A program made the position numbers and the translations under genes. From contig JADZDD010000035.1 of the NCBI GenBank assembly GCA_020851235.1, positions 186,001 to 250,000 on the forward strand: a stretch of DNA of 64,000 nt, written 5' to 3'. Source of the DNA: Burkholderiales bacterium. GTDB taxonomy: Bacteria; Pseudomonadota; Gammaproteobacteria; Burkholderiales; Casimicrobiaceae. Of the stretch, positions 1 through 64,000 are shown in pieces (within the stretch, counting starts at the first letter, position 1; each line of letters starts with the position of its first letter). The notes under the pieces were generated by a model, which was not told where the DNA came from, searched no databases, and saw only the letters and a program-made list of their open reading frames with translations.

Positions 1-101
1 AGGCGGCCAAGCGCGAGTTCATGCAGCGCTGCGGGCTGCCGCCGGAAGACTTCTACGCCGACAGCTTCACCTTCGCCGCCGAGGCGGAGGCGCGGCAGTA
101 G
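1..101 (+). CDS. C-terminal fragment, possibly a ferredoxin-type NAD(P)H reductase
   Basis: Only the last 32 codons are inside the window, ending at TAG 99-101. The visible tail contains CGLPPEDFYADSF. This resembles the extreme C-terminus of 2Fe-2S/FAD reductases of the CDP-6-deoxyglucoseen reductase type found in betaproteobacteria, where a GLP..FF.D.F tail is common. That resemblance is from memory. No cofactor-binding domain is visible, so the family call is tentative. Confidence 0.45.
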   Translation, partial: AAKREFMQRCGLPPEDFYADSFTFAAEAEARQ

Positions 102-306
102 CACGATTCCCGCGTCCGCGCCGGCAGGCCACCACATCGCGCCCTCGCCACCTGCCATGCGCACCGACACGCGCATCGTCGCCGCGGCGTCGATTCGTCT
201 GGGCGACCCCGTCGTGCACGACTCGCGGTCGGGTTGACGTCATCCACACAGGATCGGACGCACAGAACGATTCAGGGCGGTCACGCCTGCCGCGGCTGCG
301 ATCCTC

Positions 307-312
307 TAGAAT
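307..312 (+). promoter_or_regulatory. Candidate -10 element (TAGAAT) for the glycosyltransferase gene
   Basis: TAGAAT lies 26 nt upstream of the ATG at 339. The same hexamer recurs before several other genes in this window. No good -35 hexamer is visible 16-18 nt upstream. The rest of the 102-338 gap shows no convincing gene. Confidence 0.45.
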
Positions 313-338
313 CATCGCTCGCCGCACCCTCCCCGCTC

Positions 339-1139
339 ATGATCCACGGCCAACGCCTCGTCGTCGTGATGCCCGCCTACCGTGCGGAGAAGACGCTCGA
401 GAGCTGCTATCACGCGATTCCGCACGACGTGGTCGATGCGGTGCTTCTCGTCGACGACGCGAGCGACGACGCGACGCTCGCCGTGGCCGAGCGCCTGGGC
501 CTCGCGCCGATCCGCCACGCGGTGAATGCGGGCTACGGCGCCAACCAGAAGACCTGCTATGCCGCGGCGCTCGCCGCGGAAGCGGACATCGTCGTCATGC
601 TGCACCCCGACTACCAGTACGAACCGCGCCTCATCACCGCACTCGCCTCGCTCGTCGCCTCCGGCGTCTACGACGTCGCCTTGGGCTCGCGCATGCTGGG
701 CAAGACGGCGCTCGAAGGCGGCATGCCGCGCTACAAGTACGTGAGCAATCGCCTGCTCACCGGCTTCCAGAACGTGCTGTGCGGGACGCGGCTGTCGGAA
801 TACCACACCGGCTTTCGCGCCTACTCGCGGCGCGTGCTCGAGACGCTGCCGCTCGGTGCCAATTCGCACGACTTCGTCTTCGACAACCAGATGATCGCGC
901 AGGCGCTCGCCTTCGGAATGCGCATCGGCGAGATCTCGTGCCCCGCACGCTACTTCGAGGACGCAAGCGAGATCAGTTTCGCCCGCTCGCTCGTCTATGG
1001 CATGGGTGTGGTCCGCACGAGCCTCGCGTATCGCGCGTGGCGCTGGGGACTCGCCCGACCGCGAATCTTCGACAGCGCACCGCACTGGAAGCTGCGCCCG
1101 GCGGCAGCGCCGGCGTCACCGGAACCGGCGCCGCGCTAG
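339..1139 (+). CDS. Family 2 glycosyltransferase (DPM1/polyprenyl-phosphate type)
   Basis: A 266-residue GT-A fold glycosyltransferase. The N-terminal strand (VVVMPAYR, residues 8-15) is followed by an acidic VDDASDD segment near 39-44. The metal/nucleotide region HPDYQYEP is near 89-96, and LGSRM follows further on. The length and the lack of C-terminal membrane helices fit soluble dolichyl/undecaprenyl-phosphate mannose- or glucose-synthase-like enzymes that use a nucleotide sugar. I chose ATG 339 rather than upstream in-frame codons because homology-like sequence begins there and a TAGAAT element precedes it. The gene is convergent with hemY, separated by 7 nt. The acceptor cannot be deduced. 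Confidence 0.8.
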   Translation: MIHGQRLVVVMPAYRAEKTLESCYHAIPHDVVDAVLLVDDASDDATLAVAERLGLAPIRHAVNAGYGANQKTCYAAALAAEADIVVMLHPDYQYEPRLITALASLVASGVYDVALGSRMLGKTALEGGMPRYKYVSNRLLTGFQNVLCGTRLSEYHTGFRAYSRRVLETLPLGANSHDFVFDNQMIAQALAFGMRIGEISCPARYFEDASEISFARSLVYGMGVVRTSLAYRAWRWGLARPRIFDSAPHWKLRPAAAPASPEPAPR

Positions 1140-1146
1140 CCAGGCG

Positions 1147-2343
1147 CTATGCGCGGGCGCGCTCGAGCGCGGCAAGCGACCGCTCAAGCGCCGCCGCGAG
1201 ATGCGCGTTGGCGAGATCACGGTGACCGAGCCGCGCGTGCAACTCGCCGAGGGCGACGCGCGTGCGCCAGTGGTCGTCGAGCGCGAGGCTCGCCTCGAGG
1301 TAGGTCTGCGCCTTGCCCCACAGCGATTCGCGCTCGCACAAGCAGCCCAACGCGTAGAGCAGTGTCGCATCCTGGTCGTGTGCCTGGAGCCAGCGCTCGG
1401 CGACCTCGAGCTGCCGCGTCGGCTCGCCGGTGCGACAGCGGGCATACAGCACAGCGAGCTCGGGATCCCAGTCGCGATCGAGACTGCGCACGATGATCTC
1501 GGCGGCCTCGCGATCACCGCCAAGCGCAAGGAACGCGCTCGCCGCCGCACGTGCCGCCTTCGCGCTCGCGCGATCGGCGTCGGAGAGCTTGTTCCAGTAC
1601 GCGCGCAACCCCGCGCCGTCGAGACGCAATCCGGCGAGAGCCTCGGCATGCGCGCTCGCGCGGATGAGTCGCCCCTGCTCGGCGTCGTACACCTTGCGCC
1701 GCACCAGCTGGTCGACGAGAGGTGGAATCTCGGAGAAGCGGCGCGCGGCGGTCAGCGCCCGCACTTCGAGTCGCAGCGCGGCCGTGTGCAATCCGGCCTC
1801 GCGCTTCAACTGCGCGAGCTTTTCGAGCGCGACGCCCGGCTGATCCTGCGCCAGCGCCATGTCGGCGGCGAGCATGAGTCGCGGTACGGCGAGACTGGGC
1901 ACCGCGACGTCGGCACGGCCGAGCAGCGTCTCCGCCGGCCCGAAGTCGTGCATGTCGATCGCGGCGCGCGCGCCGACCAACGCCGGCAACCCCCCGGAAT
2001 GCGGGATCGCGAGCGCCTCCTCGGCGTACTGCCGCGCCTTGCCGTAGCGCCCTTCGAGCAGGGCAACCACCGCGGCGTCGTGCCGATTGCGCGCGCGTGC
2101 GACGTTGCGTCGCTCACGGGATGCACGCACCTCGGACGACAGTCGCATGATCCGCGACGCAACGCGAAGCAGCAGGTAGAGCGCGATGAAGGCGAGAATC
2201 GACAGCACGACGAAGGCATTGAGCGAGAACTCGACCCGATACGGCGGGGCCACGAACAGAACGTATCCCGCATTGAGCTTGAGCAGGAGCGCCGCCAGGA
2301 CGGCGAGCGTTGCAACGAGCAGGAAAGCGAAGAGGAGGCGCAC
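1147..2343 (-). CDS. hemY: HemY, TPR protein of the heme biosynthesis cluster
   Basis: A 398-residue inner-membrane protein. Residues 1-22 and about 40-62 form two hydrophobic helices, and the rest is a helical, Ala/Leu-rich TPR-like domain. This is the layout of the proteobacterial HemY family (not the oxygen-dependent protoporphyrinogen oxidase of the same name). HemY is linked to heme synthesis, probably as a scaffold or coordinating factor; that role is family knowledge, not visible here. It lies 14 nt downstream of hemX on the same strand and is almost certainly co-transcribed with it. Confidence 0.85.
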   Translation of the reverse strand: MRLLFAFLLVATLAVLAALLLKLNAGYVLFVAPPYRVEFSLNAFVVLSILAFIALYLLLRVASRIMRLSSEVRASRERRNVARARNRHDAAVVALLEGRYGKARQYAEEALAIPHSGGLPALVGARAAIDMHDFGPAETLLGRADVAVPSLAVPRLMLAADMALAQDQPGVALEKLAQLKREAGLHTAALRLEVRALTAARRFSEIPPLVDQLVRRKVYDAEQGRLIRASAHAEALAGLRLDGAGLRAYWNKLSDADRASAKAARAAASAFLALGGDREAAEIIVRSLDRDWDPELAVLYARCRTGEPTRQLEVAERWLQAHDQDATLLYALGCLCERESLWGKAQTYLEASLALDDHWRTRVALGELHARLGHRDLANAHLAAALERSLAALERARA

Positions 2344-2357
2344 GGCGACGTTCGGCT

Positions 2358-3446
2358 TCAGCGTCCGGCACCGGCCGCGGCCCGGTCGCGAGTCGCCTTC
2401 AGCGTGCGCAGCGCGGTGATCGTCGTGGCGATGTCGGGAACGCTGGCAGGCATCGGAGTGGCGGCGAGCTGGGTGAGCGTCGCGGTCAACGTCTGCCCGG
2501 GCTTGCTGCGGGTATCGAAGTACTTCTTCACCCAGGCATTGGCCGCCGTGACGTCGGTCTTGAAGCCCTGGACGTCATGCGAGAGCAGCGCCACGCGCGC
2601 CGCGAGGAGGCGCAGCCGCAGGTTCTCGCGCAGGAAGTACTGCTGCGGTGGAGGAACCAGGGGTGCCGCAGCGCGATCGGCGACCTCGACGCGCACGAGC
2701 GAGCGCAGTTCGTCCCACGCCTCGCGCAGCGCCCGCCGCCATGCGGGCTCGTCGATCGGCGCGGGTGGCGGCATCTCGACCGGCAGCCGCTCGTCGCGGG
2801 CGAGCGGAAGCGCATCGATGCTCGCAAGCGCCTGATCGAGCTTGAGCGACATGCCGGCGACGTCGACGAACGGGACCGCCTTCAGGCGATCGATGTCCCG
2901 TGCCAGTGAGCGTCGCAGGGGCACGAACTGCGTCTGATCCATGCGCGCGAGCTTCGCATCGGCGAGTTGCAATGCGGCAAGCGCTGCCTGCACATTGCCG
3001 GCGATCGCAAGCTGCTGGCTTGCGAGCAGCAATACCTGCTCCACCTCGTTCAACGCGACCTCGTCGCGCGAGGGTGCAAGCTCGCGATACAGCGCCTCGA
3101 GCGAGGCCTGCTGACTCTGCGACTCCTCGAGCCGGGCCTCGAGCAAGGCGAGCTTGGCGCGCGTCTCGCGCAAGTCGTTGCTCATCTGCGAATCCTGCGC
3201 GCGGGCCTGCGCGGCGGCGACTTCGGCATCGGCGAGGCGCTTGCCGACCTCGAGACTCAAGTCGCGCTGCGCGTTGCGCAGCCACATCCAGCCGCCGAGA
3301 AGGCCGGCGACGAGGAGCAGCGCGAGAACGGCGAACCAGCCCCGGCTCGCCGGGCGCGAGAACGGCGGCTGCGGCGCGGAAGCCTCGGGACGTGCCTGCA
3401 CGGTCGCGGAAGCGGGTGCGCCGCCGGCGATCGCGGGATCGTCCAT
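2358..3446 (-). CDS. hemX: HemX-like membrane protein (uroporphyrinogen-III C-methyltransferase-related family)
   Basis: A 362-residue protein with a Pro/Ala-rich cytosolic N-terminus, one transmembrane helix at about residues 37-55 and a long periplasmic part. A coiled-coil stretch at about 60-130 is rich in Gln, Glu and Arg. This is the HemX architecture; the family is often named as a methyltransferase but lacks a recognisable SAM-binding core. ATG 3446 was chosen because the upstream in-frame sequence has no family-like composition and contains the candidate promoter at 3485. It heads a hemX-hemY pair. In many betaproteobacteria hemX directly follows hemD; here hemD is about 3 kb away. 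Confidence 0.85.
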   Translation of the reverse strand: MDDPAIAGGAPASATVQARPEASAPQPPFSRPASRGWFAVLALLLVAGLLGGWMWLRNAQRDLSLEVGKRLADAEVAAAQARAQDSQMSNDLRETRAKLALLEARLEESQSQQASLEALYRELAPSRDEVALNEVEQVLLLASQQLAIAGNVQAALAALQLADAKLARMDQTQFVPLRRSLARDIDRLKAVPFVDVAGMSLKLDQALASIDALPLARDERLPVEMPPPAPIDEPAWRRALREAWDELRSLVRVEVADRAAAPLVPPPQQYFLRENLRLRLLAARVALLSHDVQGFKTDVTAANAWVKKYFDTRSKPGQTLTATLTQLAATPMPASVPDIATTITALRTLKATRDRAAAGAGR

Positions 3447-3484
3447 GGCGTGAAGGCGACAAGCGCGGAAACGAAGACGCACCG

Positions 3485-3493
3485 ATTCTAGCA
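3485..3493 (-). promoter_or_regulatory. Extended -10 promoter (TGCTAGAAT) for hemX-hemY
   Basis: Read on the minus strand the site is TGC-TAGAAT, an extended -10 type element, 38 nt upstream of the hemX ATG. No convincing -35 box is seen. Its presence fits hemXY having its own promoter after separation from hemCD. Confidence 0.6.
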
Positions 3494-3644
3494 GCCTCGA
3501 ACGCGAGAGCCCCGGCGCGGGGCGAGTGCGAGCGCTGCCGACGCCACCGCGGCGGCAAGGTGGAATGCGCGGGCGACGCCGATGCGGCGCAGCGCGACGG
3601 CCAGCGAGCGCCACGCATGCTGCACCGCGCCGATCGGGGTCGCT

Positions 3645-3650
3645 TACAAT
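3645..3650 (+). promoter_or_regulatory. Candidate -10 element (TACAAT) for the HHH-eamA pair
   Basis: TACAAT in an otherwise GC-rich stretch, 48 nt before the ATG at 3699. It is oriented divergently from the hemX promoter. No clear -35 hexamer. Confidence 0.4.
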
Positions 3651-3698
3651 CGCGTGCGGGGCGGCCCGTACCTCGCCCGCCTCCCCGCCCCTCCGACG

Positions 3699-4457
3699 AT
3701 GAACGGTCTCACCCTGGTCGCGCTGCTCGCAGTCGCCGTCGCCCTCGTGCTGGCGTGGCGCGGCGGCGTGGCAAGCGGCCGGCGCAGCGAGCGCGCGGCG
3801 GCAGGCGCCCCGCTACGCCCCGCCCTCGGCACCGCGGCGGCGCCGCTCGCGACGCCGGGCGCGGTCCCGCAGGCACGATCCGCCGCCTCCGGGACAGGCG
3901 TGCCGACGAGCCCACCGACGCCCGTGGCCATCGCGCATGCTCCTGCGACTCCCGCCGCGCGTCCCGTGGCCGACGCCGCGGCATCCGACGTCGCCGACGA
4001 ACGGGCACGGCTCGTGCGCAGCCTCACGGCGGAGAACGCGCGCCTTGCCGCCCGTGGCACCGACAGCGACGCCGAAAGGCAGCACCTCGCCGAACTTGCC
4101 GAGGATCGGCGTCGTCTCCTCGCCGCGCTCGCCACGGCGCGAACCGAAACCGCGCGCTACCGCGCGCTCGTCGTCGACCTCGAGAACCACGCCCCACCGC
4201 CGCTGCTCGGGGGACCGGATGCGCCCGATGACCTCAGGCTCATCGTCGGCGTCGGGCCGGTGCTCGCGCGCATGCTCCAGCAGATGGGAATCACGACGTA
4301 CCGCCAGATCGCGCGCTGGACCGAGCGCGACATCGAGGACTTCGAGGCACGCCTGCCCGAGTTTCCCGGCCGCATCCGTCGCGACGCCTGGGTCACGCAG
4401 GCGCGGGCCTTGCACCAGTCCAAGTACGACGAGGTCCTGGCGGTGCGCGACCGCTGA
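3699..4457 (+). CDS. Membrane-anchored protein with C-terminal helix-hairpin-helix domain
   Basis: A 252-residue protein of unknown function. An N-terminal hydrophobic helix (about residues 5-22) is followed by an Ala/Pro-rich linker, then an Arg/Glu/Leu-rich probable coiled coil (about 105-160). The C-terminal helix-hairpin-helix-like module begins DDLRLIVGVGPVLARML. The GVGP-x-LARxLxxxGIxTYxQIA pattern is the HHH/flap-endonuclease-like fold seen in many membrane-associated hypothetical proteins; it may bind DNA or RNA. ATG 3699 was chosen because the hydrophobic anchor begins immediately after it. The stop TGA overlaps the next ATG by one base, so the two genes are probably translationally coupled. 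Confidence 0.65.
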   Translation: MNGLTLVALLAVAVALVLAWRGGVASGRRSERAAAGAPLRPALGTAAAPLATPGAVPQARSAASGTGVPTSPPTPVAIAHAPATPAARPVADAAASDVADERARLVRSLTAENARLAARGTDSDAERQHLAELAEDRRRLLAALATARTETARYRALVVDLENHAPPPLLGGPDAPDDLRLIVGVGPVLARMLQQMGITTYRQIARWTERDIEDFEARLPEFPGRIRRDAWVTQARALHQSKYDEVLAVRDR

Positions 4458-5374
4458 TGGCTGCGCGGCATCCGCTTGCGCACGCCTTTGCGCCGATCGC
4501 GATTCTCGCGCTCGTGTGGGGCTGCAACTGGCCGATCCTGAAGATCGGCGTGACCGAGATCGCGCCGCTCACCTTCCGCGCGCTCACGCTGCCGTTTGCC
4601 GCCCTCGGACTCTTCCTCGTCGTGAAGATCACCAAGGAGCGCATCGGCATTCCGCGCGCCTGGTGGGGACGGCTCGTCGTGCTCTCGCTGTTCAACATCT
4701 CGGGCTGGAACGGCTTCGTGCTCTTCGGCGTCCAGCAGCTTCCCGCCGGCCGCAGCGCGATCATCGCGTACACGATGCCGATCTGGGCGACGCTCATCGC
4801 CATGGCCGTGCTGCACGAGCCGCTCAACCGCCGCAAGGTCGTCGGCCTGGGACTCGGCATGCTCGGCATGCTCGTGCTCCTGGGCGACGACCTGCGCTAC
4901 GTGCGCTCGACACCGGTCGGCGCGCTGCTCATCCTCACGGCCGCCACGCTTTGGGCCGTCGGCACCGTGCTCCTGCGCAAGTGGAAGCCGCCGATCCTGC
5001 AGACGACGCTGTCGGCGTGGATGATGTTGCTGGGGTCGCTGCCGCTCGTCGCCATCGCGCCCTTCTTCGACGCGAATCCGCTTGCGAACCTGCCGCACCT
5101 GTCGGCGGGCGCCTGGTTCGCCGTCGCCTACAACATCGTCCTCGCCGGCACGATCGCCAACTGGACGTGGTTCCACCTCGCGCGCACGTTGCCCGTGACG
5201 ATCTCGTCGCTGTCGTCGCTGCCGGTTCCGGTGGTCGGCGTCTTCTCGGGAATGATCGTGCTGGGCGAGCGGCCCGGAATCGCCGAATTCGTCGCCTTGG
5301 GTCTCGTGCTCGCGTCGCTTGCGGCGGTCCTCTTTAAGCCCGCCGGCGAGACGACGCCGCCGGCGCCCGAATAG
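4457..5374 (+). CDS. EamA/DMT-family metabolite exporter
   Basis: A 305-residue, very hydrophobic protein with about ten predicted helices arranged as two EamA repeats. The first starts near ILALVWGCNWPILKIG, with the typical WG.N.....K motif of repeat one. The second starts near ILTAATLWAVGTVLLRKW. The C-terminus is short and polar. Members export amino acids or other small metabolites; the substrate is not predictable. Translation overlaps the preceding HHH gene (TGATG). Confidence 0.85.
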   Translation: MAARHPLAHAFAPIAILALVWGCNWPILKIGVTEIAPLTFRALTLPFAALGLFLVVKITKERIGIPRAWWGRLVVLSLFNISGWNGFVLFGVQQLPAGRSAIIAYTMPIWATLIAMAVLHEPLNRRKVVGLGLGMLGMLVLLGDDLRYVRSTPVGALLILTAATLWAVGTVLLRKWKPPILQTTLSAWMMLLGSLPLVAIAPFFDANPLANLPHLSAGAWFAVAYNIVLAGTIANWTWFHLARTLPVTISSLSSLPVPVVGVFSGMIVLGERPGIAEFVALGLVLASLAAVLFKPAGETTPPAPE

Positions 5375-5384
5375 CCGCCGCAGT

Positions 5385-5407
5385 CGTGGCGACGGCTCGT
5401 CGCTACG
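5385..5407. terminator. Hairpin between convergent genes
   Basis: A 10-bp stem (one G-T wobble) with a 3-nt loop lies between the eamA stop and the dehydrogenase stop, extending into the last codons of the latter. There is no strong T-run on either side, so terminator function is likely but not certain. Confidence 0.45.
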
Positions 5408-6350
5408 CGAGTTCGGGAACGAGGGTCAGCACCTTGCCGGTGGCGAACCAGGCGTCGAGGTTGGCCTTGCAAAGATCCCCCATCGCCTTGCGCGTCTCGT
5501 GCGTCGCGCTGCCTACGTGCGGCAACAGGACGACGTTGTCCATCGTGAGGAGCGCCGCCGGAACGCGGGGTTCGTCGGCGAACACATCGAGCCCAGCGCC
5601 CTTGATCGTGCCCGCCTGCAACGCGGCCACGAGCGCGCTCTCGTCGATGATCGAGCCTCGCGCGATGTTGACGACGACGCCCTTCTTGCCGAGTGCGGCG
5701 AGGACCTCCGCGTTCACGAGGTTGCGTGTCGCGGCGCCCCCCGGACTCGCCACGACGAGGAAATCCGACGCGGCCGCCAGCGCCTTGACGTCCGGCAGGA
5801 ACTGGTACGGCACGTCCTGGCGATGACGCCCGGTGTACGCCACCGTCATGCCCAGCGCCTCGACGCGACGCGCGATCGCCTTGCCGATGCGGCCGAGCCC
5901 GAGGATGCCGACCTTCTGGCCGCCGAGCTTGGTCGTGAGCTCGGGCCCGCGCTCGAGCCAGCCACCGGATCGCACGAAGCGGTCGAGACGAACGAAACCG
6001 CGACCGGTCATGAGGATGAGTGCGACCGCCACGTCGGCGACGTCGTCGGTCAGCACATCGGGCGTGTTCGTCACCTTGATGCCACGCTGGCGGCAGTAGT
6101 CGACGGGCACGCCGTCGTAGCCGACGCCGAAGACCGAGATGATCTCGAGCTTGGGCAGCGCCGCAAGGAAGTCGGGCGTGGTGGTGATGTGCCCGCCCTG
6201 GACGAGGCCGCGGATGCGCCCGCCCTCGGCAGCGAGGAATCCTGCCTTGTCACTTGCCGCGTAGTACTCGTGACAACGGTAGTCGGCGCGCAGCGGCTCG
6301 GCCAGGAACGGTGGCAGCGCGGCCGCGATCAGGATGTCGGGTGTGGGCAT
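5403..6350 (-). CDS. D-isomer-specific 2-hydroxyacid dehydrogenase (glyoxylate/hydroxypyruvate reductase type)
   Basis: A 315-residue NAD(P)-dependent dehydrogenase. The Rossmann motif GLGRIG is at 151-156. The catalytic triad is present as Arg231 (NIARGS), Glu260 (FADEP) and His278 (LPHVGSAT). Arg174/Arg176 shortly after the second beta-strand (YTGRHR) favours NADPH over NADH. The GVGYDGVP segment matches hydroxypyruvate/glyoxylate reductases. The start ATG at 6350 is 10 nt after the hemD stop, so it could be read through from hemD, but a promoter-like element lies inside the hemD end. Confidence 0.85.
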   Translation of the reverse strand: MPTPDILIAAALPPFLAEPLRADYRCHEYYAASDKAGFLAAEGGRIRGLVQGGHITTTPDFLAALPKLEIISVFGVGYDGVPVDYCRQRGIKVTNTPDVLTDDVADVAVALILMTGRGFVRLDRFVRSGGWLERGPELTTKLGGQKVGILGLGRIGKAIARRVEALGMTVAYTGRHRQDVPYQFLPDVKALAAASDFLVVASPGGAATRNLVNAEVLAALGKKGVVVNIARGSIIDESALVAALQAGTIKGAGLDVFADEPRVPAALLTMDNVVLLPHVGSATHETRKAMGDLCKANLDAWFATGKVLTLVPELA

Positions 6351-6360
6351 GGTGTGGGCT

Positions 6361-7164
6361 CTACGGCGGATCGCTGACGGGATGCAGCGCGAACCATTCT
6401 AGCAACCCGCAGACGAGCCCGTCGTCACCGGGGGCCGTGACGATCGCCACGAAACCCGCGCCACGCGCATGCGCCGCGATGACCGGGTGCGGGACGAACA
6501 GCGGTGCGCGGGCGAGGCGGGCACACGCCGGCGCCGGAAGGACATGGCACAGATTGTCGAGCGCCTCGCGCGACGTGAGCGTCGTGGCGTGGATGCGGCC
6601 GGCATCGATCGCCGCGATGAGTCCGCCCGTGTCGCTCGCAGGCGGCGCGCGCCGGTAGCACTGCGCGTAGTCGACGTGCGCGCCGCGAGCGCGCAGCGTG
6701 CGTGCCAGATGGTCGCGCCCGCCCTCGCCGCGGAAGATGACGATGCGCTTCCCCTGCACCGCCGCGAGCTCCGGCAACGCGAGCAGTCCTTCGCTGTCGT
6801 ACGTCGTCGACGGCACGCTCGCTGCGGCGAGCCCGACCGCCGCGAGCGCGGCCGCGGTGCCGGGCCCGGTGGCGAGCACGCGCAATGCGCGCGGCCACGC
6901 CGCAGCCGTCGGCACGCCGTGGAGGGCGGCGTTGGCCGACACGAAGATCGCGATGTCGTAGCTTTCGAGCGCGGCGTGCGCGCGCGACAGTGAAGCGGCG
7001 TCGCGAGGGGGCTCGATGACGATCGCGGGGAACACGATCGCCGTCGCCTCGACGGCGGCCAGCGCGCGCACGAGCCCCTCCGCCTGGCGCACCGGCCGCG
7101 TGACGAGCACGCCGACGCCCGCGAGCGAACGCGAGCCGGGAAGGGCCTTGGGACGCGAATCCAC
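6361..7164 (-). CDS. hemD: Uroporphyrinogen-III synthase
   Basis: A 267-residue HemD-type protein with the usual low sequence conservation. It opens with GVGVLVTRPVRQAEGL, the typical first strand/loop. The later segments LLALPELAAVQGKRIVIFRGEGGRD and YRRAP are family hallmarks. It cyclises hydroxymethylbilane to uroporphyrinogen III. I chose GTG 7164 as the start because it gives the normal family length and lies just after the stop of the upstream hemC paralogue (7197), with a 32-nt gap. The last codons carry the TGCTAGAAT element used by the next gene. Confidence 0.85.
   Translation of the reverse strand: MDSRPKALPGSRSLAGVGVLVTRPVRQAEGLVRALAAVEATAIVFPAIVIEPPRDAASLSRAHAALESYDIAIFVSANAALHGVPTAAAWPRALRVLATGPGTAAALAAVGLAAASVPSTTYDSEGLLALPELAAVQGKRIVIFRGEGGRDHLARTLRARGAHVDYAQCYRRAPPASDTGGLIAAIDAGRIHATTLTSREALDNLCHVLPAPACARLARAPLFVPHPVIAAHARGAGFVAIVTAPGDDGLVCGLLEWFALHPVSDPP
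6396..6404 (-). promoter_or_regulatory. Extended -10 promoter (TGCTAGAAT) inside the hemD 3' end
   Basis: The same TGC-TAGAAT motif as before the other heme genes, here embedded in hemD codons Leu-Leu-Glu-Trp and 45 nt before the ATG of the 2-hydroxyacid dehydrogenase. Its coding role makes chance possible, but position and sequence fit a promoter. Confidence 0.5.
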
Positions 7165-7196
7165 GTGTCGCGGCGGCGCCGCCGAACGCCGCCCGA

Positions 7197-8117
7197 TCAG
7201 GAAGCGATGCGCCGCGCCGCGCCGCGGGTGAGGAGGTCGTCGGCGAGCGCGAGGCCAAGTCGAGTCGCTGCGGCACGGTCGGTGACGGTGGCGTCCTTCT
7301 CGCCTCGCAGCACGCCGCGTCCGCCGCCGACGAGTCCACGCAGCCACAGCGAACCCTCCTCCCACGCCGCGTACGCCGCCACCGGCGCCGCCACGGTGCC
7401 GCACAGCGCCTGCGTGAACGCGCGCTCCGCCGTCGTGGCGAGCGTCGTGGCGCGATCGACGAGCGGCGCGACCGCGGCGACGATCTCGGGACGATCGGCG
7501 CGACACTCGAGCGCGAGGGCACCCTGTCCCGCCGCCGGCAGGCACTCGTCCGGTGCGAGAAACGCCGTGACGCGCGCGGCGTACCCCGCACGACACAGCG
7601 TCGCCGCCGCCACGATCAACGCATCGCACCCTCCCGCATCGAGGAGTCGCAGGCGCGCCGCGATGTCGCCGCGCACGGTGCGGACCTCGAGCGTGGGGAA
7701 GCGCTCGCGCAACTGCGCTTCGCGACGCGCACTCGACGTGCCGATCACCGCACCGTCGGGCATCGCCGCGAGCGACGCGAAGGCGTGCGAGACGAAGGCG
7801 TCGCGCGGATCCTCGCGTGCGGTGATGCCGGCGAGCGCGAAGCCGCTCGCCAGCGTGTTGGGCAGGTTCTTGAGCGAGTGCACCGCGAGATCGGCGCGTC
7901 CTTCGGCGACAGCCGCCTCGAGTGCACGGATCATGCCGGCGCGAGCCCCGCTCTCGCTGCGCGCGCCGGGATCTTCACCGCCACGCGGTGCAATGCCCAA
8001 GATGCCGATCGTCGTGCGTGGATGGAGCGCGCCGAGCCGGGCACGAATCTGCTCGGCCGGCCACATGGAGGGCGCGAGCTTGCGTGTCGCGATGGTGAGG
8101 CGGCGCGGCGCAGGCAC
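7197..8117 (-). CDS. Degenerate hydroxymethylbilane synthase paralogue lacking key catalytic residues
   Basis: A 306-residue intact HemC-family protein that aligns along its length with the true HemC encoded at 9302-10270. The substrate-binding arginines are kept: R131 and R132 in GTSSARREA, R149 and R155. The catalytic aspartate is Asn84 (HSLKNLP instead of HSLKD). The dipyrromethane-attaching Cys242 is Val (ALCGTVAAP instead of a GG-S-C pattern), with a Cys shifted to 239. The GGKGLF loop is also lost. From family knowledge such a protein should not build the cofactor or polymerise porphobilinogen. The reading frame is intact and a good promoter precedes it, so it is not an obvious pseudogene. 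GTG 8117 is forced as the start by an in-frame TAG at 8129-8127. It could be a regulatory or partner subunit. Confidence 0.85.
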   Translation of the reverse strand: MPAPRRLTIATRKLAPSMWPAEQIRARLGALHPRTTIGILGIAPRGGEDPGARSESGARAGMIRALEAAVAEGRADLAVHSLKNLPNTLASGFALAGITAREDPRDAFVSHAFASLAAMPDGAVIGTSSARREAQLRERFPTLEVRTVRGDIAARLRLLDAGGCDALIVAAATLCRAGYAARVTAFLAPDECLPAAGQGALALECRADRPEIVAAVAPLVDRATTLATTAERAFTQALCGTVAAPVAAYAAWEEGSLWLRGLVGGGRGVLRGEKDATVTDRAAATRLGLALADDLLTRGAARRIAS

Positions 8118-8123
8118 GCAAAA

Positions 8124-8132
8124 ATTCTAGCA
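8124..8132 (-). promoter_or_regulatory. Extended -10 promoter (TGCTAGAAT), apparently producing a leaderless mRNA
   Basis: TGC-TAGAAT on the minus strand ends only 6 nt before the GTG at 8117. An in-frame TAG formed by the hexamer itself rules out an upstream start. Transcription would normally begin about 7 nt after the hexamer, at or next to the GTG. Confidence 0.65.
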
Positions 8133-8235
8133 CGCACGCGAGCGCATTCACGGCAGCCCACCGAAGCGCGTGCGCGGGACGCCTCCGCTATCATGCCCGG
8201 CTGGCCGCGTCGCGCGGCCTCGATGGAGGATCGTC

Positions 8236-9213
8236 ATGCGCATCGTCATCACCGGTGGCGCCGGATTTCTCGGCAGCCGACTCGTCCGCAAGCTCCTCGA
8301 GCGCAATGCGCTCACCGATGCAACCGGCCGCCTGCGCGAGATCACCGCGATCACGCTGCTCGACGTCGCGCCCGCGCGCCTGCCCGACGATCCGCGCGTG
8401 AGCGCGCTCGCCGGCGACCTTGGCGATCGCGCGCTTCTCGAACGCGCGATCACGCGCGACACCGACAGCGTCTTCCATCTGGCGGCCGTGGTGAGCGGCC
8501 AGGCCGAGGCGGAGTTCGACACCGGCATGCGTGTCAACCTCGACGGCACGCGCGCGGTGCTCGAACGCTGTCGCGCGCTCGCCGCGCCCCCCAAGCTCGT
8601 CTTCACGAGTTCGCTCGCGGTGTTCGGTGGGCCGCTGCCCGATCCCGTGCCCGATGCGGCGCCGCTCAATCCGCAGGCCTCCTACGGAGTGCAAAAGGCG
8701 ATCGGCGAATACCTCGTGTACGACATGACGCGCAAGGGGTACCTCGATGGCCGCTCGCTGCGCCTGCCGACGGTCACCGTGCGGCCGGGCAAGCCGAACC
8801 AGGCGGCCTCGTCGTTTGCAAGCGGCATCGTGCGCGAGCCGCTCGCCGGGATCGCGACGACCTGCCCGGTCGCACCGACGACGCGAATGTGGGTGCAGTC
8901 ACCACGCGCGGTCATCGACAATCTCATCGTCGGCCACGAGGCGCCGGCGAGTGCCTTCACCCACACGCGATCGATCAACGTGCCCGGCATCACGGTATCG
9001 GTCGGGGACATGGTTGCGGCGCTGCGCGCCGTCGCCGGCGACGAGGTCGCCGAGCGCGTCACCTGGCGGCTCGATCCGGCGGTCGATCGCATCGTCTCGA
9101 CGTGGCCCGCGCGCTTCGAAGCGCAACTCGGATCCACGCTCGGGATGCGCGCCGACCGCGACTTCGCCGCCATCGTGCGCGCGTACATCGCCGACGACAT
9201 GCCGCGCGCGTAG
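8236..9213 (+). CDS. denD: SDR-family D-erythronate dehydrogenase-like protein
   Basis: A 325-residue extended SDR. The NAD-binding TGGAGFLG motif is at residues 6-13. It is followed by FHLAAVVSGQAE, a Ser in FTSSLAVFGG and the Tyr-Lys pair in SYGVQKAIGEYL. The sequence pattern, including LRLPTVTVRPGKPNQAASSFASG, matches the DenD group of D-erythronate dehydrogenases acting on four-carbon sugar acids. Exact substrate is inferred. ATG 8236 follows a good ribosome site (GGAGG, 8225-8229). It sits on the opposite strand between the two hemC copies, with none of the usual erythronate kinase or isomerase partners nearby, so it looks inserted. Confidence 0.75.
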   Translation: MRIVITGGAGFLGSRLVRKLLERNALTDATGRLREITAITLLDVAPARLPDDPRVSALAGDLGDRALLERAITRDTDSVFHLAAVVSGQAEAEFDTGMRVNLDGTRAVLERCRALAAPPKLVFTSSLAVFGGPLPDPVPDAAPLNPQASYGVQKAIGEYLVYDMTRKGYLDGRSLRLPTVTVRPGKPNQAASSFASGIVREPLAGIATTCPVAPTTRMWVQSPRAVIDNLIVGHEAPASAFTHTRSINVPGITVSVGDMVAALRAVAGDEVAERVTWRLDPAVDRIVSTWPARFEAQLGSTLGMRADRDFAAIVRAYIADDMPRA

Positions 9214-9278
9214 GACGCTGCCTTGCACGCCATCGGGCGCAAGGCGACGGTGGGTCGCGACGGATGGGTCGAGGGATC

Positions 9279-9296
9279 CGGCAGCGCGTGCTGCCG
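9279..9296. terminator. Short GC hairpin between convergent denD and hemC
   Basis: A perfect 7-bp stem with a 4-nt loop in the 88-nt convergent gap. It has no T-run. A second weaker inverted repeat (GCCTTGC...GCAAGGC, about 9218-9244) lies just before it. Confidence 0.35.
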
Positions 9297-9301
9297 CAAG
9301 G

Positions 9302-10270
9302 CTACGTCGCCGCCGGCTCGGGCGTGGCGAGGAAGCGTGCCGCGCCACGCGCCTTGAAGTCCTCCGCCAATGCGCGGCCGAGCGCGTCGGCCGCGGCGAG
9401 GTCGCCGGTGTCGGGGTCGATCGGTGCGCTTCGCTCTCCGCGCAGCACGTCGCTGCCGTCGCGCACCGCGAGAAGGCCGCGCAGCCACAGCACGCCGTCA
9501 CGAAACGTCGCGTAACCTGCAATCGGCGTGTGACAACTGCCACCGAGCGCATGCGAGAACGCGCGCTCGGCGGTGATCGCGAGCAGCGTCGGGTGGTGCG
9601 TGAGCGGCGCGAGCGCGGCGACGATGTCGGGGCGATCGGCCGCGCACTCGATCCCGAGCGCTCCCTGGCCCACGGCGGGCAGGAAGTCGGAAGGATCGAG
9701 GAGCGCCGAGATGCGATGGTTCTGCTCGAGGCGATTGAGCCCCGCCGCAGCGAGGATCGCCGCGTCGTACAGGCCCTCGTCGAGCTTGCGCACGCGCGTG
9801 TTGACGTTGCCGCGCAGGAGTCGCACGGCGAGCTTCGGATTGCGCTCGCGCAGTTGCGCCTCGCGACGCAAGCTCGAGGTCCCGACGATCGCGCCGTCGG
9901 GCAGCGCCTCGATCGACGCATAGCGATTGGCGACGAGCGCGTCGCGCGGGTCTTCGCGTTCCGGGACGGCGGCGATGACGAAGCCCGGCGCCACGTCCAT
10001 CGGCATGTCCTTGAGCGAATGCACGGCGAGGTCGGCGCGGCCCTCGTGCATCGCCGTCTCGATCTCGGTGATGAAGAGCCCCTTGCCGCCGATGCTGGCG
10101 AGCGACTGGTCGAGAACACGATCGCCCTGCGTGGTCACGCCGCGCAAAACGATCTCGCACTCGGGATACAGCACGAGCAGGCGGTCGCGAATGTACTGCG
10201 CGTGGCAAAGCGACAGCGCCGATTTCCGTAGCGCGACCTGCAACTGCTTGGGCGGAGGGTACGACGGCAT
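9302..10270 (-). CDS. hemC: Hydroxymethylbilane synthase (porphobilinogen deaminase)
   Basis: A 322-residue canonical HemC. It has the GGKGLF loop (61-66), catalytic Asp88 in HSLKDMP (equivalent to E. coli Asp84), GTSSLRREA, RGNVNTR, and Cys246 in GGSCHTPIAGY, the dipyrromethane attachment site. It polymerises four porphobilinogen molecules to hydroxymethylbilane in the cytosol. ATG 10270 was chosen for the family-typical start and because a TGCTAGAAT promoter lies 29 nt upstream. Downstream on the same strand comes a hemC paralogue and hemD, but denD on the other strand separates them. Confidence 0.95.
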   Translation of the reverse strand: MPSYPPPKQLQVALRKSALSLCHAQYIRDRLLVLYPECEIVLRGVTTQGDRVLDQSLASIGGKGLFITEIETAMHEGRADLAVHSLKDMPMDVAPGFVIAAVPEREDPRDALVANRYASIEALPDGAIVGTSSLRREAQLRERNPKLAVRLLRGNVNTRVRKLDEGLYDAAILAAAGLNRLEQNHRISALLDPSDFLPAVGQGALGIECAADRPDIVAALAPLTHHPTLLAITAERAFSHALGGSCHTPIAGYATFRDGVLWLRGLLAVRDGSDVLRGERSAPIDPDTGDLAAADALGRALAEDFKARGAARFLATPEPAAT

Positions 10271-10299
10271 CGCGTGGCGGCAACGTGGGACGACGCCAA

Positions 10300-10308
10300 A
10301 TTCTAGCA
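10300..10308 (-). promoter_or_regulatory. Extended -10 promoter (TGCTAGAAT) for hemC
   Basis: The minus strand reads TGC-TAGAAT followed by TT. The hexamer ends 29 nt before the hemC ATG. It is identical in the nine core bases to the hemX and hemC-paralogue promoters. Confidence 0.65.
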
Positions 10309-10403
10309 TCGACGCGTCACGCCCCGCGGCAGACGACGGGCGCCGACCCGGCACGCTGCACTGCGCGATGCGATCGGTGCGGATCGCGCCGCGCCGCGGC
10401 CGA

Positions 10404-11213
10404 TCACTCGACCTTGACAGTCCAGCGCGGCGCGTCGCCGTCGCGGTCGCGGTCGCGGGACAGGTTCACGCGATACTCGTACTTGTCCGTGCGATACAGC
10501 GCATGCAGGAGTTCGACGGGCCGGCCGCTGCCGTCGCGCATCACGCGCGTCATGCGGATGAGCGGCGCGCCGACGTCGATGCGCAACAGATCCGCCATCT
10601 CGACACTGGCGACGGCCGCCGACAGGCGCTGCTCGGCGGCGGTGGCCGCCACCCCCGCGGTTTCGAGCGCGTGGCTCACCGTGCGGTTGTGCAGCGACGC
10701 CTCGCTCAGGAGGTCGGCCTCGGGCTCGGGGATGTAGCAGGTCGTGTGCGAGAACGGCTCCTGCGAGTCGCTGCGCACGCGCACGATGCGCAGCGCCCGG
10801 GTTCCCGGCGCACATTCGAGCAGGCGCGCGGCGTCTGCCGGCAGCGGCACCTTGCCGAAGGCGAGCACGCGCACCCGCGTGCGCTGCTCGAAGTCGCTGA
10901 TGTTCTCGAGCAGCCCACTGAAATTGGCCGGGTCGGCGCGGCGCGGCGAACTCAACGCGAACGTGCCGCGTCCTTGCTGGCGGAGAATGAGCTTCTCCTG
11001 TTCGAGCATGTTGAGCGCCTTGCGGATCGTCACCCGCGACACGTTGAACGCCGCGGCGAAATTCTCCTCGGTGGGCATCGCCGTATCGAGTGGCCACTCG
11101 CCGTCCTGCACCCGCTGGCGCAGCACGCTGTAGACCTGGTAGTAGCGCGGGACGAAATCCGACGCGACGTGGTCGCGCCGCACGGCGCGCTGCCGCCGGC
11201 TGCGTCCGTTCAC
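10404..11213 (-). CDS. GntR/HutC-type transcriptional regulator with UTRA domain
   Basis: A 269-residue regulator. An N-terminal winged helix (about residues 22-88) has the GntR signature TEENFAAAFNVSRVTIRKAL and the wing GRGTF. It is followed by a UTRA ligand-binding domain. GTG 11213 is the only sensible start, 8 nt after the RidA stop. It is the last gene of an ALDH-ridA-gntR operon and most likely controls that operon and the divergent ABC transporter from the AT-rich region near 13226-13282. The inducer is probably the transported amine or its aldehyde. Confidence 0.85.
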   Translation of the reverse strand: MNGRSRRQRAVRRDHVASDFVPRYYQVYSVLRQRVQDGEWPLDTAMPTEENFAAAFNVSRVTIRKALNMLEQEKLILRQQGRGTFALSSPRRADPANFSGLLENISDFEQRTRVRVLAFGKVPLPADAARLLECAPGTRALRIVRVRSDSQEPFSHTTCYIPEPEADLLSEASLHNRTVSHALETAGVAATAAEQRLSAAVASVEMADLLRIDVGAPLIRMTRVMRDGSGRPVELLHALYRTDKYEYRVNLSRDRDRDGDAPRWTVKVE

Positions 11214-11221
11214 CGGCGGCG

Positions 11222-11617
11222 TCAGCGGGAGCGACACGCGATCGCCTTCACCTCGAGGAGGAACGCCGGATCGGCGAGCGCCGCAACGCCGATCGCCGTC
11301 CACGGAAACGCGCCGCGCGGCAGCATCCGGTTCTTGACGGCGACGAACGCCGGCAGGTGCCGCTCGATGTCGACGTGGTAGGTCGTCATGTCGACGATGT
11401 CGGCGAAGGTGCAGCCTGCCGCCGCCAGCACGGTCCGCAGATTCTCGAAGCACTGCTCGAACTGCGCCTCCGCGCCGGTCACGATGCTCATGTCGGCGGC
11501 GCGCCCGACCTGCCCGGCGCAGAACACGAAATCGCCGGCGCGCAGCGCCGGCAGATAGCCCTTCTCGTCGACGACGCGCTGCATCGACGACGGAACGACG
11601 GGAACGCGCTCGACCAT
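11222..11617 (-). CDS. RidA-family (YjgF/YER057c/UK114) protein without the deaminase arginine
   Basis: A 131-residue RidA-fold protein with the typical GDFVFCAGQVG and DIVDMTTYHVDI segments. Classical RidA enamine/imine deaminases carry a conserved Arg in the region here reading FPWTAIGVAALADP. That Arg is missing, as in YjgH-like members, so imine deamination by the usual mechanism is doubtful. Its ATG abuts the aldehyde dehydrogenase stop (TAGATG), showing tight coupling. It may handle a reactive amine or aldehyde intermediate of the pathway. Confidence 0.8.
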   Translation of the reverse strand: MVERVPVVPSSMQRVVDEKGYLPALRAGDFVFCAGQVGRAADMSIVTGAEAQFEQCFENLRTVLAAAGCTFADIVDMTTYHVDIERHLPAFVAVKNRMLPRGAFPWTAIGVAALADPAFLLEVKAIACRSR

Positions 11618-13177
11618 CTACCGTCTCACGAACGGATTGGGGAACTCGACGCCGGTGGAAATCCAGACACTCTTGATCTCCATGTACTCGCGCATGCCGG
11701 CGATGCCGCCTTCGCGACCCATGCCGCTCAACTTGAAGCCGCCGAACGGTGAAGTCGTGCTCGTCATGCGGTAGTTGTTGACCCATATGGTACCAGCGCG
11801 AATGCGGTCGGCCATGGCGAATGCGCGCGGCATCGACTGCGTCCAGATCCCGGCGGCAAGGCCGAAGTCGATGTCGTTGGCGATGCGCACGGCATCGTCG
11901 TCGTCGCGAAAGCGGATCACGGCGAGCACGGGACCGAAGACCTCCTCCTGCGCGATGCGCATGCGATTGTCGACGTCGGCGAAGATCGTCGGTTCGTAGA
12001 AGAGACCGTCGGGCCAGCCCGGCACCTGCGCGCGCTTGCCGCCCGCGACGAGGCGCGCGCCCTCCGCCGTCGCGATCCCGACGTAGCGCTCGATCTTCTC
12101 GAGTTGCGGCCGGGTCGAGATCGGCGCGATCTGCGTTGCCGGATCGGACGGATGTCCGAAGCGCACGTTGGCGATGAACGCGGTGAGCTTTGCGACGAAC
12201 GCGTCGTGGATCGAATCCTGCACGAGCAGGCGCGACCCGGCGACGCAGCTCTGTCCGGACGCCGCGAAGATGCCTGCGACGGCACCCTTCACCGCCTCGT
12301 CGAGGTCGGCGTCGGCGAACACGATGTTGGGCGACTTGCCGCCGAGTTCCATCGTCACCCGCTTCATGTGGCGCGCCGCCTTCTCGTTGATCATGCGCCC
12401 GGCGTCGGGACCGCCGGTGAAGGCGATGCGGTCGACGCGCGGATCGCTGACGAGCGCGTCGCCCACTTCCGCGCCGTAGCCCGTCACGACGTTGACGACC
12501 CCGGGCGGGAAGCCCGCCGCCGTGACGAGCTTCATGAACTCGAGCAGCGACGCCGAGGTGAACTCGGAGGGCTTGAGCACCACCGTGGTGCCGGCGGCGA
12601 GCGCTGGCGCGAGCTTGAGGCTCATGAGCGGCAACGGCGAGTTCCACGGCATGATGCACACGACCACGCCGGCCGGCTCGTACTTGGTGTAATTGAACAC
12701 GCCCGGCTTGTCGGAGGGGATCACCGTGCCCTCCATCTTGTCGGCGAGGCCCCCGTAGTAGTAGTAATAATTGGCCATGTACTTCATCTGCATGCGAAGC
12801 TCGGCCAGGAGCTTCCCGTTGTCCTTCATCTCGACGTGCGCGAGCCATTCCCCGTGTTCGATGATGAGGTCGCCGAGCCGGCGCAGGAGCGCGCCGCGCT
12901 GCGACGCCGACATCGCAGGCCAGGGCCCACGCGCGAAGGCCGCGGCCGCGGCCGCAACCGCGCGCTCGGCGTCGGCTGCGGTGCCGCGCGGGATCTCGGC
13001 CCAGACCTTGCCGGCGACGGGATCTTCGCTCGCGATCCACTGCCCGCCGATGGGGTCGACGAAGGCACCATCGATGAACAGGCCATAGCGGGCGAGCCCG
13101 TTCACGCGCGGCGTGCGCGCAAGCGAGGCATCGGCGGGATCGAGTTTGGCGTCGAGATCGGCAACGGACGGGCTCAT
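11618..13177 (-). CDS. NAD(P)-dependent aldehyde dehydrogenase
   Basis: A 519-residue ALDH-superfamily enzyme. The oxyanion Asn179 (PWNSP), general base Glu277 (MELGGKSP) and nucleophile Cys311 (GQSC) are all present, as is the C-terminal EEVFGP motif. It oxidises an aldehyde to the acid with NAD(P). The linked RidA-like gene and the divergent polyamine-type importer suggest an aminoaldehyde substrate (for example from putrescine or a related amine), but no amine oxidase or transaminase gene accompanies it. It is the first gene of a three-gene operon. Confidence 0.9.
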   Translation of the reverse strand: MSPSVADLDAKLDPADASLARTPRVNGLARYGLFIDGAFVDPIGGQWIASEDPVAGKVWAEIPRGTAADAERAVAAAAAAFARGPWPAMSASQRGALLRRLGDLIIEHGEWLAHVEMKDNGKLLAELRMQMKYMANYYYYYGGLADKMEGTVIPSDKPGVFNYTKYEPAGVVVCIMPWNSPLPLMSLKLAPALAAGTTVVLKPSEFTSASLLEFMKLVTAAGFPPGVVNVVTGYGAEVGDALVSDPRVDRIAFTGGPDAGRMINEKAARHMKRVTMELGGKSPNIVFADADLDEAVKGAVAGIFAASGQSCVAGSRLLVQDSIHDAFVAKLTAFIANVRFGHPSDPATQIAPISTRPQLEKIERYVGIATAEGARLVAGGKRAQVPGWPDGLFYEPTIFADVDNRMRIAQEEVFGPVLAVIRFRDDDDAVRIANDIDFGLAAGIWTQSMPRAFAMADRIRAGTIWVNNYRMTSTTSPFGGFKLSGMGREGGIAGMREYMEIKSVWISTGVEFPNPFVRR

Positions 13178-13225
13178 CGTGCTTCCTTCATGGCGGCGCC
13201 CTGCCCCGACCGCCGGGGGACGCCG

Positions 13226-13282
13226 CAGAAAATTTACCGAAAATTTGTCTTGTCATACTATCATTAATACGAATTGCCCTGT
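13226..13282. promoter_or_regulatory. AT-rich divergent promoter/operator region
   Basis: This is the only AT-rich block in the 258-nt gap between the aldehyde dehydrogenase and potD. It contains GAAAATTT twice (13228-13235 and 13239-13246), exactly one helical turn apart. TTGTCTTGTC at 13245-13254 and a possible TTTACC-17-TACTAT promoter for the plus strand also lie here. The spacing suits a dimeric regulator such as the linked GntR/UTRA protein. Confidence 0.5.
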
Positions 13283-13435
13283 ACCATCGGTGCGCGTGCG
13301 CCGCACGAAGCCGCCGGTCCGGGCGTCGCCACCGCCATTCGGGGGACAATGACGTGCCGCGAAGGTCGGGTCCGGCGCAAGCACCCGGATCGGCGTTTGC
13401 CTTCCCTTTTCGAGCGTAGACCAGGAGATTTCCGC

Positions 13436-14479
13436 ATGCAGTCCAAACTCGCTTCAACGCTATTCGCGGTCGCCGCGGCCGTGGCCACCGCCGTGTCCGG
13501 CGCCGCCGTGGCGCGCGATCTCATGATCGTCGGCTTCGGCGGCGGCTTCCAGGACAACGCCCGCAAGCACCTGTTCCAGGCCTACGACAAGGCCTCGGGG
13601 GTCAAGGTGAAGGACGACGTCTACAACGGCGAGATGGCCAAGATCTATTCGATGGTCAAGGCCGGCGACGTGACCTGGGACGTGGTGATGGTCGAGGCGC
13701 CCGAACTCGTTCGTGGCTGCGAGGACGGCGTGTTCGAGAAGATGGACTGGTCGGTCGTCAAGAAGGACAAGTTCATCCCCGGCGGCACGTCCGCGTGCGG
13801 TGCCGGTGCCGTGCTGTGGGGCATGTCGCTGTTCTACGACCAGACCAAGATCAAGAACGGGCCGACGACGTACGCCGAACTGTGGGATGTGAACAAGTTC
13901 CCCGGCAAGCGCTCGTTCCGCTCCACACCCAAGGGCACGCTCGAGATCGCGCTCCTGGCCGACGGCGTGCCGGCCGCCGAGGTCTACAAGGTCCTCGCCA
14001 CGCCCGCCGGGCAGCAGCGCGCGTTCGCCAAGCTCGACAAGATCAAGCCGCACATCGTCTGGTGGAAGTCGGGAACGCAGCCGGTGCAGCTCGTCGGCAG
14101 CGGCGAGGTGGCCTACGCGGTGGGATTCACCGGACGCACGGTACGCGCCAACGCGGAGAACGGTGACAAGTACCCGCTGCTGTGGAAGACGCTCCTCTAC
14201 TCGGTCGACTACTGGGCAGTGGTGAAGGGCTCGCCCAATGCGAAGGAAGGCTTCAAGATGATCGACTGGATCACCGATGCGAAGCCGCTCCTGGCCCTCG
14301 CGGAGGACTGGGCCGTGTCGCCGGCCAACAAGGAAGCCGCCGCCAATCCCAAGATCGCGGTGAAGAACCCGGGCATGCTGTCGAGCCACGTCGCCGACGG
14401 CCTCTTCATCGACACCGAGTTCTGGGTCCAGCACGGCGAGGATCTCGAGGCGAAGTTCAACGCCTGGGTCGCGAAGTAG
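13436..14479 (+). CDS. potD: Periplasmic substrate-binding protein of a PotD-type ABC importer
   Basis: A 347-residue extracytoplasmic solute-binding protein. A Sec signal peptide covers about residues 1-25, with probable cleavage after AAVA. The mature part matches the spermidine/putrescine-binding class (GGFQDNARKHLF, VTWDVVMVEAPEL, FPGKRSFRSTPKG). ATG 13436 follows AGGAG at 13422-13426. It heads a potD-B-C-A operon. The true ligand could be putrescine, spermidine or another amine or organic cation. Confidence 0.85.
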   Translation: MQSKLASTLFAVAAAVATAVSGAAVARDLMIVGFGGGFQDNARKHLFQAYDKASGVKVKDDVYNGEMAKIYSMVKAGDVTWDVVMVEAPELVRGCEDGVFEKMDWSVVKKDKFIPGGTSACGAGAVLWGMSLFYDQTKIKNGPTTYAELWDVNKFPGKRSFRSTPKGTLEIALLADGVPAAEVYKVLATPAGQQRAFAKLDKIKPHIVWWKSGTQPVQLVGSGEVAYAVGFTGRTVRANAENGDKYPLLWKTLLYSVDYWAVVKGSPNAKEGFKMIDWITDAKPLLALAEDWAVSPANKEAAANPKIAVKNPGMLSSHVADGLFIDTEFWVQHGEDLEAKFNAWVAK

Positions 14480-14502
14480 TCGCGTAACGCCGGCGGCCGC
14501 GC

Positions 14503-15690
14503 GTGGCGATCTCGCGCAACAACCTGCTCGCGGCCGCGCTGATCGCCCCGCTCTTCGCGGTGGTGGTCGCAAGCTTCATCGTGCCGCTCGCCGTCACGCT
14601 GTGGACGGCGATCGGCAACCCGGAGGTGCGCGAAACGCTCCCGCGCACGACCGCCGCGCTGCGGGGATGGAACGGCGAGGGCCTCCCGTCCGAGGCAGCG
14701 TTTGCCGCGGTCGCCGCCGAACTCGCGCAGGCGCACGAGGCGCAGGCGATCGGCCAACTCTCGCGACGTCTCAACTTCGAGGAGGCGGGGCTGCGTGCGC
14801 TGCTCTTGAAGACCGCGCGCGCGAAGGATCGCCTGAGCGCACCGTATCGTGACGCGCTCGTCGCGCTCGACCCGCGCTGGGGCGAGACGTCGCTGTGGCA
14901 GATCCTGGCGCGCAATACCGCAGCGTTGACGCCGCTGTATCTCCTGCGCTCGCTCGACCTCTCGCTCACCCCCGACGGCAAGATCGTCGCGGCACCGGCC
15001 GACGAGGCGATCTTCCTCGCCCTGTTCGCGCGCACGTTCGTCATCAGCTTCTGGGTGACGATCCTTTGCGTGCTGATCGGCTATCCCGTCGCCTACACGC
15101 TGTCGACGCTGTCGACACGCTGGGCCAACATCGGCATGGCGCTCGTGCTGGTGCCGTTCTGGACGTCGATCCTCGTGCGCACCACCGCGTGGTTCATCCT
15201 CCTGCAGCGCGAGGGTCCGGTGAATGCCCTGCTGCTGGGACTGGGCGTCGTCGATGCGCCGATCACCATGATCTTCACCCGCTTCGCGGTGTACATCGCG
15301 ATGGTGCACGTGCTGCTGCCGTTCGTCGTGCTGCCGCTGTACAGCGTGATGAAGGGGATCAACCCCGCGTACCTGCGCGCCGCGGCGTCGCTCGGTGCGC
15401 CGCCGTGGAAGCGCTTCATCCGCGTGTACCTGCCGCTGACGATGCCCGGCGTCGCCGCGGGCGGCCTCATGGTCTTCATGCTCGCCGTCGGCTTCTACAT
15501 CACGCCGGTGCTCGTCGGCGGCCCCGAGGACCAGATGGTGAGCTACTTCATCGCCTTCTTCACCAACCAGACGATCAACTGGGGAATGGCGGCTGCGCTC
15601 GCCTGCCTCCTCCTCGCCATGACCGCGATCCTGGTCGTCGTCGCGCGTCTCATCGTCCCGGGCTTCCGCCTGGGTGGCGTCTCGGCATGA
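14503..15690 (+). CDS. potB: ABC importer permease, PotB type, with an enlarged periplasmic loop
   Basis: A 395-residue permease starting at GTG 14503. After the first membrane helix (about 8-35) there is a soluble, mostly helical insert of about 130 residues (about 40-170). The usual five-helix BPD core follows, with the EAA-like cytoplasmic loop LRAAASLGAPPWKRFIRV. Ordinary PotB proteins are about 100 residues shorter, so the periplasmic insert is a notable but recurrent variation. The stop overlaps the next ATG (ATGA). Confidence 0.85.
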   Translation: MAISRNNLLAAALIAPLFAVVVASFIVPLAVTLWTAIGNPEVRETLPRTTAALRGWNGEGLPSEAAFAAVAAELAQAHEAQAIGQLSRRLNFEEAGLRALLLKTARAKDRLSAPYRDALVALDPRWGETSLWQILARNTAALTPLYLLRSLDLSLTPDGKIVAAPADEAIFLALFARTFVISFWVTILCVLIGYPVAYTLSTLSTRWANIGMALVLVPFWTSILVRTTAWFILLQREGPVNALLLGLGVVDAPITMIFTRFAVYIAMVHVLLPFVVLPLYSVMKGINPAYLRAAASLGAPPWKRFIRVYLPLTMPGVAAGGLMVFMLAVGFYITPVLVGGPEDQMVSYFIAFFTNQTINWGMAAALACLLLAMTAILVVVARLIVPGFRLGGVSA

Positions 15691-16508
15691 AGACCGGCAA
15701 CGGCCTCGCGCTCACGGTGCGCACGTTCACCGCGATCGTGCTCGTCTTCCTCATCGCGCCGATCGTCGTCGTGTTCCCGCTGTCGCTGTCCTCCGGCGAG
15801 CTCCTCACGCTGCCCACGCCGGGCTACTCGCTGCGCTGGTACGACGACTTCTTCACGAGCAGCAAGTGGCTGCTCGCCACGCGCAACAGCTTCATCGTCG
15901 GCATCGCCACCGCGATCCTCGCAACCTTTCTCGGCACGCTCGGGGCGCTCGGCATCTTTCTCGGACGCTTCCGCGGCAAGACCTTCCTCGTGGCGATGCT
16001 GGCCACGCCGATGGTCGTCCCGGTCGTGGTCACGGCCATCGCGCTGTACTTCGCCTTCTCGTTCGTGGGGCTCAACAACACGCTGACCGGCCTCGTGCTG
16101 GCGCACACGGTCCTGTCGGTGCCGTACGTGCTCATCACCGTGCTCGCGACGCTGCAGACGTTCGACCGCAACCTGCTCAAGGCTGCCGCCACGCTCGGCG
16201 CGCCGCCGCCCGCCGCGTTCCGCCGCGTCCTCCTCCCGCTCATCGCGCCGGGGGTGGCCACCGGCGCGCTGTTTGCCTTCGCCACGTCGTTCGACGAACT
16301 CGTCGTGGCGATCTTCATCGCCGGCCCCCAACAGTTCACGCTGCCGCGCCAGATGTACGCGGGCCTGCGTGAATTCCTGAGCCCCACGATCGCCTCCGCG
16401 GCGGTCCTGCTCATCATCTGCTCGCTCCTCCTGCTCACCGCGAACGAATACTTCCGCACGCGCGGGAAGACGCGCACGCTGCCGGACGATCCGGCGGAAC
16501 CGAACTAG
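15687..16508 (+). CDS. potC: ABC importer permease, PotC type
   Basis: A 273-residue inner-membrane permease with six predicted helices. The coupling motif LLKAAATLGAPPPAAFRRV contacts the ATPase. ATG 15687 overlaps the potB stop (ATGA), implying coupled translation. It pairs with PotB to form the translocation pore. Confidence 0.85.
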   Translation: MKTGNGLALTVRTFTAIVLVFLIAPIVVVFPLSLSSGELLTLPTPGYSLRWYDDFFTSSKWLLATRNSFIVGIATAILATFLGTLGALGIFLGRFRGKTFLVAMLATPMVVPVVVTAIALYFAFSFVGLNNTLTGLVLAHTVLSVPYVLITVLATLQTFDRNLLKAAATLGAPPPAAFRRVLLPLIAPGVATGALFAFATSFDELVVAIFIAGPQQFTLPRQMYAGLREFLSPTIASAAVLLIICSLLLLTANEYFRTRGKTRTLPDDPAEPN

Positions 16509-16517
16509 CCGGCGCTC

Positions 16518-17603
16518 ATGCACGATCCCATCGTCACCTTCGAACGGGTCACGAAGTCCTACGACGGGCGCACGCTCGTCGTCGAGGCGCTCGACTTGAC
16601 GCTCGCCCGCGGCGAGTTCCTCACGCTCCTCGGCCCCTCGGGCTCGGGCAAGACCACGACGCTCATGATGCTCGCCGGCTTCGAGGACCCGACGTCGGGA
16701 ACGATCACGCTCGACGGCAAGCGGCTCAACCACGTCCCCGCGCATCGTCGCGGCATCGGCATGGTGTTCCAGAATTACGCGCTGTTCCCGCACATGACGG
16801 TGGCCGAGAATCTCGTCTTTCCGCTCGAGATGCACGGCGTGCCGAAGGCCGAGATCGAGCCCAAGGTGAAGCGCGCCCTCGACATGGTGCGCCTGCCCCA
16901 GCTTCGCGATCGCAAGCCGGGGCAGCTCTCCGGCGGGCAGCAGCAACGCGTGGCCGTGGCGCGCGCGCTCGTCTACGGCCCCAAGCTCGTGCTGATGGAC
17001 GAGCCGCTCGGGGCGCTGGACAAGCAGTTGCGCGAGGAACTCCAGCTCGAGATCAAGCACCTGCACGACGAGCTCGGCGTGACGATCGTGTACGTCACGC
17101 ACGACCAGTCGGAGGCGCTCACGATGTCCGATCGCATCGCGGTCTTCCATCAGGGTCGGGTGCAGCAGCTCGCCACGCCCGCCGACCTCTACGAGCGGCC
17201 GGCCAACGCCTTCGTCGCGTCGTTCATCGGCGAGAACAATCGCTTCGACGGCACGCTCGTCGGGCGCGACGGTGCGAATTGTCGCGTCCGCCTGCCCGAC
17301 GGCAGCGAGATCGCCGCGACGATCGAGGCCGATCTCGCCCCCGGCGCCGCGGTCGCGGTATCGATCCGTCCGGAGCGCGTCGCCGTCGGTGCGCAGGCGC
17401 AAAGGGACAATCGCTTCGTCGGCGACCTGCGCGAGGTGATCTATCTCGGCGATCACTGCAAGCTGCGTCTTGCCGTCGCCGGCAACGAGAGCTTCGTGGT
17501 CAAGGTGGCGGCCGGTGACGCCGCGACCACACTCGACCGTGGCTCAGCGCTCGCCGTCGCGTGGGATGCCGCCGCGTGCCGCGCGCTGCCGCCGCTCGCG
17601 TAG
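16518..17603 (+). CDS. potA: ABC importer ATPase, PotA type
   Basis: A 361-residue ATPase. Walker A is at 39-46 (GPSGSGKT), the Q-loop at VFQNYALF, the signature LSGGQ at 137-141 and Walker B at VLMDEP (158-163). The His switch is in THDQSEAL. A C-terminal TOBE domain (about 265-361) is typical of the polyamine/molybdate/sugar ATPase group. It is the last gene of the importer operon and ends 7 nt from the convergent amidase gene. Confidence 0.9.
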   Translation: MHDPIVTFERVTKSYDGRTLVVEALDLTLARGEFLTLLGPSGSGKTTTLMMLAGFEDPTSGTITLDGKRLNHVPAHRRGIGMVFQNYALFPHMTVAENLVFPLEMHGVPKAEIEPKVKRALDMVRLPQLRDRKPGQLSGGQQQRVAVARALVYGPKLVLMDEPLGALDKQLREELQLEIKHLHDELGVTIVYVTHDQSEALTMSDRIAVFHQGRVQQLATPADLYERPANAFVASFIGENNRFDGTLVGRDGANCRVRLPDGSEIAATIEADLAPGAAVAVSIRPERVAVGAQAQRDNRFVGDLREVIYLGDHCKLRLAVAGNESFVVKVAAGDAATTLDRGSALAVAWDAAACRALPPLA

Positions 17604-17610
17604 GCGGACG

Positions 17611-19014
17611 TCAGGCCGGCCCGGGCCCGGGTGGCATTGCGAAAGGCCGCGCCGCCTCGAATGCGTGCGAGGCGCGCAGCACGAGCGCTTCCGCATGGCG
17701 GGCGCCGACGACCTGCAATGCGACCGGCAGGCCGTCGCTCGCGATCGCGCACGGCAGCGACGCCGCCGGCTGCTGCGTCCAGTTGAACGGATACGTGTAC
17801 GGACTCCAATCGAGCCACGACGTCATGGCGCGCCCAGGAGGGAAGTCCTCACCCGCGGCGAGCGCGGTCGTTGGCATCTGCGGCGTCACGAGCAGGTCGT
17901 AGCGCTCGTGGAAGGCGTTCATCGCCGCGCCGTCGACGTGACGCGCGTGCGTGGCGTCGAGGAGTGCGTCGACCGTGACCGCACGCCCGCGCTCGGCCAG
18001 CTGCCGGAAGCCGGGATCGAGCACGTCGTGCTCGCGCGCCGGAATCCTGCGCAGGATCTGCGCCATGCTCGCCGCCCACAACGTGTCGAAGTGCTCGCGC
18101 GGCGAGGCGATGGGCGAGGCGATCTCCTCGACGCTCGCACCCGCATCGGCAAAAACGCACACGGCCGCGGCGGTGAGCTGTGCCACCTCGGCGTCGGGCC
18201 GTGCCCCGCACAGCGTCGGGCACCAGCCGATGCGCAGGCCGCGCACGCCGACGCCCAGGTCGCGACGGTAGTCGGTCCCCGGCACGTACGGCAGCGCCGT
18301 CCAGTCGCGCGCATCGGGCCGCGCGATCGTGCCCAGCATGAGCGCCGCGTCGGCGACGGTGCGGGTGAGCGGGCCGTAGTGCCCCAACGCCACGCGACCC
18401 GGCGGCCACGCCGGCACGCGGCCGAACGTCGCCTTGAAGCCGTACACGCCGCAGAAGGCAGCCGGAATGCGGATCGAGCCGGCGCCGTCGGAGCCGACGT
18501 GCAACGCGCCCATCCCGGTGGCGGCGGCAATCGCCGCTCCGCCGCTGCTGCCGCCGCAGGTGCGCGCAGGGTTCCACGGATTGCGGCTCACGCCGAGCAA
18601 GGGGCTGTCGGTGACGCCCTTCCAGCCGAACTCGCACATCGCGGTCTTGCCGAGGAGCACCACCCCTGCCTCGCGCAACCGCGCAACGCACGGCGCGTCG
18701 ACGGTGCCCGGCGCCGCACTCGACGTGCGCGAGCCGTGGCGCGCCGGCGCACCGATCGTGGGGCACAGGTCCTTGACGGTGACGGGCACGCCGTCGAGCG
18801 GCCCTTGCGGCGTGCCGGCGTGCCAGCGTGCCGTCGCCGCCTGCGCCTGCGCGAGGGCCTCCTCCTCGAGCACGACGAGGAAGGCGTTGAGCTCGCCGTT
18901 GCGCGCGGCAATCGCGGCAAGGCACGCCTTCGTGACCTCGAGCGGCGAGAAGCGGCGCGCGCGATAGCCGGCGACGAGCTCGACGGCGGACAACCGGTGC
19001 AGGGCCGACGTCAT
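17611..19014 (-). CDS. Amidase-signature family amidohydrolase
   Basis: A 467-residue amidase. The Ser-Ser-Lys triad is present: Lys81 (GVPVTVKD), cis-Ser156 (CGGSSGG) and nucleophile Ser180 (GSDGAGSIRIP). It hydrolyses a carboxamide to acid plus ammonia. It is the distal gene of the operon GntR-acnA-hydantoinase-isochorismatase-cobW-tctC-amidase, 46 nt after the tctC stop. The context suggests removal of an amide from a ring-opened intermediate or a substrate-activating first step. The substrate is unknown. Confidence 0.85.
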   Translation of the reverse strand: MTSALHRLSAVELVAGYRARRFSPLEVTKACLAAIAARNGELNAFLVVLEEEALAQAQAATARWHAGTPQGPLDGVPVTVKDLCPTIGAPARHGSRTSSAAPGTVDAPCVARLREAGVVLLGKTAMCEFGWKGVTDSPLLGVSRNPWNPARTCGGSSGGAAIAAATGMGALHVGSDGAGSIRIPAAFCGVYGFKATFGRVPAWPPGRVALGHYGPLTRTVADAALMLGTIARPDARDWTALPYVPGTDYRRDLGVGVRGLRIGWCPTLCGARPDAEVAQLTAAAVCVFADAGASVEEIASPIASPREHFDTLWAASMAQILRRIPAREHDVLDPGFRQLAERGRAVTVDALLDATHARHVDGAAMNAFHERYDLLVTPQMPTTALAAGEDFPPGRAMTSWLDWSPYTYPFNWTQQPAASLPCAIASDGLPVALQVVGARHAEALVLRASHAFEAARPFAMPPGPGPA

Positions 19015-19060
19015 GGCGGCGTAGCGCGAAGGCGCGAGTGATCCGGTGCAGGAGCGGACG

Positions 19061-20056
19061 TCAGTTCATCTGCACGTTGGCTTCCTTGATGATCTTGCCC
19101 AGGCGCGGCACTTCGGCCGGATGGTACCTGGCCATTTCCGCGGCCGGCTTGTACCAGATGTCGAAGCCGGTCGTCGCGAGCGTCTTCTCGCTTTCCGGAT
19201 CCTTGACGAGCGCGCCGATCGCATCGCTCCATTTCGCGACCACCGCCGGCGGCAGGTGCGCCGGCCCGTAGACGCCGATCGTCGTGTCGAGGCCGAGCGA
19301 CGGCAGCCCGACCTCCTTGAAGGTGGGGATGCCCGGCAGGCGCGGATCGCGCACGTCGTCGGAGACGGCGAGGATGCGCACCCGACCGTCCTTGTAGTAC
19401 GGCGCGACGCTGCCATAGGTCGGCACCATGAAGTCGACCTGGCCACCGATGAGATCGGTGATCGCCGGCGCGCCACCCTTGTACGGCACGTGCACCGCGT
19501 TGAGGCCGAACTGGCGATTGATGTACTCGCCGATGATGTGCGACGACGAACCGTTGCCCACCGACGCGAACGACAGCGGTTTCGCCTTGGCTGCTTGCAG
19601 GAGCTGGTCGACCGTCTGGTAGGGCGACTTGGCCGAGACTGCGAGCACGTTCTTCGTGCGCGCGAGCATCGCGATCGGCGTCACGTCCTTGACGAGGTCG
19701 TACTTCAGCTGCGGATAGAGCGTCTGGTTGGTGCCGTGCGTCTGGCTGTTGCCGATGGTGAGCGTGTAGCCGTCCGGCGCCGCGGCAATCCCCTCGCCGG
19801 TGCCGATCGTGCCCGAGGCGCCCGGCTTGTTCTCGACGACGATGGCCTTGCCACCCCACATCGCGCCGACCTTCGCCGCCACGAGCCGGGCGATGATGTC
19901 GGTGCTGCCGCCCGGGGGAAAGGCGACGATGAGGCGAATCGGTTTGTCGGGATACGTGTCTTCGGCCATCGCGCCGGGTGCCGCCACGGCGGCGGCGAGC
20001 AGGCCGGTCACGACGAAGGCACGACGGGTGCACCGCAAGTCAGGCAATGAGATCAC
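19061..20056 (-). CDS. TctC/Bug-family periplasmic solute receptor
   Basis: A 331-residue periplasmic receptor of the tripartite tricarboxylate transporter family. The N-terminus has an Arg-Arg pair (CTRRAFVVTG) before a hydrophobic stretch and an Ala-x-Ala cleavage site near AMAED. The hallmark first segment is YPDKPIRLIVAFPPGGSTDIIAR. Start is GTG 20056 with AGGA about 10 nt upstream, 12 nt after cobW stops. No TctA/TctB membrane subunits are in the window, which is normal for Bug proteins. It likely binds the carboxylated substrate of the operon. Confidence 0.9.
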   Translation of the reverse strand: MISLPDLRCTRRAFVVTGLLAAAVAAPGAMAEDTYPDKPIRLIVAFPPGGSTDIIARLVAAKVGAMWGGKAIVVENKPGASGTIGTGEGIAAAPDGYTLTIGNSQTHGTNQTLYPQLKYDLVKDVTPIAMLARTKNVLAVSAKSPYQTVDQLLQAAKAKPLSFASVGNGSSSHIIGEYINRQFGLNAVHVPYKGGAPAITDLIGGQVDFMVPTYGSVAPYYKDGRVRILAVSDDVRDPRLPGIPTFKEVGLPSLGLDTTIGVYGPAHLPPAVVAKWSDAIGALVKDPESEKTLATTGFDIWYKPAAEMARYHPAEVPRLGKIIKEANVQMN

Positions 20057-20068
20057 TGCAGCATCCTT

Positions 20069-21199
20069 TCAGGTGGGAATGTCGGAGAGGGAAGCGCCGA
20101 GGCGCTGCGTCGCCTCGGCGAGGAGCGCGGCCGGCACGTGCTGGGCGATGACGACGACCACGCCGTCACCCCATTCCCGCGGCAGTGCCGGCAGCGGGGT
20201 CGGGGCATTGAAGAGGTGCATGACCGCGTGCAGCGCCTGCACCGTGCCATCGTCCATCCGCACGGCGCCCTTCATGCGCAGCAGACGCTCGCCGAAGGCG
20301 CGCTGCATCCATTGCACCCAGGCGGCGTAGCGCGCCCAGGCGAGCGGCGCGGGAAGGCGAATCGACACGGTGACGATCTCGCTCGCGGTGAGGTGCGCCC
20401 GGTGGTGGTCATGAGCCGAGGCCTGCGCGTCGGCGCCGTGCCCCTCCGGCACGCAGCCGGGGCCGTGCGCGTGCGTGGCGTCGTGTGCGTGCGTGGCGTC
20501 GTGTGCGTGCGTGGCGTCGTGCGCGTGCGTGGCGTCGTGCGCGCCGTCACGCAGCGCGGCCAGGGCGACGGAGTGCCCAGGGTCGACGAAGACCTCGGCG
20601 GCGGCAATCGCGCCGTGCGCCGCACTCCGGCACACGGCGTGCGGTGCGAGCGCCGCCACGCGCTGCAGGAGCGCGTGCCGGGTGGCGGCGGAGGCGACGT
20701 CGGTCTTGGTCACGACGATGCGGTCGGCCATCGCGACCTGCCGCCTCGCCTCGGCGAAGCGATCGAGCGTGTGCTCGCCGTGGACGGCATCGACCACGGT
20801 GACGATGCTCCCCAGGCGGTAGTGCCGCACGATCGTGCTGTCGAGCGCCAGCGTCGAGGCGATCGGCCCGGGATCGGCCACTCCGGTCGTCTCGATCACC
20901 ACGCGCCGAAACGGCGGCAGCTCACCTCGCTCGCAGCGGTAGTGCAGCGACTCGAGCGTCTCCTGCAGCGAGTTGCCGAGCGCGCAGCACAGGCACCCCG
21001 AATCGAGCAGGACGACGTCGTCCTCGCTGCCGCGATCGACGAGCACGTGATCGAGTCCCACTTCGCCCAGCTCGTTGATGACCACCGCGGTGTCGGCGAG
21101 CGCGGGATCGCGCAGGAGGCGCCCGAGGAGCGTCGTCTTGCCGCTGCCCAGGTACCCGGTCAAGAGGTGCACCGGCCGCGGTTCGCGATCGTAACTCAT
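20069..21199 (-). CDS. CobW/CobN-domain GTPase (metallochaperone) with His-rich repeat loop
   Basis: A 376-residue G3E GTPase. The P-loop GYLGSGKT is at 15-22, the metal-binding CxCC motif (CLCC) at 69-72, ETTGVADP further on, and the TKTD guanine-specificity motif follows. Residues about 219-270 hold a loop with 14 histidines, including a four-fold HDATHA repeat. A C-terminal CobW_C domain follows. Family members deliver zinc or other metals to metalloenzymes. The obvious client here is the adjacent dihydropyrimidinase-like binuclear metallohydrolase. ATG 21199 gives the normal start just before the P-loop. Confidence 0.85.
   Translation of the reverse strand: MSYDREPRPVHLLTGYLGSGKTTLLGRLLRDPALADTAVVINELGEVGLDHVLVDRGSEDDVVLLDSGCLCCALGNSLQETLESLHYRCERGELPPFRRVVIETTGVADPGPIASTLALDSTIVRHYRLGSIVTVVDAVHGEHTLDRFAEARRQVAMADRIVVTKTDVASAATRHALLQRVAALAPHAVCRSAAHGAIAAAEVFVDPGHSVALAALRDGAHDATHAHDATHAHDATHAHDATHAHGPGCVPEGHGADAQASAHDHHRAHLTASEIVTVSIRLPAPLAWARYAAWVQWMQRAFGERLLRMKGAVRMDDGTVQALHAVMHLFNAPTPLPALPREWGDGVVVVIAQHVPAALLAEATQRLGASLSDIPT
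20469..20540 (-). repeat. Four tandem 18-bp units encoding HDATHA
   Basis: Four head-to-tail copies of an 18-bp unit, nearly identical (one base differs between units 1-2 and 3-4), lie in frame within the CobW GTPase gene. Each adds two histidines. Such identity suggests recent expansion by slippage, and copy number may vary between strains. Confidence 0.9.
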
Positions 21200-21305
21200 G
21201 CGTGCCTCGCAAGGCGGCCCGCCACGCGGCGCGACCGCTGCCGCTGCCGTCCCCACGCCGCCGCCGCTCCGCGCGCCATGGTGCCGCCGCCGGACGCAGC
21301 TTCCC

Positions 21306-22037
21306 TCAAGTCGCCGGCGCGACGTACGGTGCGCGCACCGGCAGGCCCGCGAGATACGCCTCGACCTCGGTGCTGGGGATCACGTCGGCGTACTTGCAGT
21401 TGAGGTCGAAGAGATTGATCGCGTGGCTCGCCTCGAAGCGGTCGAACGCGCACTGCTCCGGGATCACCACCTTGAAGTTGTACGAGTAGGCATCGACGGC
21501 GGTTGCGCGCAGGCAACCCGACGTGGTGCAACCGGTGAGGATCAGCGTGTCGATGTCGAGGAAGTTGAGGTGGCTCATGAAGATCGTGCCGAAGAAGCAC
21601 GACGGCTTGCGCTTGCCGATCCGAATGTCCGCCTCGCGCGGCGCCAGCGGCGCCACCGTCTGCGTCGCGTGCGTCCCCTCGAGCACGGTCTTTTCGGTGC
21701 CGCGATGGTTCTTGCCGACCTGCACGCCGCTGTCGAGCATGTCGGCGCGCCGCGCGCTCTCGGTGTAGAAGACGGGAAGGTTCTTCTCGCGCGCGAGGTG
21801 CAGCAGCGGCTCGATGTGCGCCACCGCGTCCCACGCCTCCCGGCCGCAGTGCGTGCGGTACTGCGCGAGCCCGTCGAGGATGTCCTGCGGCGTGTCGCCG
21901 CAGAAGTTGTACTGGACGTCGATGATGAACAGCGCCGGGCGCGTGCCGAAGCCGCCACGCTTGCCGTAGCCGGAGCGCGCGTAGACCTCCTTGTCGCGCG
22001 CGGTGAGGAAACGATCCCAGATTCGGGGTTGGGTCAC
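21306..22037 (-). CDS. Isochorismatase-family amidohydrolase (N-carbamoylsarcosine amidase-like)
   Basis: A 243-residue cysteine hydrolase. The catalytic triad Asp40 (FIIDVQYNF), Lys142 (IGKRKPSCFFGT) and Cys175 (TGCTTSGC, last Cys) is visible, with the cis-peptide region just before it. The YGKRGGFGTRPALF start and the C-terminal NLFDLNCKYADVI resemble N-carbamoylsarcosine amidase and maleamate-type amidases. It should hydrolyse a carbamoyl or carboxamide group. GTG 22037 with GAGGA about 8 nt upstream was chosen; a longer upstream frame would overlap the hydantoinase gene. Confidence 0.85.
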   Translation of the reverse strand: MTQPRIWDRFLTARDKEVYARSGYGKRGGFGTRPALFIIDVQYNFCGDTPQDILDGLAQYRTHCGREAWDAVAHIEPLLHLAREKNLPVFYTESARRADMLDSGVQVGKNHRGTEKTVLEGTHATQTVAPLAPREADIRIGKRKPSCFFGTIFMSHLNFLDIDTLILTGCTTSGCLRATAVDAYSYNFKVVIPEQCAFDRFEASHAINLFDLNCKYADVIPSTEVEAYLAGLPVRAPYVAPAT

Positions 22038-22107
22038 GGTGATGTCCTCGTGGATGGAGTCGGTGCGGTGCGGCGGATCGCCGGCGTCGTTCGCGGCGGG
22101 CGCGGCG

Positions 22108-23468
22108 TCAGCGTCGAAACAGATAACGGCCGTGCGGGTGCTCGCGCGCGTCGGCAAGGACGCGCCCGTCGCGCATGACGCAACGGCCGCGCACGTAGGT
22201 GGCGACGGGCCAGCCGGTGAACGCCATGCCCTCGTACGGCGAATAGTCGGCGAAGGACTCGAGGGCGGCGGGATCGACCGTGCGCGTGAGCGCGGGGTCG
22301 ACCACCACGACGTCGGCGTCGTACCCGACCATGAGCGCGCCCTTGCCGGTCATGCGGTAGATGCGGGCGGCGTTGGCCGCGGCGACCTGCGCGATCCGCT
22401 CGGGCGCGATGCCCCGCCGGCGCACGCCCTCGTCCAGGAGAATCGGCAGCATCGTGGCGACCCCGGGAAAGCCGTTACTCGACGCCCAGATGCCCTTGCC
22501 TTGCTTGGTGCTGCGCTTGCGGGGCACGTGATCGGTGCCGACCGTGTCGATCGCGCCGTCGGCAATGCCCTCCCACAGTGCGTCGACGTCGGCGCGCGAG
22601 CGCACCGGAGGATTGACCTTGGCGAGCACGCCCGCCGGCGCATGGTCGTCGAGCAGCAGGTAGTGCGGGCACGTCTCGACGAAGATCGGCGCGCGGCTCG
22701 TGCGTCGATGGCGGCGAACCTCGTCGAGCGCCTCCTTCGACGACAGGTGGACGATGTTGATCGCCGCGCCGACCTTGCTTGCGAAGTAGCAGGCGCGATG
22801 GACGTTCTCCGCCTCGAGGAAGTCGGGGCTCTGCTCGTTCCACGCCGCGAGATCGTCGCGCCCGGCACGGCGCAACGGCTCGCGCAGGTACGGAATGACC
22901 TCGACGTTCTCGCAGTGGATGCCGAGCACCGCGCCCGGGATCGCGGCGGTCGCCTTGAGCGAAGCGAAGAGCAGCGCGTCGTCGATCTCGGTGAAGCCCT
23001 GCGCGAGACCGGCCGCGCCCTTGTACATGAGGTAGAGCTTGTACGACGTGACGCCGAAGCGTTGCGAGCACTCGGCCAGCGTTTCGACGTGCAGGTGGCT
23101 CGTGATGCCGAAGTGCAGACCCACGTCGATGCAGCTTTGCGCGATGCGCGCGTCGCGAAAGCCGTCGAAGGTCGCACGAAAGTCGGCGGTCCGGTAGAAC
23201 GACAGCGCCGACGTGACGCCGCCCAGTGCCGCCGAGCGCGTTTCGGTCGCGAAGTCGGTCTCCGGCGAGCCGAAGCCGAAATGGACGTGTGGATCGATCA
23301 CGCCCGGCAGGATCCAGCGGCCGGAGCAATCGACGGTCTCGGCAGCGGCGGCGTCGGTGTCCGCCGGCAGCAGCGCCGCGATCCGCCCGTCGGCCACACC
23401 GAGCGAACCCGGCACGCTGCAAAGGCCCGGGTGCACGAGCGTTGCGTTCCGCAAGAGGAGGTCGAGTT

Positions 23469-23472
<4 letters not shown>
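22108..23472 (-). CDS. Dihydropyrimidinase/hydantoinase-like metal-dependent cyclic amidohydrolase
   Basis: A 454-residue member of the amidohydrolase superfamily. All binuclear-metal ligands are present: His62 and His64 (DPHVHFG), Lys145 (SYKLYL, carbamylated in the family), His186, His242 (VHLSSKEA) and Asp314 (GTDHVP). It should open a cyclic amide or imide ring. Start ATG 23472 overlaps the aconitase stop by 4 nt, so both proteins are made together. This overlap with a TCA-type enzyme is the strongest hint that the pathway ends in a tricarboxylate. Confidence 0.9.
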
Positions 23473-26198
<2,726 letters not shown>

Positions 26199-26202
26199 GG
26201 CC

Positions 26203-26859
26203 TCACCGCCGTCGCCCATCGAGCGCGTGCAGGCGCTCGGTCACCTTGACCGCCGCGCGCGCGATGTGCGCCCGCATGAGCGACTCCGCGAGTTCGCCGT
26301 CACGCGCGCGCAGCGCCCGCAGGATCTGCCAATGCTCGGCGTGCGCCTCGTCGCTGCGCTCGGGGACCGCGCCCGAGCGTCGGCGGTAGACGCGCAGGAC
26401 GTGGTACAGGTCCCCGCACAGCGTGTTCGTGATGCGCGCGTTTCCGCTCGCCCGGATGATCCGCTCGTGGAAGTCGAAGTCGGGCGCGCGCGCCCGCGAC
26501 TTGCGTGCCGCGAGGCGCGCCGCCCGTGCCGCGTCGAGATCGGCGGCGACACGCTCCTGCTCGGCGTCGCTCATGCGCTGCGCCGCGAGGCGGCACGCCA
26601 TCCCCTCGAGCGCTTCGCGCATCTCGAAGAGTTCGCGCACCTGTGTCGCGGTGAGGCGCACGACGGTCGCTCGCATGTAGGGCTCGCGCGAGACGAGACC
26701 GATGCCCTGCAGACGGCGCACCGCTTCGCGGACCGGGCCGCGCGAAACGCCGAAGCGGCCGGCGAGCGCGGCCTCGTTGACCTCGTCGCCGGGAGCGAGC
26801 TCGCCCGAATAGATCGCATTGAGCGTGCTCGTGAACAGCGTGTCGCTCAGGGTCGTCAT
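26203..26859 (-). CDS. GntR-family regulator with FCD domain
   Basis: A 218-residue regulator. A winged helix (about residues 15-75, with LAGRFGVSRGPVREAVRRL) is followed by an all-helical FCD ligand domain, with the usual Asp/His metal ligands region (FHERIIRASGNAR). FCD regulators typically sense carboxylic acids. ATG 26859 is only 8 nt after a candidate -10 (TATCGT), so the mRNA is probably leaderless. A palindromic site covers its own -35 and a second copy covers the divergent -35. Confidence 0.9.
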   Translation of the reverse strand: MTTLSDTLFTSTLNAIYSGELAPGDEVNEAALAGRFGVSRGPVREAVRRLQGIGLVSREPYMRATVVRLTATQVRELFEMREALEGMACRLAAQRMSDAEQERVAADLDAARAARLAARKSRARAPDFDFHERIIRASGNARITNTLCGDLYHVLRVYRRRSGAVPERSDEAHAEHWQILRALRARDGELAESLMRAHIARAAVKVTERLHALDGRRR

Positions 26860-26867
26860 GCGCCGGG

Positions 26868-26899
26868 ACGATAGCCGGCAGGGGGATACGTGTCAACAC
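26868..26899 (-). promoter_or_regulatory. Promoter and operator of the GntR/acnA operon
   Basis: On the minus strand TTGACA (26891-26896), a 17-bp spacer and TATCGT (26868-26873) form a good sigma-70 promoter ending 8 nt before the ATG. The -35 lies inside GTGTCAACAC (26890-26899), an imperfect palindrome with a second copy at 26978-26987. This fits autorepression by the FCD regulator. Confidence 0.7.
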
Positions 26900-26977
26900 T
26901 TTCGCGGTTGGCGATGCCTCGACATCGGCCAATCCCATGGTTACACGAGGGAATCGCATCGAGGTGTGCGACCCAAT

Positions 26978-27010
26978 GTGTTGACACTTGATCGATGCGC
27001 AACGTATGAT
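26978..27010 (+). promoter_or_regulatory. Divergent promoter and second operator for the methyltransferase operon
   Basis: TTGACA (26981-26986), an 18-bp spacer and TATGAT (27005-27010) face the plus strand. The -35 is within GTGTTGACAC (26978-26987), the exact reverse complement of the site at 26890-26899. The same regulator therefore probably controls both operons. Confidence 0.7.
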
Positions 27011-27065
27011 TTTTCCGACGGCCGCCGCCCTTGGCGGCACGCGCGGTGCCCCCGCGCTTCCGGCC

Positions 27066-27308
27066 ATGCCCAGCGCTCCTCTCCCCGAGCAGACCTTCTT
27101 CTCCGACCCCGCGATCGATCGCCTGCTCGGCGTCACGATGGCGCTGGCCGCCGAGGTCTACGTCCTGCGCGACCGCCTGCGCGCGATCGAGGCGCGTACC
27201 GGCGCGCCGGCCGCCATCGAACCGAGCCCCGATGCGGACGCGGCTGCATTCGTCGCGCGCCTCTTCGCGCCACTGGCGGGTGAGCAGGAGGCAAAGGGTC
27301 CGCTGTGA
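27066..27308 (+). CDS. Small protein of unknown function, first gene of the methyltransferase operon
   Basis: An 80-residue protein I do not recognise. A central amphipathic helix (about residues 12-40, VTMALAAEVYVLRDRLRAIE) suggests a short coiled coil or dimer. The ends are acidic and Ala-rich. ATG 27066 is the first in-frame ATG downstream of the promoter; an ATG overlapping the -10 at 27006 would lie upstream of the transcription start. Its last codons overlap the next gene (GTGA), so it is very likely translated and coupled to the methyltransferase. Confidence 0.65.
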   Translation: MPSAPLPEQTFFSDPAIDRLLGVTMALAAEVYVLRDRLRAIEARTGAPAAIEPSPDADAAAFVARLFAPLAGEQEAKGPL

Positions 27309-28315
27309 GCGATCTGCCCCTCGACGCCGAGAGCGCGGCGCACCAGCGCTTCGTGGCCGCGGCGCGCAGTTACTGGCGCGGCCCGCTCTTCCGCACGCTG
27401 CACGCGCAGGCCCGCGGCGCTCCGGATGCCGGGCGCGACCTCGTCACGCATCGCTACTTCGCGTGGCTCGAGCGCCATCTGCAGAGGATGAAGTACAGCG
27501 GCCCGCGCGGGCTCGCCGCGATCGCCCAGCGCAGCCGCGACGCGCTCGTCGCGCTACCCTTCGCGCCGCCGCCGGGCCTGCTGACGCTCGACCCCACGCT
27601 CGTCCCGCCGGCGTACTACACCGCGTGCGACATTCACCAGCAGCCCGGCGGGCTGCTCGCCGAGCTCGGCGCGCACGTCTACCGCGCGGGCGTCACCGGC
27701 GGGGTGGTCGACGCGGCGACGCTGCACGAGCGCTTTGCGACGCGCATCGTCGGCGACTCGCGCGTCGAGCGCATCCTCGACCTCGGTTGCGGCTTCGGCC
27801 GCGGCACACTTGCGTTTACACGCGCCGCACCGGCCGCGCACGTCGACGGCGTCGACATCGCCGCGAGCTGCGTGATCCTTGCCGCGCGCGAGACACCGGC
27901 AGCGCTGCACGGTCGCGTCGCGTTTCGCCAGGCCGAGGCCACGACCAGTGGCCTGCCTGGCGGCACGTACGACATCGTCACGTCGACGATGCTGTTGCAC
28001 GAGATGCCGCAGGCCGCGGTGCGCGCGCTCATCGTCGAGACGGCGCGCTTGCTGCGTCCCGGCGGCATCGTCGCGCACCTCGATTTCCTGCCTCCCGCCG
28101 ATCCCGTGCTGCGGCTCCTCTTCGAAGGTCACGCGCGGCGCAACAACGAGCCGTACCTCCTCGAGCACAGTCGCATCGACCTCGCGCGCGCGTACGCCGA
28201 CGCCGGCTTCACGCACGTCGAGGCAACGCCGTTCGACGAGGAAGACGGCGCCCTCGCCACCCCGCCCCGCGTCTGGCGCCTGCCATGGCACACGATCGTC
28301 GCGAGGAAGCCATGA
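27305..28315 (+). CDS. Class I SAM-dependent methyltransferase with long N-terminal domain
   Basis: A 336-residue protein. The SAM motif ILDLGCGFGRGTLAF lies near 157-171. VDGVDIAASCV follows, and a motif IV-like TYDIVTSTMLLHEMP lies near 220. About 150 residues before the Rossmann core form an extra helical domain not found in small methyltransferases. GTG 27305 overlaps the previous stop. The target molecule is unknown. Its tight packing with a tiny peptide ORF, a SnoaL-like protein and a TctC receptor suggests a pathway-specific role rather than housekeeping. Confidence 0.8.
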   Translation: MSDLPLDAESAAHQRFVAAARSYWRGPLFRTLHAQARGAPDAGRDLVTHRYFAWLERHLQRMKYSGPRGLAAIAQRSRDALVALPFAPPPGLLTLDPTLVPPAYYTACDIHQQPGGLLAELGAHVYRAGVTGGVVDAATLHERFATRIVGDSRVERILDLGCGFGRGTLAFTRAAPAAHVDGVDIAASCVILAARETPAALHGRVAFRQAEATTSGLPGGTYDIVTSTMLLHEMPQAAVRALIVETARLLRPGGIVAHLDFLPPADPVLRLLFEGHARRNNEPYLLEHSRIDLARAYADAGFTHVEATPFDEEDGALATPPRVWRLPWHTIVARKP

Positions 28316-28380
28316 ATCCGATCGACCGCCCCGAGGGCGAGTTTTCCCGCGGCGCGGCCGCGCGGAGGGCCGCACCTTGA
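28312..28380 (+). CDS. 22-codon peptide ORF locked between two genes
   Basis: ATG 28312 overlaps the methyltransferase stop (ATGA), and its TGA overlaps a TTG start of the following gene (TTGA). The product is 22 residues, charged at the start (NPIDRPEGEFSRG) and Ala/Arg-rich at the end. Both junctions are classical coupling arrangements, which argues for real translation. It may act as a translational relay, a small subunit or a modified peptide. I know no named family for it. Confidence 0.45.
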   Translation: MNPIDRPEGEFSRGAAARRAAP

Positions 28381-28787
28381 GCCGACACGGCAGCCCGGCG
28401 CACGAGGCCGCGATCGCCGTCGTGCGCGACTTCCTGCGCGCGCTCGAGGCGCGCGAGGTCGACCGCGCGCAGGCGCATCTCGCGCCGGACGCGCGCGTCG
28501 TGGTGCCGGGCGGGCGCGAGGTGCGTGCGGTTGCGGACATCGTGACCAACTCGTCGCGCCGCTACCGGCGCATCGGCAAGCACATCGAGCGCGTGGAAGC
28601 GCACGATGCGCCAAACGGCAACGTCGTCGTCTACTGCCTCGGCACGCTGCACGGCACCTGGCCGGACGGCACCGACTTCGACGGCATCCGCTTCATCGAT
28701 CGCTTCGAGCTTTCCGGACTTCGCATCGTGCAGCAGGAAGTCTGGAACGACACCGCCGAGCGCCGCGCCGCACTGGCGCAGCGCTGA
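28377..28787 (+). CDS. SnoaL/NTF2-like fold protein
   Basis: A 136-residue protein with the alpha+beta cone pattern. An N-terminal helix (EAAIAVVRDFLRALEARE) is followed by HLAPDARVVVPGGREV and alternating strands ending FIDRFELSGLRIVQQEVW. Such proteins are small-molecule isomerases, hydrolases or hydroxylases, or act as binding subunits. TTG 28377 is the only suitable start and overlaps the stop of the 22-codon ORF. Confidence 0.7.
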   Translation: MSRHGSPAHEAAIAVVRDFLRALEAREVDRAQAHLAPDARVVVPGGREVRAVADIVTNSSRRYRRIGKHIERVEAHDAPNGNVVVYCLGTLHGTWPDGTDFDGIRFIDRFELSGLRIVQQEVWNDTAERRAALAQR

Positions 28788-28810
28788 ACCCTCCCGACAA
28801 GGACTCCACG

Positions 28811-29764
28811 ATGAAACTGCGTCACCTCCTCGCCGCCGCCTGTGCCTTCGCCTGCATCGTCCCGGCGCAGGCGCAAACATTCCCGACCCGGCCGATCACC
28901 ATCGTCGTGCCGTACGCGCCGGGTGCGACCGACCGGCAGGCACGCCAGATCGCCGAGCTCGCGTCGCAAACGCTCGGCCAGCCGATCGTGGTCGAGAACC
29001 GCGACGGCGCCGGAGCCACGATCGGCGCCAACTACGTCGCCACGTCGAAGCCCGACGGCTACACGATTCTCTTCAGCACGCCGGCGGTGATCACCGTGGC
29101 GCCGCTGGTGAGCAAGCCGCCGTACAAGTACGACGATCTCGTCGGGCTCGCGCGCGCCTCGATCACGCCGCATTTCCTGGCCGCACGCGCCGACGCGCCG
29201 TTCAAGAACGTCACGGAGCTCATCGCCTACGCGAAGGCCAATCCGGGCAAGGTCACCTTTGCAAGCCCGGGCAGCGGCACCGCCGTGCACCTTGCCGCCG
29301 AGGCCTTCGCCGACGCCGCGGGCATCAAGCTCAATCACATCCCGTATCGCGGGACGGCACCGGCGGTCACCGCCGCGGTGGCCGGTACGGTGGACCTCGT
29401 GCTCGGAGCGCCGGGCACGATCGGGCCGCAGGTGGAAGGGGGGAAGCTTCGCGCCATCGCACAGTTCGGCCCGACGCGCTCGCCGACGCTGCCCAACGTG
29501 CCCACGCTGAAGGAGAGCGGCGTCGACGTCGCGCTGCGTGCCGAGTTCGGCTTCTTCCTGCCCAAGGGCGTGCCGTCCGACGTCGTCGCCAAGCTCGATG
29601 CCGCGCTCGCGAAGGCGATCCAGTCCGACACGTTCAAGGAGTTCGCGGCACGCGCGCTCGCGGTGCCCGCGTACCTGCCGGGGCCCGAGTACCAGAAGTC
29701 GGTCGACGACGAGCGCGCGGTGTTCGTGCGCGTGGTGCCCAAGCTCGCTCTCGACACCAAGTGA
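28811..29764 (+). CDS. TctC/Bug-family periplasmic solute receptor
   Basis: A 317-residue receptor. The signal peptide spans 1-22 with cleavage after PAQAQA. The mature start FPTRPITIVVPYAPGATDRQAR is the Bug hallmark, and NVPTLKESGVDV is the conserved late motif. It is 23 nt after the SnoaL-like gene and probably the last gene of this operon. Ligand unknown; Bug proteins bind carboxylates, amides and related small molecules. Confidence 0.9.
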   Translation: MKLRHLLAAACAFACIVPAQAQTFPTRPITIVVPYAPGATDRQARQIAELASQTLGQPIVVENRDGAGATIGANYVATSKPDGYTILFSTPAVITVAPLVSKPPYKYDDLVGLARASITPHFLAARADAPFKNVTELIAYAKANPGKVTFASPGSGTAVHLAAEAFADAAGIKLNHIPYRGTAPAVTAAVAGTVDLVLGAPGTIGPQVEGGKLRAIAQFGPTRSPTLPNVPTLKESGVDVALRAEFGFFLPKGVPSDVVAKLDAALAKAIQSDTFKEFAARALAVPAYLPGPEYQKSVDDERAVFVRVVPKLALDTK

Positions 29765-29804
29765 GCGTCGCGCCCCGCGCGGCACCTCGCCGTAGCGCCC
29801 GAGG

Positions 29805-29834
29805 TTGATTGGTATCATGTACCATACCTATTAC
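29805..29834 (+). promoter_or_regulatory. Promoter with a palindromic operator in the spacer
   Basis: TTGATT (29805-29810) and TATTAC (29829-29834) are 18 bp apart. The spacer contains TGGTATCATGTACCA (29810-29824), a perfect 5-bp inverted repeat TGGTA/TACCA with a 5-nt centre. The TGGT...ACCA form is typical of GntR-type operators. It precedes the ICL-family lyase gene by about 50 nt. Confidence 0.55.
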
Positions 29835-29884
29835 ATCCTGGCCGCAAGGCGCGACGTGCACAGCCGCAAGCGGAGAGAAGCACC

Positions 29885-30817
29885 GTGACCACCACGAAAT
29901 CGAAGGCATCGCGCTATCGCGAGCTCCTGCGTTCGGGCGAATTCATCGTGTCGCCCGGCGTCTACGACGGCTACAGCCTGCGCCTCGTCGAGCGCGCGGG
30001 GTTCAAGACGGCGGCCACGAGCGGCGCGGCGATCTCCAACGCGCTCCTCGGCATCGACGACATCGGCGTGATGACGCTCACGCAAAACGTCGAGCACTGC
30101 CGCAACCTCGCGCGCTGCGTCGACATCCCGGTCACCGCGGACGCCGACAACGGCTACGGCAACCCGGTCAACGTCCACCACGCGGTGCAACTGTTCGAGG
30201 AGGCGGGCCTTGCCGGCGTCAACATCGAGGACCAGGTCGCGCCGAAGCGCTGCGGACACATGCCCGGCAAGGAGGTGGTGTCGCGCGACGAGATGGTGCG
30301 CAAGATCGAGGCCGCCTGTCTTGCGCGTCGCAACCCCGACTTCGTCATCATCGCGCGCACCGACGCGCTCGCGCTCGAGGGCATCACCGACACGCTGGAG
30401 CGCGTGCAGGCGTACGCGCAGGCCGGCGCCGACATGATCTTTCCCGATGCGGTCAAGCGCGAGGACGACATCGCCCGCATCGTCGAGGCCGCCCGGGTGC
30501 CGGTGACGATCAACATGGGCTTCGGAATCCGCTCGCGTCCGACCACGCCGCTCATCCCGATTCCCCGCCTCAAGGCCCTCGGCGTGCGCCGCATCAGCCT
30601 GCCACGCATGTTGCCGGCCGCCGCGATCAAGGCGATGACGACGGCGCTCGCGCTGATGCGTGGCGTGGTCGAGAGCGGAGAGCCCATCGATCGCCCGGAC
30701 CTCCTCGCCGGCATCGACGAGATCATGGCGCTCATGGGTTACGACGACATGCGCGCGCTCGAGGCGCGCCTTCTCGGCGACGACGCTGTCGAGCGCAAGT
30801 ACGGGAACGCGCCATGA
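29885..30817 (+). CDS. Isocitrate lyase/PEP mutase superfamily lyase
   Basis: A 310-residue (beta/alpha)8 enzyme. Metal-binding TADADNGYGN is at 84-93, and the catalytic loop KRCGHMPGKE is at 121-130 with Cys123. The KxCGH loop marks the C-C lyase branch (isocitrate, methylisocitrate, dimethylmalate lyases) rather than the phosphonate mutases. Start GTG 29885 has GGAG about 10 nt upstream. It shares a four-gene block with a flavin monooxygenase, a racemase-fold protein and an aminotransferase, all with overlapping ends, suggesting a catabolic pathway yielding a short oxo-acid. Confidence 0.85.
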   Translation: MTTTKSKASRYRELLRSGEFIVSPGVYDGYSLRLVERAGFKTAATSGAAISNALLGIDDIGVMTLTQNVEHCRNLARCVDIPVTADADNGYGNPVNVHHAVQLFEEAGLAGVNIEDQVAPKRCGHMPGKEVVSRDEMVRKIEAACLARRNPDFVIIARTDALALEGITDTLERVQAYAQAGADMIFPDAVKREDDIARIVEAARVPVTINMGFGIRSRPTTPLIPIPRLKALGVRRISLPRMLPAAAIKAMTTALALMRGVVESGEPIDRPDLLAGIDEIMALMGYDDMRALEARLLGDDAVERKYGNAP

Positions 30818-32001
30818 CGGCGCCACGCGAGGTGATCGTCGCCGGCGCGGGCCCGGTGGGTCTCGTTGCCGCACTGGCACTGGCCGACGCAGGTGTTGCC
30901 GTCACCGTCGCCGAGAAGCGTCCCGCGCTCAGCACGGCGTCGAAGGCATCGACGTTCCATCCGCCGACGCTTGCGATCCTCGACCGGCTGCGCGTGCTCG
31001 ACACGGTGCAGCACCTGGGCCAGCGCGTCGATCGCGTGCAATACCGCACGGCAAGCGAAGGCATCTTCGCGGAATTCGAGCTCGCCGTCCTCGCGCCGTA
31101 CACGGCGTTTCCGTTCCGCCTGCATCTCGAGCAGGCCGCGCTCACGCCGGTGATCCTCGAGCGCCTGCAACGGCACTCTCATGCGCGCGTCCTCTTCGAC
31201 GCCGAAGTCGAAGACGTCGTGCAAGACGAGGCTCGCGTCACGGTGCGCGTCCGGCGCGGCGCGACGTCCGAGACGCTTGCCGCCGACTGGCTGGTCGCCG
31301 CCGACGGCAGCCGCAGCGACCTGCGCACGCGGCTCGGCATCGCCTTCGAAGGGGTCGAGTACGCCAACAAGATCCTGCGCCTCATGACCGACGACGACCT
31401 CGACGCGCTCCTGCCCGGGATCGCTCCGGTGACGTACGTGTGGAACGACGCCAAGTCGGTGAGCTTCCTGCGCATGCCCGACTGCTGGCGCATCATCCTG
31501 CGCGTCCCCAAGGAGGTCGACGATGCGATCGCGCTGCACCGCGACTGGATCCTCGCGCGCCTCCGGGAAGTCGTCCCGCACTGCGAGCGCGTCCCGCACG
31601 TCGTGATGCAGGACGTCTACGGCGTGGCGCGGCGCATCGCAGGCCGCGTCCGCGACGGGCGCGTGCTCCTCGCCGGCGACGCGCTGCACATCACCAACAC
31701 GCGCGGCGGAATGAACATGAATTGCGGCATCCACGACGCATGGGCGCTCGCGCACGCGATCGCCGCCGCACCCGACGGCGCCGACGCAGCTTTCGTCGCT
31801 GCCGCTGCGGACGAGCGCCTGCGCGTGGCGCGCGACATGCTGATCCCGCGCACCGATCGCAACGTGGCCGGAGGCGCGGCCTGGCTCGACCGGATCCGCA
31901 CGATGGCCGCCGACCCCGCCGAGGCGGCGGCGTACCTGCGCACCGCGGCGATGCTCGACATGACGCCGGCGCTCGCCCCGCTTGCGGAGAACGCGGCGTG
32001 A
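30814..32001 (+). CDS. FAD-dependent aromatic-ring-type monooxygenase
   Basis: A 395-residue class A flavoprotein monooxygenase. The GAGPVGLVAALALADAG dinucleotide motif is near residues 10-26. WLVAADGSRSDLR (DG motif) and GDALHITNTRGGMNMNCG (second FAD motif) are near 166-178 and 288-305. Such enzymes hydroxylate aromatic or heteroaromatic acids with NAD(P)H and O2. ATG overlaps the lyase stop by 4 nt. The C-terminus is short, lacking the thioredoxin-like extension of phenol hydroxylases. Confidence 0.85.
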   Translation: MTAPREVIVAGAGPVGLVAALALADAGVAVTVAEKRPALSTASKASTFHPPTLAILDRLRVLDTVQHLGQRVDRVQYRTASEGIFAEFELAVLAPYTAFPFRLHLEQAALTPVILERLQRHSHARVLFDAEVEDVVQDEARVTVRVRRGATSETLAADWLVAADGSRSDLRTRLGIAFEGVEYANKILRLMTDDDLDALLPGIAPVTYVWNDAKSVSFLRMPDCWRIILRVPKEVDDAIALHRDWILARLREVVPHCERVPHVVMQDVYGVARRIAGRVRDGRVLLAGDALHITNTRGGMNMNCGIHDAWALAHAIAAAPDGADAAFVAAAADERLRVARDMLIPRTDRNVAGGAAWLDRIRTMAADPAEAAAYLRTAAMLDMTPALAPLAENAA

Positions 32002-32765
32002 CCGGCGGCGACGTGGTTCGCCGCGTGCGTCCGCCGGCGTGGGCCGGGGTCGTCGTGCCCCCCGCCAATCCGACCGTCGAACCCGAGCTTGCGCGGCTGG
32101 TCGACGGCGCGCTCACGCTCTACGCGGCGCGCTTTCCGGTGATGCCGCAGACCACGCTCGAAGAGCGCAATCGTCGCTACCTCGATCATTACCGCGACGC
32201 GCTTCGCGCCTTCGGCAATCTCACGCTGCGCGCGCTCGTCATGGCGCTCACGGGCCCCTCCTACCGGCTGCTGCCCGAGGGCGATCGGGCGCTCGGCCGC
32301 GAACTCGGCGCGCAGGCCGGGATCCCGGTGGCGACCGCCAGCACGGCGATCGCCGACGCGCTCGTCGCGGTCGGTGCGCGGCGGCTGTGCCTCCTCTCGC
32401 CGTACCCTGCATGGCTCACCGCCGAGGCGGCGGCGTACTGGCGCGCGGCCGGCCACGACGTGGTGCAGGTGGTGTCGATCTCGGAGACGTTTCGCGCCTA
32501 CGAACTGTCGGCCGATGAGGTCTCGACGGCGCTGCGCGCGGTCGATACGCGCGCGGTCGACGCCGTCGTGATGAGCGGCACCGGGATGCTCACGCTCCCC
32601 TCGATCGTCGCGGCGCGCGCGACGCTGCACCTTCCGCTCCTGTCGTCGAACCTGTGCTGCGCGTGGTGGCTCCTCGCGCAGTGCGGCGAGCCCGCAGGCT
32701 CCGCGCTCTTCGCGCAGGCCGCCCCCGAACTCGCCGCGCGGCTCGGGCGAGTTCCTGCCGCATGA
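31998..32765 (+). CDS. Asp/Glu racemase-fold protein (maleate isomerase/arylmalonate decarboxylase-like), cysteines replaced
   Basis: A 255-residue protein with the two-lobe racemase fold: AGVVVPPANPTVEPEL at 16-31, LVMALTGPS near 80-88 and AVVMSGTGMLTL near 189-200. In the family the second and third segments normally carry catalytic Cys (C-T-S-G and S-C-G/T). Here they read L-T-G and S-G-T, so both are absent; the CC at 220-221 is in a different loop. GTG 31998 overlaps the monooxygenase stop. The reaction is therefore uncertain; cofactor-free isomerase or decarboxylase chemistry would need other residues. Confidence 0.75.
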   Translation: MTGGDVVRRVRPPAWAGVVVPPANPTVEPELARLVDGALTLYAARFPVMPQTTLEERNRRYLDHYRDALRAFGNLTLRALVMALTGPSYRLLPEGDRALGRELGAQAGIPVATASTAIADALVAVGARRLCLLSPYPAWLTAEAAAYWRAAGHDVVQVVSISETFRAYELSADEVSTALRAVDTRAVDAVVMSGTGMLTLPSIVAARATLHLPLLSSNLCCAWWLLAQCGEPAGSALFAQAAPELAARLGRVPAA

Positions 32766-34081
32766 AGCGAGATCCCATGTCAACACCAAGCTCCCCTGTC
32801 GCAGCCACCCCCGGATCATCGTCGCGTTTTGCCGGCTCGCAGGCGTATCAGGCGCGCGCGCAGCAGGTGCTGCCGCGCGGCGTCTCGTCGTCGCCGCGCG
32901 CAACGCAGCGCCCCGTTCCGCTCGCGATCGCCCGTGGCGAAGCCGCGCACGTGATCGACGTCGACGGCAACGAGTACATCGATTACTCGCTCGGTTACGG
33001 ACCCCTGCTCCTCGGTCACAGCCCGGAACCGGTGCTCGCCGCGGCCGAGCGCGAGCTGCGCAAGGGCTTGCGCACCGGTGGCATCACGCCGCTCGAAGCG
33101 GAACTGGGCGAGCGCATCGCGAAAGCGATGCCGGCGTGCGAGATGAGCGCGTTCGTGTCGAGCGGCACCGAGGCCGCCCAACTCGCGCTGCGCCTCGCGC
33201 GGGCCGCGACGGGCCGCCTCACGGTGGTCAAGTTCCGCTGCCACTACCACGGCTGGTCCGACGCGATCCACGTCGCGACCGACGCCGCGAACGACGGACC
33301 CTCGACCGGAGGGCAGGATCCCGATGCGCTGCGTCACGTCGTCGTTCTCGACTGGGGCGACATGGCCGCGCTCGAGGCGCTCGACGCGAGCGGCGTCGCC
33401 GCGGTGATCATGGAAGCGGCGGCGGTCAACGCCGGTTGCTTCGCGCCGGCGCCGGGCTACCTCGCGCGCGTGCGCGAGTGGACGACGCGGCACGGTGTCG
33501 CTCTCATCTTCGACGAGGTCATCACCGGCTTTCGCCTGGCCCTGGGCGGAGCGCAGGGCCGCTTTGGCGTGGCTCCCGATCTCACGGTGCTCGGCAAGGC
33601 GCTGGGCGGCGGCCTGCCGGTGAGCGCCGTCGCCGGGCGGCGTGCGCTGTTCGAACCGATCGTGCGCGGCACCGTATCGCAGCGCGGGACGTACAACGGT
33701 TTCCCGCCGGCGATCGCCGGTGCCGTCGCCTGCCTCGATTACCTTGGCACGCATGCCGCAACGCTGTATCCGCGCATGGAGGCGTACGCGACGACGCTCG
33801 CGGCGCACGTGCGCACGGTCGCCGCGCGCACCGGCGTTGCCGTCGCTGCCAATCAACTGGGGCCCTGCGTCCAGCTCTTCGCTGGAGTGAGCGCTGTGCC
33901 CACGCTGCGCGATCTCGCGCGGGTCGACAAGGAGCGCACGCTCACGCTGACCGCGGCCCTCGTCGAGCACGGCGTGGCACCGCTGCCGCGCGGCATGATG
34001 TACGTGAGCAGCGCGCACACCGACGCCGACCTCGCGCGCACGCTCGAAGCGCTCACCGCGGCGATCGGCCGCCTCGCGTAG
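32762..34081 (+). CDS. Class III PLP aminotransferase (glutamate-1-semialdehyde aminomutase-like)
   Basis: A 439-residue fold-type I PLP enzyme. It has PRGVSSSPRA, SSGTEAAQLALRLAR, FDEVITGFR (Asp binding PLP N1) and the Schiff-base Lys in LGKALGGGLP. It is similar to HemL but lies in a catabolic operon, so an omega-amino or beta-amino acid transaminase or mutase is more likely than tetrapyrrole synthesis. ATG 32762 overlaps the previous stop (ATGA); ATG 32777 is an alternative start. Confidence 0.85.
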   Translation: MKRDPMSTPSSPVAATPGSSSRFAGSQAYQARAQQVLPRGVSSSPRATQRPVPLAIARGEAAHVIDVDGNEYIDYSLGYGPLLLGHSPEPVLAAAERELRKGLRTGGITPLEAELGERIAKAMPACEMSAFVSSGTEAAQLALRLARAATGRLTVVKFRCHYHGWSDAIHVATDAANDGPSTGGQDPDALRHVVVLDWGDMAALEALDASGVAAVIMEAAAVNAGCFAPAPGYLARVREWTTRHGVALIFDEVITGFRLALGGAQGRFGVAPDLTVLGKALGGGLPVSAVAGRRALFEPIVRGTVSQRGTYNGFPPAIAGAVACLDYLGTHAATLYPRMEAYATTLAAHVRTVAARTGVAVAANQLGPCVQLFAGVSAVPTLRDLARVDKERTLTLTAALVEHGVAPLPRGMMYVSSAHTDADLARTLEALTAAIGRLA

Positions 34082-34099
34082 CGGAGCACGCGTCGCGCG

Positions 34100-35035
34100 T
34101 CAGCGCGCGCGGATGCCCTGGCGGTACGGATCGAGCTCGTCGAAGACGAGCGTCGTTTCGGCCGTCACGAAGGCACGGCCGGCAATCGACGGCACGATGC
34201 TGCCCGTGCGCCGGTCGTGCCAGCGGTACGACGCGACGAACGTGCTCCCGATGATGCTCTCCTGCACCCAGCGCTCGCCCTCGGCGAGCGCCCCGTCGGC
34301 GGCAAGACAGGCGAGCCGCGCGCTCGTTCCGGTCCCGCAGGGCGAGCGATCGTAGGCCTTGCCCGGGCAGAGCACGAAATTGCGGCTGCTCGCCGCCGGA
34401 TGCGCGGCGGGACCGACGAGCTCGATGTGGTCGACCTCCGGGTGGCCCTGCGCGTTGAGCGCGCCGCGGATCCGCCACGCCTGCGCGGTGAGCGCTTCGA
34501 TGTTGGGCGCTGCAAGCTCGTGCCCGTGCCCGGCGACGATGTAGAACCAGTTGCCACCCCATGCCACGTCGCCGCTCACGCGGCCGATGCCCGGGACGTC
34601 GATCGCCACCGCGGCGTGGGCGCGGTGGCTGGGGACGTTCTCGACGGTGACGGTGCCGTCGGCTGCAAGGCGGGTGGCGACGATACCGACGGGCGTCTCG
34701 ATCCGGTGCGCGCCCGGCGTGATGCGTCCGAGGTGCGCGAGCGTGGCAACGACGCCGATCGTGCCGTGCCCGCACATGCCGATCACGCCGACGTTGTCGA
34801 AGTAGATCACCCCCGTCGTGCACGAGGCATCGACCGCCGGGGTGAGCCAGGCGCCGACGATCACGTCCGAACCGCGCGGCTCGTTGACGATCCGACTCGC
34901 ATCCACGTCGAAGCGCGCCGCGAGCCGGTCCCGTCGCTCGGCGAGCGTTCCCGGGCCGAGATCCGGCGCACCCGCCACCACCACCCGCGTGGGCTCGCCC
35001 GCGGTGTGGGAATCGATCACTTCGATACGCTGCAT
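34100..35035 (-). CDS. 4-hydroxyproline 2-epimerase-type proline racemase family protein
   Basis: A 311-residue protein. Both acid/base cysteines are present: Cys88 in GMCGHGTIG and Cys233 in SPCGTGTSA. Two cysteines indicate racemase/epimerase chemistry rather than the dehydratase branch, in which the first is Thr. IDSHTAGEPTRVV at the start is the family hallmark. It converts trans-4-hydroxy-L-proline to the cis-D form, or acts on a related imino acid. No hydroxyproline oxidase or deaminase genes are adjacent. Convergent with the aminotransferase, 18 nt apart. Confidence 0.85.
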   Translation of the reverse strand: MQRIEVIDSHTAGEPTRVVVAGAPDLGPGTLAERRDRLAARFDVDASRIVNEPRGSDVIVGAWLTPAVDASCTTGVIYFDNVGVIGMCGHGTIGVVATLAHLGRITPGAHRIETPVGIVATRLAADGTVTVENVPSHRAHAAVAIDVPGIGRVSGDVAWGGNWFYIVAGHGHELAAPNIEALTAQAWRIRGALNAQGHPEVDHIELVGPAAHPAASSRNFVLCPGKAYDRSPCGTGTSARLACLAADGALAEGERWVQESIIGSTFVASYRWHDRRTGSIVPSIAGRAFVTAETTLVFDELDPYRQGIRAR

Positions 35036-35122
35036 CGACACCGGCCCTCCGGGAGCGATCGCGCGCCGCCGCGCGCCACCGCGCATGGTAGCCGAACGCA
35101 GCCGTCGCCTCCCGAACCATCA

Positions 35123-35155
35123 CTGTCTTGACAATTACTGTCTAGACAGGATAAT
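35123..35155 (+). promoter_or_regulatory. MarR promoter with operator between -35 and -10
   Basis: TTGACA (35128-35133), a 16-bp spacer and GATAAT (35150-35155). The perfect 12-bp palindrome CTGTCTAGACAG (35138-35149) fills most of the spacer, and a related half-copy CTGTCTTGACA starts 15 bp earlier (35123). This is ideal for repression by the MarR protein encoded next. GATAAT ends 7 nt before ATG 35163. Confidence 0.75.
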
Positions 35156-35162
35156 GCTCGCG

Positions 35163-35708
35163 ATGAACCGGGCAACGACCGTGCGCCGCCGCAAGGCCGG
35201 CGCGACACCGCCACGGCGTGCCGCGCGGGAGCGCTCGGTGCGCCCGGGCGACGCCGACTTCTACCGCGGCGACGCGTACCCGATCTGCGAGAGCGTCGGC
35301 TATCTCGTGAAGCAGATCCGCAGCCAGCTCGAGCGTGCCGTCGACGCCGAGATGGCGCGGCACGACCTCACCGGCGTGCAATGGGGCCCGCTACTCATGA
35401 TCGACCATGGCCTCGGCCATACCGCCGCCGAGATCGCGCGTGTGGCCGGAGTCGATACGGGCGCGGTGACGCGCATGCTCGACCGCCTCGAAGGCAAGGG
35501 GCTCATCCGGCGCATCCCTTCTCCCGACGATCGCCGCGTCGTGCGGCTCACGCTCACGCGCGCCGGCGAGCGGCTTTGTGCCGAGATCCCGTTCGGTCTC
35601 GCCCGCGTCTCGAATGCGCTCCTGCGCGGCTTCACGCCGGCGGAGTTCGAAACGCTCAAGGACTTCCTCGGGCGCATGCTCGCCAACCTGCAGGACGCGC
35701 AGCAATGA
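35163..35708 (+). CDS. MarR-family transcriptional regulator
   Basis: A 181-residue regulator with a basic N-terminal extension (about 40 residues) and a MarR winged helix (GHTAAEIARVAGVDTGAVTRMLDRLEGKGLI, wing PSPDDRRVV). ATG 35163 fits a leaderless mRNA from GATAAT at 35150; ATG 35154 overlaps the -10 and is less likely. The stop overlaps the next ATG, so it is co-translated with the efflux genes it presumably represses in the absence of a phenolic or drug-like inducer. Confidence 0.85.
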   Translation: MNRATTVRRRKAGATPPRRAARERSVRPGDADFYRGDAYPICESVGYLVKQIRSQLERAVDAEMARHDLTGVQWGPLLMIDHGLGHTAAEIARVAGVDTGAVTRMLDRLEGKGLIRRIPSPDDRRVVRLTLTRAGERLCAEIPFGLARVSNALLRGFTPAEFETLKDFLGRMLANLQDAQQ

Positions 35709-37153
35709 TCGTGCGCAAACGCCACGCCGTGCTCGCCCGGTCGCTGCCGGCGCTCCTTGCCGTCGCCGTCGCCGGCTGTGCGAACTTCGATCCGCTCCCG
35801 CCGCCGCAGGTTGCGATCGACGCCGCCGCCCTCGGCGCGCGCGACGTGGCCGCACCGTGGCCTGCCGACCTGTGGTGGCGCCGTTACGGCGACGCGCAAC
35901 TCGACGCGCTCATCGCCGACGGGATCGCGGGCAGCCCGACGCTTGCCGCGGCACGCGCGCGCGTCGTGCGGGCCGACGCGGCGGCAGGGGTTGCGCGCGC
36001 GGCGCTCGTGCCGCAGGTCACCGGCAACGCCGCGGTCAACGAGCAGAAGTATTCGGGCAACTTCATCTATCCGCCGCCACTCGCCGGCGCGTGGAAGTCG
36101 GATGCGCGAGCGACGATCGATCTCGTGTTCGAGTTCGACTTCTGGGACAAGAACGGCGCGGCGCTGCGCGCGGCCCTGTCGCAGGCACAGGCCGCCGCAG
36201 CCGACGCGCAGGCCGCAAGGCTCGTGCTCGCCACGAGCATTGCCCAGGCCTACTTCGAGTTGCAGCGCCTTCTCGCGCAGCAGGCCGTCTCCCGCGACGC
36301 GATCGCGCAGCGCGCGGAGATCGTGCGCATCACGAGCGAGCGTTTCACCGCGGGGCTCGACACCAAGGTCGAAGTGCGGCAGGCGGAAGCGGCGCTGGGT
36401 ACGGTGCGCACCGAGCTTGCGCAGTACGACGAGGCGATCGGCATCGCCCGCAACCGGCTCGCGGCACTCGTCGGCGCCGGCCCCGCACGTGGCGAAGGCA
36501 TCGTCGCGGCGGCACCGACCGGCGCGCCGGCATCGGCGCTGCCCACCGCCATTCCGCTCGATCTCGCCGGTCGCCGGCCTGACATCGTCGCCGCCCGCTG
36601 GCGCGTCGAGGCGGCGCGCGAGGAGGTGAACGTCGCCCGTGCGCAGTTCTATCCGAACGTGAACGTCGTTGCCTTCGCCGGCCTCACCTCGCTCGGCGTG
36701 TCGAACCTCCTCCTGGGATCGAGTTCGATCGCCGGCGTCGGGCCCGCCTTGCACCTGCCGATCTTCGAGGGGGGACGCCTCAACGCCAACCTCGCCGGCC
36801 GCAGCGCCGATGCCGATCTCGCGATCGCGGCGTACAACCAGGCGCTCGTCGACGCGGTCGGCGACGTCGCCAACGCGGTGACGTCGATCCGTGGCCTCGC
36901 CCGCACGAGTGACGAGCAGGCGCGCGCACGCAGCGCGACGAACCAGGCCTACGACCTCGCGGTGATCCGCTATCGCGCCGGACTGGGCAACTACCTCACG
37001 GTCCTGACCGCGCAGACGCAACAACTCGTGCAGGATCGCCTCGACGTCGATCTCAAGGCACGCGCCTACGTCCTCGACGTCAACCTCGTTCGCGCGTTAG
37101 GCGGCGGCTACCTCGAGCCCGCGCCGGCCGCGCTGGCGGCAACCGGGCGATAG
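35705..37153 (+). CDS. NodT-family outer-membrane efflux lipoprotein
   Basis: A 482-residue TolC-like channel. The signal peptide ends in a lipobox (VAGC, Cys25). It carries PADLWWRRYGDAQLD and two OEP repeats of long helices and strands, with the typical DLAGRRPDIVAARWRVEAA in the second repeat. It forms the outer-membrane exit duct for the EmrAB-type pump encoded next. ATG overlaps the MarR stop (ATGA). Confidence 0.9.
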   Translation: MIVRKRHAVLARSLPALLAVAVAGCANFDPLPPPQVAIDAAALGARDVAAPWPADLWWRRYGDAQLDALIADGIAGSPTLAAARARVVRADAAAGVARAALVPQVTGNAAVNEQKYSGNFIYPPPLAGAWKSDARATIDLVFEFDFWDKNGAALRAALSQAQAAAADAQAARLVLATSIAQAYFELQRLLAQQAVSRDAIAQRAEIVRITSERFTAGLDTKVEVRQAEAALGTVRTELAQYDEAIGIARNRLAALVGAGPARGEGIVAAAPTGAPASALPTAIPLDLAGRRPDIVAARWRVEAAREEVNVARAQFYPNVNVVAFAGLTSLGVSNLLLGSSSIAGVGPALHLPIFEGGRLNANLAGRSADADLAIAAYNQALVDAVGDVANAVTSIRGLARTSDEQARARSATNQAYDLAVIRYRAGLGNYLTVLTAQTQQLVQDRLDVDLKARAYVLDVNLVRALGGGYLEPAPAALAATGR

Positions 37154-37157
37154 CACC

Positions 37158-38384
37158 ATGGCCGAAATGGCACCGACGGCGGCCGACGCCGTCGCAACGA
37201 ACGGCAGGAATCCGCGCTGGCGGCTCCTGGGGATCGCCGCGGCGATCTTCGCGATACTCGGACTTGCGTACTTCGCGTACTGGTACGTCGAACTGCGCCA
37301 TTTCGAGCGCACCGACAACGCCTACGTGCAAGGCAACCTCGTCGAGGTCACGCCGCAGGTCGCCGGCACGGTGGTCGCCGTGCGCGCCGACGACACCGAC
37401 TTCGTGCCGGCCGGCGCCCCCGTCGTCACGCTCGATCGCACCGACGCCGAGGTGGCGCTCGCGCAGGCGCAGGCCGCCCTCGCGCAGACGGCGCGGCAGG
37501 TCCGCTCGCTCTACACCACCGACGCCACGGGGCTTGCCAACGTCCGGCTGCGCGAAGCCGAGGTCGGCCGGGTGCGCGCCGACCTCGCAAAGGCGCGCGA
37601 CGACCTCGCGCGCCGCCAGGCGCTCGAGGCTTCAGGCGCGGTGAGCGGTGAGGAGCTCGAGCATGCGCGCTCGGCGGTGGCCAACGCCGAAGCCGCGCTG
37701 GCGGCGGTGCAGGCAGCGCTCGTCGCGGCGCAGCAGCAACTCGCCACGAGCCGCGCGCTGACCGAGGGCACGACGATCGAGCACCATCCCGATGTCGAAC
37801 GCTCCGCCGCAAAGGTGCGCGAGGCGTACCTCGCGCTCGCCCGGACCACGATTCCCGCGCCGGTGGCAGGCTACGTCGCGAAGCGCGCGGTGCAGGTCGG
37901 CCAGCGCGTGGCACCCGGCACGCGGCTCATGTCGATCGTCCCGCTCGACCAGGTCTGGGTCGACGCCAATTTCAAGGAAGTGCAACTGCGCGACATGCGC
38001 ATCGGCCAACCCGTGACGCTCACCGCCGACGCCTATGGTGCGTCGGTGCGCTACCACGGCACGGTCGCGGGCCTGAGCGCGGGGACCGGCAGTGCCTTTG
38101 CGCTGCTGCCGGCGCAGAATGCGACGGGCAACTGGATCAAGGTCGTGCAGCGGGTGCCCGTGCGCATCGCGCTCGACGCGAAGGAACTCGCGGCGCATCC
38201 GCTGCGCGTCGGGCTGTCGATGGAAGCCACCGTCGACACGGCGGATCGCTCCGGCCCGACGCTTGCCACCACGACGCAGGGCAACACGCATTACGTCACC
38301 GACGTGTACGCCGACGTCGCGCGCGGCGCCGACGCGCTCGTGCGCGCGACGATTGCCGCCAATGCCGGCGGCACGCGACGATGA
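37158..38384 (+). CDS. emrA: EmrA/HlyD-family membrane fusion protein
   Basis: A 408-residue periplasmic adaptor. It has one N-terminal membrane helix (about residues 21-46), then RTDNAYVQGNLVEVTPQVAGTV (lipoyl-like half), a long alpha-helical hairpin (about 90-205) and the second lipoyl and beta-barrel parts (TTIPAPVAGYVAKRAVQVG). It links the inner-membrane EmrB pump to the outer-membrane channel. Four nt after the NodT stop; its stop overlaps emrB. Confidence 0.9.
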   Translation: MAEMAPTAADAVATNGRNPRWRLLGIAAAIFAILGLAYFAYWYVELRHFERTDNAYVQGNLVEVTPQVAGTVVAVRADDTDFVPAGAPVVTLDRTDAEVALAQAQAALAQTARQVRSLYTTDATGLANVRLREAEVGRVRADLAKARDDLARRQALEASGAVSGEELEHARSAVANAEAALAAVQAALVAAQQQLATSRALTEGTTIEHHPDVERSAAKVREAYLALARTTIPAPVAGYVAKRAVQVGQRVAPGTRLMSIVPLDQVWVDANFKEVQLRDMRIGQPVTLTADAYGASVRYHGTVAGLSAGTGSAFALLPAQNATGNWIKVVQRVPVRIALDAKELAAHPLRVGLSMEATVDTADRSGPTLATTTQGNTHYVTDVYADVARGADALVRATIAANAGGTRR

Positions 38385-40078
38385 GCCGCAGCCCGGCGCC
38401 GGCCGCCGTCGCCGGCCGCACGGATGGACCCGGGACGACGACGGGCGCGTATTCCCCCGCGCCGCTTGCCGGCAGCACGCTCGTCGTCGGCACGCTGGCG
38501 CTCGCGGCGGCGACGTTCATGATCGTGCTCGACACGTCGATCGCCAACGTCTCGCTGCCGGCGATCGCGGGGGAGATGGGGGTGAGCCCCAATCAGGGAA
38601 CGTGGGTCATCACGTCGTTTGCGGTGGCCAACGCGATTGCGGTGCCGCTCACCGGATGGCTCACGCAGCGCTTCGGCCAGGTACGCCTGTTCTGCCTGTC
38701 GACGGCGCTGTTCGTCGTCGCCTCGTGGCTGTGCGGCATGGCGCCCACGTTCGAGACGCTCATCGCCTTCCGCGTGCTGCAAGGCGCGGTGGCGGGACCG
38801 CTCATCCCGCTGTCGCAGGCGCTGCTGCTGTCGAGCTATCCCGCAGCCAAGGCCGGCACGGCGCTGGCCATGTGGTCGATGACCACGCTCATCGCTCCGG
38901 TCGCCGGCCCGCTACTGGGCGGCTGGATCACCGACAACTACGCGTGGCCGTGGATCTTCTACATCAACATTCCCGTCGGCATCGCCGCCTCGTGGCTGAC
39001 GTGGACGATCTACCGGGATCGCGAGTCGCCCACCCGCAAGCTGCCCATCGACGGCGTCGGGCTCGGGCTCCTCGTCCTGTGGATCGCGGCGCTGCAGATC
39101 ATGCTCGACAAGGGCAAGGAACTCGACTGGTTTGCAAGCGACGCGATCGTGGTCCTTGCCATCGTCGCCGTCGTCGGCTTCGTCTTCTTCCTCATCTGGG
39201 AGCTGCACGAGGAGCACCCGGTCGTCGATTTGAGGCTCTTCGCCGGCCGCAGCTTCACCGTTGGCACGCTCGTCACCGCGGTCTCGTACGGCGTCTTCTT
39301 CGGCACCGTCGTGCTGCTGCCGCTGTGGGTGCAGACCCAGTTGGGCTACACCGCCACCGATGCCGGGTTCGTGCTGGCGCCGGTCGGCATCCTCGCGCTC
39401 CTCCTCTCGCCGTTCGTGGGTCGCTCGATCCCCCGCGTCGATCCGCGCCTCATCGCGACGATCTCATTCGTGATCTTCGCCGTGGTGTGCTACATGCGCT
39501 CGCAGTTCAACACCGAGGTCGACCTGTTCACGCTGATGGTGCCCACGATCGTGCAGGGCGCCGCCGTCGCCTGCTTCTTCGTCCCGCTGGTGGCGATCAC
39601 GCTGGTCGGGTTGCCGCCCGCGATGATCCCCAGCGCGTCGGGGCTGTCGAACTTCGCGCGGATCACGGCGGGCGCCTTCGGCACGTCGATCTTCACGACG
39701 CTCTGGGACGATCGCGCGAGCCTGCATCACGCACAGCTCGTCGAGACGCTCGATCCGTCCAACCCCGCGGTCGGGCCGCTGCTCGACCGGCTGCGTGCCG
39801 CCGGCATGGACACGACACAGGCGCTCGCGCGCGTCAACGACGCCGTGACGCAACAGGCGTACTCGCTCGCCTTCAACGACGTGTTCTATCTCTCGGCGTT
39901 GATCTTCGTCGCGCTGATGCCGCTCGTGTGGCTGGCACGGCGGCCCCCGGTGCGCGCGCACGCCGGTGGCGCCACAGGGTCCGGCGCCGCGTCGACACCC
40001 GGCTCTACCGCCGCCAGCGTCGCGAGCAGCAGGTCGCCGGTGGCGTCCTTGAGCAACGTCGCGTCCGACAGCAGCTGA
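38381..40078 (+). CDS. emrB: EmrB/QacA-family (DHA2) MFS drug exporter
   Basis: A 565-residue, 14-helix MFS transporter. Motif A variant LTGWLTQRFGQVRLF follows helix 2, and helix 1 has the DHA2 hallmark LDTSIANVSLPAI. The conserved membrane core ends at about residue 524 (WLARRPPV). The last 40 or so residues are Ala/Ser/Gly-rich and are encoded antisense to the 3' end of dusA. That tail looks like an extension rather than a conserved domain. Final gene of the efflux operon. Confidence 0.9.
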   Translation: MSRSPAPAAVAGRTDGPGTTTGAYSPAPLAGSTLVVGTLALAAATFMIVLDTSIANVSLPAIAGEMGVSPNQGTWVITSFAVANAIAVPLTGWLTQRFGQVRLFCLSTALFVVASWLCGMAPTFETLIAFRVLQGAVAGPLIPLSQALLLSSYPAAKAGTALAMWSMTTLIAPVAGPLLGGWITDNYAWPWIFYINIPVGIAASWLTWTIYRDRESPTRKLPIDGVGLGLLVLWIAALQIMLDKGKELDWFASDAIVVLAIVAVVGFVFFLIWELHEEHPVVDLRLFAGRSFTVGTLVTAVSYGVFFGTVVLLPLWVQTQLGYTATDAGFVLAPVGILALLLSPFVGRSIPRVDPRLIATISFVIFAVVCYMRSQFNTEVDLFTLMVPTIVQGAAVACFFVPLVAITLVGLPPAMIPSASGLSNFARITAGAFGTSIFTTLWDDRASLHHAQLVETLDPSNPAVGPLLDRLRAAGMDTTQALARVNDAVTQQAYSLAFNDVFYLSALIFVALMPLVWLARRPPVRAHAGGATGSGAASTPGSTAASVASSRSPVASLSNVASDSS

Positions 40079-40971
40079 CGAAAGCGGCGCCCGCCGGGGC
40101 AGCCGTGATAAAGGCCCAGCATGTGCCGCGCGATCGAGCGCAGCGCGACGCCGCGCGCGCGCTGCGCGGCCACGTACGGAACCATCGCCTGCAGCACGCG
40201 TGCGCGCGTAGGCGGTGGCGACTCGTCGCCAAAGACCTGCCAGTCGACCGCCGCGAGGAGCATCGGATCGTGGTACGCGGCGCGCCCGATCATGACGCCG
40301 TCGACGTGCGCGAGCTCGCGCTCGATCGCGGGCCACGCGGTGAGGCCGCCGTTGAGCACGATCGTGAGCTCGGGAAAGTCGCGCTTCAACCGATGCACGA
40401 CGTCGTGGCGCAAGCGCGGGACCTCGCGGTTCTCCTTCGGCGACAAGCCCTTCAAGACCGCGTTGCGGGCATGGACGACGAAGACCTCGCAGCCCGAGCG
40501 GGCGACGGTGCCGACGAAGTCACGCACGAAGCCGTAATCCTCGTTTGCATCGAGGCCGAGACGATGCTTGACCGTCACCGGCAGCGCGACCGCGTCGCGC
40601 ATCGCGCGCACGCAGTCGGCGACGAGTGAAGGCTCGGCCATGAGGCAGGCGCCGAAGCTCCCCGTTTGCACGCGCTCGGACGGACAGCCGCAGTTGAGAT
40701 TGATCTCGTCGTAGCCCCAGCGCTCACCGAGCCGGGCCGCGTGCGCGAGTTGCACCGGATCGCTGCCGCCCAGTTGCAGCGCGATCGGGTGCTCGGCGGC
40801 GTCGAAATCGAGATGGCGCGCGACATCGCCGTGCGCGAGCGCCGGCGCGGTCACCATCTCGGTGTACAGCAGCGCGTGGCGGGAGATCTGGCGCAGGAAG
40901 AAGCGGCAGTGCCGGTCGGTCCAGTCGAGCATCGGGGCGACGGCGAACCGGCGCGAAAGTGGTCGTGGCAT
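39886..40971 (-). CDS. dusA: tRNA-dihydrouridine(20/20a) synthase
   Basis: A 361-residue DusA. The FMN-binding TIM barrel starts RFAVAPMLDWTDRHCR. The catalytic Cys96 is in NLNCGCPSERVQTGSFGACLM, followed by VTVKHRLG and the helical tRNA-recognition domain (YHDPMLLAAVD, MLGLYHGCPGGRRFR). It reduces U20/U20a in tRNA using NADPH. The family core ends at about residue 324; the final 37 residues overlap emrB on the opposite strand and are probably unstructured. Confidence 0.9.
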   Translation of the reverse strand: MPRPLSRRFAVAPMLDWTDRHCRFFLRQISRHALLYTEMVTAPALAHGDVARHLDFDAAEHPIALQLGGSDPVQLAHAARLGERWGYDEINLNCGCPSERVQTGSFGACLMAEPSLVADCVRAMRDAVALPVTVKHRLGLDANEDYGFVRDFVGTVARSGCEVFVVHARNAVLKGLSPKENREVPRLRHDVVHRLKRDFPELTIVLNGGLTAWPAIERELAHVDGVMIGRAAYHDPMLLAAVDWQVFGDESPPPTRARVLQAMVPYVAAQRARGVALRSIARHMLGLYHGCPGGRRFRQLLSDATLLKDATGDLLLATLAAVEPGVDAAPDPVAPPACARTGGRRASHTSGISATKINAER

Positions 40972-41035
40972 GCGTTCCTCGATGGCGCGGCGCCCGTCAC
41001 CTCCCGGCGGGACCGAGCACGCGCGCGGGACGTCG

Positions 41036-41041
41036 ATTATC
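41036..41041 (-). promoter_or_regulatory. Candidate -10 element (GATAAT) for dusA
   Basis: GATAAT on the minus strand, about 65 nt upstream of the dusA ATG. It is the only AT-rich hexamer in the area facing dusA. No clear -35. Confidence 0.4.
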
Positions 41042-41295
41042 CACGCGACGATGCCGCCCCCGCAGCGGTGGCGATTGCCGACGCTTACGCCAGCGGCGAG
41101 ACCGCAGCATGCATCGGGATGCGCGGACGCGCAACGACGTGCGGACGCGTCATGATGGGGCGACTGTGCGTGGTCCCCATGCCGGACGGCGATATCGTTG
41201 CCGACCGGAGCACGTGGGCGCTCGCCGGGCGCGGTCTCGTCGACGTGCGCTTCGATCCGGTGTCCGATTCACGGCTTCGCGCGCATCGACACCGC

Positions 41296-41304
41296 TGCTA
41301 GAAT
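41296..41304 (+). promoter_or_regulatory. Extended -10 promoter (TGCTAGAAT) upstream of the MATE gene
   Basis: TGC-TAGAAT on the plus strand. Predicted start is about 41311, five nt before a strong stem-loop and about 113 nt before the MATE ATG. Confidence 0.55.
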
Positions 41305-41315
41305 CGTGGGTGCAT

Positions 41316-41355
41316 GCGGCTCCCGATGCCTCCGGCATCCGGAGCCGCGTTTCTT
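41316..41355 (+). terminator. Strong stem-loop followed by TTTCTT (terminator or attenuator)
   Basis: GCGGCTCC pairs with GGAGCCGC and GATGCC with GGCATC, with a single C-C mismatch and a 3-nt loop, giving 14 paired bases. TTTCTT follows at 41350-41355. It looks like an intrinsic terminator, yet lies directly after a promoter-like element and before the MATE gene. Confidence 0.6.
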
Positions 41356-41423
41356 GTCGATGTGCGGTACTGCCGCCGCGTCGCCCCCACTCCCTCGTTC
41401 GCCCGCTTCGTCACGCGCCGCGC

Positions 41424-42812
41424 ATGCGCCACGGCACCCGCAAACTCGTCCGCGACATCTACGACCTCGCCTGGCCGGTGCTGGCAGCGCAGCTCGCGGT
41501 GATGGCCTTTGCGGTGATCGACACGCTGATGGCCGGACACTTCGGCACCGACGACCTCGCGGCGGTCGGTATCGCCGCGTCGATCTACTTCTCCGTGTTC
41601 GTCGCGCTGATGGGGGTGCTCCTCGCGGTCACGCCGATCGGCGCGCAGCTCCTCGGAGCGGGCCACGTGGTCGCGATCGGCGAAGCGGTCCGGCAAGCGG
41701 GATGGCTGACGCTCGCCTTGTCGGCGCTGTCGATCGCGATCTTCGCGTGGCCGGAGCCGTTCCTCGCGCTGAGCCAGCCCGCACCCGCCGTCGAGACGAA
41801 GGTGCGCGACTACCTCGCCATCGCCGCGTGGGGTGCGCCGGCAGCGCTGGGCTTCCGGCTCTTTTCGAGCTACACGACGGCCGTGTCGCTGCCGCGCGTG
41901 ATGATGGTGCTGAACCTCATCGGGCTCGGGATCAAGGTCCCGCTCAACGTGGTCCTCATCTTCGGTCACCTGGGCGCGCCACCGATGGGCGCCGCCGGCT
42001 GCGCGCTCGCCACGACGATCGTCAACTGGCTCTTGTGCGTGCTCGCCTGGGCGTGGTGCGGGTTGGCACCCAGTCACCGTCGCTTTGCCGTCTTTGCCCG
42101 CGGCTCGTGGCCGCGCTGGCGCGACCAGAAGGAGCTCCTCGTTCTCGGCGTGCCGATCGGCCTGACGATCCTCGTCGACGTGACCGCCTTCACCTTCATG
42201 GCGCTCTTCGTCGCACGCCTGGGCGCCGTCAATTCCGCCGCACATCAGATCGCCGCCAACGTCGCCGCACTCATGTACATGCTGCCGCTGTCGCTCGGCA
42301 CGGCGGTGAGTGTCCTCGTCGGCCAGGCGATCGGCGCCCGCGCGCTCACCGTCGCGCGCGAAACCGGAATCACCGGCCTCGGGCTCGCGCTCGCACTCGC
42401 CATCGGGGCAGGAGCGGTGCTCGCGTCGAGCGCGAGCGGCGCCGCCGCGCTGTACAGCAACGATGCCGCGGTCCGCGCGCTCGCCGCCATGCTCCTTTCG
42501 ATCGTCGGCGTGTACCACGCCTTCGATGCGGTCCTCGTCGTCGCGGTGAGCGCGCTGCGCGGCTACAAGCGAACGGTCGTCCCGTTCGTGTGCAACGCCG
42601 TCGGCCTGTGGGGTGTGGGACTGGCCGGCGGTTATGCGCTGGGACTCACCAGCGCGATCGACCTGCGCTGGATGGGCGTGGCCACGCCACTGGGCACGCC
42701 CGGCTTCTGGGTCGCGGCCGTCGCCGGCACCTGCATCGCCGCGACCGGCATCGTCGGCTACTTCCTGGCGATCAGCGCGCTCGAGCGCTCGCGGTACGCG
42801 TCGGCGCGATGA
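41424..42812 (+). CDS. MATE-family multidrug/sodium antiporter
   Basis: A 462-residue protein with twelve predicted helices in two six-helix halves. It starts DIYDLAWPVLAAQLAVMAFAVIDTLMAGHFG, the typical MATE helix 1 region. The second half has VPIGLTILVDVTAFTFMALFVARLG and AAHQIAANVAALMYMLPLSLGTAVSVLVGQAIGA (NorM/DinF-like). It exports cationic compounds against Na+ or H+. ATG 41424 gives the normal short N-terminus. Confidence 0.9.
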   Translation: MRHGTRKLVRDIYDLAWPVLAAQLAVMAFAVIDTLMAGHFGTDDLAAVGIAASIYFSVFVALMGVLLAVTPIGAQLLGAGHVVAIGEAVRQAGWLTLALSALSIAIFAWPEPFLALSQPAPAVETKVRDYLAIAAWGAPAALGFRLFSSYTTAVSLPRVMMVLNLIGLGIKVPLNVVLIFGHLGAPPMGAAGCALATTIVNWLLCVLAWAWCGLAPSHRRFAVFARGSWPRWRDQKELLVLGVPIGLTILVDVTAFTFMALFVARLGAVNSAAHQIAANVAALMYMLPLSLGTAVSVLVGQAIGARALTVARETGITGLGLALALAIGAGAVLASSASGAAALYSNDAAVRALAAMLLSIVGVYHAFDAVLVVAVSALRGYKRTVVPFVCNAVGLWGVGLAGGYALGLTSAIDLRWMGVATPLGTPGFWVAAVAGTCIAATGIVGYFLAISALERSRYASAR

Positions 42813-42857
42813 CCCCGCGCGAGCAGCGCGGGGTCTCGACACGACACGGTGTCGCCG

Positions 42858-43553
42858 TCACTTCGCCGCGCGGGCGATCTCGGCGAGCAGCGCGTCCGCC
42901 TTCGGGCTCTTGTACCTGCGGCGGATGAGGATGTCCGGCGGCAGCACGTTGCTTGCGCCGAAGAACGCATCGTTCCACGGCACGTTCGTGGAAACGACGG
43001 TTCCGTCGAGATTGAGGCCACCGTACACGCCTCGAGCCCGGGTGAAGGTGATGAGGTCGGCGGTGACCGTCGAGCGCGCGCCGGCCCCCACCGGGCCGGC
43101 GGCGATGCTCGCATCGGCGCCCATCTTGAATGAACTTGCAAGGAGCGAGTTCAGTCCGCGGTCGGTCATGACGACGATGATCGCCTCCGACACGTCGATC
43201 CCGGCCTGGAAGCCGACACTGACCGTGGCGAGGTTGTAGAACGCCGGGCCCGCCCAGCTCTTGCCGTCGCGGGCGCACAGGACGCCGCGCCCACCCGAAC
43301 CGCCGAAGATGAATCCGGCACGAACGAGTTGCGGCGCAATGAGAACGCCGCGCGAGCGATTGAGGTTGTCCTGGATCCACGTCTGGTCCGGGTCGCGGAT
43401 GAAGTTGCTGAGCGTGGTGCGCACGCTCGCCACCAGCGCCTCGGGCTCCGCCGAGGACGTGGGTTGCGTGGCGCAGCCGCCGAGAAGCGTCGCTCCCAGC
43501 ATCATGAGGGTGCTGCGGCGCGAAACGTTCACGGTCGATTCGTTCGTAGGCAT
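42858..43553 (-). CDS. SYLF/Ysc84-domain lipoprotein
   Basis: A 231-residue protein. The signal peptide has an Arg-Arg pair (VSRRSTLMML) and a lipobox LGGC with Cys27. The SYLF domain follows: RSRGVLIAPQLVRAGFIFGGSGGRGVLCAR, PAFYNLATVSVGFQAGIDVSEAIIVV and ARGVYGGLNLDGTVV. SYLF proteins bind lipids or envelope components; function in bacteria is poorly known. Transcribed alone. Confidence 0.85.
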   Translation of the reverse strand: MPTNESTVNVSRRSTLMMLGATLLGGCATQPTSSAEPEALVASVRTTLSNFIRDPDQTWIQDNLNRSRGVLIAPQLVRAGFIFGGSGGRGVLCARDGKSWAGPAFYNLATVSVGFQAGIDVSEAIIVVMTDRGLNSLLASSFKMGADASIAAGPVGAGARSTVTADLITFTRARGVYGGLNLDGTVVSTNVPWNDAFFGASNVLPPDILIRRRYKSPKADALLAEIARAAK

Positions 43554-43713
43554 CGTATCTCCAGGAGGGTCTGGCGGGCCGGCACGCCGTGTGCCGCGCT
43601 GCCGTCGTACGGGGTCGAGAGTCTACCCCGTGTCCGCACCCGGCCCGCCTTGACAGGCGCGATGAGGGGCCGCGGCCCGTCCGTCGCGCCTTCGCTGCCG
43701 GGCGGTACGCGCG

Positions 43714-44775
43714 TCACGCACGCCGCCCCATCGGGCCGAACCACAGGAGCGAGAGGGCGATCGCGGCGAGCAGCAGTGCCGCGGCGGCCGCCACGAAGGC
43801 AAACGTGATCTCGACCTCCTTGCGCTCGAGCACGAAGCGCGCATTGAGGTCGCGGTAGACCTTCTTCAACTCGGCGCCGGTGCTCGCGTGAAAGTACGTT
43901 CCCTTGGTGATCGCGGCGATCGCCTGCAGCGTCTCCTCGTCGAGACGCACGAAGACCGCCCACCCCTCGCCGCGCACCATCGCGCCCTCCTTCGTCCCGA
44001 AGCCCACCGTGAACACACGCACGCCGCGATCGGCGACCACCCGGGCGGCATCGAGCGGTGAAGGCCCGATGGTGCTCTTCCCGTCGCTCATCAACACGAT
44101 CGCGCCGGTGTCGAAGGAGCCCGGCGCCACTGGAGCAATCTCCTTCATCGGCGGCGGTTTCAGCTTGAACTGGTTGGGGTCGCGCATGTTGCGCACGTTC
44201 TCCCAACGGAAATCGAGCGCCTGCAGGTCGATGCCCGTGTCGGGAAGCAGCGTCGCAAGCGCCGCATACAGCGCGCTGCCGGTCGCCGTCCCGCGCTGCA
44301 ACTCGAAGCGATCGATCGCCGCGAGGAGGTCGTCGCGGTTGGCGGTGGGCTGTTGGACGACGATCGCGTTGCCGCCAAAGGCCACGAGGCCGACGCGCAC
44401 GTCGGGAGGTCGCTCGTCGATGAAGGCGCGCGCGGCCACCTGCGCCGCGGTCAGGCGCGTCGGGTCGACGTCGTCCGCGCCCATGCTGAGCGAGACGTCG
44501 ACCGCGAGGATCACCGTCTGCTGCGTCGTCGGCAAGGTGACGCGCGTCTGTGGCCGGGCGATGCCGACGATCGTGACGACGAGCGCCACGAGCAGCAGGA
44601 GCGGCGGAAGGTGACGACGCAGGCGGGCGCCGGAGCCGAGCGCCGGACGCACGAGGTCGAGGCTTGCGAAGCGAACCGCCGCGCGCGTGCGCCGACGCAG
44701 CGCCCACAGGTAGCCGGCGACCAGCAGCGGAGCCAGCAACAGCAGCCACAACCCTTCGGGCCAGAGGAAAACCAT
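43714..44775 (-). CDS. BatA-type von Willebrand factor A membrane protein
   Basis: A 353-residue protein. Two N-terminal helices (about 7-25 and 57-73) are followed by a VWA domain with the MIDAS motif DVSLS at 93-97 and VLMSDGKSTIG. A C-terminal helix (about 325-347) closes the protein. The architecture matches aerotolerance-type BatA proteins, which usually sit with a MoxR ATPase and a DUF58 protein; neither is present here, so this is a solitary copy. ATG 44775 matches the family start. Confidence 0.8.
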   Translation of the reverse strand: MVFLWPEGLWLLLLAPLLVAGYLWALRRRTRAAVRFASLDLVRPALGSGARLRRHLPPLLLLVALVVTIVGIARPQTRVTLPTTQQTVILAVDVSLSMGADDVDPTRLTAAQVAARAFIDERPPDVRVGLVAFGGNAIVVQQPTANRDDLLAAIDRFELQRGTATGSALYAALATLLPDTGIDLQALDFRWENVRNMRDPNQFKLKPPPMKEIAPVAPGSFDTGAIVLMSDGKSTIGPSPLDAARVVADRGVRVFTVGFGTKEGAMVRGEGWAVFVRLDEETLQAIAAITKGTYFHASTGAELKKVYRDLNARFVLERKEVEITFAFVAAAAALLLAAIALSLLWFGPMGRRA

Positions 44776-44871
44776 CGTCAAAGCGTGACAGCGCGTCGTG
44801 TGAGTCCGCAGGCCGCGGCGCAAGGCAGCGGTTTGACCGGCGCCGCCGCCGATGGTGCCCCGCGATCCGCG

Positions 44872-44877
44872 ATCATA
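44872..44877 (-). promoter_or_regulatory. Candidate -10 element (TATGAT) for the VWA gene
   Basis: TATGAT on the minus strand, about 97 nt upstream of ATG 44775. A plus-strand GACAAT at 44913-44918 may serve the divergent RlmN-like gene. Confidence 0.35.
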
Positions 44878-44948
44878 GCGTGCGCGCTGTCGCCGGCGCA
44901 TGCGCGGCGGGCGACAATTCCGGTCGGGCCATCCCGCTTCGCCGACCC

Positions 44949-45965
44949 ATGCATCTCGATGACCTCCGACAACGGCTGCGTGACCACGGCGCCAGGGCGT
45001 GCCACGAACGGCTCATCCTGCGGGCCTGGATGCACGCCCAGCCACTCGACAGCGGGCCCCGCCGGGCGGCGGATTTCCTGCCGCGGCGCGTGCGCGATGC
45101 ACTTGCCACCCTGACCGAAACCTTCGCGTCGATCGCGCGCGTCCGGTCCCGGCACGCCACGCGCGACGATGTCGTCCGGCTCGTCGTCGCGCTGGCCGAC
45201 GGCCAGGCCGTGGAGACCGTGCTGCTGCCGCGTGCGGGCGTGTGCGTGTCGACGCAGGTCGGCTGCGCCGTCGGCTGCCTTTTTTGCATGACCGGCCGCA
45301 GCGGGCTGCAACGCCACCTGGGCAGCGCGGAGATCGTCGCGCAGGTGGCGCTCGCCCGCACGCTGCGCCGCGTCGGCAAGGTGGTGTTCATGGGCATGGG
45401 CGAGCCCGCGCACAACATGGACGCGGTGCTCGACGCGATCGACCTCCTCGGCCGCGAGGGCGGCTTCGCCCACAAGCATCTCGTCTTCTCGACCGTGGGC
45501 GATCGGCGCGTCTTCGAGCGCCTGCCGCGCGAGCGCGTCAAGCCGGCACTCGCGCTATCGCTGCATTCGACGCGGCACGAGACGCGGCGCCGCCTGCTGC
45601 CACGGGCGCCGTCGATGCCGCCCGAAGAACTGGTCGAGGCCGCCGAGCGCTACGCCCGTGCCACGCACTACCCCATCCAGTACCAGTGGACGCTCCTGCG
45701 CGGCGTCAACGACGGCCCCGACGAGGTCGACGGCATCGTGCGCCTCCTCACCGGCAAGTACGCGGTGATGAACCTCATCGCCTTCAACGCCGTCCCTGGC
45801 ACGCCCTTCGTGCGCGTCGCCGACCCACACGCGACCGCCCTCGCCGCCGAACTCAACCGCCGCGGCATCCTCACGAAACTGCGACATTCCGCAGGCCAGG
45901 AGATCGAAGCCGGCTGCGGGCAGTTGCGGGCGCGAACCCTCGCCGTGCCGCAGGGCGTGCCCTGA
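44949..45965 (+). CDS. RlmN-family radical SAM methyltransferase
   Basis: A 338-residue radical SAM enzyme. Cluster cysteines are C106, C110 and C113 (CAVGCLFC). The two mechanistic cysteines of the RlmN/Cfr family are also present: Cys99 (GVCVSTQVG) and Cys323 (GCGQLRA). MGMGEPAHN and LSLHS are typical. It should methylate C2 of an adenine in rRNA (and perhaps tRNA). It may be a second RlmN-like copy, since betaproteobacterial rlmN usually sits with ndk, pilF and ispG genes, which are absent here. Confidence 0.85.
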   Translation: MHLDDLRQRLRDHGARACHERLILRAWMHAQPLDSGPRRAADFLPRRVRDALATLTETFASIARVRSRHATRDDVVRLVVALADGQAVETVLLPRAGVCVSTQVGCAVGCLFCMTGRSGLQRHLGSAEIVAQVALARTLRRVGKVVFMGMGEPAHNMDAVLDAIDLLGREGGFAHKHLVFSTVGDRRVFERLPRERVKPALALSLHSTRHETRRRLLPRAPSMPPEELVEAAERYARATHYPIQYQWTLLRGVNDGPDEVDGIVRLLTGKYAVMNLIAFNAVPGTPFVRVADPHATALAAELNRRGILTKLRHSAGQEIEAGCGQLRARTLAVPQGVP

Positions 45966-45970
45966 CCGCC

Positions 45971-47086
45971 TCACCGCCCCACCCAGGCGAACAGCGCGCT
46001 CGCCGCGACCACCTCGCCCGGGCTGTCCGCCGCGTAGCCTGCCACCGCCGCCATCTGCCGCTCGAACTGCGGCCCACGCAGCAACGCGCACAGCTCGCTC
46101 ACCGCCGGACTCGCGAGCGTCGCATGATGGCCGGCAAGGACGTATCGCTCGCGCACGACCGGAATGAAATCGAGCCCGAACTGCGCGGCGGCAGGCTCGA
46201 TGGCCATCCCCACGTCGGCCATGTCGCTCGCCACGAAGGCCGCAACCGCGGCGTGCGTGAACTCGCCCGTGTCGTAACCGGCGATCCGCGCGGGATCGAC
46301 GCGTTGGGCGGCAAGCAGCGTGTCGAGGAGGACGCGGGTGCCCGATCCGGGCTGGCGATTGACGAAGCGCACGCCGGGCCGCGCGAGATCGCGCAGCGTC
46401 CGGATGCGGCGTGGATTGCCCTTTGCCACGATCAGGCCCTGCATGCGCCACACCATGCGCACGATCTTCTGCTGGCGCGGCTTGAAAAACGGCGCGTACT
46501 GCGCCCAGAGCACGGCGCCCAGATCGCCCTCGGGCACGTGGAAGCCGGCGAGATCGCAGTCGCCACGGGCGAGTGATGCCACCGCATCGACGCTGCTCAT
46601 GTACTTCAGGTCCACCTCGACGCTGCCGTGATCGCGGACGAGGTCGGGGACCTTCTCGATCGCGTAGCCGTGGCTCGCGTGGATGCGCAGCACCGGAGTC
46701 GCGCGCTCGCGGGCGTGGCGAATGGCGGCGTTGAGTTCGTTGGCGACGTTCTCGAGCTGCGGAAAGAGCCCCGCCTCGGTCCGCTGCTCCGCCCAGAGGA
46801 GCTTTTCGCCGAGCGCCGACAGGCGCGCGCCGCGGCCGCGCGCGAGCAGGACGAGCTCGCTGCCGAAGATGGCGTTCCACCGGCCGAGGAGGTCCCACGC
46901 ATGGCGATACGACAGTCCCACCGCGCGCGCAGCGACGGTGAGCTTGCCGCTGTCGTGGATCGCGCGCAGCAGGCGAAAGAGCTGCGGCTCGAAATGGTCG
47001 CCGGTGTCCGACGCGAGCACCCACGCCGGCTTGATGACGATGCGATTCACCGCGGCGTTGGCTGCGCCACCGCGCTCCGGCGGCAT
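45971..47086 (-). CDS. ModE-like winged-helix regulator with periplasmic-binding-like sensor domain (formate dehydrogenase regulator)
   Basis: A 371-residue regulator. The N-terminal winged helix resembles ModE/LysR ([32 protein letters not shown]). It is followed by a PBP-type sensor ([38 protein letters not shown]). Such regulators accompany fds formate dehydrogenase operons and may sense molybdate, tungstate or a small anion. ATG 47086 was chosen; ATG 47116 in the same frame is possible. Divergent from fdsG, with repeated ATATGCAAC sites between. Confidence 0.8.
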
Positions 47087-47190
47087 CTCGGCCCGGCGCC
47101 GACGCGGCGCTATCATGGGTCTTCGCGGTCTCGTGCGACCGCGCGCGCGCGGTGCGGGCGCATCGAGGAGGGTCCCGCAACGAGGAAGAT

Positions 47191-47293
47191 CGTATATGCA
47201 ACGCGCTTCATATTTGCTTTCCGCAGCGTCGATGCTACCTTGCGTGGACCGCCGGCGCGCATCGCACGCCAAATATGCAACATTGCGCATATT
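47191..47293. promoter_or_regulatory. fds control region with repeated ATATGCAAC sites
   Basis: ATATGCAAC occurs at 47194-47202 and 47273-47281. A perfect inverted repeat AATATGC-8 nt-GCATATT spans 47272-47293, and the partly related CATATTTGC lies at 47209-47217. These are the only AT-rich words between the regulator and fdsG, and their symmetry suits a dimeric ModE/LysR-like activator. Confidence 0.6.
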
Positions 47294-47320
47294 AAGCGCA
47301 AGCACCCTTCGGAGGTCACC

Positions 47321-47794
47321 GTGGACGAGGCCGCTGCCGCCACCATCGATTCCGCCATTGCCGCAAGCAAGCACCGCCCCGGCCCGCTCCTGCCGATCCT
47401 GCACTCGATTCAGGATGCCCTGGGCTACATCCCGGCCGAGGCCGTCCCGGTCATCGGCCAGGCGCTCAACCTGACGCGCGCGCAGGTCCACGGCGTCGTC
47501 TCGTTCTATCCGCACTTCCGGCGCAGCCCGCCGGGTCGGCACGTCGTGCAGATCTGCCAGGCCGAATCGTGCCAGGCGATGGGCTCGACCGCGCTCACCG
47601 CGCACGCGCGCAAGGCGCTCGGCGTCGACCTGCACGGCACCACCGCCGACGGCGCCATCACGCTCGAGCCCGTCTACTGCCTCGGCAACTGCGCATGCTC
47701 GCCTGCCGTCATGGTCGACGGCAACGACCTGCGTGGCCACGTCGACAACGCCGCATTCGACGCCATCGTCGACGCATGCAGGAGCACACGATGA
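47321..47794 (+). CDS. fdsG: NAD-dependent formate dehydrogenase gamma subunit
   Basis: A 157-residue NuoE-like 2Fe-2S protein. The four cluster cysteines are in CQAESCQAM (second Cys plus spacing) and CLGNCACSP. It passes electrons inside the soluble FdsABG complex. GTG 47321 follows a perfect GGAGG at 47311-47315. First gene of fdsGBA-fdhD-fdsD. Confidence 0.9.
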
Positions 47795-47840
47795 GCCCGA
47801 AGCCGCTTGACCCAAGCCGCGTAGCGCAAAGGACGATGCG

Positions 47841-49394
47841 ATGACCACGACGATCTACATCCCCCGCGACGCCAGCGCGATCTCGCGCGGCGCCGACCAG
47901 GTCGCGCACGCGATCGCCGACGAGGCCGCGCGGCGGAATGCCGACGTGAAGATCGTGCGCAACGGCTCGTACGGCATGTTCTGGCTCGAGCCGCTCGTCG
48001 AGGTCGTCTGCGCCGCCGGCCGCATCGCCTACGGCCCGGTGACGCCGAAGGACGTGAAGGGCCTCTTCGACGCCGGCTTCCTGACCGGCGCGACGCATCG
48101 CCTGCACCAGGGGATCGCGGCGAGGATCCCGTATCTCGAAAAGCAGGAGCGCCTGACGTTCGAGCGCGTGGGCGTCATCGATCCGCTGTCGATCGACGAC
48201 TATCGCGCGCACGGCGGCGGTCGCGGTCTTGCCCGCGCCCTCGAGATCGGCCCGGCGGCGACGACCGAAGAGGTCGTGAAATCGGGGCTGCGCGGTCGCG
48301 GCGGCGCCGCCTTTCCCACCGGAATCAAGTGGCGCACGGCAGCGGCGACGGTCGCGCCGCAGAAATTCATCGTCTGCAACGCCGACGAGGGGGATTCGGG
48401 CACCTTCTCCGATCGCATGCTGATGGAGGGCGATCCGCTGACGCTCATCGAAGGCATGGCGATCGCGGGTGTCGCGGTGGGTGCGACGCAAGGCTACATC
48501 TACGTTCGATCCGAGTATCCGCACGCCGAGGCCACGCTCAACGCCGCGATCGAAGTCGCGCGTGCCGCGGGCTACGTCGGGACGCACCTCCTCGGCACCA
48601 ACGCGGTCTTCGAGCTCGAGGTGCGCCGCGGCGCCGGTGCCTACATCTGCGGCGAGGAGACCTCGCTGCTCGAAAGCCTCGAGGGCAAGCGCGGCGTGGT
48701 GCGGGCCAAGCCACCGCTGCCGGCGATCGCCGGCCTCTTCGGCAAGCCGACGATCATCAACAACGTGATCTCGCTCGCGAGCGTGCCGATCATCCTCGAT
48801 CGCGGCGCGCAGTACTACAGCGACTACGGCATGGGCCAGTCGAAGGGCACGCTCGCCTTCCAGCTCGCCGGAAACGTGAAGCACCCCGGACTCGTCGAGA
48901 AGGCGTTCGGCCTCACGCTGCGCGAGATCCTCTACGACTTCGGCGGCGGCAGCGCGAGCGGGCGGCCGATCCGCGCGGTGCAGGTGGGCGGACCGCTCGG
49001 CGCCTACATCCCGGCGTCGCAGTTCGACCTGCCGCTCGACTACGAGGCCTTCATCGCCAAGGGCGCGATGGTCGGCCACGGTGGCATCGTCGTCTTCGAC
49101 GACACCGTCGACATGGCGCAGATGGCGCGCTACGCGCTCGAGTTCTGCGCGGTCGAGTCGTGCGGCAAGTGCACGCCGTGCCGTATCGGCTCGGTGCGCG
49201 GGGTCGAGATCATGGACGGCATCCTCGCCGGCAAGAGCGATCGCGACGAGCGCGTGACGCTCCTGCGCAGCCTGTGCGACACCATGCTCAACGGTTCGCT
49301 GTGCGCGCTGGGCGGCATGACGCCGTACCCGGTGCTCTCCGCCCTCGAGCACTTCCCGCAGGATTTCGAGAAGCCGCAAACGCAGGCGGCGTGA
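47841..49394 (+). CDS. fdsB: NAD-dependent formate dehydrogenase beta subunit (NuoF-like diaphorase)
   Basis: A 517-residue protein. An N-terminal thioredoxin-like 2Fe-2S-type domain (about 1-120) has lost the cluster cysteines. The NuoF core binds NAD (GLRGRGGAAFPTGIKW) and FMN (CNADEGDSGTFSDR; GAYICGEETSLLES). The 4Fe-4S motif ESCGKCTPCRIG with a distal Cys completes it. It transfers electrons to NAD+. ATG 47841 has AAGGA upstream. Confidence 0.9.
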   Translation: MTTTIYIPRDASAISRGADQVAHAIADEAARRNADVKIVRNGSYGMFWLEPLVEVVCAAGRIAYGPVTPKDVKGLFDAGFLTGATHRLHQGIAARIPYLEKQERLTFERVGVIDPLSIDDYRAHGGGRGLARALEIGPAATTEEVVKSGLRGRGGAAFPTGIKWRTAAATVAPQKFIVCNADEGDSGTFSDRMLMEGDPLTLIEGMAIAGVAVGATQGYIYVRSEYPHAEATLNAAIEVARAAGYVGTHLLGTNAVFELEVRRGAGAYICGEETSLLESLEGKRGVVRAKPPLPAIAGLFGKPTIINNVISLASVPIILDRGAQYYSDYGMGQSKGTLAFQLAGNVKHPGLVEKAFGLTLREILYDFGGGSASGRPIRAVQVGGPLGAYIPASQFDLPLDYEAFIAKGAMVGHGGIVVFDDTVDMAQMARYALEFCAVESCGKCTPCRIGSVRGVEIMDGILAGKSDRDERVTLLRSLCDTMLNGSLCALGGMTPYPVLSALEHFPQDFEKPQTQAA

Positions 49395-49437
49395 CCCGGA
49401 TCACGCCGCGCCGCCTCATCCGCAAAGGAGCAGCACG

Positions 49438-52287
49438 ATGAACCCCAACAAGGAAGCCGACTTCGGTACGCCGCAGCGCCACTCGACGCGGCTCGTCACG
49501 CTGTCGATCGACGGCCACTCCGTCACCGTTCCGGCGGGAACGTCGGTGATGCACGCGGCGCTCGCCTCCGGCATCGACATTCCCAAGCTGTGCGCAACCG
49601 ACACGCTCGAGGCCTTCGGCTCCTGCCGCGTGTGCCTGGTCGAGATCGAGAACCGCAAGGGCTACCCGGCCTCGTGCACCACGCCGGCCGAAGAGGGCAT
49701 GAAGGTCCACACGCAGACCGCGAAGCTCGGCGACCTGCGCCGCGGCGTCATGGAACTGTACATGTCCGACCATCCGGCCGACTGCCGCGACCATGCCGGC
49801 AGCGGCACCTGCGAGATGCACGGCGTCGCGCACGACGTCGGACTCACCGAGGTGCGCTACGAGTCGGGTCGCACGCATCTTGCGGCCAAGGTCGACGCGT
49901 CGAACCCGTACTTCCAGTTCGATCCGGCGAAGTGCATCGTCTGCTCGCGCTGCGTGCGCGCGTGCGACGACATCCAGGGCACCTTCGCGCTGACGGTCGA
50001 AGGGCGTGCCTTCGATTCACGCATCGTCGTGAGCGCCGACGAGCCCTTCCTCGACTCCGAGTGCGTGTCCTGCGGCGCGTGCGTGCAGGCGTGCCCGACC
50101 GACGCGCTGGTGGAAAAGTCCGTGGTGGAGATGGGCGCCCCCGACCGCGTGATCAGCACCACCTGCGCGTACTGCGGCGTGGGCTGTGGCTTCCGCGCCG
50201 AGATGAAGGGCGACGAACTCGTGCGCATGGTCCCCGAGAAGGCCGCCAAGGCCAACCACGGCCATTCCTGCGTCAAGGGCCGCTTCGCCTGGACCTACGC
50301 GACGCACCAGGATCGCATGACGAAACCGATGATCCGCGAGCGCATCACCGATCCATGGCGCGTGGTGTCGTGGGACGAGGCGCTCCAACGGGCGGCGACC
50401 GAGTTTCGCCGCATCCAGGACAAGTACGGACGCGGTGCGATCGGCGGCATCACCTCGTCGCGCTGCAGCAACGAGGAGACCTACCTCGTGCAGAAGATGG
50501 TCCGTGCGGCGTTCGGCAACAACAACGTCGACACCTGTGCCCGCGTGTGCCATTCGCCGACGGGATACGGCCTCAAGACGACCATCGGCGAGTCCGCCGG
50601 CACGCAGGACTTCGATTCGATCGACCGGGCCGACGTCATCATCGTAATGGGCGCCAACCCGACCGACGCGCACCCGGTGTTCGGCTCGCGCCTGAAGCAG
50701 CGCGTCCGCGAGGGGATGAAGGTCATCGTCATCGATCCGCGCGCGATCGATCTCGTGCGCGTGCCCAACGTCGAGGCCGCCTACCATCTGGCAACGAAGC
50801 CCGGCACCAACGTCGCGATCCTCAACGCGCTCGCGCACGTCGTCGTGACCGAAGGTCTCGCCAAGGAAGCCTACGTGCGCGAGCGCTGCGAATGGCCGGC
50901 GTACGAGGCGTGGCGGACGTTCATCAGCGATCCCGCGCAAAGCCCCGAGGCGATGGAGGCGGTCACGGGGGTGCCGGCGGCGCAGGTCCGTGGCGCGGCG
51001 CGGCTGTACGCGCAGGCCGGCAACGCGGCCATCTATTACGGCCTCGGTGTGACCGAGCACAGCCAGGGCTCGACCGCGGTCATGGGCATCGCCAATCTCG
51101 CCATGGTCACGGGCAACGTCGGCCGCATCGGCGTGGGCATCAATCCGCTACGCGGCCAGAACAACGTGCAGGGTTCGTGCGACATGGGCTCGTTCCCGCA
51201 CGAGCTTCCGGGCTACCGGCACATCGGCGACGATGTCGTGCGCAAGCAGTTCGAGGACGACTGGAAGGTCACGCTCGATCCCGAGCCGGGCCTGCGCATC
51301 CCCAACATGTTCGATGCGGCGCACGACGGCAGTTTCCGCGCGCTGTATTGCCAGGGCGAGGACATCGCGCAGTCCGATCCGAACACGGCGCACGTGACCG
51401 CGGCCCTGCGGGCGATGGAGTGCGTCGTCGTGCAGGACATCTTCCTGAACGAGACCGCCAAGTACGCGCACGTGTTCCTGCCGGGAACGTCGTTCCTCGA
51501 GAAGGACGGCACGTTCACGAACTCGGAGCGGCGCGTTTCGCGCATCCGCAAGGTGATGGAGCCGCTGTGCGGCATGGCGGACTGGGAGGTCACCTGCGCG
51601 CTGTCCAAGGCGCTGGGCTACCCGATGGACTACGCGCATCCGTCCGAGATCATGGACGAGATCGCGCGCCTGACGCCGACGTTCACCGGCGTGAGTTACA
51701 AGCTCATCGACGAACTGGGCAGCATCCAGTGGCCGTGCAACGAAGCGGCGCCCGAGGGCACGCCGACGATGCACATCGGCGAGTTCGTGCGCGGCAAGGG
51801 GCAGTTCATCGTCACCGAGTACGTCCCCACCGACGAGAAGGTGACGCGCCGCTATCCGCTGCTCATGACCACGGGGCGGATCCTGTCGCAGTACAACGTC
51901 GGCGCGCAGACACGCCGCACCGCCAACGTCGCGTGGTACGCCGAGGACCTCCTGGAGATCCATCCGCACGACGCCGAGGATCGCGGCATCCGCGACGGCG
52001 ACGCGGTCGGGGTCGCGAGCCGTGCCGGCGAGACGGTGCTGCGTGCCCGGGTCACCGAGCGGGTGCAGCCTGGCGTCGTCTACACGACGTTCCACTTCCC
52101 CGAAGCGGGATCGAACGTGCTCACCACGGAGAACTCGGACTGGGCGACGAACTGTCCCGAGTACAAGGTGACGGCGGTGCAGGTCTCACGTGCGGCGCAG
52201 CCTTCCGACTGGCAGAAGCAGTTCCAGCGCTTCTCCGACGAGCAGGTCGGGTTGGCCGAGCAGGCCACCGAGGCGCTCGCGCGGTAG
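49438..52287 (+). CDS. fdsA: NAD-dependent formate dehydrogenase alpha (catalytic) subunit
   Basis: A 949-residue molybdenum/tungsten bis-MGD enzyme. The N-terminal 2Fe-2S domain (CATDTLEAFGSCRVC) is followed by a His-Cys cluster region, two 4Fe-4S ferredoxin motifs (CIVCSRCVRAC; CVSCGACVQAC) and the proximal cluster motif CAYCGVGC. The Mo ligand is Cys371 followed by His372 (RVCHSP), so it is a Cys, not selenocysteine, enzyme. A C-terminal molybdopterin-binding domain ends the protein. It oxidises formate to CO2 in the cytosol; the reverse reaction is known for the family. Confidence 0.95.
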   Translation: MNPNKEADFGTPQRHSTRLVTLSIDGHSVTVPAGTSVMHAALASGIDIPKLCATDTLEAFGSCRVCLVEIENRKGYPASCTTPAEEGMKVHTQTAKLGDLRRGVMELYMSDHPADCRDHAGSGTCEMHGVAHDVGLTEVRYESGRTHLAAKVDASNPYFQFDPAKCIVCSRCVRACDDIQGTFALTVEGRAFDSRIVVSADEPFLDSECVSCGACVQACPTDALVEKSVVEMGAPDRVISTTCAYCGVGCGFRAEMKGDELVRMVPEKAAKANHGHSCVKGRFAWTYATHQDRMTKPMIRERITDPWRVVSWDEALQRAATEFRRIQDKYGRGAIGGITSSRCSNEETYLVQKMVRAAFGNNNVDTCARVCHSPTGYGLKTTIGESAGTQDFDSIDRADVIIVMGANPTDAHPVFGSRLKQRVREGMKVIVIDPRAIDLVRVPNVEAAYHLATKPGTNVAILNALAHVVVTEGLAKEAYVRERCEWPAYEAWRTFISDPAQSPEAMEAVTGVPAAQVRGAARLYAQAGNAAIYYGLGVTEHSQGSTAVMGIANLAMVTGNVGRIGVGINPLRGQNNVQGSCDMGSFPHELPGYRHIGDDVVRKQFEDDWKVTLDPEPGLRIPNMFDAAHDGSFRALYCQGEDIAQSDPNTAHVTAALRAMECVVVQDIFLNETAKYAHVFLPGTSFLEKDGTFTNSERRVSRIRKVMEPLCGMADWEVTCALSKALGYPMDYAHPSEIMDEIARLTPTFTGVSYKLIDELGSIQWPCNEAAPEGTPTMHIGEFVRGKGQFIVTEYVPTDEKVTRRYPLLMTTGRILSQYNVGAQTRRTANVAWYAEDLLEIHPHDAEDRGIRDGDAVGVASRAGETVLRARVTERVQPGVVYTTFHFPEAGSNVLTTENSDWATNCPEYKVTAVQVSRAAQPSDWQKQFQRFSDEQVGLAEQATEALAR

Positions 52288-52313
52288 GCGGCGGGGCGAG
52301 CGCGAGGCCGGCG

Positions 52314-53141
52314 ATGAGCGACGACGCGAGCACCGCCGCGCGCGAGCGCGACGTCGTGCGCTACGCGCAGGGCGAGCGCACGCCTGCGCGCGAGCCGGTG
52401 GCCGACGAGGTGCCCGTCGCGTTCGCGTACAACGGGATCGCGCACGCGGTGATGCTCGCCAGTCCCGCCGACCTCGAGGACTTCGCGGTCGGCTTCTCGC
52501 TGTCCGAAGGCATCGTCGACGCGGCGAACGCGATTCGCGACATCGAGGTCGGCACGTGCGGCGACGGCATCACCGTCGACGTGACGATCGGCAGCGGCGC
52601 GTTCGCGCGCCTGAAGGAGCGCCGGCGCACGCTCGCCGGGCGCACCGGCTGCGGCCTGTGCGGGCGCGAGAGCCTCGAACAGGCGCTGCCGCCGGTGCCC
52701 CGCGTGGCGTCGACGTTTGCGATCGACACCGACACGCTGCACCTGCTCGCGCGCGCGCTCGCGGCAAGCCAGCCGCTGCACTCGCGCACCGGCGCCACGC
52801 ACGCCGCGGGCTGGGGTCATGCCGACGGCACGCTGGCACTCGTGCGCGAGGATGTCGGCCGCCACAACGCCCTCGACAAGCTCATCGGCGCGCTCGCCCG
52901 GCGCCGAATCGCGACGAGCGAGGGTGTTGCGCTGCTCACGAGCCGGGCGAGCAGCGAGATGGTGCATAAGTGTGCCCAAGCCGGCATCCCGATGCTCGCG
53001 GCGGTTTCCGCGCCGACGGGCTTGGCGATCCGGATCGCGGACGAAGCGGGAGTCACGCTCGCGGCCTGGCTGCGTACCGACCGCTTCTCCGTCTATACCC
53101 ACGATGAGCGCCTGCGCGCGACCGTACTGGAGAACACGTGA
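52314..53141 (+). CDS. fdhD: FdhD sulfurtransferase for formate dehydrogenase
   Basis: A 275-residue protein (called FdsC in fds operons). The sulfur-relay CxxC is Cys113/Cys116 (TGCGLCGRE). DFAVGFSLSEGI and VGRHNALDKLIG are family motifs. It transfers sulfur from a cysteine desulfurase to the molybdopterin cofactor of FdsA and is needed for its activity. ATG 52314 is 26 nt after fdsA; the stop overlaps fdsD. Confidence 0.9.
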   Translation: MSDDASTAARERDVVRYAQGERTPAREPVADEVPVAFAYNGIAHAVMLASPADLEDFAVGFSLSEGIVDAANAIRDIEVGTCGDGITVDVTIGSGAFARLKERRRTLAGRTGCGLCGRESLEQALPPVPRVASTFAIDTDTLHLLARALAASQPLHSRTGATHAAGWGHADGTLALVREDVGRHNALDKLIGALARRRIATSEGVALLTSRASSEMVHKCAQAGIPMLAAVSAPTGLAIRIADEAGVTLAAWLRTDRFSVYTHDERLRATVLENT

Positions 53142-53371
53142 ACGACAAGCACCATCGCCTCGTCAGCATGGCCAACCAGATCAGCCAGTTCTTCGAATCG
53201 CGGCCCACGGAGGAGGAGCGCGTGGGCGGCGTGGCCGATCACATCATCCGCTTCTGGGACCCCCGGATGCGCAAGGCGATCCTCGAGCATCTCGCCGCCG
53301 GCGGCGACGGCCTGCGCGACAATGCGCGACGCGCGATCGAGCGGCTCGCCGCGGCGCAACAGCCGGCGTAA
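53138..53371 (+). CDS. fdsD: Formate dehydrogenase delta subunit
   Basis: A 77-residue protein. It has LVSMANQISQFFESRP and VGGVADHIIRFWDPRMRKAI, the FdsD family signature. It is a small accessory needed for complex maturation. GTG 53138 overlaps the fdhD stop. Confidence 0.9.
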   Translation: MNDKHHRLVSMANQISQFFESRPTEEERVGGVADHIIRFWDPRMRKAILEHLAAGGDGLRDNARRAIERLAAAQQPA

Positions 53372-53383
53372 TCCAGCGACGGG

Positions 53384-53405
53384 GGCGCCGCTCTACCGCG
53401 GCGCC
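53384..53405. terminator. Hairpin between convergent fdsD and diol dehydratase small subunit
   Basis: A perfect 8-bp GC stem with a 6-nt loop. The loop contains the stop codon of the minus-strand gene. No T-run on either side; possible bidirectional terminator. Confidence 0.45.
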
Positions 53406-53764
53406 TTGACGATACCGCGCGCCTGATACGCGTCGGCCGCCTCGCGGACGAAAGCGGCCAGCCGCGGCAACTGTTCGTCGGCGAGCGTCTTGGCGAGCGC
53501 CATGAGCTCGCCGTGCGTCGCCCGTCCCGGGCGCAGCCGATCGTAGATCGCGAAGACGCGGTCGTTGGCAACCGCGGTGAGCTCCGCCGCACGGCGCAAG
53601 TTCTCGGCGAGCTGACGCAGGCCTGCGGCATCGGCCGCCGCCGCCTGCGCCTCGAGCTGCTCGCGGCTGATGCGCAGGTCGCCGCGGTCGAGCGTGCCGC
53701 TGCGCAATGCATCGAGCGTGAGCTCGGACAATGCCCGCCCGCTCGCGGTCCGAATCGCATCGCT
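53393..53764 (-). CDS. Diol/glycerol dehydratase small subunit (PduE/GldC-type, short N-terminus)
   Basis: A 123-residue protein matching the conserved part of PduE: LRISREQLEAQAAAA, NLRRAAELTAV and DRVFAIYDRLRPGRAT. It lacks the roughly 50-residue N-terminal extension of Klebsiella or Salmonella PduE. That region includes the microcompartment-targeting segment in encapsulated enzymes, so this enzyme is probably free in the cytosol. 43 nt downstream of the fused large/medium subunit. Confidence 0.9.
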   Translation of the reverse strand, partial: SDAIRTASGRALSELTLDALRSGTLDRGDLRISREQLEAQAAAADAAGLRQLAENLRRAAELTAVANDRVFAIYDRLRPGRATHGELMALAKTLADEQLPRLAAFVREAADAYQARGIVKAPR

Positions 53765-53807
53765 CATCGCTTCTCCTCGCACCTGTCCCGCATCGCCGGA
53801 CTCCCCC

Positions 53808-56078
53808 TCACGCGCCGACGGCGCTGTCGGCCACCGGCGGCGCGGCGGCGTGCGTTGTCGCCACGTGCAACTCCGCCGGCGCGCGGTCGCGCTCGACGCA
53901 TTCGGTTTCCTTGAGGTGCATGAGCGTCGTCTGCACGATGAGGCGCAACCTGACCGTATTGTCGCTTCGCACCGGGATCGGCGCCGCGGGCTTGTGCAGC
54001 GCGTGCAGCGCCGCGTTGCGACCGATGTCGCGGTAGGTCGCAAGGTCGATGTTGGGCGCCTGCGCGAAGAGCTCGAGATTGTCGAGCGGCAGCAGGTCGT
54101 GGCGATGGATCACGGTCGTGCCCTTCGCCTGCACGCCGATCGCGATTCCCGAGCCGGCGAGCTGCGCGCCGGCGTGACCGATGAACGCGCAGTCGGATGT
54201 GTGATGGATGCGCACGATCCGCGCTGGGAGCCCCTCGCCCTCGATGCCCGCCACGAGCGCCGCGAGCACGTCCTCGTGCGCAAGGCCGCCCAACGTGTGC
54301 TCGATGCTCGCCCCGAACGAGGGGCCGACCGCGACGACGACCTCGGGCCGCGTGCCGGTGCGCGCCGGGCCGGTCTCGATGAGCCAAGGCGTTGCCGCGC
54401 CACGCGCGAGGCGAGCGCCGTACTGCCGCGGGTCCCATGCCCGCGGCAGATCCTGGATCGCCTTCCAGCGCGCGCCGTCGAGGCGATAGCCGGTCCCCGG
54501 GCCGCGGTAGTCGTTGGCGTCGGTGAGCGCGCTCAGCACGTGAAAGTCGGCGTCGAAGATCGCCGCGGGCTGCAGGTAGTCACCGATCACGCGCTGCCGC
54601 TGCATCTCGAGGATGCTCGCGGCGACATCGCGAAAGCCGGCGCGATCGAGTGCCGCGATCACGTCGACGACCGTCGTCTCGCCGTCCAGAAGCCGCTGCG
54701 CCGCGGTGATGTCGGCGACGCGATCGCGATCGGCCATGTCGTCGGAATCGAACGCCCCGACCGCCGCGTCGATCTCGTCGCCATCGATCGGCGGAACACC
54801 CAGAGCCGCGAACACCGCCTGCAAGGCGCGTACCGCGCGCTCGCGCACCGCGAGCACGCGCGCCTCGTCGACCGGGACGATGCCGCCGTCGATGCGCAGG
54901 TCGCGCTGCAGCACATGCCAGTCGTCGAGTTCGGTCACGTCGAAGTTGCCGCCGCCGAACATGTTGTCCGGACGCGCGATCGCGCCGTAACCCGAGGTGA
55001 TGAAGTCGGTGCCGGGAATGAACTGCAACATGAGCTTGGCGGCCTTGCGGATGTCCGAATGCGACGACAGCGCATCGTTGCCGGCGGCGACTTCCATGCC
55101 GAGGAGCATGGCGATGAGGTTCTCGGCGAGCACCACGCGCACGCCGTCGGGCAGCGACTCGGGCAGCGCGATGCAGCTGATCGAGCCGTTTTGCGACCCC
55201 TGGCTGCCGGCGGCGCGCGTGGCGAGGAGGCTGCGCGCTTCGAGGTAGAGCATCGAGCGCTGCTGAGCATGACCCATGAGCGCCGGCGCGCCGGCGCCCG
55301 AGGTGAAGCGCGTCTTGATCCCGCGGCTCGCGTACGCGGCGGCAAGGAACGACTTCGACCACGGCGTGTCGTCGCCATCGACGAACGCACGCTCGGTCGC
55401 GTAGACCGACAGCGTCTCGGAATAGCTCGTGAGGCCCTTGAAGCCGAGCTTGAGGTTGGTCGCCTCCTCGACCGCGCACTGCGTGAGCACACCCGGCCGG
55501 CCGGTCTGCGAGCCGACGAGCAGCGCCAGCGCATTGAGTGGCGCATAGCGCGCGACGGCGGCGGTCGTCTCGACTTCGGCGAAACCGCGCAGCGCCGCCT
55601 CGGCGGCGTCCGCGGCGAGCAGCGCCGGATTCTCCTTGCGATTGGTGACGTGCGCCTGGTTCGCCGGCGTGCGTCGGGCGCGCATCTTCGCGAGCCCCAT
55701 CATCATCTCGAGCACGTTCATCTCGTTGATGACGGCGACGAGCTTCGCCGGGGTGCAGCCGGAAACGATCTCGAGGACCGCGCCGCGCGGCACGTTGATG
55801 TCGACGATCATGCGCGCGATCTCGACGGCAGGGGTTGCCATCGCCCGGGGCGCGACGCGGGTGTCGATCGCATGCAGCGCGATGAAACGCTCGACCAGGT
55901 CGAAGTCGGCCGCGGCGACCCCATCCATCCTGACGATCGCGCCGTCACGAATCTCGATGTCGGGCGCCGGATCGTACGGGCTTTGCATCGTCGCCAGCCC
56001 CACCTCGGGCCACGGCGTGATGAACGTCTCCTTGTTGATCGGCCGTGCCTCCAGCCGTTCGAAGCGCTTCGAGCGCAT
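53808..56078 (-). CDS. B12-dependent diol/glycerol dehydratase, fused large and medium subunits
   Basis: A 756-residue fusion. Residues 1 to about 555 correspond to PduC. Residues known from the Klebsiella enzyme are kept at the same numbers: His143, Glu170, Glu221, Gln296, Asp335 and Ser362, with RARRTPANQAHVTN and DGDDTPWSK. After a linker, about 580-756 match the PduD medium subunit (VVVAVGPSFG, GSGIAIGVQAKGTTVIH). It should use adenosylcobalamin to dehydrate 1,2-diols or glycerol to aldehydes. The N-terminal extension of PduD is absent. No reactivating factor or shell protein is encoded nearby. ATG 56078 follows AAGGAG. Confidence 0.9.
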   Translation of the reverse strand: MRSKRFERLEARPINKETFITPWPEVGLATMQSPYDPAPDIEIRDGAIVRMDGVAAADFDLVERFIALHAIDTRVAPRAMATPAVEIARMIVDINVPRGAVLEIVSGCTPAKLVAVINEMNVLEMMMGLAKMRARRTPANQAHVTNRKENPALLAADAAEAALRGFAEVETTAAVARYAPLNALALLVGSQTGRPGVLTQCAVEEATNLKLGFKGLTSYSETLSVYATERAFVDGDDTPWSKSFLAAAYASRGIKTRFTSGAGAPALMGHAQQRSMLYLEARSLLATRAAGSQGSQNGSISCIALPESLPDGVRVVLAENLIAMLLGMEVAAGNDALSSHSDIRKAAKLMLQFIPGTDFITSGYGAIARPDNMFGGGNFDVTELDDWHVLQRDLRIDGGIVPVDEARVLAVRERAVRALQAVFAALGVPPIDGDEIDAAVGAFDSDDMADRDRVADITAAQRLLDGETTVVDVIAALDRAGFRDVAASILEMQRQRVIGDYLQPAAIFDADFHVLSALTDANDYRGPGTGYRLDGARWKAIQDLPRAWDPRQYGARLARGAATPWLIETGPARTGTRPEVVVAVGPSFGASIEHTLGGLAHEDVLAALVAGIEGEGLPARIVRIHHTSDCAFIGHAGAQLAGSGIAIGVQAKGTTVIHRHDLLPLDNLELFAQAPNIDLATYRDIGRNAALHALHKPAAPIPVRSDNTVRLRLIVQTTLMHLKETECVERDRAPAELHVATTHAAAPPVADSAVGA

Positions 56079-56099
56079 GCGATGTCTCCTTCCGCTGCC

Positions 56100-56159
56100 A
56101 GCGCCGCCCACGCACACGCACCGCCACGTGGGCGGCCGGTTGCAGGCGCTGGCGGCGCT
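56100..56159 (-). promoter_or_regulatory. Structured leader between lpdA and the diol dehydratase gene
   Basis: The 79-nt gap contains a perfect 10-bp inverted repeat (56103-56112 with 56127-56136). A competing pairing, AGCGCCGCC (56100-56108) with GGCGGCGCT (56151-56159), shares bases with the first arm, so two exclusive folds are possible. It is far too short for a cobalamin riboswitch and lacks a B12 box. It may be a processing, attenuation or stability element. Confidence 0.4.
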
Positions 56160-57966
56160 ACTTTTTCCTGGCCGGCGGCAGGTCGGTGCAAACGCCCTCG
56201 TAGAGTTCGGCTGCCATGCCGACCGACTCGGTCAGCGTCGGGTGCGGGTGGATCGTGCGCCCGATGTCGGTGGCGTTGGCGCCCATCTCGACCGCCAGGC
56301 AGACCTCGCCGATGAGGTCGCCGGCGTGCGTGCCGACGATCCCGCCACCGATGCAGCGGTGCGTGGCCTCGTCGAAGAGGAGCTTGGTGAAGCCTTCGTC
56401 GCGACCGTTGGCGATGGCGCGTCCCGAGGCGGCCCACGGGAACACCGCCTTGCCGTACTTGATTCCCTGCGCCGTGCATTGCTCCTCGGTGAGCCCCGCC
56501 CAGGCGACTTCCGGATCGGTGTACGCGACCGACGGGATCTGCCGCGCATCGAAGAAGGCCTTCTCGCCGTGCGCCGCTTCGGCCGCGACGTGCGCCTCGT
56601 GCACCGCCTTGTGCGCGAGCATCGGCTGGCCGACGATGTCGCCGATCGCGAAGATGTGCGGCACGTTCGTGCGCATCTGCCGGTCGACCTCGATGAAACC
56701 GCGCTCGGTCACCGCCACGCCCGCGTTGCCGGCGTCGATGGCGCGACCGTTCGGGCTGCGGCCCACCGCGACCAGCACGAGGTCGTAGGTCTGCGGCCCG
56801 GACGGCGCGTGCTCGCCTTCGAAGCTGACCTCGATCCCCTGCGGTGTGGCCCTGGCGCCGGTCGTCTTCGTCTTCAGCATCACCGTGGCGAAGCGGCCGG
56901 CGTTGCGCTTCTCCCACACCTTGACGAGATCGCGGTCCGCGCCGGTCATGAGGCCGTCGAGCATTTCGACGATGTCGATCCTGGTGCCGAGCGCCGCGTA
57001 CACGGTCGCCATCTCGAGGCCGATGATGCCGCCGCCGATCACGAGCATCCGCTGCGGGACGCTCGCGAGTGCCAGCGTCCCCGTGGAATCGACCACGCGC
57101 GGGTCGTCGGGCATGAACGGCAGGCGAACCGCCTGGCTGCCGGCGGCGATGATCGCCTTGGCGAACTTCACGACCTTCTTCTCGCCCGTCGGATCGCGGC
57201 CGGCACCCCCGGTCACCACCACCTCCAGGTGATGCGCATCGAGGAAGCGCCCGACGCCGCGCACGACGTCGACCTTGCGCAGCTTGGCCATCCCGGCGAG
57301 ACCCGTGGTGAGCTTCTTCACCACGCTCTCCTTGAACCCGCGCAGCTTGGCAACGTCGACCTTGGGCTCGCCAAAGGCGATGCCGTGCGCGGCGAGCGCC
57401 TTCGCCTCATCCATCGCCGCCGCCGTGTGCAGGAGCGCCTTCGACGGAATGCAACCGACGTTGAGGCACACGCCACCGAGCGTCGCGTAGCGCTCGACGA
57501 GGACGGTCTTCATGCCGAGGTCGGCACTGCGAAACGCCGCCGAGTACCCGCCGGGGCCCGCCCCCAGCACGAGCATCTCGCACTCGACGTCGGCCTTGCC
57601 GGCGTACGCCGGCGCCGCCCCGGTTGGCGCGGGAGCGCCCGCCGGTGCCGCGCTCGGTCCCGCTGCAGGCGGCGGCGCGGCGGCGGGTGCGGCAGGCGCT
57701 GCCGCGACCGGCGTCGCCGCCTCCTCGGCGATCTCGAGCGTGAGCACGAGCGAGCCTTCGGCCACCTTGTCGCCCACCTTGACCGCGATCGACTGCACCA
57801 CGCCGTCGGCAGGAGAGGGCACGTCCATCGTCGCCTTGTCGGATTCGAGCGTGACGAGCGACGCCTCCTTGGTGACGGCCTCGCCGGGCTTGACCAGGAT
57901 CTCGATGACCGGGACATCCGTGAAATCGCCGATGTCCGGAACCTTGACTTCCATCACCGATGCCAT
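56158..57966 (-). CDS. lpdA: Dihydrolipoamide dehydrogenase (E3) with N-terminal lipoyl domain
   Basis: A 602-residue protein. The lipoyl domain is at 1-80 with lipoyl-Lys44 (ESDKATMD), followed by an Ala/Pro-rich hinge at about 82-124. The flavoprotein core has GAGPGGYSAA and the redox disulfide Cys167/Cys172 (GGVCLNVGCIPSK). The C-terminal interface His-Glu region is HPHPTLTE. Such lipoylated E3 is normally encoded after aceE-aceF; neither is next to it here. It reoxidises dihydrolipoamide of a 2-oxoacid complex. Confidence 0.9.
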   Translation of the reverse strand: MASVMEVKVPDIGDFTDVPVIEILVKPGEAVTKEASLVTLESDKATMDVPSPADGVVQSIAVKVGDKVAEGSLVLTLEIAEEAATPVAAAPAAPAAAPPPAAGPSAAPAGAPAPTGAAPAYAGKADVECEMLVLGAGPGGYSAAFRSADLGMKTVLVERYATLGGVCLNVGCIPSKALLHTAAAMDEAKALAAHGIAFGEPKVDVAKLRGFKESVVKKLTTGLAGMAKLRKVDVVRGVGRFLDAHHLEVVVTGGAGRDPTGEKKVVKFAKAIIAAGSQAVRLPFMPDDPRVVDSTGTLALASVPQRMLVIGGGIIGLEMATVYAALGTRIDIVEMLDGLMTGADRDLVKVWEKRNAGRFATVMLKTKTTGARATPQGIEVSFEGEHAPSGPQTYDLVLVAVGRSPNGRAIDAGNAGVAVTERGFIEVDRQMRTNVPHIFAIGDIVGQPMLAHKAVHEAHVAAEAAHGEKAFFDARQIPSVAYTDPEVAWAGLTEEQCTAQGIKYGKAVFPWAASGRAIANGRDEGFTKLLFDEATHRCIGGGIVGTHAGDLIGEVCLAVEMGANATDIGRTIHPHPTLTESVGMAAELYEGVCTDLPPARKK

Positions 57967-58013
57967 GCGCTTCCCCCAATGTATGCGCCGCTGCCGCGGC
58001 TCGCGCGCTCCCG

Positions 58014-59243
58014 CTACAGCCGGTGCGACCGGTCGACGTCGGCGAGATAGCGCCAAACGATACCATCGTCGCGTGCGAGGATGAGGATCTTGAACAATTC
58101 ACCCATCTCCGCGGGGGAGAGGAGCCTCTGCACCGCCGCCGCTTCGCGCAGGTACGGCACCGACTCGGGCGGCCCGACGCGGGCGAGATGGTCGAGGATC
58201 CCGGCGGCCACGAGAAACGCGGCCTGCGACGTGTAGCCGGCCACGTGCAGGCCCGCCGCCTGCGCCGCCTGCGCCATCGCCGTGAAGTCGACGTGCGCGG
58301 TGAGGTCGGTCAGACCCGGCCAGAGCAACGGATCGGCATGCACCCGGTGTCGATAGTGAGCGACCAGGGTGCCCATCGTGCGTTGCGGATGGTAGTACTC
58401 GGCCTGCGCAAACCCGTAGTCGGCAATGACGATCGCGCCGTCTCCCAGGCGACTCGCGAGCGTTGCGACCAGCGCTTCCGCGGCGGGATTGATCTCGCTC
58501 GTGTAATCTCCCTCGGGCGGAAAGCGCGTCGCGGCAAGCTCGCGCAGCGCCGCATCGGCGAGCGGCCGGTCGGCGAGCGCGAGCGTGGGGCCGGCGTTGC
58601 GCACCACACCAGGCGAGCCGTCGCGGCGCGAGGTCACCGCACCGCTCGAGGGATCCGCCCCGGCGAGCGTCACGCCACGCTCGTACCAAACCCCATCGCA
58701 GCGCACGACGACGTGCGGCGGCAGCGCATCGAGCACCTCGTTCAAGACGATCGCACCGTCGATCGACTCGGGCAGCACGCTGCACCAATCCAGCGGAATC
58801 GCGACATCGGCGAGGGCCGCCTGCTGGCGCAGCTTGAGCTCGGGGCTCACCTCGACGATGCGGTACCGCGCGGGCGCGGCACCCGCCGCGGCGAGCGCGG
58901 CGATGAGGCTTCGCGCGAGTGCGCCACTGCCCGCGCCCAGCTCGACGATCTCGCGTCGTGCGCTCGCTGCGAGGATCGTCGCAAGCGGCCCGGCGAGCGC
59001 TGCGCCGTACAGCGGCGTCATCTCGGGTGCGGTCACGAAATCGCCCTCGGCGCCGAACTTGCGCGCGCCCGCGACGTAGTAGCCGAGCCCCGGCGCGTAG
59101 AGCACTTCACGCAGGTAACGCTCGATCGTGATCCAGCCGCCCTCGCGCGCGATCAGCGTGGCGACATGCGAGCGCACCCGCTCGCTGTGCAGGCGGGCGA
59201 CGGCGTCGGGCTCGGGCAGCGACGGCGGACGAGGTACGGGCAA
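58014..59243 (-). CDS. MidA/NDUFAF7-family SAM-dependent methyltransferase
   Basis: A 409-residue protein of the DUF185 family. It starts with GGWITIERYLREVLYAPGLGYYVAGARKFG and then FVTAPEMTPLYGAALA. The SAM loop is VELGAGSGALARSL, followed by LNEVLDALPPHVV. The eukaryotic member methylates an arginine of a complex I subunit; the bacterial role is uncertain. TTG 59243 is chosen because upstream in-frame sequence runs into the divergent promoter and contains no ATG or GTG that fits. Confidence 0.8.
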   Translation of the reverse strand: MPVPRPPSLPEPDAVARLHSERVRSHVATLIAREGGWITIERYLREVLYAPGLGYYVAGARKFGAEGDFVTAPEMTPLYGAALAGPLATILAASARREIVELGAGSGALARSLIAALAAAGAAPARYRIVEVSPELKLRQQAALADVAIPLDWCSVLPESIDGAIVLNEVLDALPPHVVVRCDGVWYERGVTLAGADPSSGAVTSRRDGSPGVVRNAGPTLALADRPLADAALRELAATRFPPEGDYTSEINPAAEALVATLASRLGDGAIVIADYGFAQAEYYHPQRTMGTLVAHYRHRVHADPLLWPGLTDLTAHVDFTAMAQAAQAAGLHVAGYTSQAAFLVAAGILDHLARVGPPESVPYLREAAAVQRLLSPAEMGELFKILILARDDGIVWRYLADVDRSHRL

Positions 59244-59258
59244 GCGCGGAGCAGCCTG

Positions 59259-59267
59259 TGCTAGATT
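59259..59267 (+). promoter_or_regulatory. Extended -10 promoter (TGCTAGATT) for the pteridine reductase-like gene
   Basis: A close variant of the recurring TGCTAGAAT motif, 43 nt before GTG 59311. It lies only 15 nt from the divergent TTG start of the MidA-like gene. Confidence 0.5.
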
Positions 59268-59310
59268 GACCCGCCACAGTCTACCGTTCGCGCCACGGGA
59301 GGTTCGCCAC

Positions 59311-60048
59311 GTGCACGGCAAGGTCGTTCTCGTCACCGGCGGCGCGCGCCGCATCGGCGCCGCCATCTGCCGGCGCCTGCACGCGGCGGGTGCCAACATC
59401 GTGCTGCATTACCGCGCCTCCGCGGTGCAAGCCGAGCGCCTGGCCGGCGAACTCAACGCCGTGCGCGGCGCGTCCGTCGCGCTCGCGCCGGCCGATCTCC
59501 TCGACCCCTCCGCGCTGCCTGCCCTCGTCGATGCGGCAACGCGCGCCTTCGGCCGCCTCGACGGCCTCGTCAACAATGCCTCGTCGTTCTACGCGACGCC
59601 GCTCGGCGCCATCACGCCGAAACACTGGGACGACCTCGTGGGCACGAACGTCCGCGCCCCGCTCTTCCTCGCGCAAGCGGCCGCACCCGCGCTGCGCGCG
59701 ACGCACGGCGCCATCGTCAACATCGCCGACATCCACGCCGAGCGCCCGCTCAAGGACTACGTCGTCTACTCGATTGCGAAGGCCGCGGTGGTCGGTCTCA
59801 CCCGATCGCTCGCGCGCGAGCTCGCACCCGACGTGCGCGTCAATGCGGTGGCCCCCGGTCCCGTGCTGTGGCCGGAAGACGGGTCGTTCGACGCGCCGAT
59901 GCGCGCGGCGATCGTTGCGCAAACCCCGCTTGCGCGCGTCGGCGCGCCGGAGGACATCGCCGGCGCGGTCGCCTTCCTCCTGACCGACGCGCCGTACGTC
60001 ACCGGAGTCACGCTGGCGGTCGATGGCGGTCGCAACGTCGTGCTGTGA
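59311..60048 (+). CDS. folM: Short-chain dehydrogenase, pteridine reductase (FolM) type
   Basis: A 245-residue SDR. The cofactor motif TGGARRIG (9-16) with the Arg pair is typical of NADPH-dependent pteridine reductases. VNNASSFYATPLG and the catalytic Tyr/Lys in YVVYSIAKAA follow. It may reduce dihydrofolate, dihydromonapterin or dihydrobiopterin. GTG 59311 follows GGGAGG (59298-59303). Confidence 0.8.
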   Translation: MHGKVVLVTGGARRIGAAICRRLHAAGANIVLHYRASAVQAERLAGELNAVRGASVALAPADLLDPSALPALVDAATRAFGRLDGLVNNASSFYATPLGAITPKHWDDLVGTNVRAPLFLAQAAAPALRATHGAIVNIADIHAERPLKDYVVYSIAKAAVVGLTRSLARELAPDVRVNAVAPGPVLWPEDGSFDAPMRAAIVAQTPLARVGAPEDIAGAVAFLLTDAPYVTGVTLAVDGGRNVVL

Positions 60049-60067
60049 CCGCGCGTGCCCCGCGCCG

Positions 60068-60766
60068 TCAGCCGGCGCGCGCGCTGCGCGCTGCGAGCTT
60101 CGCAGCGATCGTCTCGAGGTAGCGATCGACGATGCCGTGCGTGGCCAGGGCCGCGCGGGTGCGTGCGAGGTAGTCGCGTCCCGTGCCGAACGCGCCCGCC
60201 GCCTGCGCGATGAGCGCGACCTGCGCCGCGAGGTCGAGATGGCCCGCGTACTGCGGATGGTCGCGACGCAGCACGAAGGTGACCGCGACGACCTCGCGCC
60301 CGTCGCGGGCGGTGACGGCGACCCACTTCGGGTGGTACGCGCCGGTGACCATCTCGCGCCGCCACAGCAGCGCAAGCTCGTCGCGGGCGTCTCGCGCCCG
60401 CAGGCGGTACACGACGCCCGCGCACGCGCCGCCGCGTGCCAGTGCGAGCACGAGGCCGGGTGCGCTCGGCGTGCCGCGTGCGGCCATCGAGTAGAGGCAA
60501 AAGCGCCGATGCCGCCCGTGCAGCAACGCCGGACGCACCTCGGCGTAGGAAAACAGCGGATTCCACAACAGGGAGCCGTAGGCGAACACCCACCAGCCGG
60601 CGCCCTTGGGCCGAACCGCGAGCGTGTCCGCAAGCGACGTCGCCAGCGCGGCGTCGTCGAGCGCGTGACCGGTGCCACCGAAGGCGATCGCGTACAGGTC
60701 GCGCATGCGCCCCGCTTCGAGGTCGGCCCGGGACAGCGGCGGCAGCTCAGTCGGCGTCGGGATCAC
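60068..60766 (-). CDS. ChaC-type gamma-glutamylcyclotransferase
   Basis: A 232-residue protein. The glycine-rich WVFAYGSLLWNP (59-70) and the catalytic Glu139 (WRREM) mark the ChaC family, which cleaves glutathione to 5-oxoproline and Cys-Gly. GTG 60766 is chosen; it overlaps the end of the preceding small gene by 20 nt. Confidence 0.85.
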   Translation of the reverse strand: MIPTPTELPPLSRADLEAGRMRDLYAIAFGGTGHALDDAALATSLADTLAVRPKGAGWWVFAYGSLLWNPLFSYAEVRPALLHGRHRRFCLYSMAARGTPSAPGLVLALARGGACAGVVYRLRARDARDELALLWRREMVTGAYHPKWVAVTARDGREVVAVTFVLRRDHPQYAGHLDLAAQVALIAQAAGAFGTGRDYLARTRAALATHGIVDRYLETIAAKLAARSARAG

Positions 60767-60914
60767 GGGCGAGCCTGCGCGCGGCGAGGTTGGCGGCGTG
60801 ACGCAGCGCACGCTTCGACTTGCCGTGCGGGCCACCCTTGCCCAGGAGCGGCGAGCGGGCCACCGGATTGCGCGGCTTCGGCAGCGGCGGCGGATGTTGC
60901 TTCGCGCGCTTCAT
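60747..60914 (-). CDS. Small basic protein between hemW and chaC
   Basis: A 55-residue protein, strongly basic, with the core PRNPVARSPLLGKGGPHGKS then KRALRHAANLAARRL. I recall similar short proteins (PRNP-x-VA...KGGAH-x-KS...KALRR) of unknown function in betaproteobacteria, but I cannot confirm this. ATG 60914 is 37 nt after hemW. Its composition suggests RNA or ribosome contact. Confidence 0.55.
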   Translation of the reverse strand: MKRAKQHPPPLPKPRNPVARSPLLGKGGPHGKSKRALRHAANLAARRLARDPDAD

Positions 60915-60951
60915 GCCGCTTGCAACGGGCACCGATCGGGTCGGGTGCGCG

Positions 60952-62238
60952 TCACGCCGCACCCGGGTCGCTTGCGGCCGGCGTGGACGCCGGCAGGAAG
61001 AGCTCGAGGAGGTCGTTGAGAAACCTCCGCCCGAGCGGGGTCGCCTTCAGCACCCGCGGATCGGCCTCGAGCAATCCCTTGTCGATGGCGCGTCGCAGCG
61101 GACGCGCCACGAGCGCCAACGAGTACCCGGTGCGCTCGCCGAATCCGGTGGCAGGAACGCCTGCGGTCAGCCGCAGCGCATTGAGCATGAACTCGAAGCC
61201 GATCTCGTCGCGCGTGACGAGTCGCGTCTCCTGCAGCGGATCGTCGGCGGCGAGCCTCGCGAGGTATTGCTTGGGCTGCTTCCAGCGCAGCTCGCGCTCG
61301 ATGCGATCGGCGTACGAGAGCTTCGAGTGCGCACCGGCGCCGATGCCCAGGTAGTCGCCGAACTGCCAGTAATTGAGGTTGTGCTCGCACGGGTGGCCCG
61401 GCCGCGCGTACGCCGACGTCTCGTAGTGCGCGTAGCCGGCGCGCGCGAGCGTGGCCTGCACGGCGCCTTCGATGTCGGCGCTGGTGTCGTCGTCGGGCAG
61501 CGGCGGCGGCGCCTTGAAGAAGAGCGTGTTGGGCTCGAGCGTCAGGTGATAGCACGACAGGTGCGGCGGCGAGAAGGTGAGCGCGACCGCGAGGTCCGCG
61601 AGCGCCTCGTCGACCGTTTGTTGCGGCAGCGCGTACATGAGGTCGAAGTTGACGTTGCCGAAGATCATGAGCGCCGCCTCCGCCGCGCGGCGCGCCTCGT
61701 CCCCGTCGTGCACGCGGCCCAACGCCCGCAGCTTGACCGGATCGAAGCTCTGGATCCCGAGCGACAGGCGATTGACGCCGGCTGCGAAATAGCCGGCGAA
61801 CTTCTGCCGCTCGAAGGTCCCGGGATTTGCCTCGAGCGTCACCTCGGCGCCCGCCACGAGCGGAACCCGCGCCCGGATGCCGGCGAGGAGCCGATCGATC
61901 GCCGCGGCGGAGAAGAGGCTCGGCGTCCCGCCGCCCAGGAACACGCTCACGACGCGACGGCCCCACACCTTCGGCAGCGCGAGTTCGAGATCGCGCAGGA
62001 GCGCGGCGACGTACGCGTCTTCCGGCACCTCGCCGCGCAACTCGTGCGAGTTGAAGTCGCAGTACGGGCACTTGCGCAAGCACCACGGCAGGTGCACGTA
62101 CAGCGCAAGCGGTGGCAAGGCGATGAACGACGGCCGGGTGAGCGCCGCGGCGACGCGCGACGTGCTGCCGCTGCCGGCGGCGACGTCGCGCCCCGGCGCC
62201 CGCCGCGCCGGAGTGCGCAACGAAGCCGGATCATCCAT
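60952..62238 (-). CDS. hemW: HemW, heme-related radical SAM protein (coproporphyrinogen III oxidase-like)
   Basis: A 428-residue radical SAM protein with cluster cysteines Cys53, Cys57 and Cys60 (CLRKCPYC) followed by DFNSH. LGGGTPSLF, LEANPGTF and GIGAGAHSKL are HemW hallmarks. HemW is thought to be a heme chaperone, not a true HemN oxidase; the extra N-terminal residues of HemN are missing. ATG 62238 overlaps the rdgB stop by 8 nt; GTG 62250 is an alternative. Confidence 0.9.
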   Translation of the reverse strand: MDDPASLRTPARRAPGRDVAAGSGSTSRVAAALTRPSFIALPPLALYVHLPWCLRKCPYCDFNSHELRGEVPEDAYVAALLRDLELALPKVWGRRVVSVFLGGGTPSLFSAAAIDRLLAGIRARVPLVAGAEVTLEANPGTFERQKFAGYFAAGVNRLSLGIQSFDPVKLRALGRVHDGDEARRAAEAALMIFGNVNFDLMYALPQQTVDEALADLAVALTFSPPHLSCYHLTLEPNTLFFKAPPPLPDDDTSADIEGAVQATLARAGYAHYETSAYARPGHPCEHNLNYWQFGDYLGIGAGAHSKLSYADRIERELRWKQPKQYLARLAADDPLQETRLVTRDEIGFEFMLNALRLTAGVPATGFGERTGYSLALVARPLRRAIDKGLLEADPRVLKATPLGRRFLNDLLELFLPASTPAASDPGAA

Positions 62239-62851
62239 GTTGCCACGCACGGGCGCCGTCCTGCGTCATGCGCAGTTGCGCGATGAGCTCGCGCATCGCG
62301 TGGCCGCGATGCGAGACCGCGTTCTTGCGTTCGAGCGGCAGCTCCGCGCCGGTCATCCCGGTGCCGTCGACCTCGAAATGGGGGTCGTAGCCGAAGCCGC
62401 CGCTGCCGCGCGGCACGTCGACGATGCGCCCGTGGCAGTACCCCTGCGCGATGAACGGCTCGGGATCGTCGGCATGGCGCACGAGCACGAGGACGCAGGT
62501 GTAATGCGCGCGCCGATTCGTCTGCCCGGCGAGTGCCGCGACGAGCTTCGCGTTGTTGCGCGCGTCCGAGCGCGGATCACCCGCGTAGCGCGCCGATTGC
62601 ACGCCCGGTGCGCCGCCGAGCGCGGCCACGCACACGCCGGAGTCGTCGGCGAGCGCCGGCAACCCGGCGTGGCGGCTCGCGTGCCGTGCCTTCGCCAGCG
62701 CGTTCTCGACGAAGGTGACGTGCGGCTCGTCGGCCTCGGCGATCCCGAGTTCGTCCTGCGCGACGACGTCGATCCCGAGCGGCGTGAGGAGCCGCCGGAA
62801 CTCGCGCAGCTTGCCGGCGTTGCCCGAGGCGAGCACGAGCCGCTCGATCAT
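62231..62851 (-). CDS. rdgB: XTP/dITP pyrophosphatase
   Basis: A 206-residue Ham1 family enzyme. It has [12 protein letters not shown], the catalytic [22 protein letters not shown] and GGFGYDPHF. It removes non-canonical purine nucleotides (XTP, ITP, dITP) before incorporation. ATG overlaps the rph stop by 4 nt. Confidence 0.95.
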
Positions 62852-63570
62852 GCGGCGAGCGCCGCCTCTTGCGCCGCGACGAGCTGCGCGATCCCCGTCG
62901 CGCCGAGCGCGAGCAGTGCATCGAGCTCGTCACGCGTGAACGGCGCCCCTTCCGCCGTCCCCTGCACCTCGACGATTCCCCCCGACGCGGTCATCACCAC
63001 GTTCATGTCGGTGTCGCACGCGGAGTCCTCGGCGTAGTCGAGGTCGAGCACCGGCGTGCCGCCGACGATGCCCACCGACACCGCGGCCACGAACTCGCGC
63101 AGCGGCGACTGCGCGACGAGCCCTTGCGCGCGACACCAGGCGAGCGCATCCGCCACGGCAACGCAGGCACCGCTGATGGCAGCGCAGCGCGTGCCACCGT
63201 CCGCCTGCAGCACGTCGCAGTCGATCTTGATCGTGCGCTCGCCAAGCGCCGCGAGATCGACGACCGCGCGCAGGCTGCGGCCGATGAGGCGCTGGATCTC
63301 CTGCGTGCGCCCGCTCTGCCTGCCTTCGACCGCCTCGCGACGCCCGCGCGTGTGCGTGGCACGCGGCAACATCCCGTACTCCGCGGTGAGCCAGCCCTGG
63401 CCGCGGCCCTTGAGGAAGGTCGGCACGCCCTCCTCGACGCTGGCGGTGCACAGGACGTGTGTATCGCCCATGGCGACCAGCACCGAGCCTTCGGCGTGGC
63501 GGGTGAAGCCTCGGGTGAAGCGTAGCGGCCGCAGTTCGTCCTGGCGGCGACCACCGGAGCGGGAGGACAT
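62848..63570 (-). CDS. rph: Ribonuclease PH
   Basis: A 240-residue phosphorolytic 3'-exoribonuclease. It has [22 protein letters not shown], the Arg-rich [20 protein letters not shown] loop and [11 protein letters not shown] with the catalytic Asp region. It trims tRNA 3' ends. ATG 63570 has GAGCAGGCGAGG upstream and is the family start. First gene of rph-rdgB-hemW-small-chaC. Confidence 0.95.
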
Positions 63571-63597
63571 GAGCAGGCGAGGCGATGCAAAGTCGTC

Positions 63598-63603
63598 ATT
63601 ATC
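63598..63603 (-). promoter_or_regulatory. Candidate -10 element (GATAAT) for rph
   Basis: GATAAT on the minus strand, 27 nt upstream of the rph ATG. No clear -35 hexamer. Confidence 0.4.
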
Positions 63604-63694
63604 CCTTGTCGCGTCGTCCGTGCGCGGACCCGCCATCCGCGCGCACCGGCCGCTGCCGCTGCGCCCGCCGCCGTCGCGCCGGCGGCAAGGCGCG

Positions 63695-64000
63695 TCAACG
63701 CGGTGGCCGCTGCCCGACCGCCGCCGCGAGGCCCGTCGCCAGCGACAGCGGCGGCGTCCAGGCAAAGTGCGTGCGAAACGCCGTCGTATCGACCGCGAGC
63801 GACGTGACCAGACGCGCGATGCGTGCGCCGACGCCGGGCAGGTGCGTTGCGGCCCGCAGGAGCGCAGGTGGAAAGGGCACGATGCGCGGCGCAACGTCGA
63901 GTGCGGCCGCGAGCGCGCGCACGAGCTCGGGCGTGGATGGAGCTTCGGCATCGGCGACGAAGTACGCGGCAAAGCGTGCGCCATCGGCGCCATCACCGGC
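63695..64000 (-). CDS. C-terminal part of an NAD-dependent epimerase/dehydratase
   Basis: About 101 codons are inside the window; the gene begins beyond position 64000. Visible residues include [22 protein letters not shown], then [11 protein letters not shown] and [14 protein letters not shown]. These match the substrate-binding tail of extended SDR nucleotide-sugar epimerases (UDP-glucose 4-epimerase-like), where VxDG..xST.EL is conserved. The Rossmann half is not visible. Confidence 0.75.

Follow-up and report, generated by a model that had tools for sequence, protein, structure and literature searches.

Isonicotinate degradation runs via citrazinate and cis-aconitamide, and the degradation of nicotinate and nicotine uses a maleamate amidase (NicF, Ami). 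In Eubacterium barkeri, nicotinate is fermented with the help of an enamidase, a dimethylmaleate hydratase and a dimethylmalate lyase. Cyclic imide metabolism in Blastobacter sp. A17p-4, studied by Ogawa, Soong and Shimizu, reportedly proceeds by an imidase or a D-hydantoinase.

Here we describe a locus in a 64,000-nucleotide stretch of a Burkholderiales genome (GenBank assembly GCA_020851235.1; hereafter the window) that resembles each of these systems in part. As in Blastobacter, a hydantoinase-fold enzyme would open a cyclic imide and the half-amide would then be hydrolysed; unlike in that organism, a hydratase of the aconitase type and a lyase resembling PrpB are added within one putative local regulon, and the ring-opening enzyme carries an invariant Arg at its predicted pocket. 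With the isonicotinate pathway the locus would share a cyclic imide-like ring, a half-amide and an aconitate-type acid, but its hydratase is modified, its lyase is dedicated and no molybdenum hydroxylase was linked to it among the matches listed. The E. barkeri pathway likewise joins a cyclic amidohydrolase, an aconitase-family hydratase and a lyase of the isocitrate lyase (ICL) superfamily; in contrast to it, the present locus has an amidase step, and a B12 mutase/isomerase was not seen among the annotated genes. Its amidase shares the fold and likely the half-amide chemistry of the maleamate amidases, of which it is only a distant relative, and it would act after a ring-opening enzyme of another type.

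We propose, with a probability of roughly 0.58 as judged from sequence comparisons, that the locus is a dedicated catabolic module under local regulation, whose substrate is a carboxylated cyclic imide or a ring tautomeric with such an imide. It would constitute a compact, separately regulated pathway that seemingly joins cyclic-imide hydrolysis to hydration and cleavage of the methylcitrate type, and it is carried by more than 30 genomes, mostly of Burkholderiales.

Gene content and linkage

Pfam and NCBIfam domain calls placed a contiguous gene set on the minus strand at 17611-26859. The first gene encodes a GntR-FCD regulator (26203..26859; PF00392/PF07729) and is followed by those for an AcnA-type hydratase (ACN; 23469..26219), a hydantoinase/imidase-type cyclic amidohydrolase of the dihydropyrimidinase type (HYD; 22108..23472), an isochorismatase-fold amidase (ISOC; 21306 to about 22037), a CobW-type GTPase (20069..21199; PF02492 and PF07683), a TctC solute receptor (19061..20056; PF03401) and an amidase-signature enzyme (17611..19014; PF01425). 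Each gene named in a first-pass annotation of this DNA was found in its place on this strand, and the coupling described there between the aconitase and its neighbour is an ATGA overlap of the ACN stop with the HYD start; the gaps that follow in operon order measure 70, 106, 12 and 46 bp. Absent from that annotation were the CobW gene, between ISOC and TctC, and a plus-strand partner operon with the lyase gene.

The partner operon encodes an NTF2-like protein (28389..28787), a second TctC receptor (28811..29764; PF03401), a methylisocitrate-lyase-like member of the isocitrate lyase/PEP mutase superfamily (the lyase; 29885..30817), an FAD monooxygenase (30814..32001), an arylmalonate-decarboxylase-like protein (32007..32765; PF17645) and a HemL-like class III aminotransferase (32717..34081), all on the plus strand. 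The NTF2-like protein had no NCBIfam match of its own and is named after a relative in locus L085, with relatives linked in L100 and L111 too. The monooxygenase start overlaps the lyase stop, and PnpA and HspB are the closest solved relatives of the enzyme. Pathway membership is uncertain for the aminotransferase (54% identical to one in L084) and for an aldehyde dehydrogenase encoded on the minus strand (11618..13177), which is 72-75% identical to copies that immediately follow the core at its downstream end in L014 and L024; both genes are also found in genome G826, where HYD is missing. The partner operon thus includes extra genes with unclear roles, which we counted against our main reading.

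Relatives of HYD (the best 80 of 245 were kept) were assigned to two groups. Our group-1 counts take in the window, 35 loci of L005-L041, L084, L085 and the pair L112/L113, which represents one genome; L038 (partial contig) and L040 (group-2 type) were excluded, and the sister locus L004/L111 (6.2 kb; GntR, ACN, HYD and ISOC) was kept outside the counts. All group-1 loci were found through HYD, so its own presence is no evidence. Among these HYD-selected genomes, plasmids or records, ISOC was linked in 39/39, ACN (rows of at least 50% identity) in 38/39 and an orthologous lyase (at least 55%) in 37/39. The ACN copy of L022 was read in L096, and the lyase copies of L032 and L112 in L101 and L113. 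L034, the exception for ACN, has a LeuC/LeuD-type pair instead and a 41% relative of the lyase; the other exception for the lyase, L024, is a contig that begins at HYD. Orthologs of GntR and CobW occur in 37 and 36 of the 40 group-1 entries, respectively. The proposal that the operon would recur in other genomes was borne out; with both the linkage and the sequences conserved in 39 genomes or records, the operon is real and more than a chance arrangement. The amidase-signature enzyme, earlier regarded as a core enzyme, lies outside the conserved core: one of 40 entries contained it (E 1e-15), namely the window itself. In Azospirillum (L096), ACN shares a 4-bp overlap with a 34% relative.

At group-2 loci, MmgE/PrpD-type hydratases of two families were present in 11/43 and 8/43 loci. 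A relative of the lyase was found in 12 of 34 loci and one of ACN in three, some of the contigs being short. In genome G1083, the lyase gene shares a 4-bp overlap with that of a PuuE-allantoinase-family cyclic amidohydrolase.

Operators between the divergent operons

Two copies of the palindrome AGTGTYRACACT, a putative GntR target, sit between the divergent gene groups. At 26888..26901, one of them covers the -35 box of a promoter-like site on the minus strand (26896-26868); the other, at 26976..26989, does so for a promoter-like site on the plus strand (26981-27010). GntR bound at these operators would repress both divergent transcripts. We scanned 17 genomes, chosen out of 29 mostly for loci displaying the motif, and the palindrome occurred exactly once in 14 of them, in all 14 less than 3 kb from HYD. 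The exact operator form WAGTGTYRACACTW was missing from G000, G019 and G028; G000 has two operator sites, both between the divergent operons. Since genomes usually have a single copy of the operator, one reporter strain could reveal the inducer.

Ring opening and deamidation

Residues H62, H64, K145, H186, H242 and D314 of HYD, assigned as its binuclear metal ligands from the pattern of the family and a published description (PMC9863593), were invariant over 40 rows. They make up the family's set of four His, a carbamylated Lys and an Asp. HYD would open the ring to a half-amide, and the CobW GTPase is probably its metal chaperone. The highest scores of HYD were with dihydropyrimidinase and allantoinase models, but it stayed below the curated equivalog cut-off of each of the best 25 of 54 NCBIfam models (allantoinase, dihydropyrimidinase, dihydroorotase, ErtD). 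Since the scores fall below these cut-offs, the substrate class of HYD may be an imide or else a hydantoin or dihydropyrimidine.

R94 was present in 38/38 group-1 rows and 0/34 group-2 rows. An AlphaFold2 model (mean pLDDT 96.2) places it directly after a barrel strand; where group 1 has R94, the group-2 enzymes have a hydrophobic F/L/F/F pocket. Group 1 also gained an acidic residue, E71 (37/38 rows), at a position that is mostly Ile in group 2.

The Asp-Lys-Cys triad of ISOC (D42, K144 and C177, numbered as in the translated segment) was kept in 39/39 group-1 and 29/29 group-2 rows, and ISOC would release the nitrogen of the half-amide as ammonia. Its closest solved relatives are distant (75-90 bits): N-carbamoylsarcosine amidohydrolase is the best, putative isochorismatases are among the others, and the related structures 4l07 and 3uao are presumably maleamate amidases. 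Because the best of these is a carbamoyl hydrolase, a ureide ring is also possible. HYD would then open a hydantoin or dihydropyrimidine, ISOC would hydrolyse the N-carbamoyl product, and ACN and the lyase would process the deaminated skeleton. We regard this as doubtful. The model scores of HYD are in line with it, as is the presence of RidA and an aminotransferase near some loci, but an extra step would be required where the imide reading requires none, and no annotated recurring neighbour family converts an amino acid to an unsaturated acid.

The charges in the active sites give a mixed picture. Invariant cation gains in HYD, ACN and the lyase suggest an acidic substrate other than that of a citrazinate route. 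ISOC gained R98 and K146 in group 1, but group 2 has Arg at position 46 (29/29 rows, compared with Asn in 39/39 group-1 rows) and Lys at position 99 (28/29), and the gain of E71 in HYD is of the opposite sign.

Hydration and cleavage

The catalytic motifs of ACN are intact: DHS, DSHT and CTNT were found in 36/37 rows (one gap), SSRDWA in 37/37 and NRNFEGR in 34/37. Ordinary aconitase activity is possible for ACN because it passes the cut-off of the AcnA equivalog TIGR01341 (1101 bits; cut-off 945). Its pocket residues are changed, with Lys 518 in 36/36 rows having that position compared with N, N and A in three AcnA proteins. In a tree, a 100/100 branch split 16 ACN rows from 17 housekeeping AcnA rows, and ACN did not group with AcnA. 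A housekeeping AcnA is encoded elsewhere in 29/29 module genomes, including that of the window. The earlier view of ACN as a dedicated aconitase holds, given the separate clade of the operon copies and the canonical AcnA at another place in the genome. In the proposed module, ACN would hydrate the cis-unsaturated polycarboxylate left by ISOC.

The conserved aconitase motifs would also suit an inhibitor-resistant spare aconitase that guards the TCA cycle while a toxic inhibitor of aconitase is broken down by HYD and ISOC; ACN would then be no pathway enzyme. A Shinella plasmid does carry a second AcnA near the module. We consider such a role very improbable given the ATGA coupling of ACN to HYD, the linkage of the lyase in 37/39 and the other hydratase families that accompany HYD and ISOC where ACN is absent.

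The lyase, a putative last pathway step, was overlooked in the first-pass annotation. It would cleave the product of ACN, a hydroxy acid, in a retro-aldol reaction, giving a 2-oxo acid plus a dicarboxylate to feed the TCA cycle. The KRCGH loop, the Mg ligands D58, D85, D87 and E115, and R158 were kept in 36/36 orthologs. The 2-methylcitrate cycle (AcnD or PrpD with PrpB) likewise combines an aconitase- or PrpD-family hydratase with a KRCGH-bearing lyase of the ICL superfamily. Unlike PrpB, the module lyase does not reach the PrpB equivalog cut-off (235 bits; cut-off 354), and it has A in place of G47. In 36/36 orthologs E188 is replaced by D, and the PrpB loop ITEFG by a longer loop (IRxRPTTP) with two Arg (R216 and R218; T and F in E. 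coli PrpB), which a predicted model (mean pLDDT 92.2) shows as an insert after N210. The module also differs from this cycle in that a ring-amide hydrolase and an amidase precede the lyase, and no citrate synthase appeared among the genes annotated.

The first-pass annotation had named citrazinate or a related cyclic imide as a plausible substrate, with cis-aconitate as product and with reference to a known route from isonicotinate. On the citrazinate route, HYD would convert citrazinate to cis-aconitamide, ISOC would yield cis-aconitate, ACN isocitrate, and the lyase glyoxylate and succinate. The part concerning enzyme types stood up, as the HYD, ISOC and ACN families are compatible with ring opening, deamidation and hydration in that order; R94 of HYD could bind the ring carboxylate and ACN retains the aconitase motifs. 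As the specific substrate, however, citrazinate is unlikely. Among the matches listed for 29 genomes, no molybdenum hydroxylase domain (PF20256 only) lay within 12 kb of HYD, the nearest being about 13 kb away (G011), which speaks against entry from isonicotinate. With a housekeeping AcnA in 29/29 genomes, this route would not need a dedicated aconitase and lyase, and ACN forms a separate clade. The pocket changes and gained cations in HYD, ACN and the lyase, and the dedicated lyase that follows, argue against cis-aconitate as the specific product. The lyase is PrpB-like yet deviates from PrpB in its loop and at E188, and one report describes a tested PrpB as lacking isocitrate lyase activity (PMC11982470). 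It is not evident what the redox enzymes linked to the module would do with citrazinate itself. In the open-access literature we found no description of the gene set or of isonicotinate/citrazinate genes; most subscription journals fell outside this search.

Entry into the pathway and the tetrapyrrole link

In the carboxylated-imide module that we favour, the TctC receptor would take up an acidic precursor, which lineage-specific redox enzymes would convert into the ring. Redox genes linked at module loci encode SDRs, a TcuA-like flavoprotein, or an FAD or LLM monooxygenase. We rejected the FAD monooxygenase as a general entry enzyme: at E 1e-70 the window was the only match in 398 phylum-wide genomes, and the enzyme is present in four module loci (the window, L014, L024 and L084).

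The boldest candidate that we considered is a route by which bacteria would use breakdown products of pyrroles or tetrapyrroles. In it, group 1 would act on acid-bearing maleimides (hematinic acid, porphobilinogen-derived maleimide) and group 2 on alkyl maleimides. The four steps from ring opening to cleavage could turn a porphobilinogen-derived maleimide into 2-oxoglutarate and succinate, and hematinic acid into pyruvate and glutarate. R94 of group 1 and the hydrophobic pocket of group 2 are consistent with these substrates, and an extra HemC (porphobilinogen deaminase) gene lies about 1.2 kb from HYD in Azospirillum and about 8.4 kb from it on the Shinella plasmid. If true, the route would supply a bacterial pathway for tetrapyrrole carbon, and none of this kind was found described in the open-access literature searched. 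We nevertheless consider it distinctly unlikely. The charge argument is mixed for ISOC, and the HemC genes of the window group with their own genus in a tree, have no operator copies near them and belong to a block that also occurs without HYD. Porphobilinogen as a common substrate is weakened because entry enzymes differ between lineages.

After the tree and neighbourhood comparisons, we downgraded HemC as evidence for a pyrrole substrate. G826 contains the ABC-ALDH-RidA-HemC-aminotransferase block and G816 a part of it; a search for HYD found it in neither genome. The only intact HemC copy of G000 groups with its genus; in the second copy, the catalytic Asp and the cofactor Cys, at the positions typical of the family, have been lost. 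Among six other plasmid HemC regions, four lie solely among tetrapyrrole-synthesis genes (hemD, hemE or heme d1 genes). The Sulfitobacter THAF37 plasmid has HemC beside hemE, together with a CobW gene and an amidohydrolase that gave no BLAST match to HYD, and in Haematobacter the plasmid HemC lies beside amine dehydrogenase genes.

In annotated plasmid copies of the module, the parts are labelled aconitate hydratase AcnA, dihydroorotase or amidohydrolase family, and isocitrate lyase/PEP mutase family, and because of these labels the pathway is hidden.

Conservation of the operon

The module is a real, conserved variant and probably serves cyclic-imide catabolism ending in methylcitrate-type cleavage. 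No description of this pathway was found in the open-access literature searched. The first-pass annotation had proposed a GntR-led operon that turns a cyclic amide into a tricarboxylate; this scheme had the kind of pathway right, stopped short by lacking a lyase step at the end, and was weak on its named substrate, citrazinate. Its gene positions were confirmed, all on the minus strand: the GntR regulator (26203-26859), the AcnA-type aconitase ACN (23469-26219), the hydantoinase-type cyclic amidohydrolase HYD (22108-23472), the isochorismatase-fold amidase ISOC (21306 to about 22037, GTG start), TctC (19061-20056) and an amidase-signature gene (17611-19014). A CobW-type GTPase (20069-21199, minus strand) was absent from that annotation. 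In the window sequence, ACN and HYD are joined by an ATGA overlap. The draft genome holding the window (G000) comprises 3.93 Mb in 41 contigs and is 98.8% complete.

We scanned for HYD, found 245 relatives and analysed the loci of the best 80. Members of group 1 (HYD at about 50% identity or above) come from Bordetella, Achromobacter, Pigmentiphaga, Verticiella, Advenella, Azospirillum and Salinarimonas, as well as one Shinella plasmid and one Antarctobacter plasmid. Among its 40 entries (39 genomes or records, all picked by HYD), ISOC was present in 39, the sole miss being the second half of a split locus, ACN and GntR in 37 each, and CobW and the lyase described below in 36 each. The core of the operon is conserved; the amidase occurred in one entry, the window itself. 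When longer stretches were read, ACN appeared for L022 (read as L096) and the lyase for L032 (read as L101); the lyase of L112 was located in L113. Locus L034 deviates, with a LeuC/LeuD-type pair and a lyase only 41% identical. In Azospirillum (L096, 12296-16437), an amidase-signature gene 34% identical to that of the window precedes ACN with a 4-bp overlap, so that in some lineages the module may include an amidase.

Of the group-2 loci (HYD 38-45% identical; 34 among the best 80 of 245), 29 contained ISOC and 24 contained CobW; relatives of the lyase and of ACN were found in 12 and 3, respectively. Recurrent neighbours there were a TcuA-like flavoprotein, a Liv-type ABC transporter and proteins of the MmgE/PrpD type. 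An operon of the order CobW-HYD-ISOC-Liv ABC-PrpD-flavoprotein-PrpD was seen in L043-L073 (e.g. L049, 8947-20955), mostly in Comamonadaceae MAGs. Also among the best 80 were HYD relatives of 33-36% identity in Nitrososphaeria and other archaeal MAGs (L074, L077-L083).

The module is accessory in the genus. With a cut-off of E 1e-150, HYD was found in G000 and in one of 21 further same-genus genomes; the whole search, of 100 genomes, gave 3 with HYD.

The operon aconitase is distinct from the housekeeping enzyme

Three PF00330 genes are present in G000, and the one on contig C6 is a canonical AcnA (TIGR01341: 1268.7 bits, versus 1101.2 for ACN). A match 54-77% identical to the C6 AcnA was found outside the module in all 29 HYD-bearing genomes, and in a tree 16 ACN rows were split from 17 AcnA rows by a branch with 100/100 support. 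ACN is therefore distinct from the housekeeping copy and not the only aconitase, in agreement with the dedicated role it had been assigned. On the Shinella plasmid (L084, 4881-8971), the region 7-11 kb upstream of HYD encodes an MmgE/PrpD protein as well as a second AcnA, which is diverged (branch length 1.09 in the same tree).

A PrpB-like lyase as the proposed missing step

The strongest partner outside the stretch first annotated is a gene of the isocitrate lyase/PEP mutase superfamily (29885-30817, plus strand), which we propose as the step missing from the earlier scheme. Aligned with E. coli PrpB, all 36 orthologs retain KRCGH, the Mg ligands and R158, and all carry G47A, H113N and E188D. 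In 36/36, a longer loop carrying two invariant Arg residues stands in place of the ITEFG of PrpB; the structural model (mean pLDDT 92.2; about 72 for residues 211-220) puts it after the strand ending in N210.

At E 1e-90 the lyase was found in 3 of 399 genomes of the order: G000, G989, where it adjoins GntR and ACN, and G1083. In the latter (L182, 1498-3341) it lies downstream of TctC and a TcuA-like flavoprotein and has a 4-bp overlap with a cyclic amidohydrolase of the PuuE-allantoinase family, a family that includes a cyclic imide hydrolase. HYD, ISOC and ACN were not found near this lyase in the 15 kb read, which begin at a contig end. Finding this lyase next to a ring-amide hydrolase of another, unrelated kind lends support to the ring-opening logic.

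Substrate of the module

All metal ligands of HYD are conserved in the alignment. R94 is present in 38/38 group-1 rows and 0/34 group-2 rows, which have L or M instead. In the HYD model (mean pLDDT 96.2), R94 directly follows strand 86-93, whose end, as in the family, presumably lies on the metal side of the barrel. Positions 147 and 150 are always Tyr in group 1, and Phe in 34/34 and 31/34 group-2 rows, respectively; by alignment, Y147 and Y150 correspond to the lid residues F152/Y155 of Bacillus hydantoinase, which contact the ring substituent according to PMC9863593. Similarly, ACN has Lys 518 right behind a cluster cysteine in 36/36 rows having the position (N, N and A in three AcnA), and ISOC gains R98 and K146 in 39/39 group-1 rows. 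Counter to this trend in charge, group-2 ISOC has Arg at 46 (Asn in group 1) and Lys at 99, and HYD gains the acidic E71. On balance, we infer from these residues that the group-1 ring would bear a carboxylate side chain; the changes in HYD, ACN and ISOC could also serve other purposes. The group-2 operon, with its hydrophobic HYD pocket, is perhaps a sister pathway for alkyl imides.

The route via citrazinate matches in its reaction types. However, plain cis-aconitate would require neither a diverged aconitase nor a PrpB-like lyase, and isocitrate lyase activity was undetectable in one tested PrpB, as reported in PMC11982470. A linked molybdenum hydroxylase, for which the first-pass annotation had suggested looking, was not seen: none of the PF20256 matches listed for 29 genomes was closer to HYD than 12 kb, and the nearest of them, in G011, stood at about 13 kb. 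Citrazinate would thus be a weak candidate, possibly one supplied from outside.

Entry enzymes were clustered over 37 loci and the window. Two SDR families occurred in 18 and 13 loci, mostly of Achromobacter and Bordetella, and a TcuA/flavocytochrome-c-like flavoprotein in 9. The window, L014, L024 and L084 share an ALDH, an FAD monooxygenase and an AMDase-like protein, and LLM monooxygenases were found in L096 and L085. Since the entry enzymes vary by lineage, we read them as feeding several precursors into one ring.

A candidate operator

The palindrome AGTGTNNACACT was present in 16 of 22 intergenic regions between GntR and ACN, and from its position GntR is its putative binder. A relaxed match (up to 3 mismatches, partly due to chance) was found in 18 of 20 regions, all lacking the exact form and six of them among the 22. 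The core GTGTYRACAC occurs twice in the window, both times in the divergent region (26890-26899 and 26978-26987); shuffled windows gave a mean of 0.24, and two copies were reached in 2/100. Each core copy covers the TTGACA of a promoter-like site (11/12 matches on the plus strand, 10/12 on the minus strand). Across G000 the longer form AAGTGTYRACACRT was limited to these two copies, with none near the ABC, ALDH or HemC genes of the window.

We also scanned 17 of the 29 genomes, mostly chosen since their loci showed the motif. WAGTGTYRACACTW was a single copy in 14 of these, always within 3 kb of HYD, and was absent from G000, G019 and G028; the reversed control pattern matched in one genome (G013). 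Operator copies lie directly before TctC in L016, L019, L027 and L039, upstream of GntR and ACN in L112, and, in L096, between a divergent amidase-ACN-ISOC group and the ABC receptor gene preceding an LLM monooxygenase. Because copies precede TctC, ACN groups and redox genes, a single local control seems to govern much of the pathway, TctC included and, in some lineages, redox enzymes as well.

HemC genes near the module

A pyrrole-derived substrate was examined because HemC genes lie close to the module in Azospirillum and Shinella; we keep it only as a bold, rather unlikely candidate. In its favour, G000 and G014 alone among 25 genomes searched had two HemC, and in both of them a copy shares the contig of HYD. 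Against this idea, more than one HemC also occurred in G826 and G820 (22 same-genus genomes), and the window copy HemCb clusters with its genus in the HemC tree. The Azospirillum and Shinella copies are not mutual kin in the tree, so any link between HemC and the module would be convergent. Also counter to the idea, HemCa (7197-8117, minus strand) is a full-length paralog in which the catalytic Asp (HSLKN) and the Cys that binds the cofactor have been lost; it lies beside an intact HemC (9302-10354), and its closest kin is a G820 copy.

In the window, an ABC transporter-ALDH-RidA-HemC-class III aminotransferase block spans 9302-17603 and 32717-34081, and the HYD module of G000 appears to be inserted in this block, with the ABC ATPase gene on one side and the aminotransferase gene on the other. 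The same block is present in G826, and part of it in G816, without HYD, again counter to the pyrrole idea. A proline-racemase-family gene (34100-35086, minus strand) adjoins the class III aminotransferase gene.
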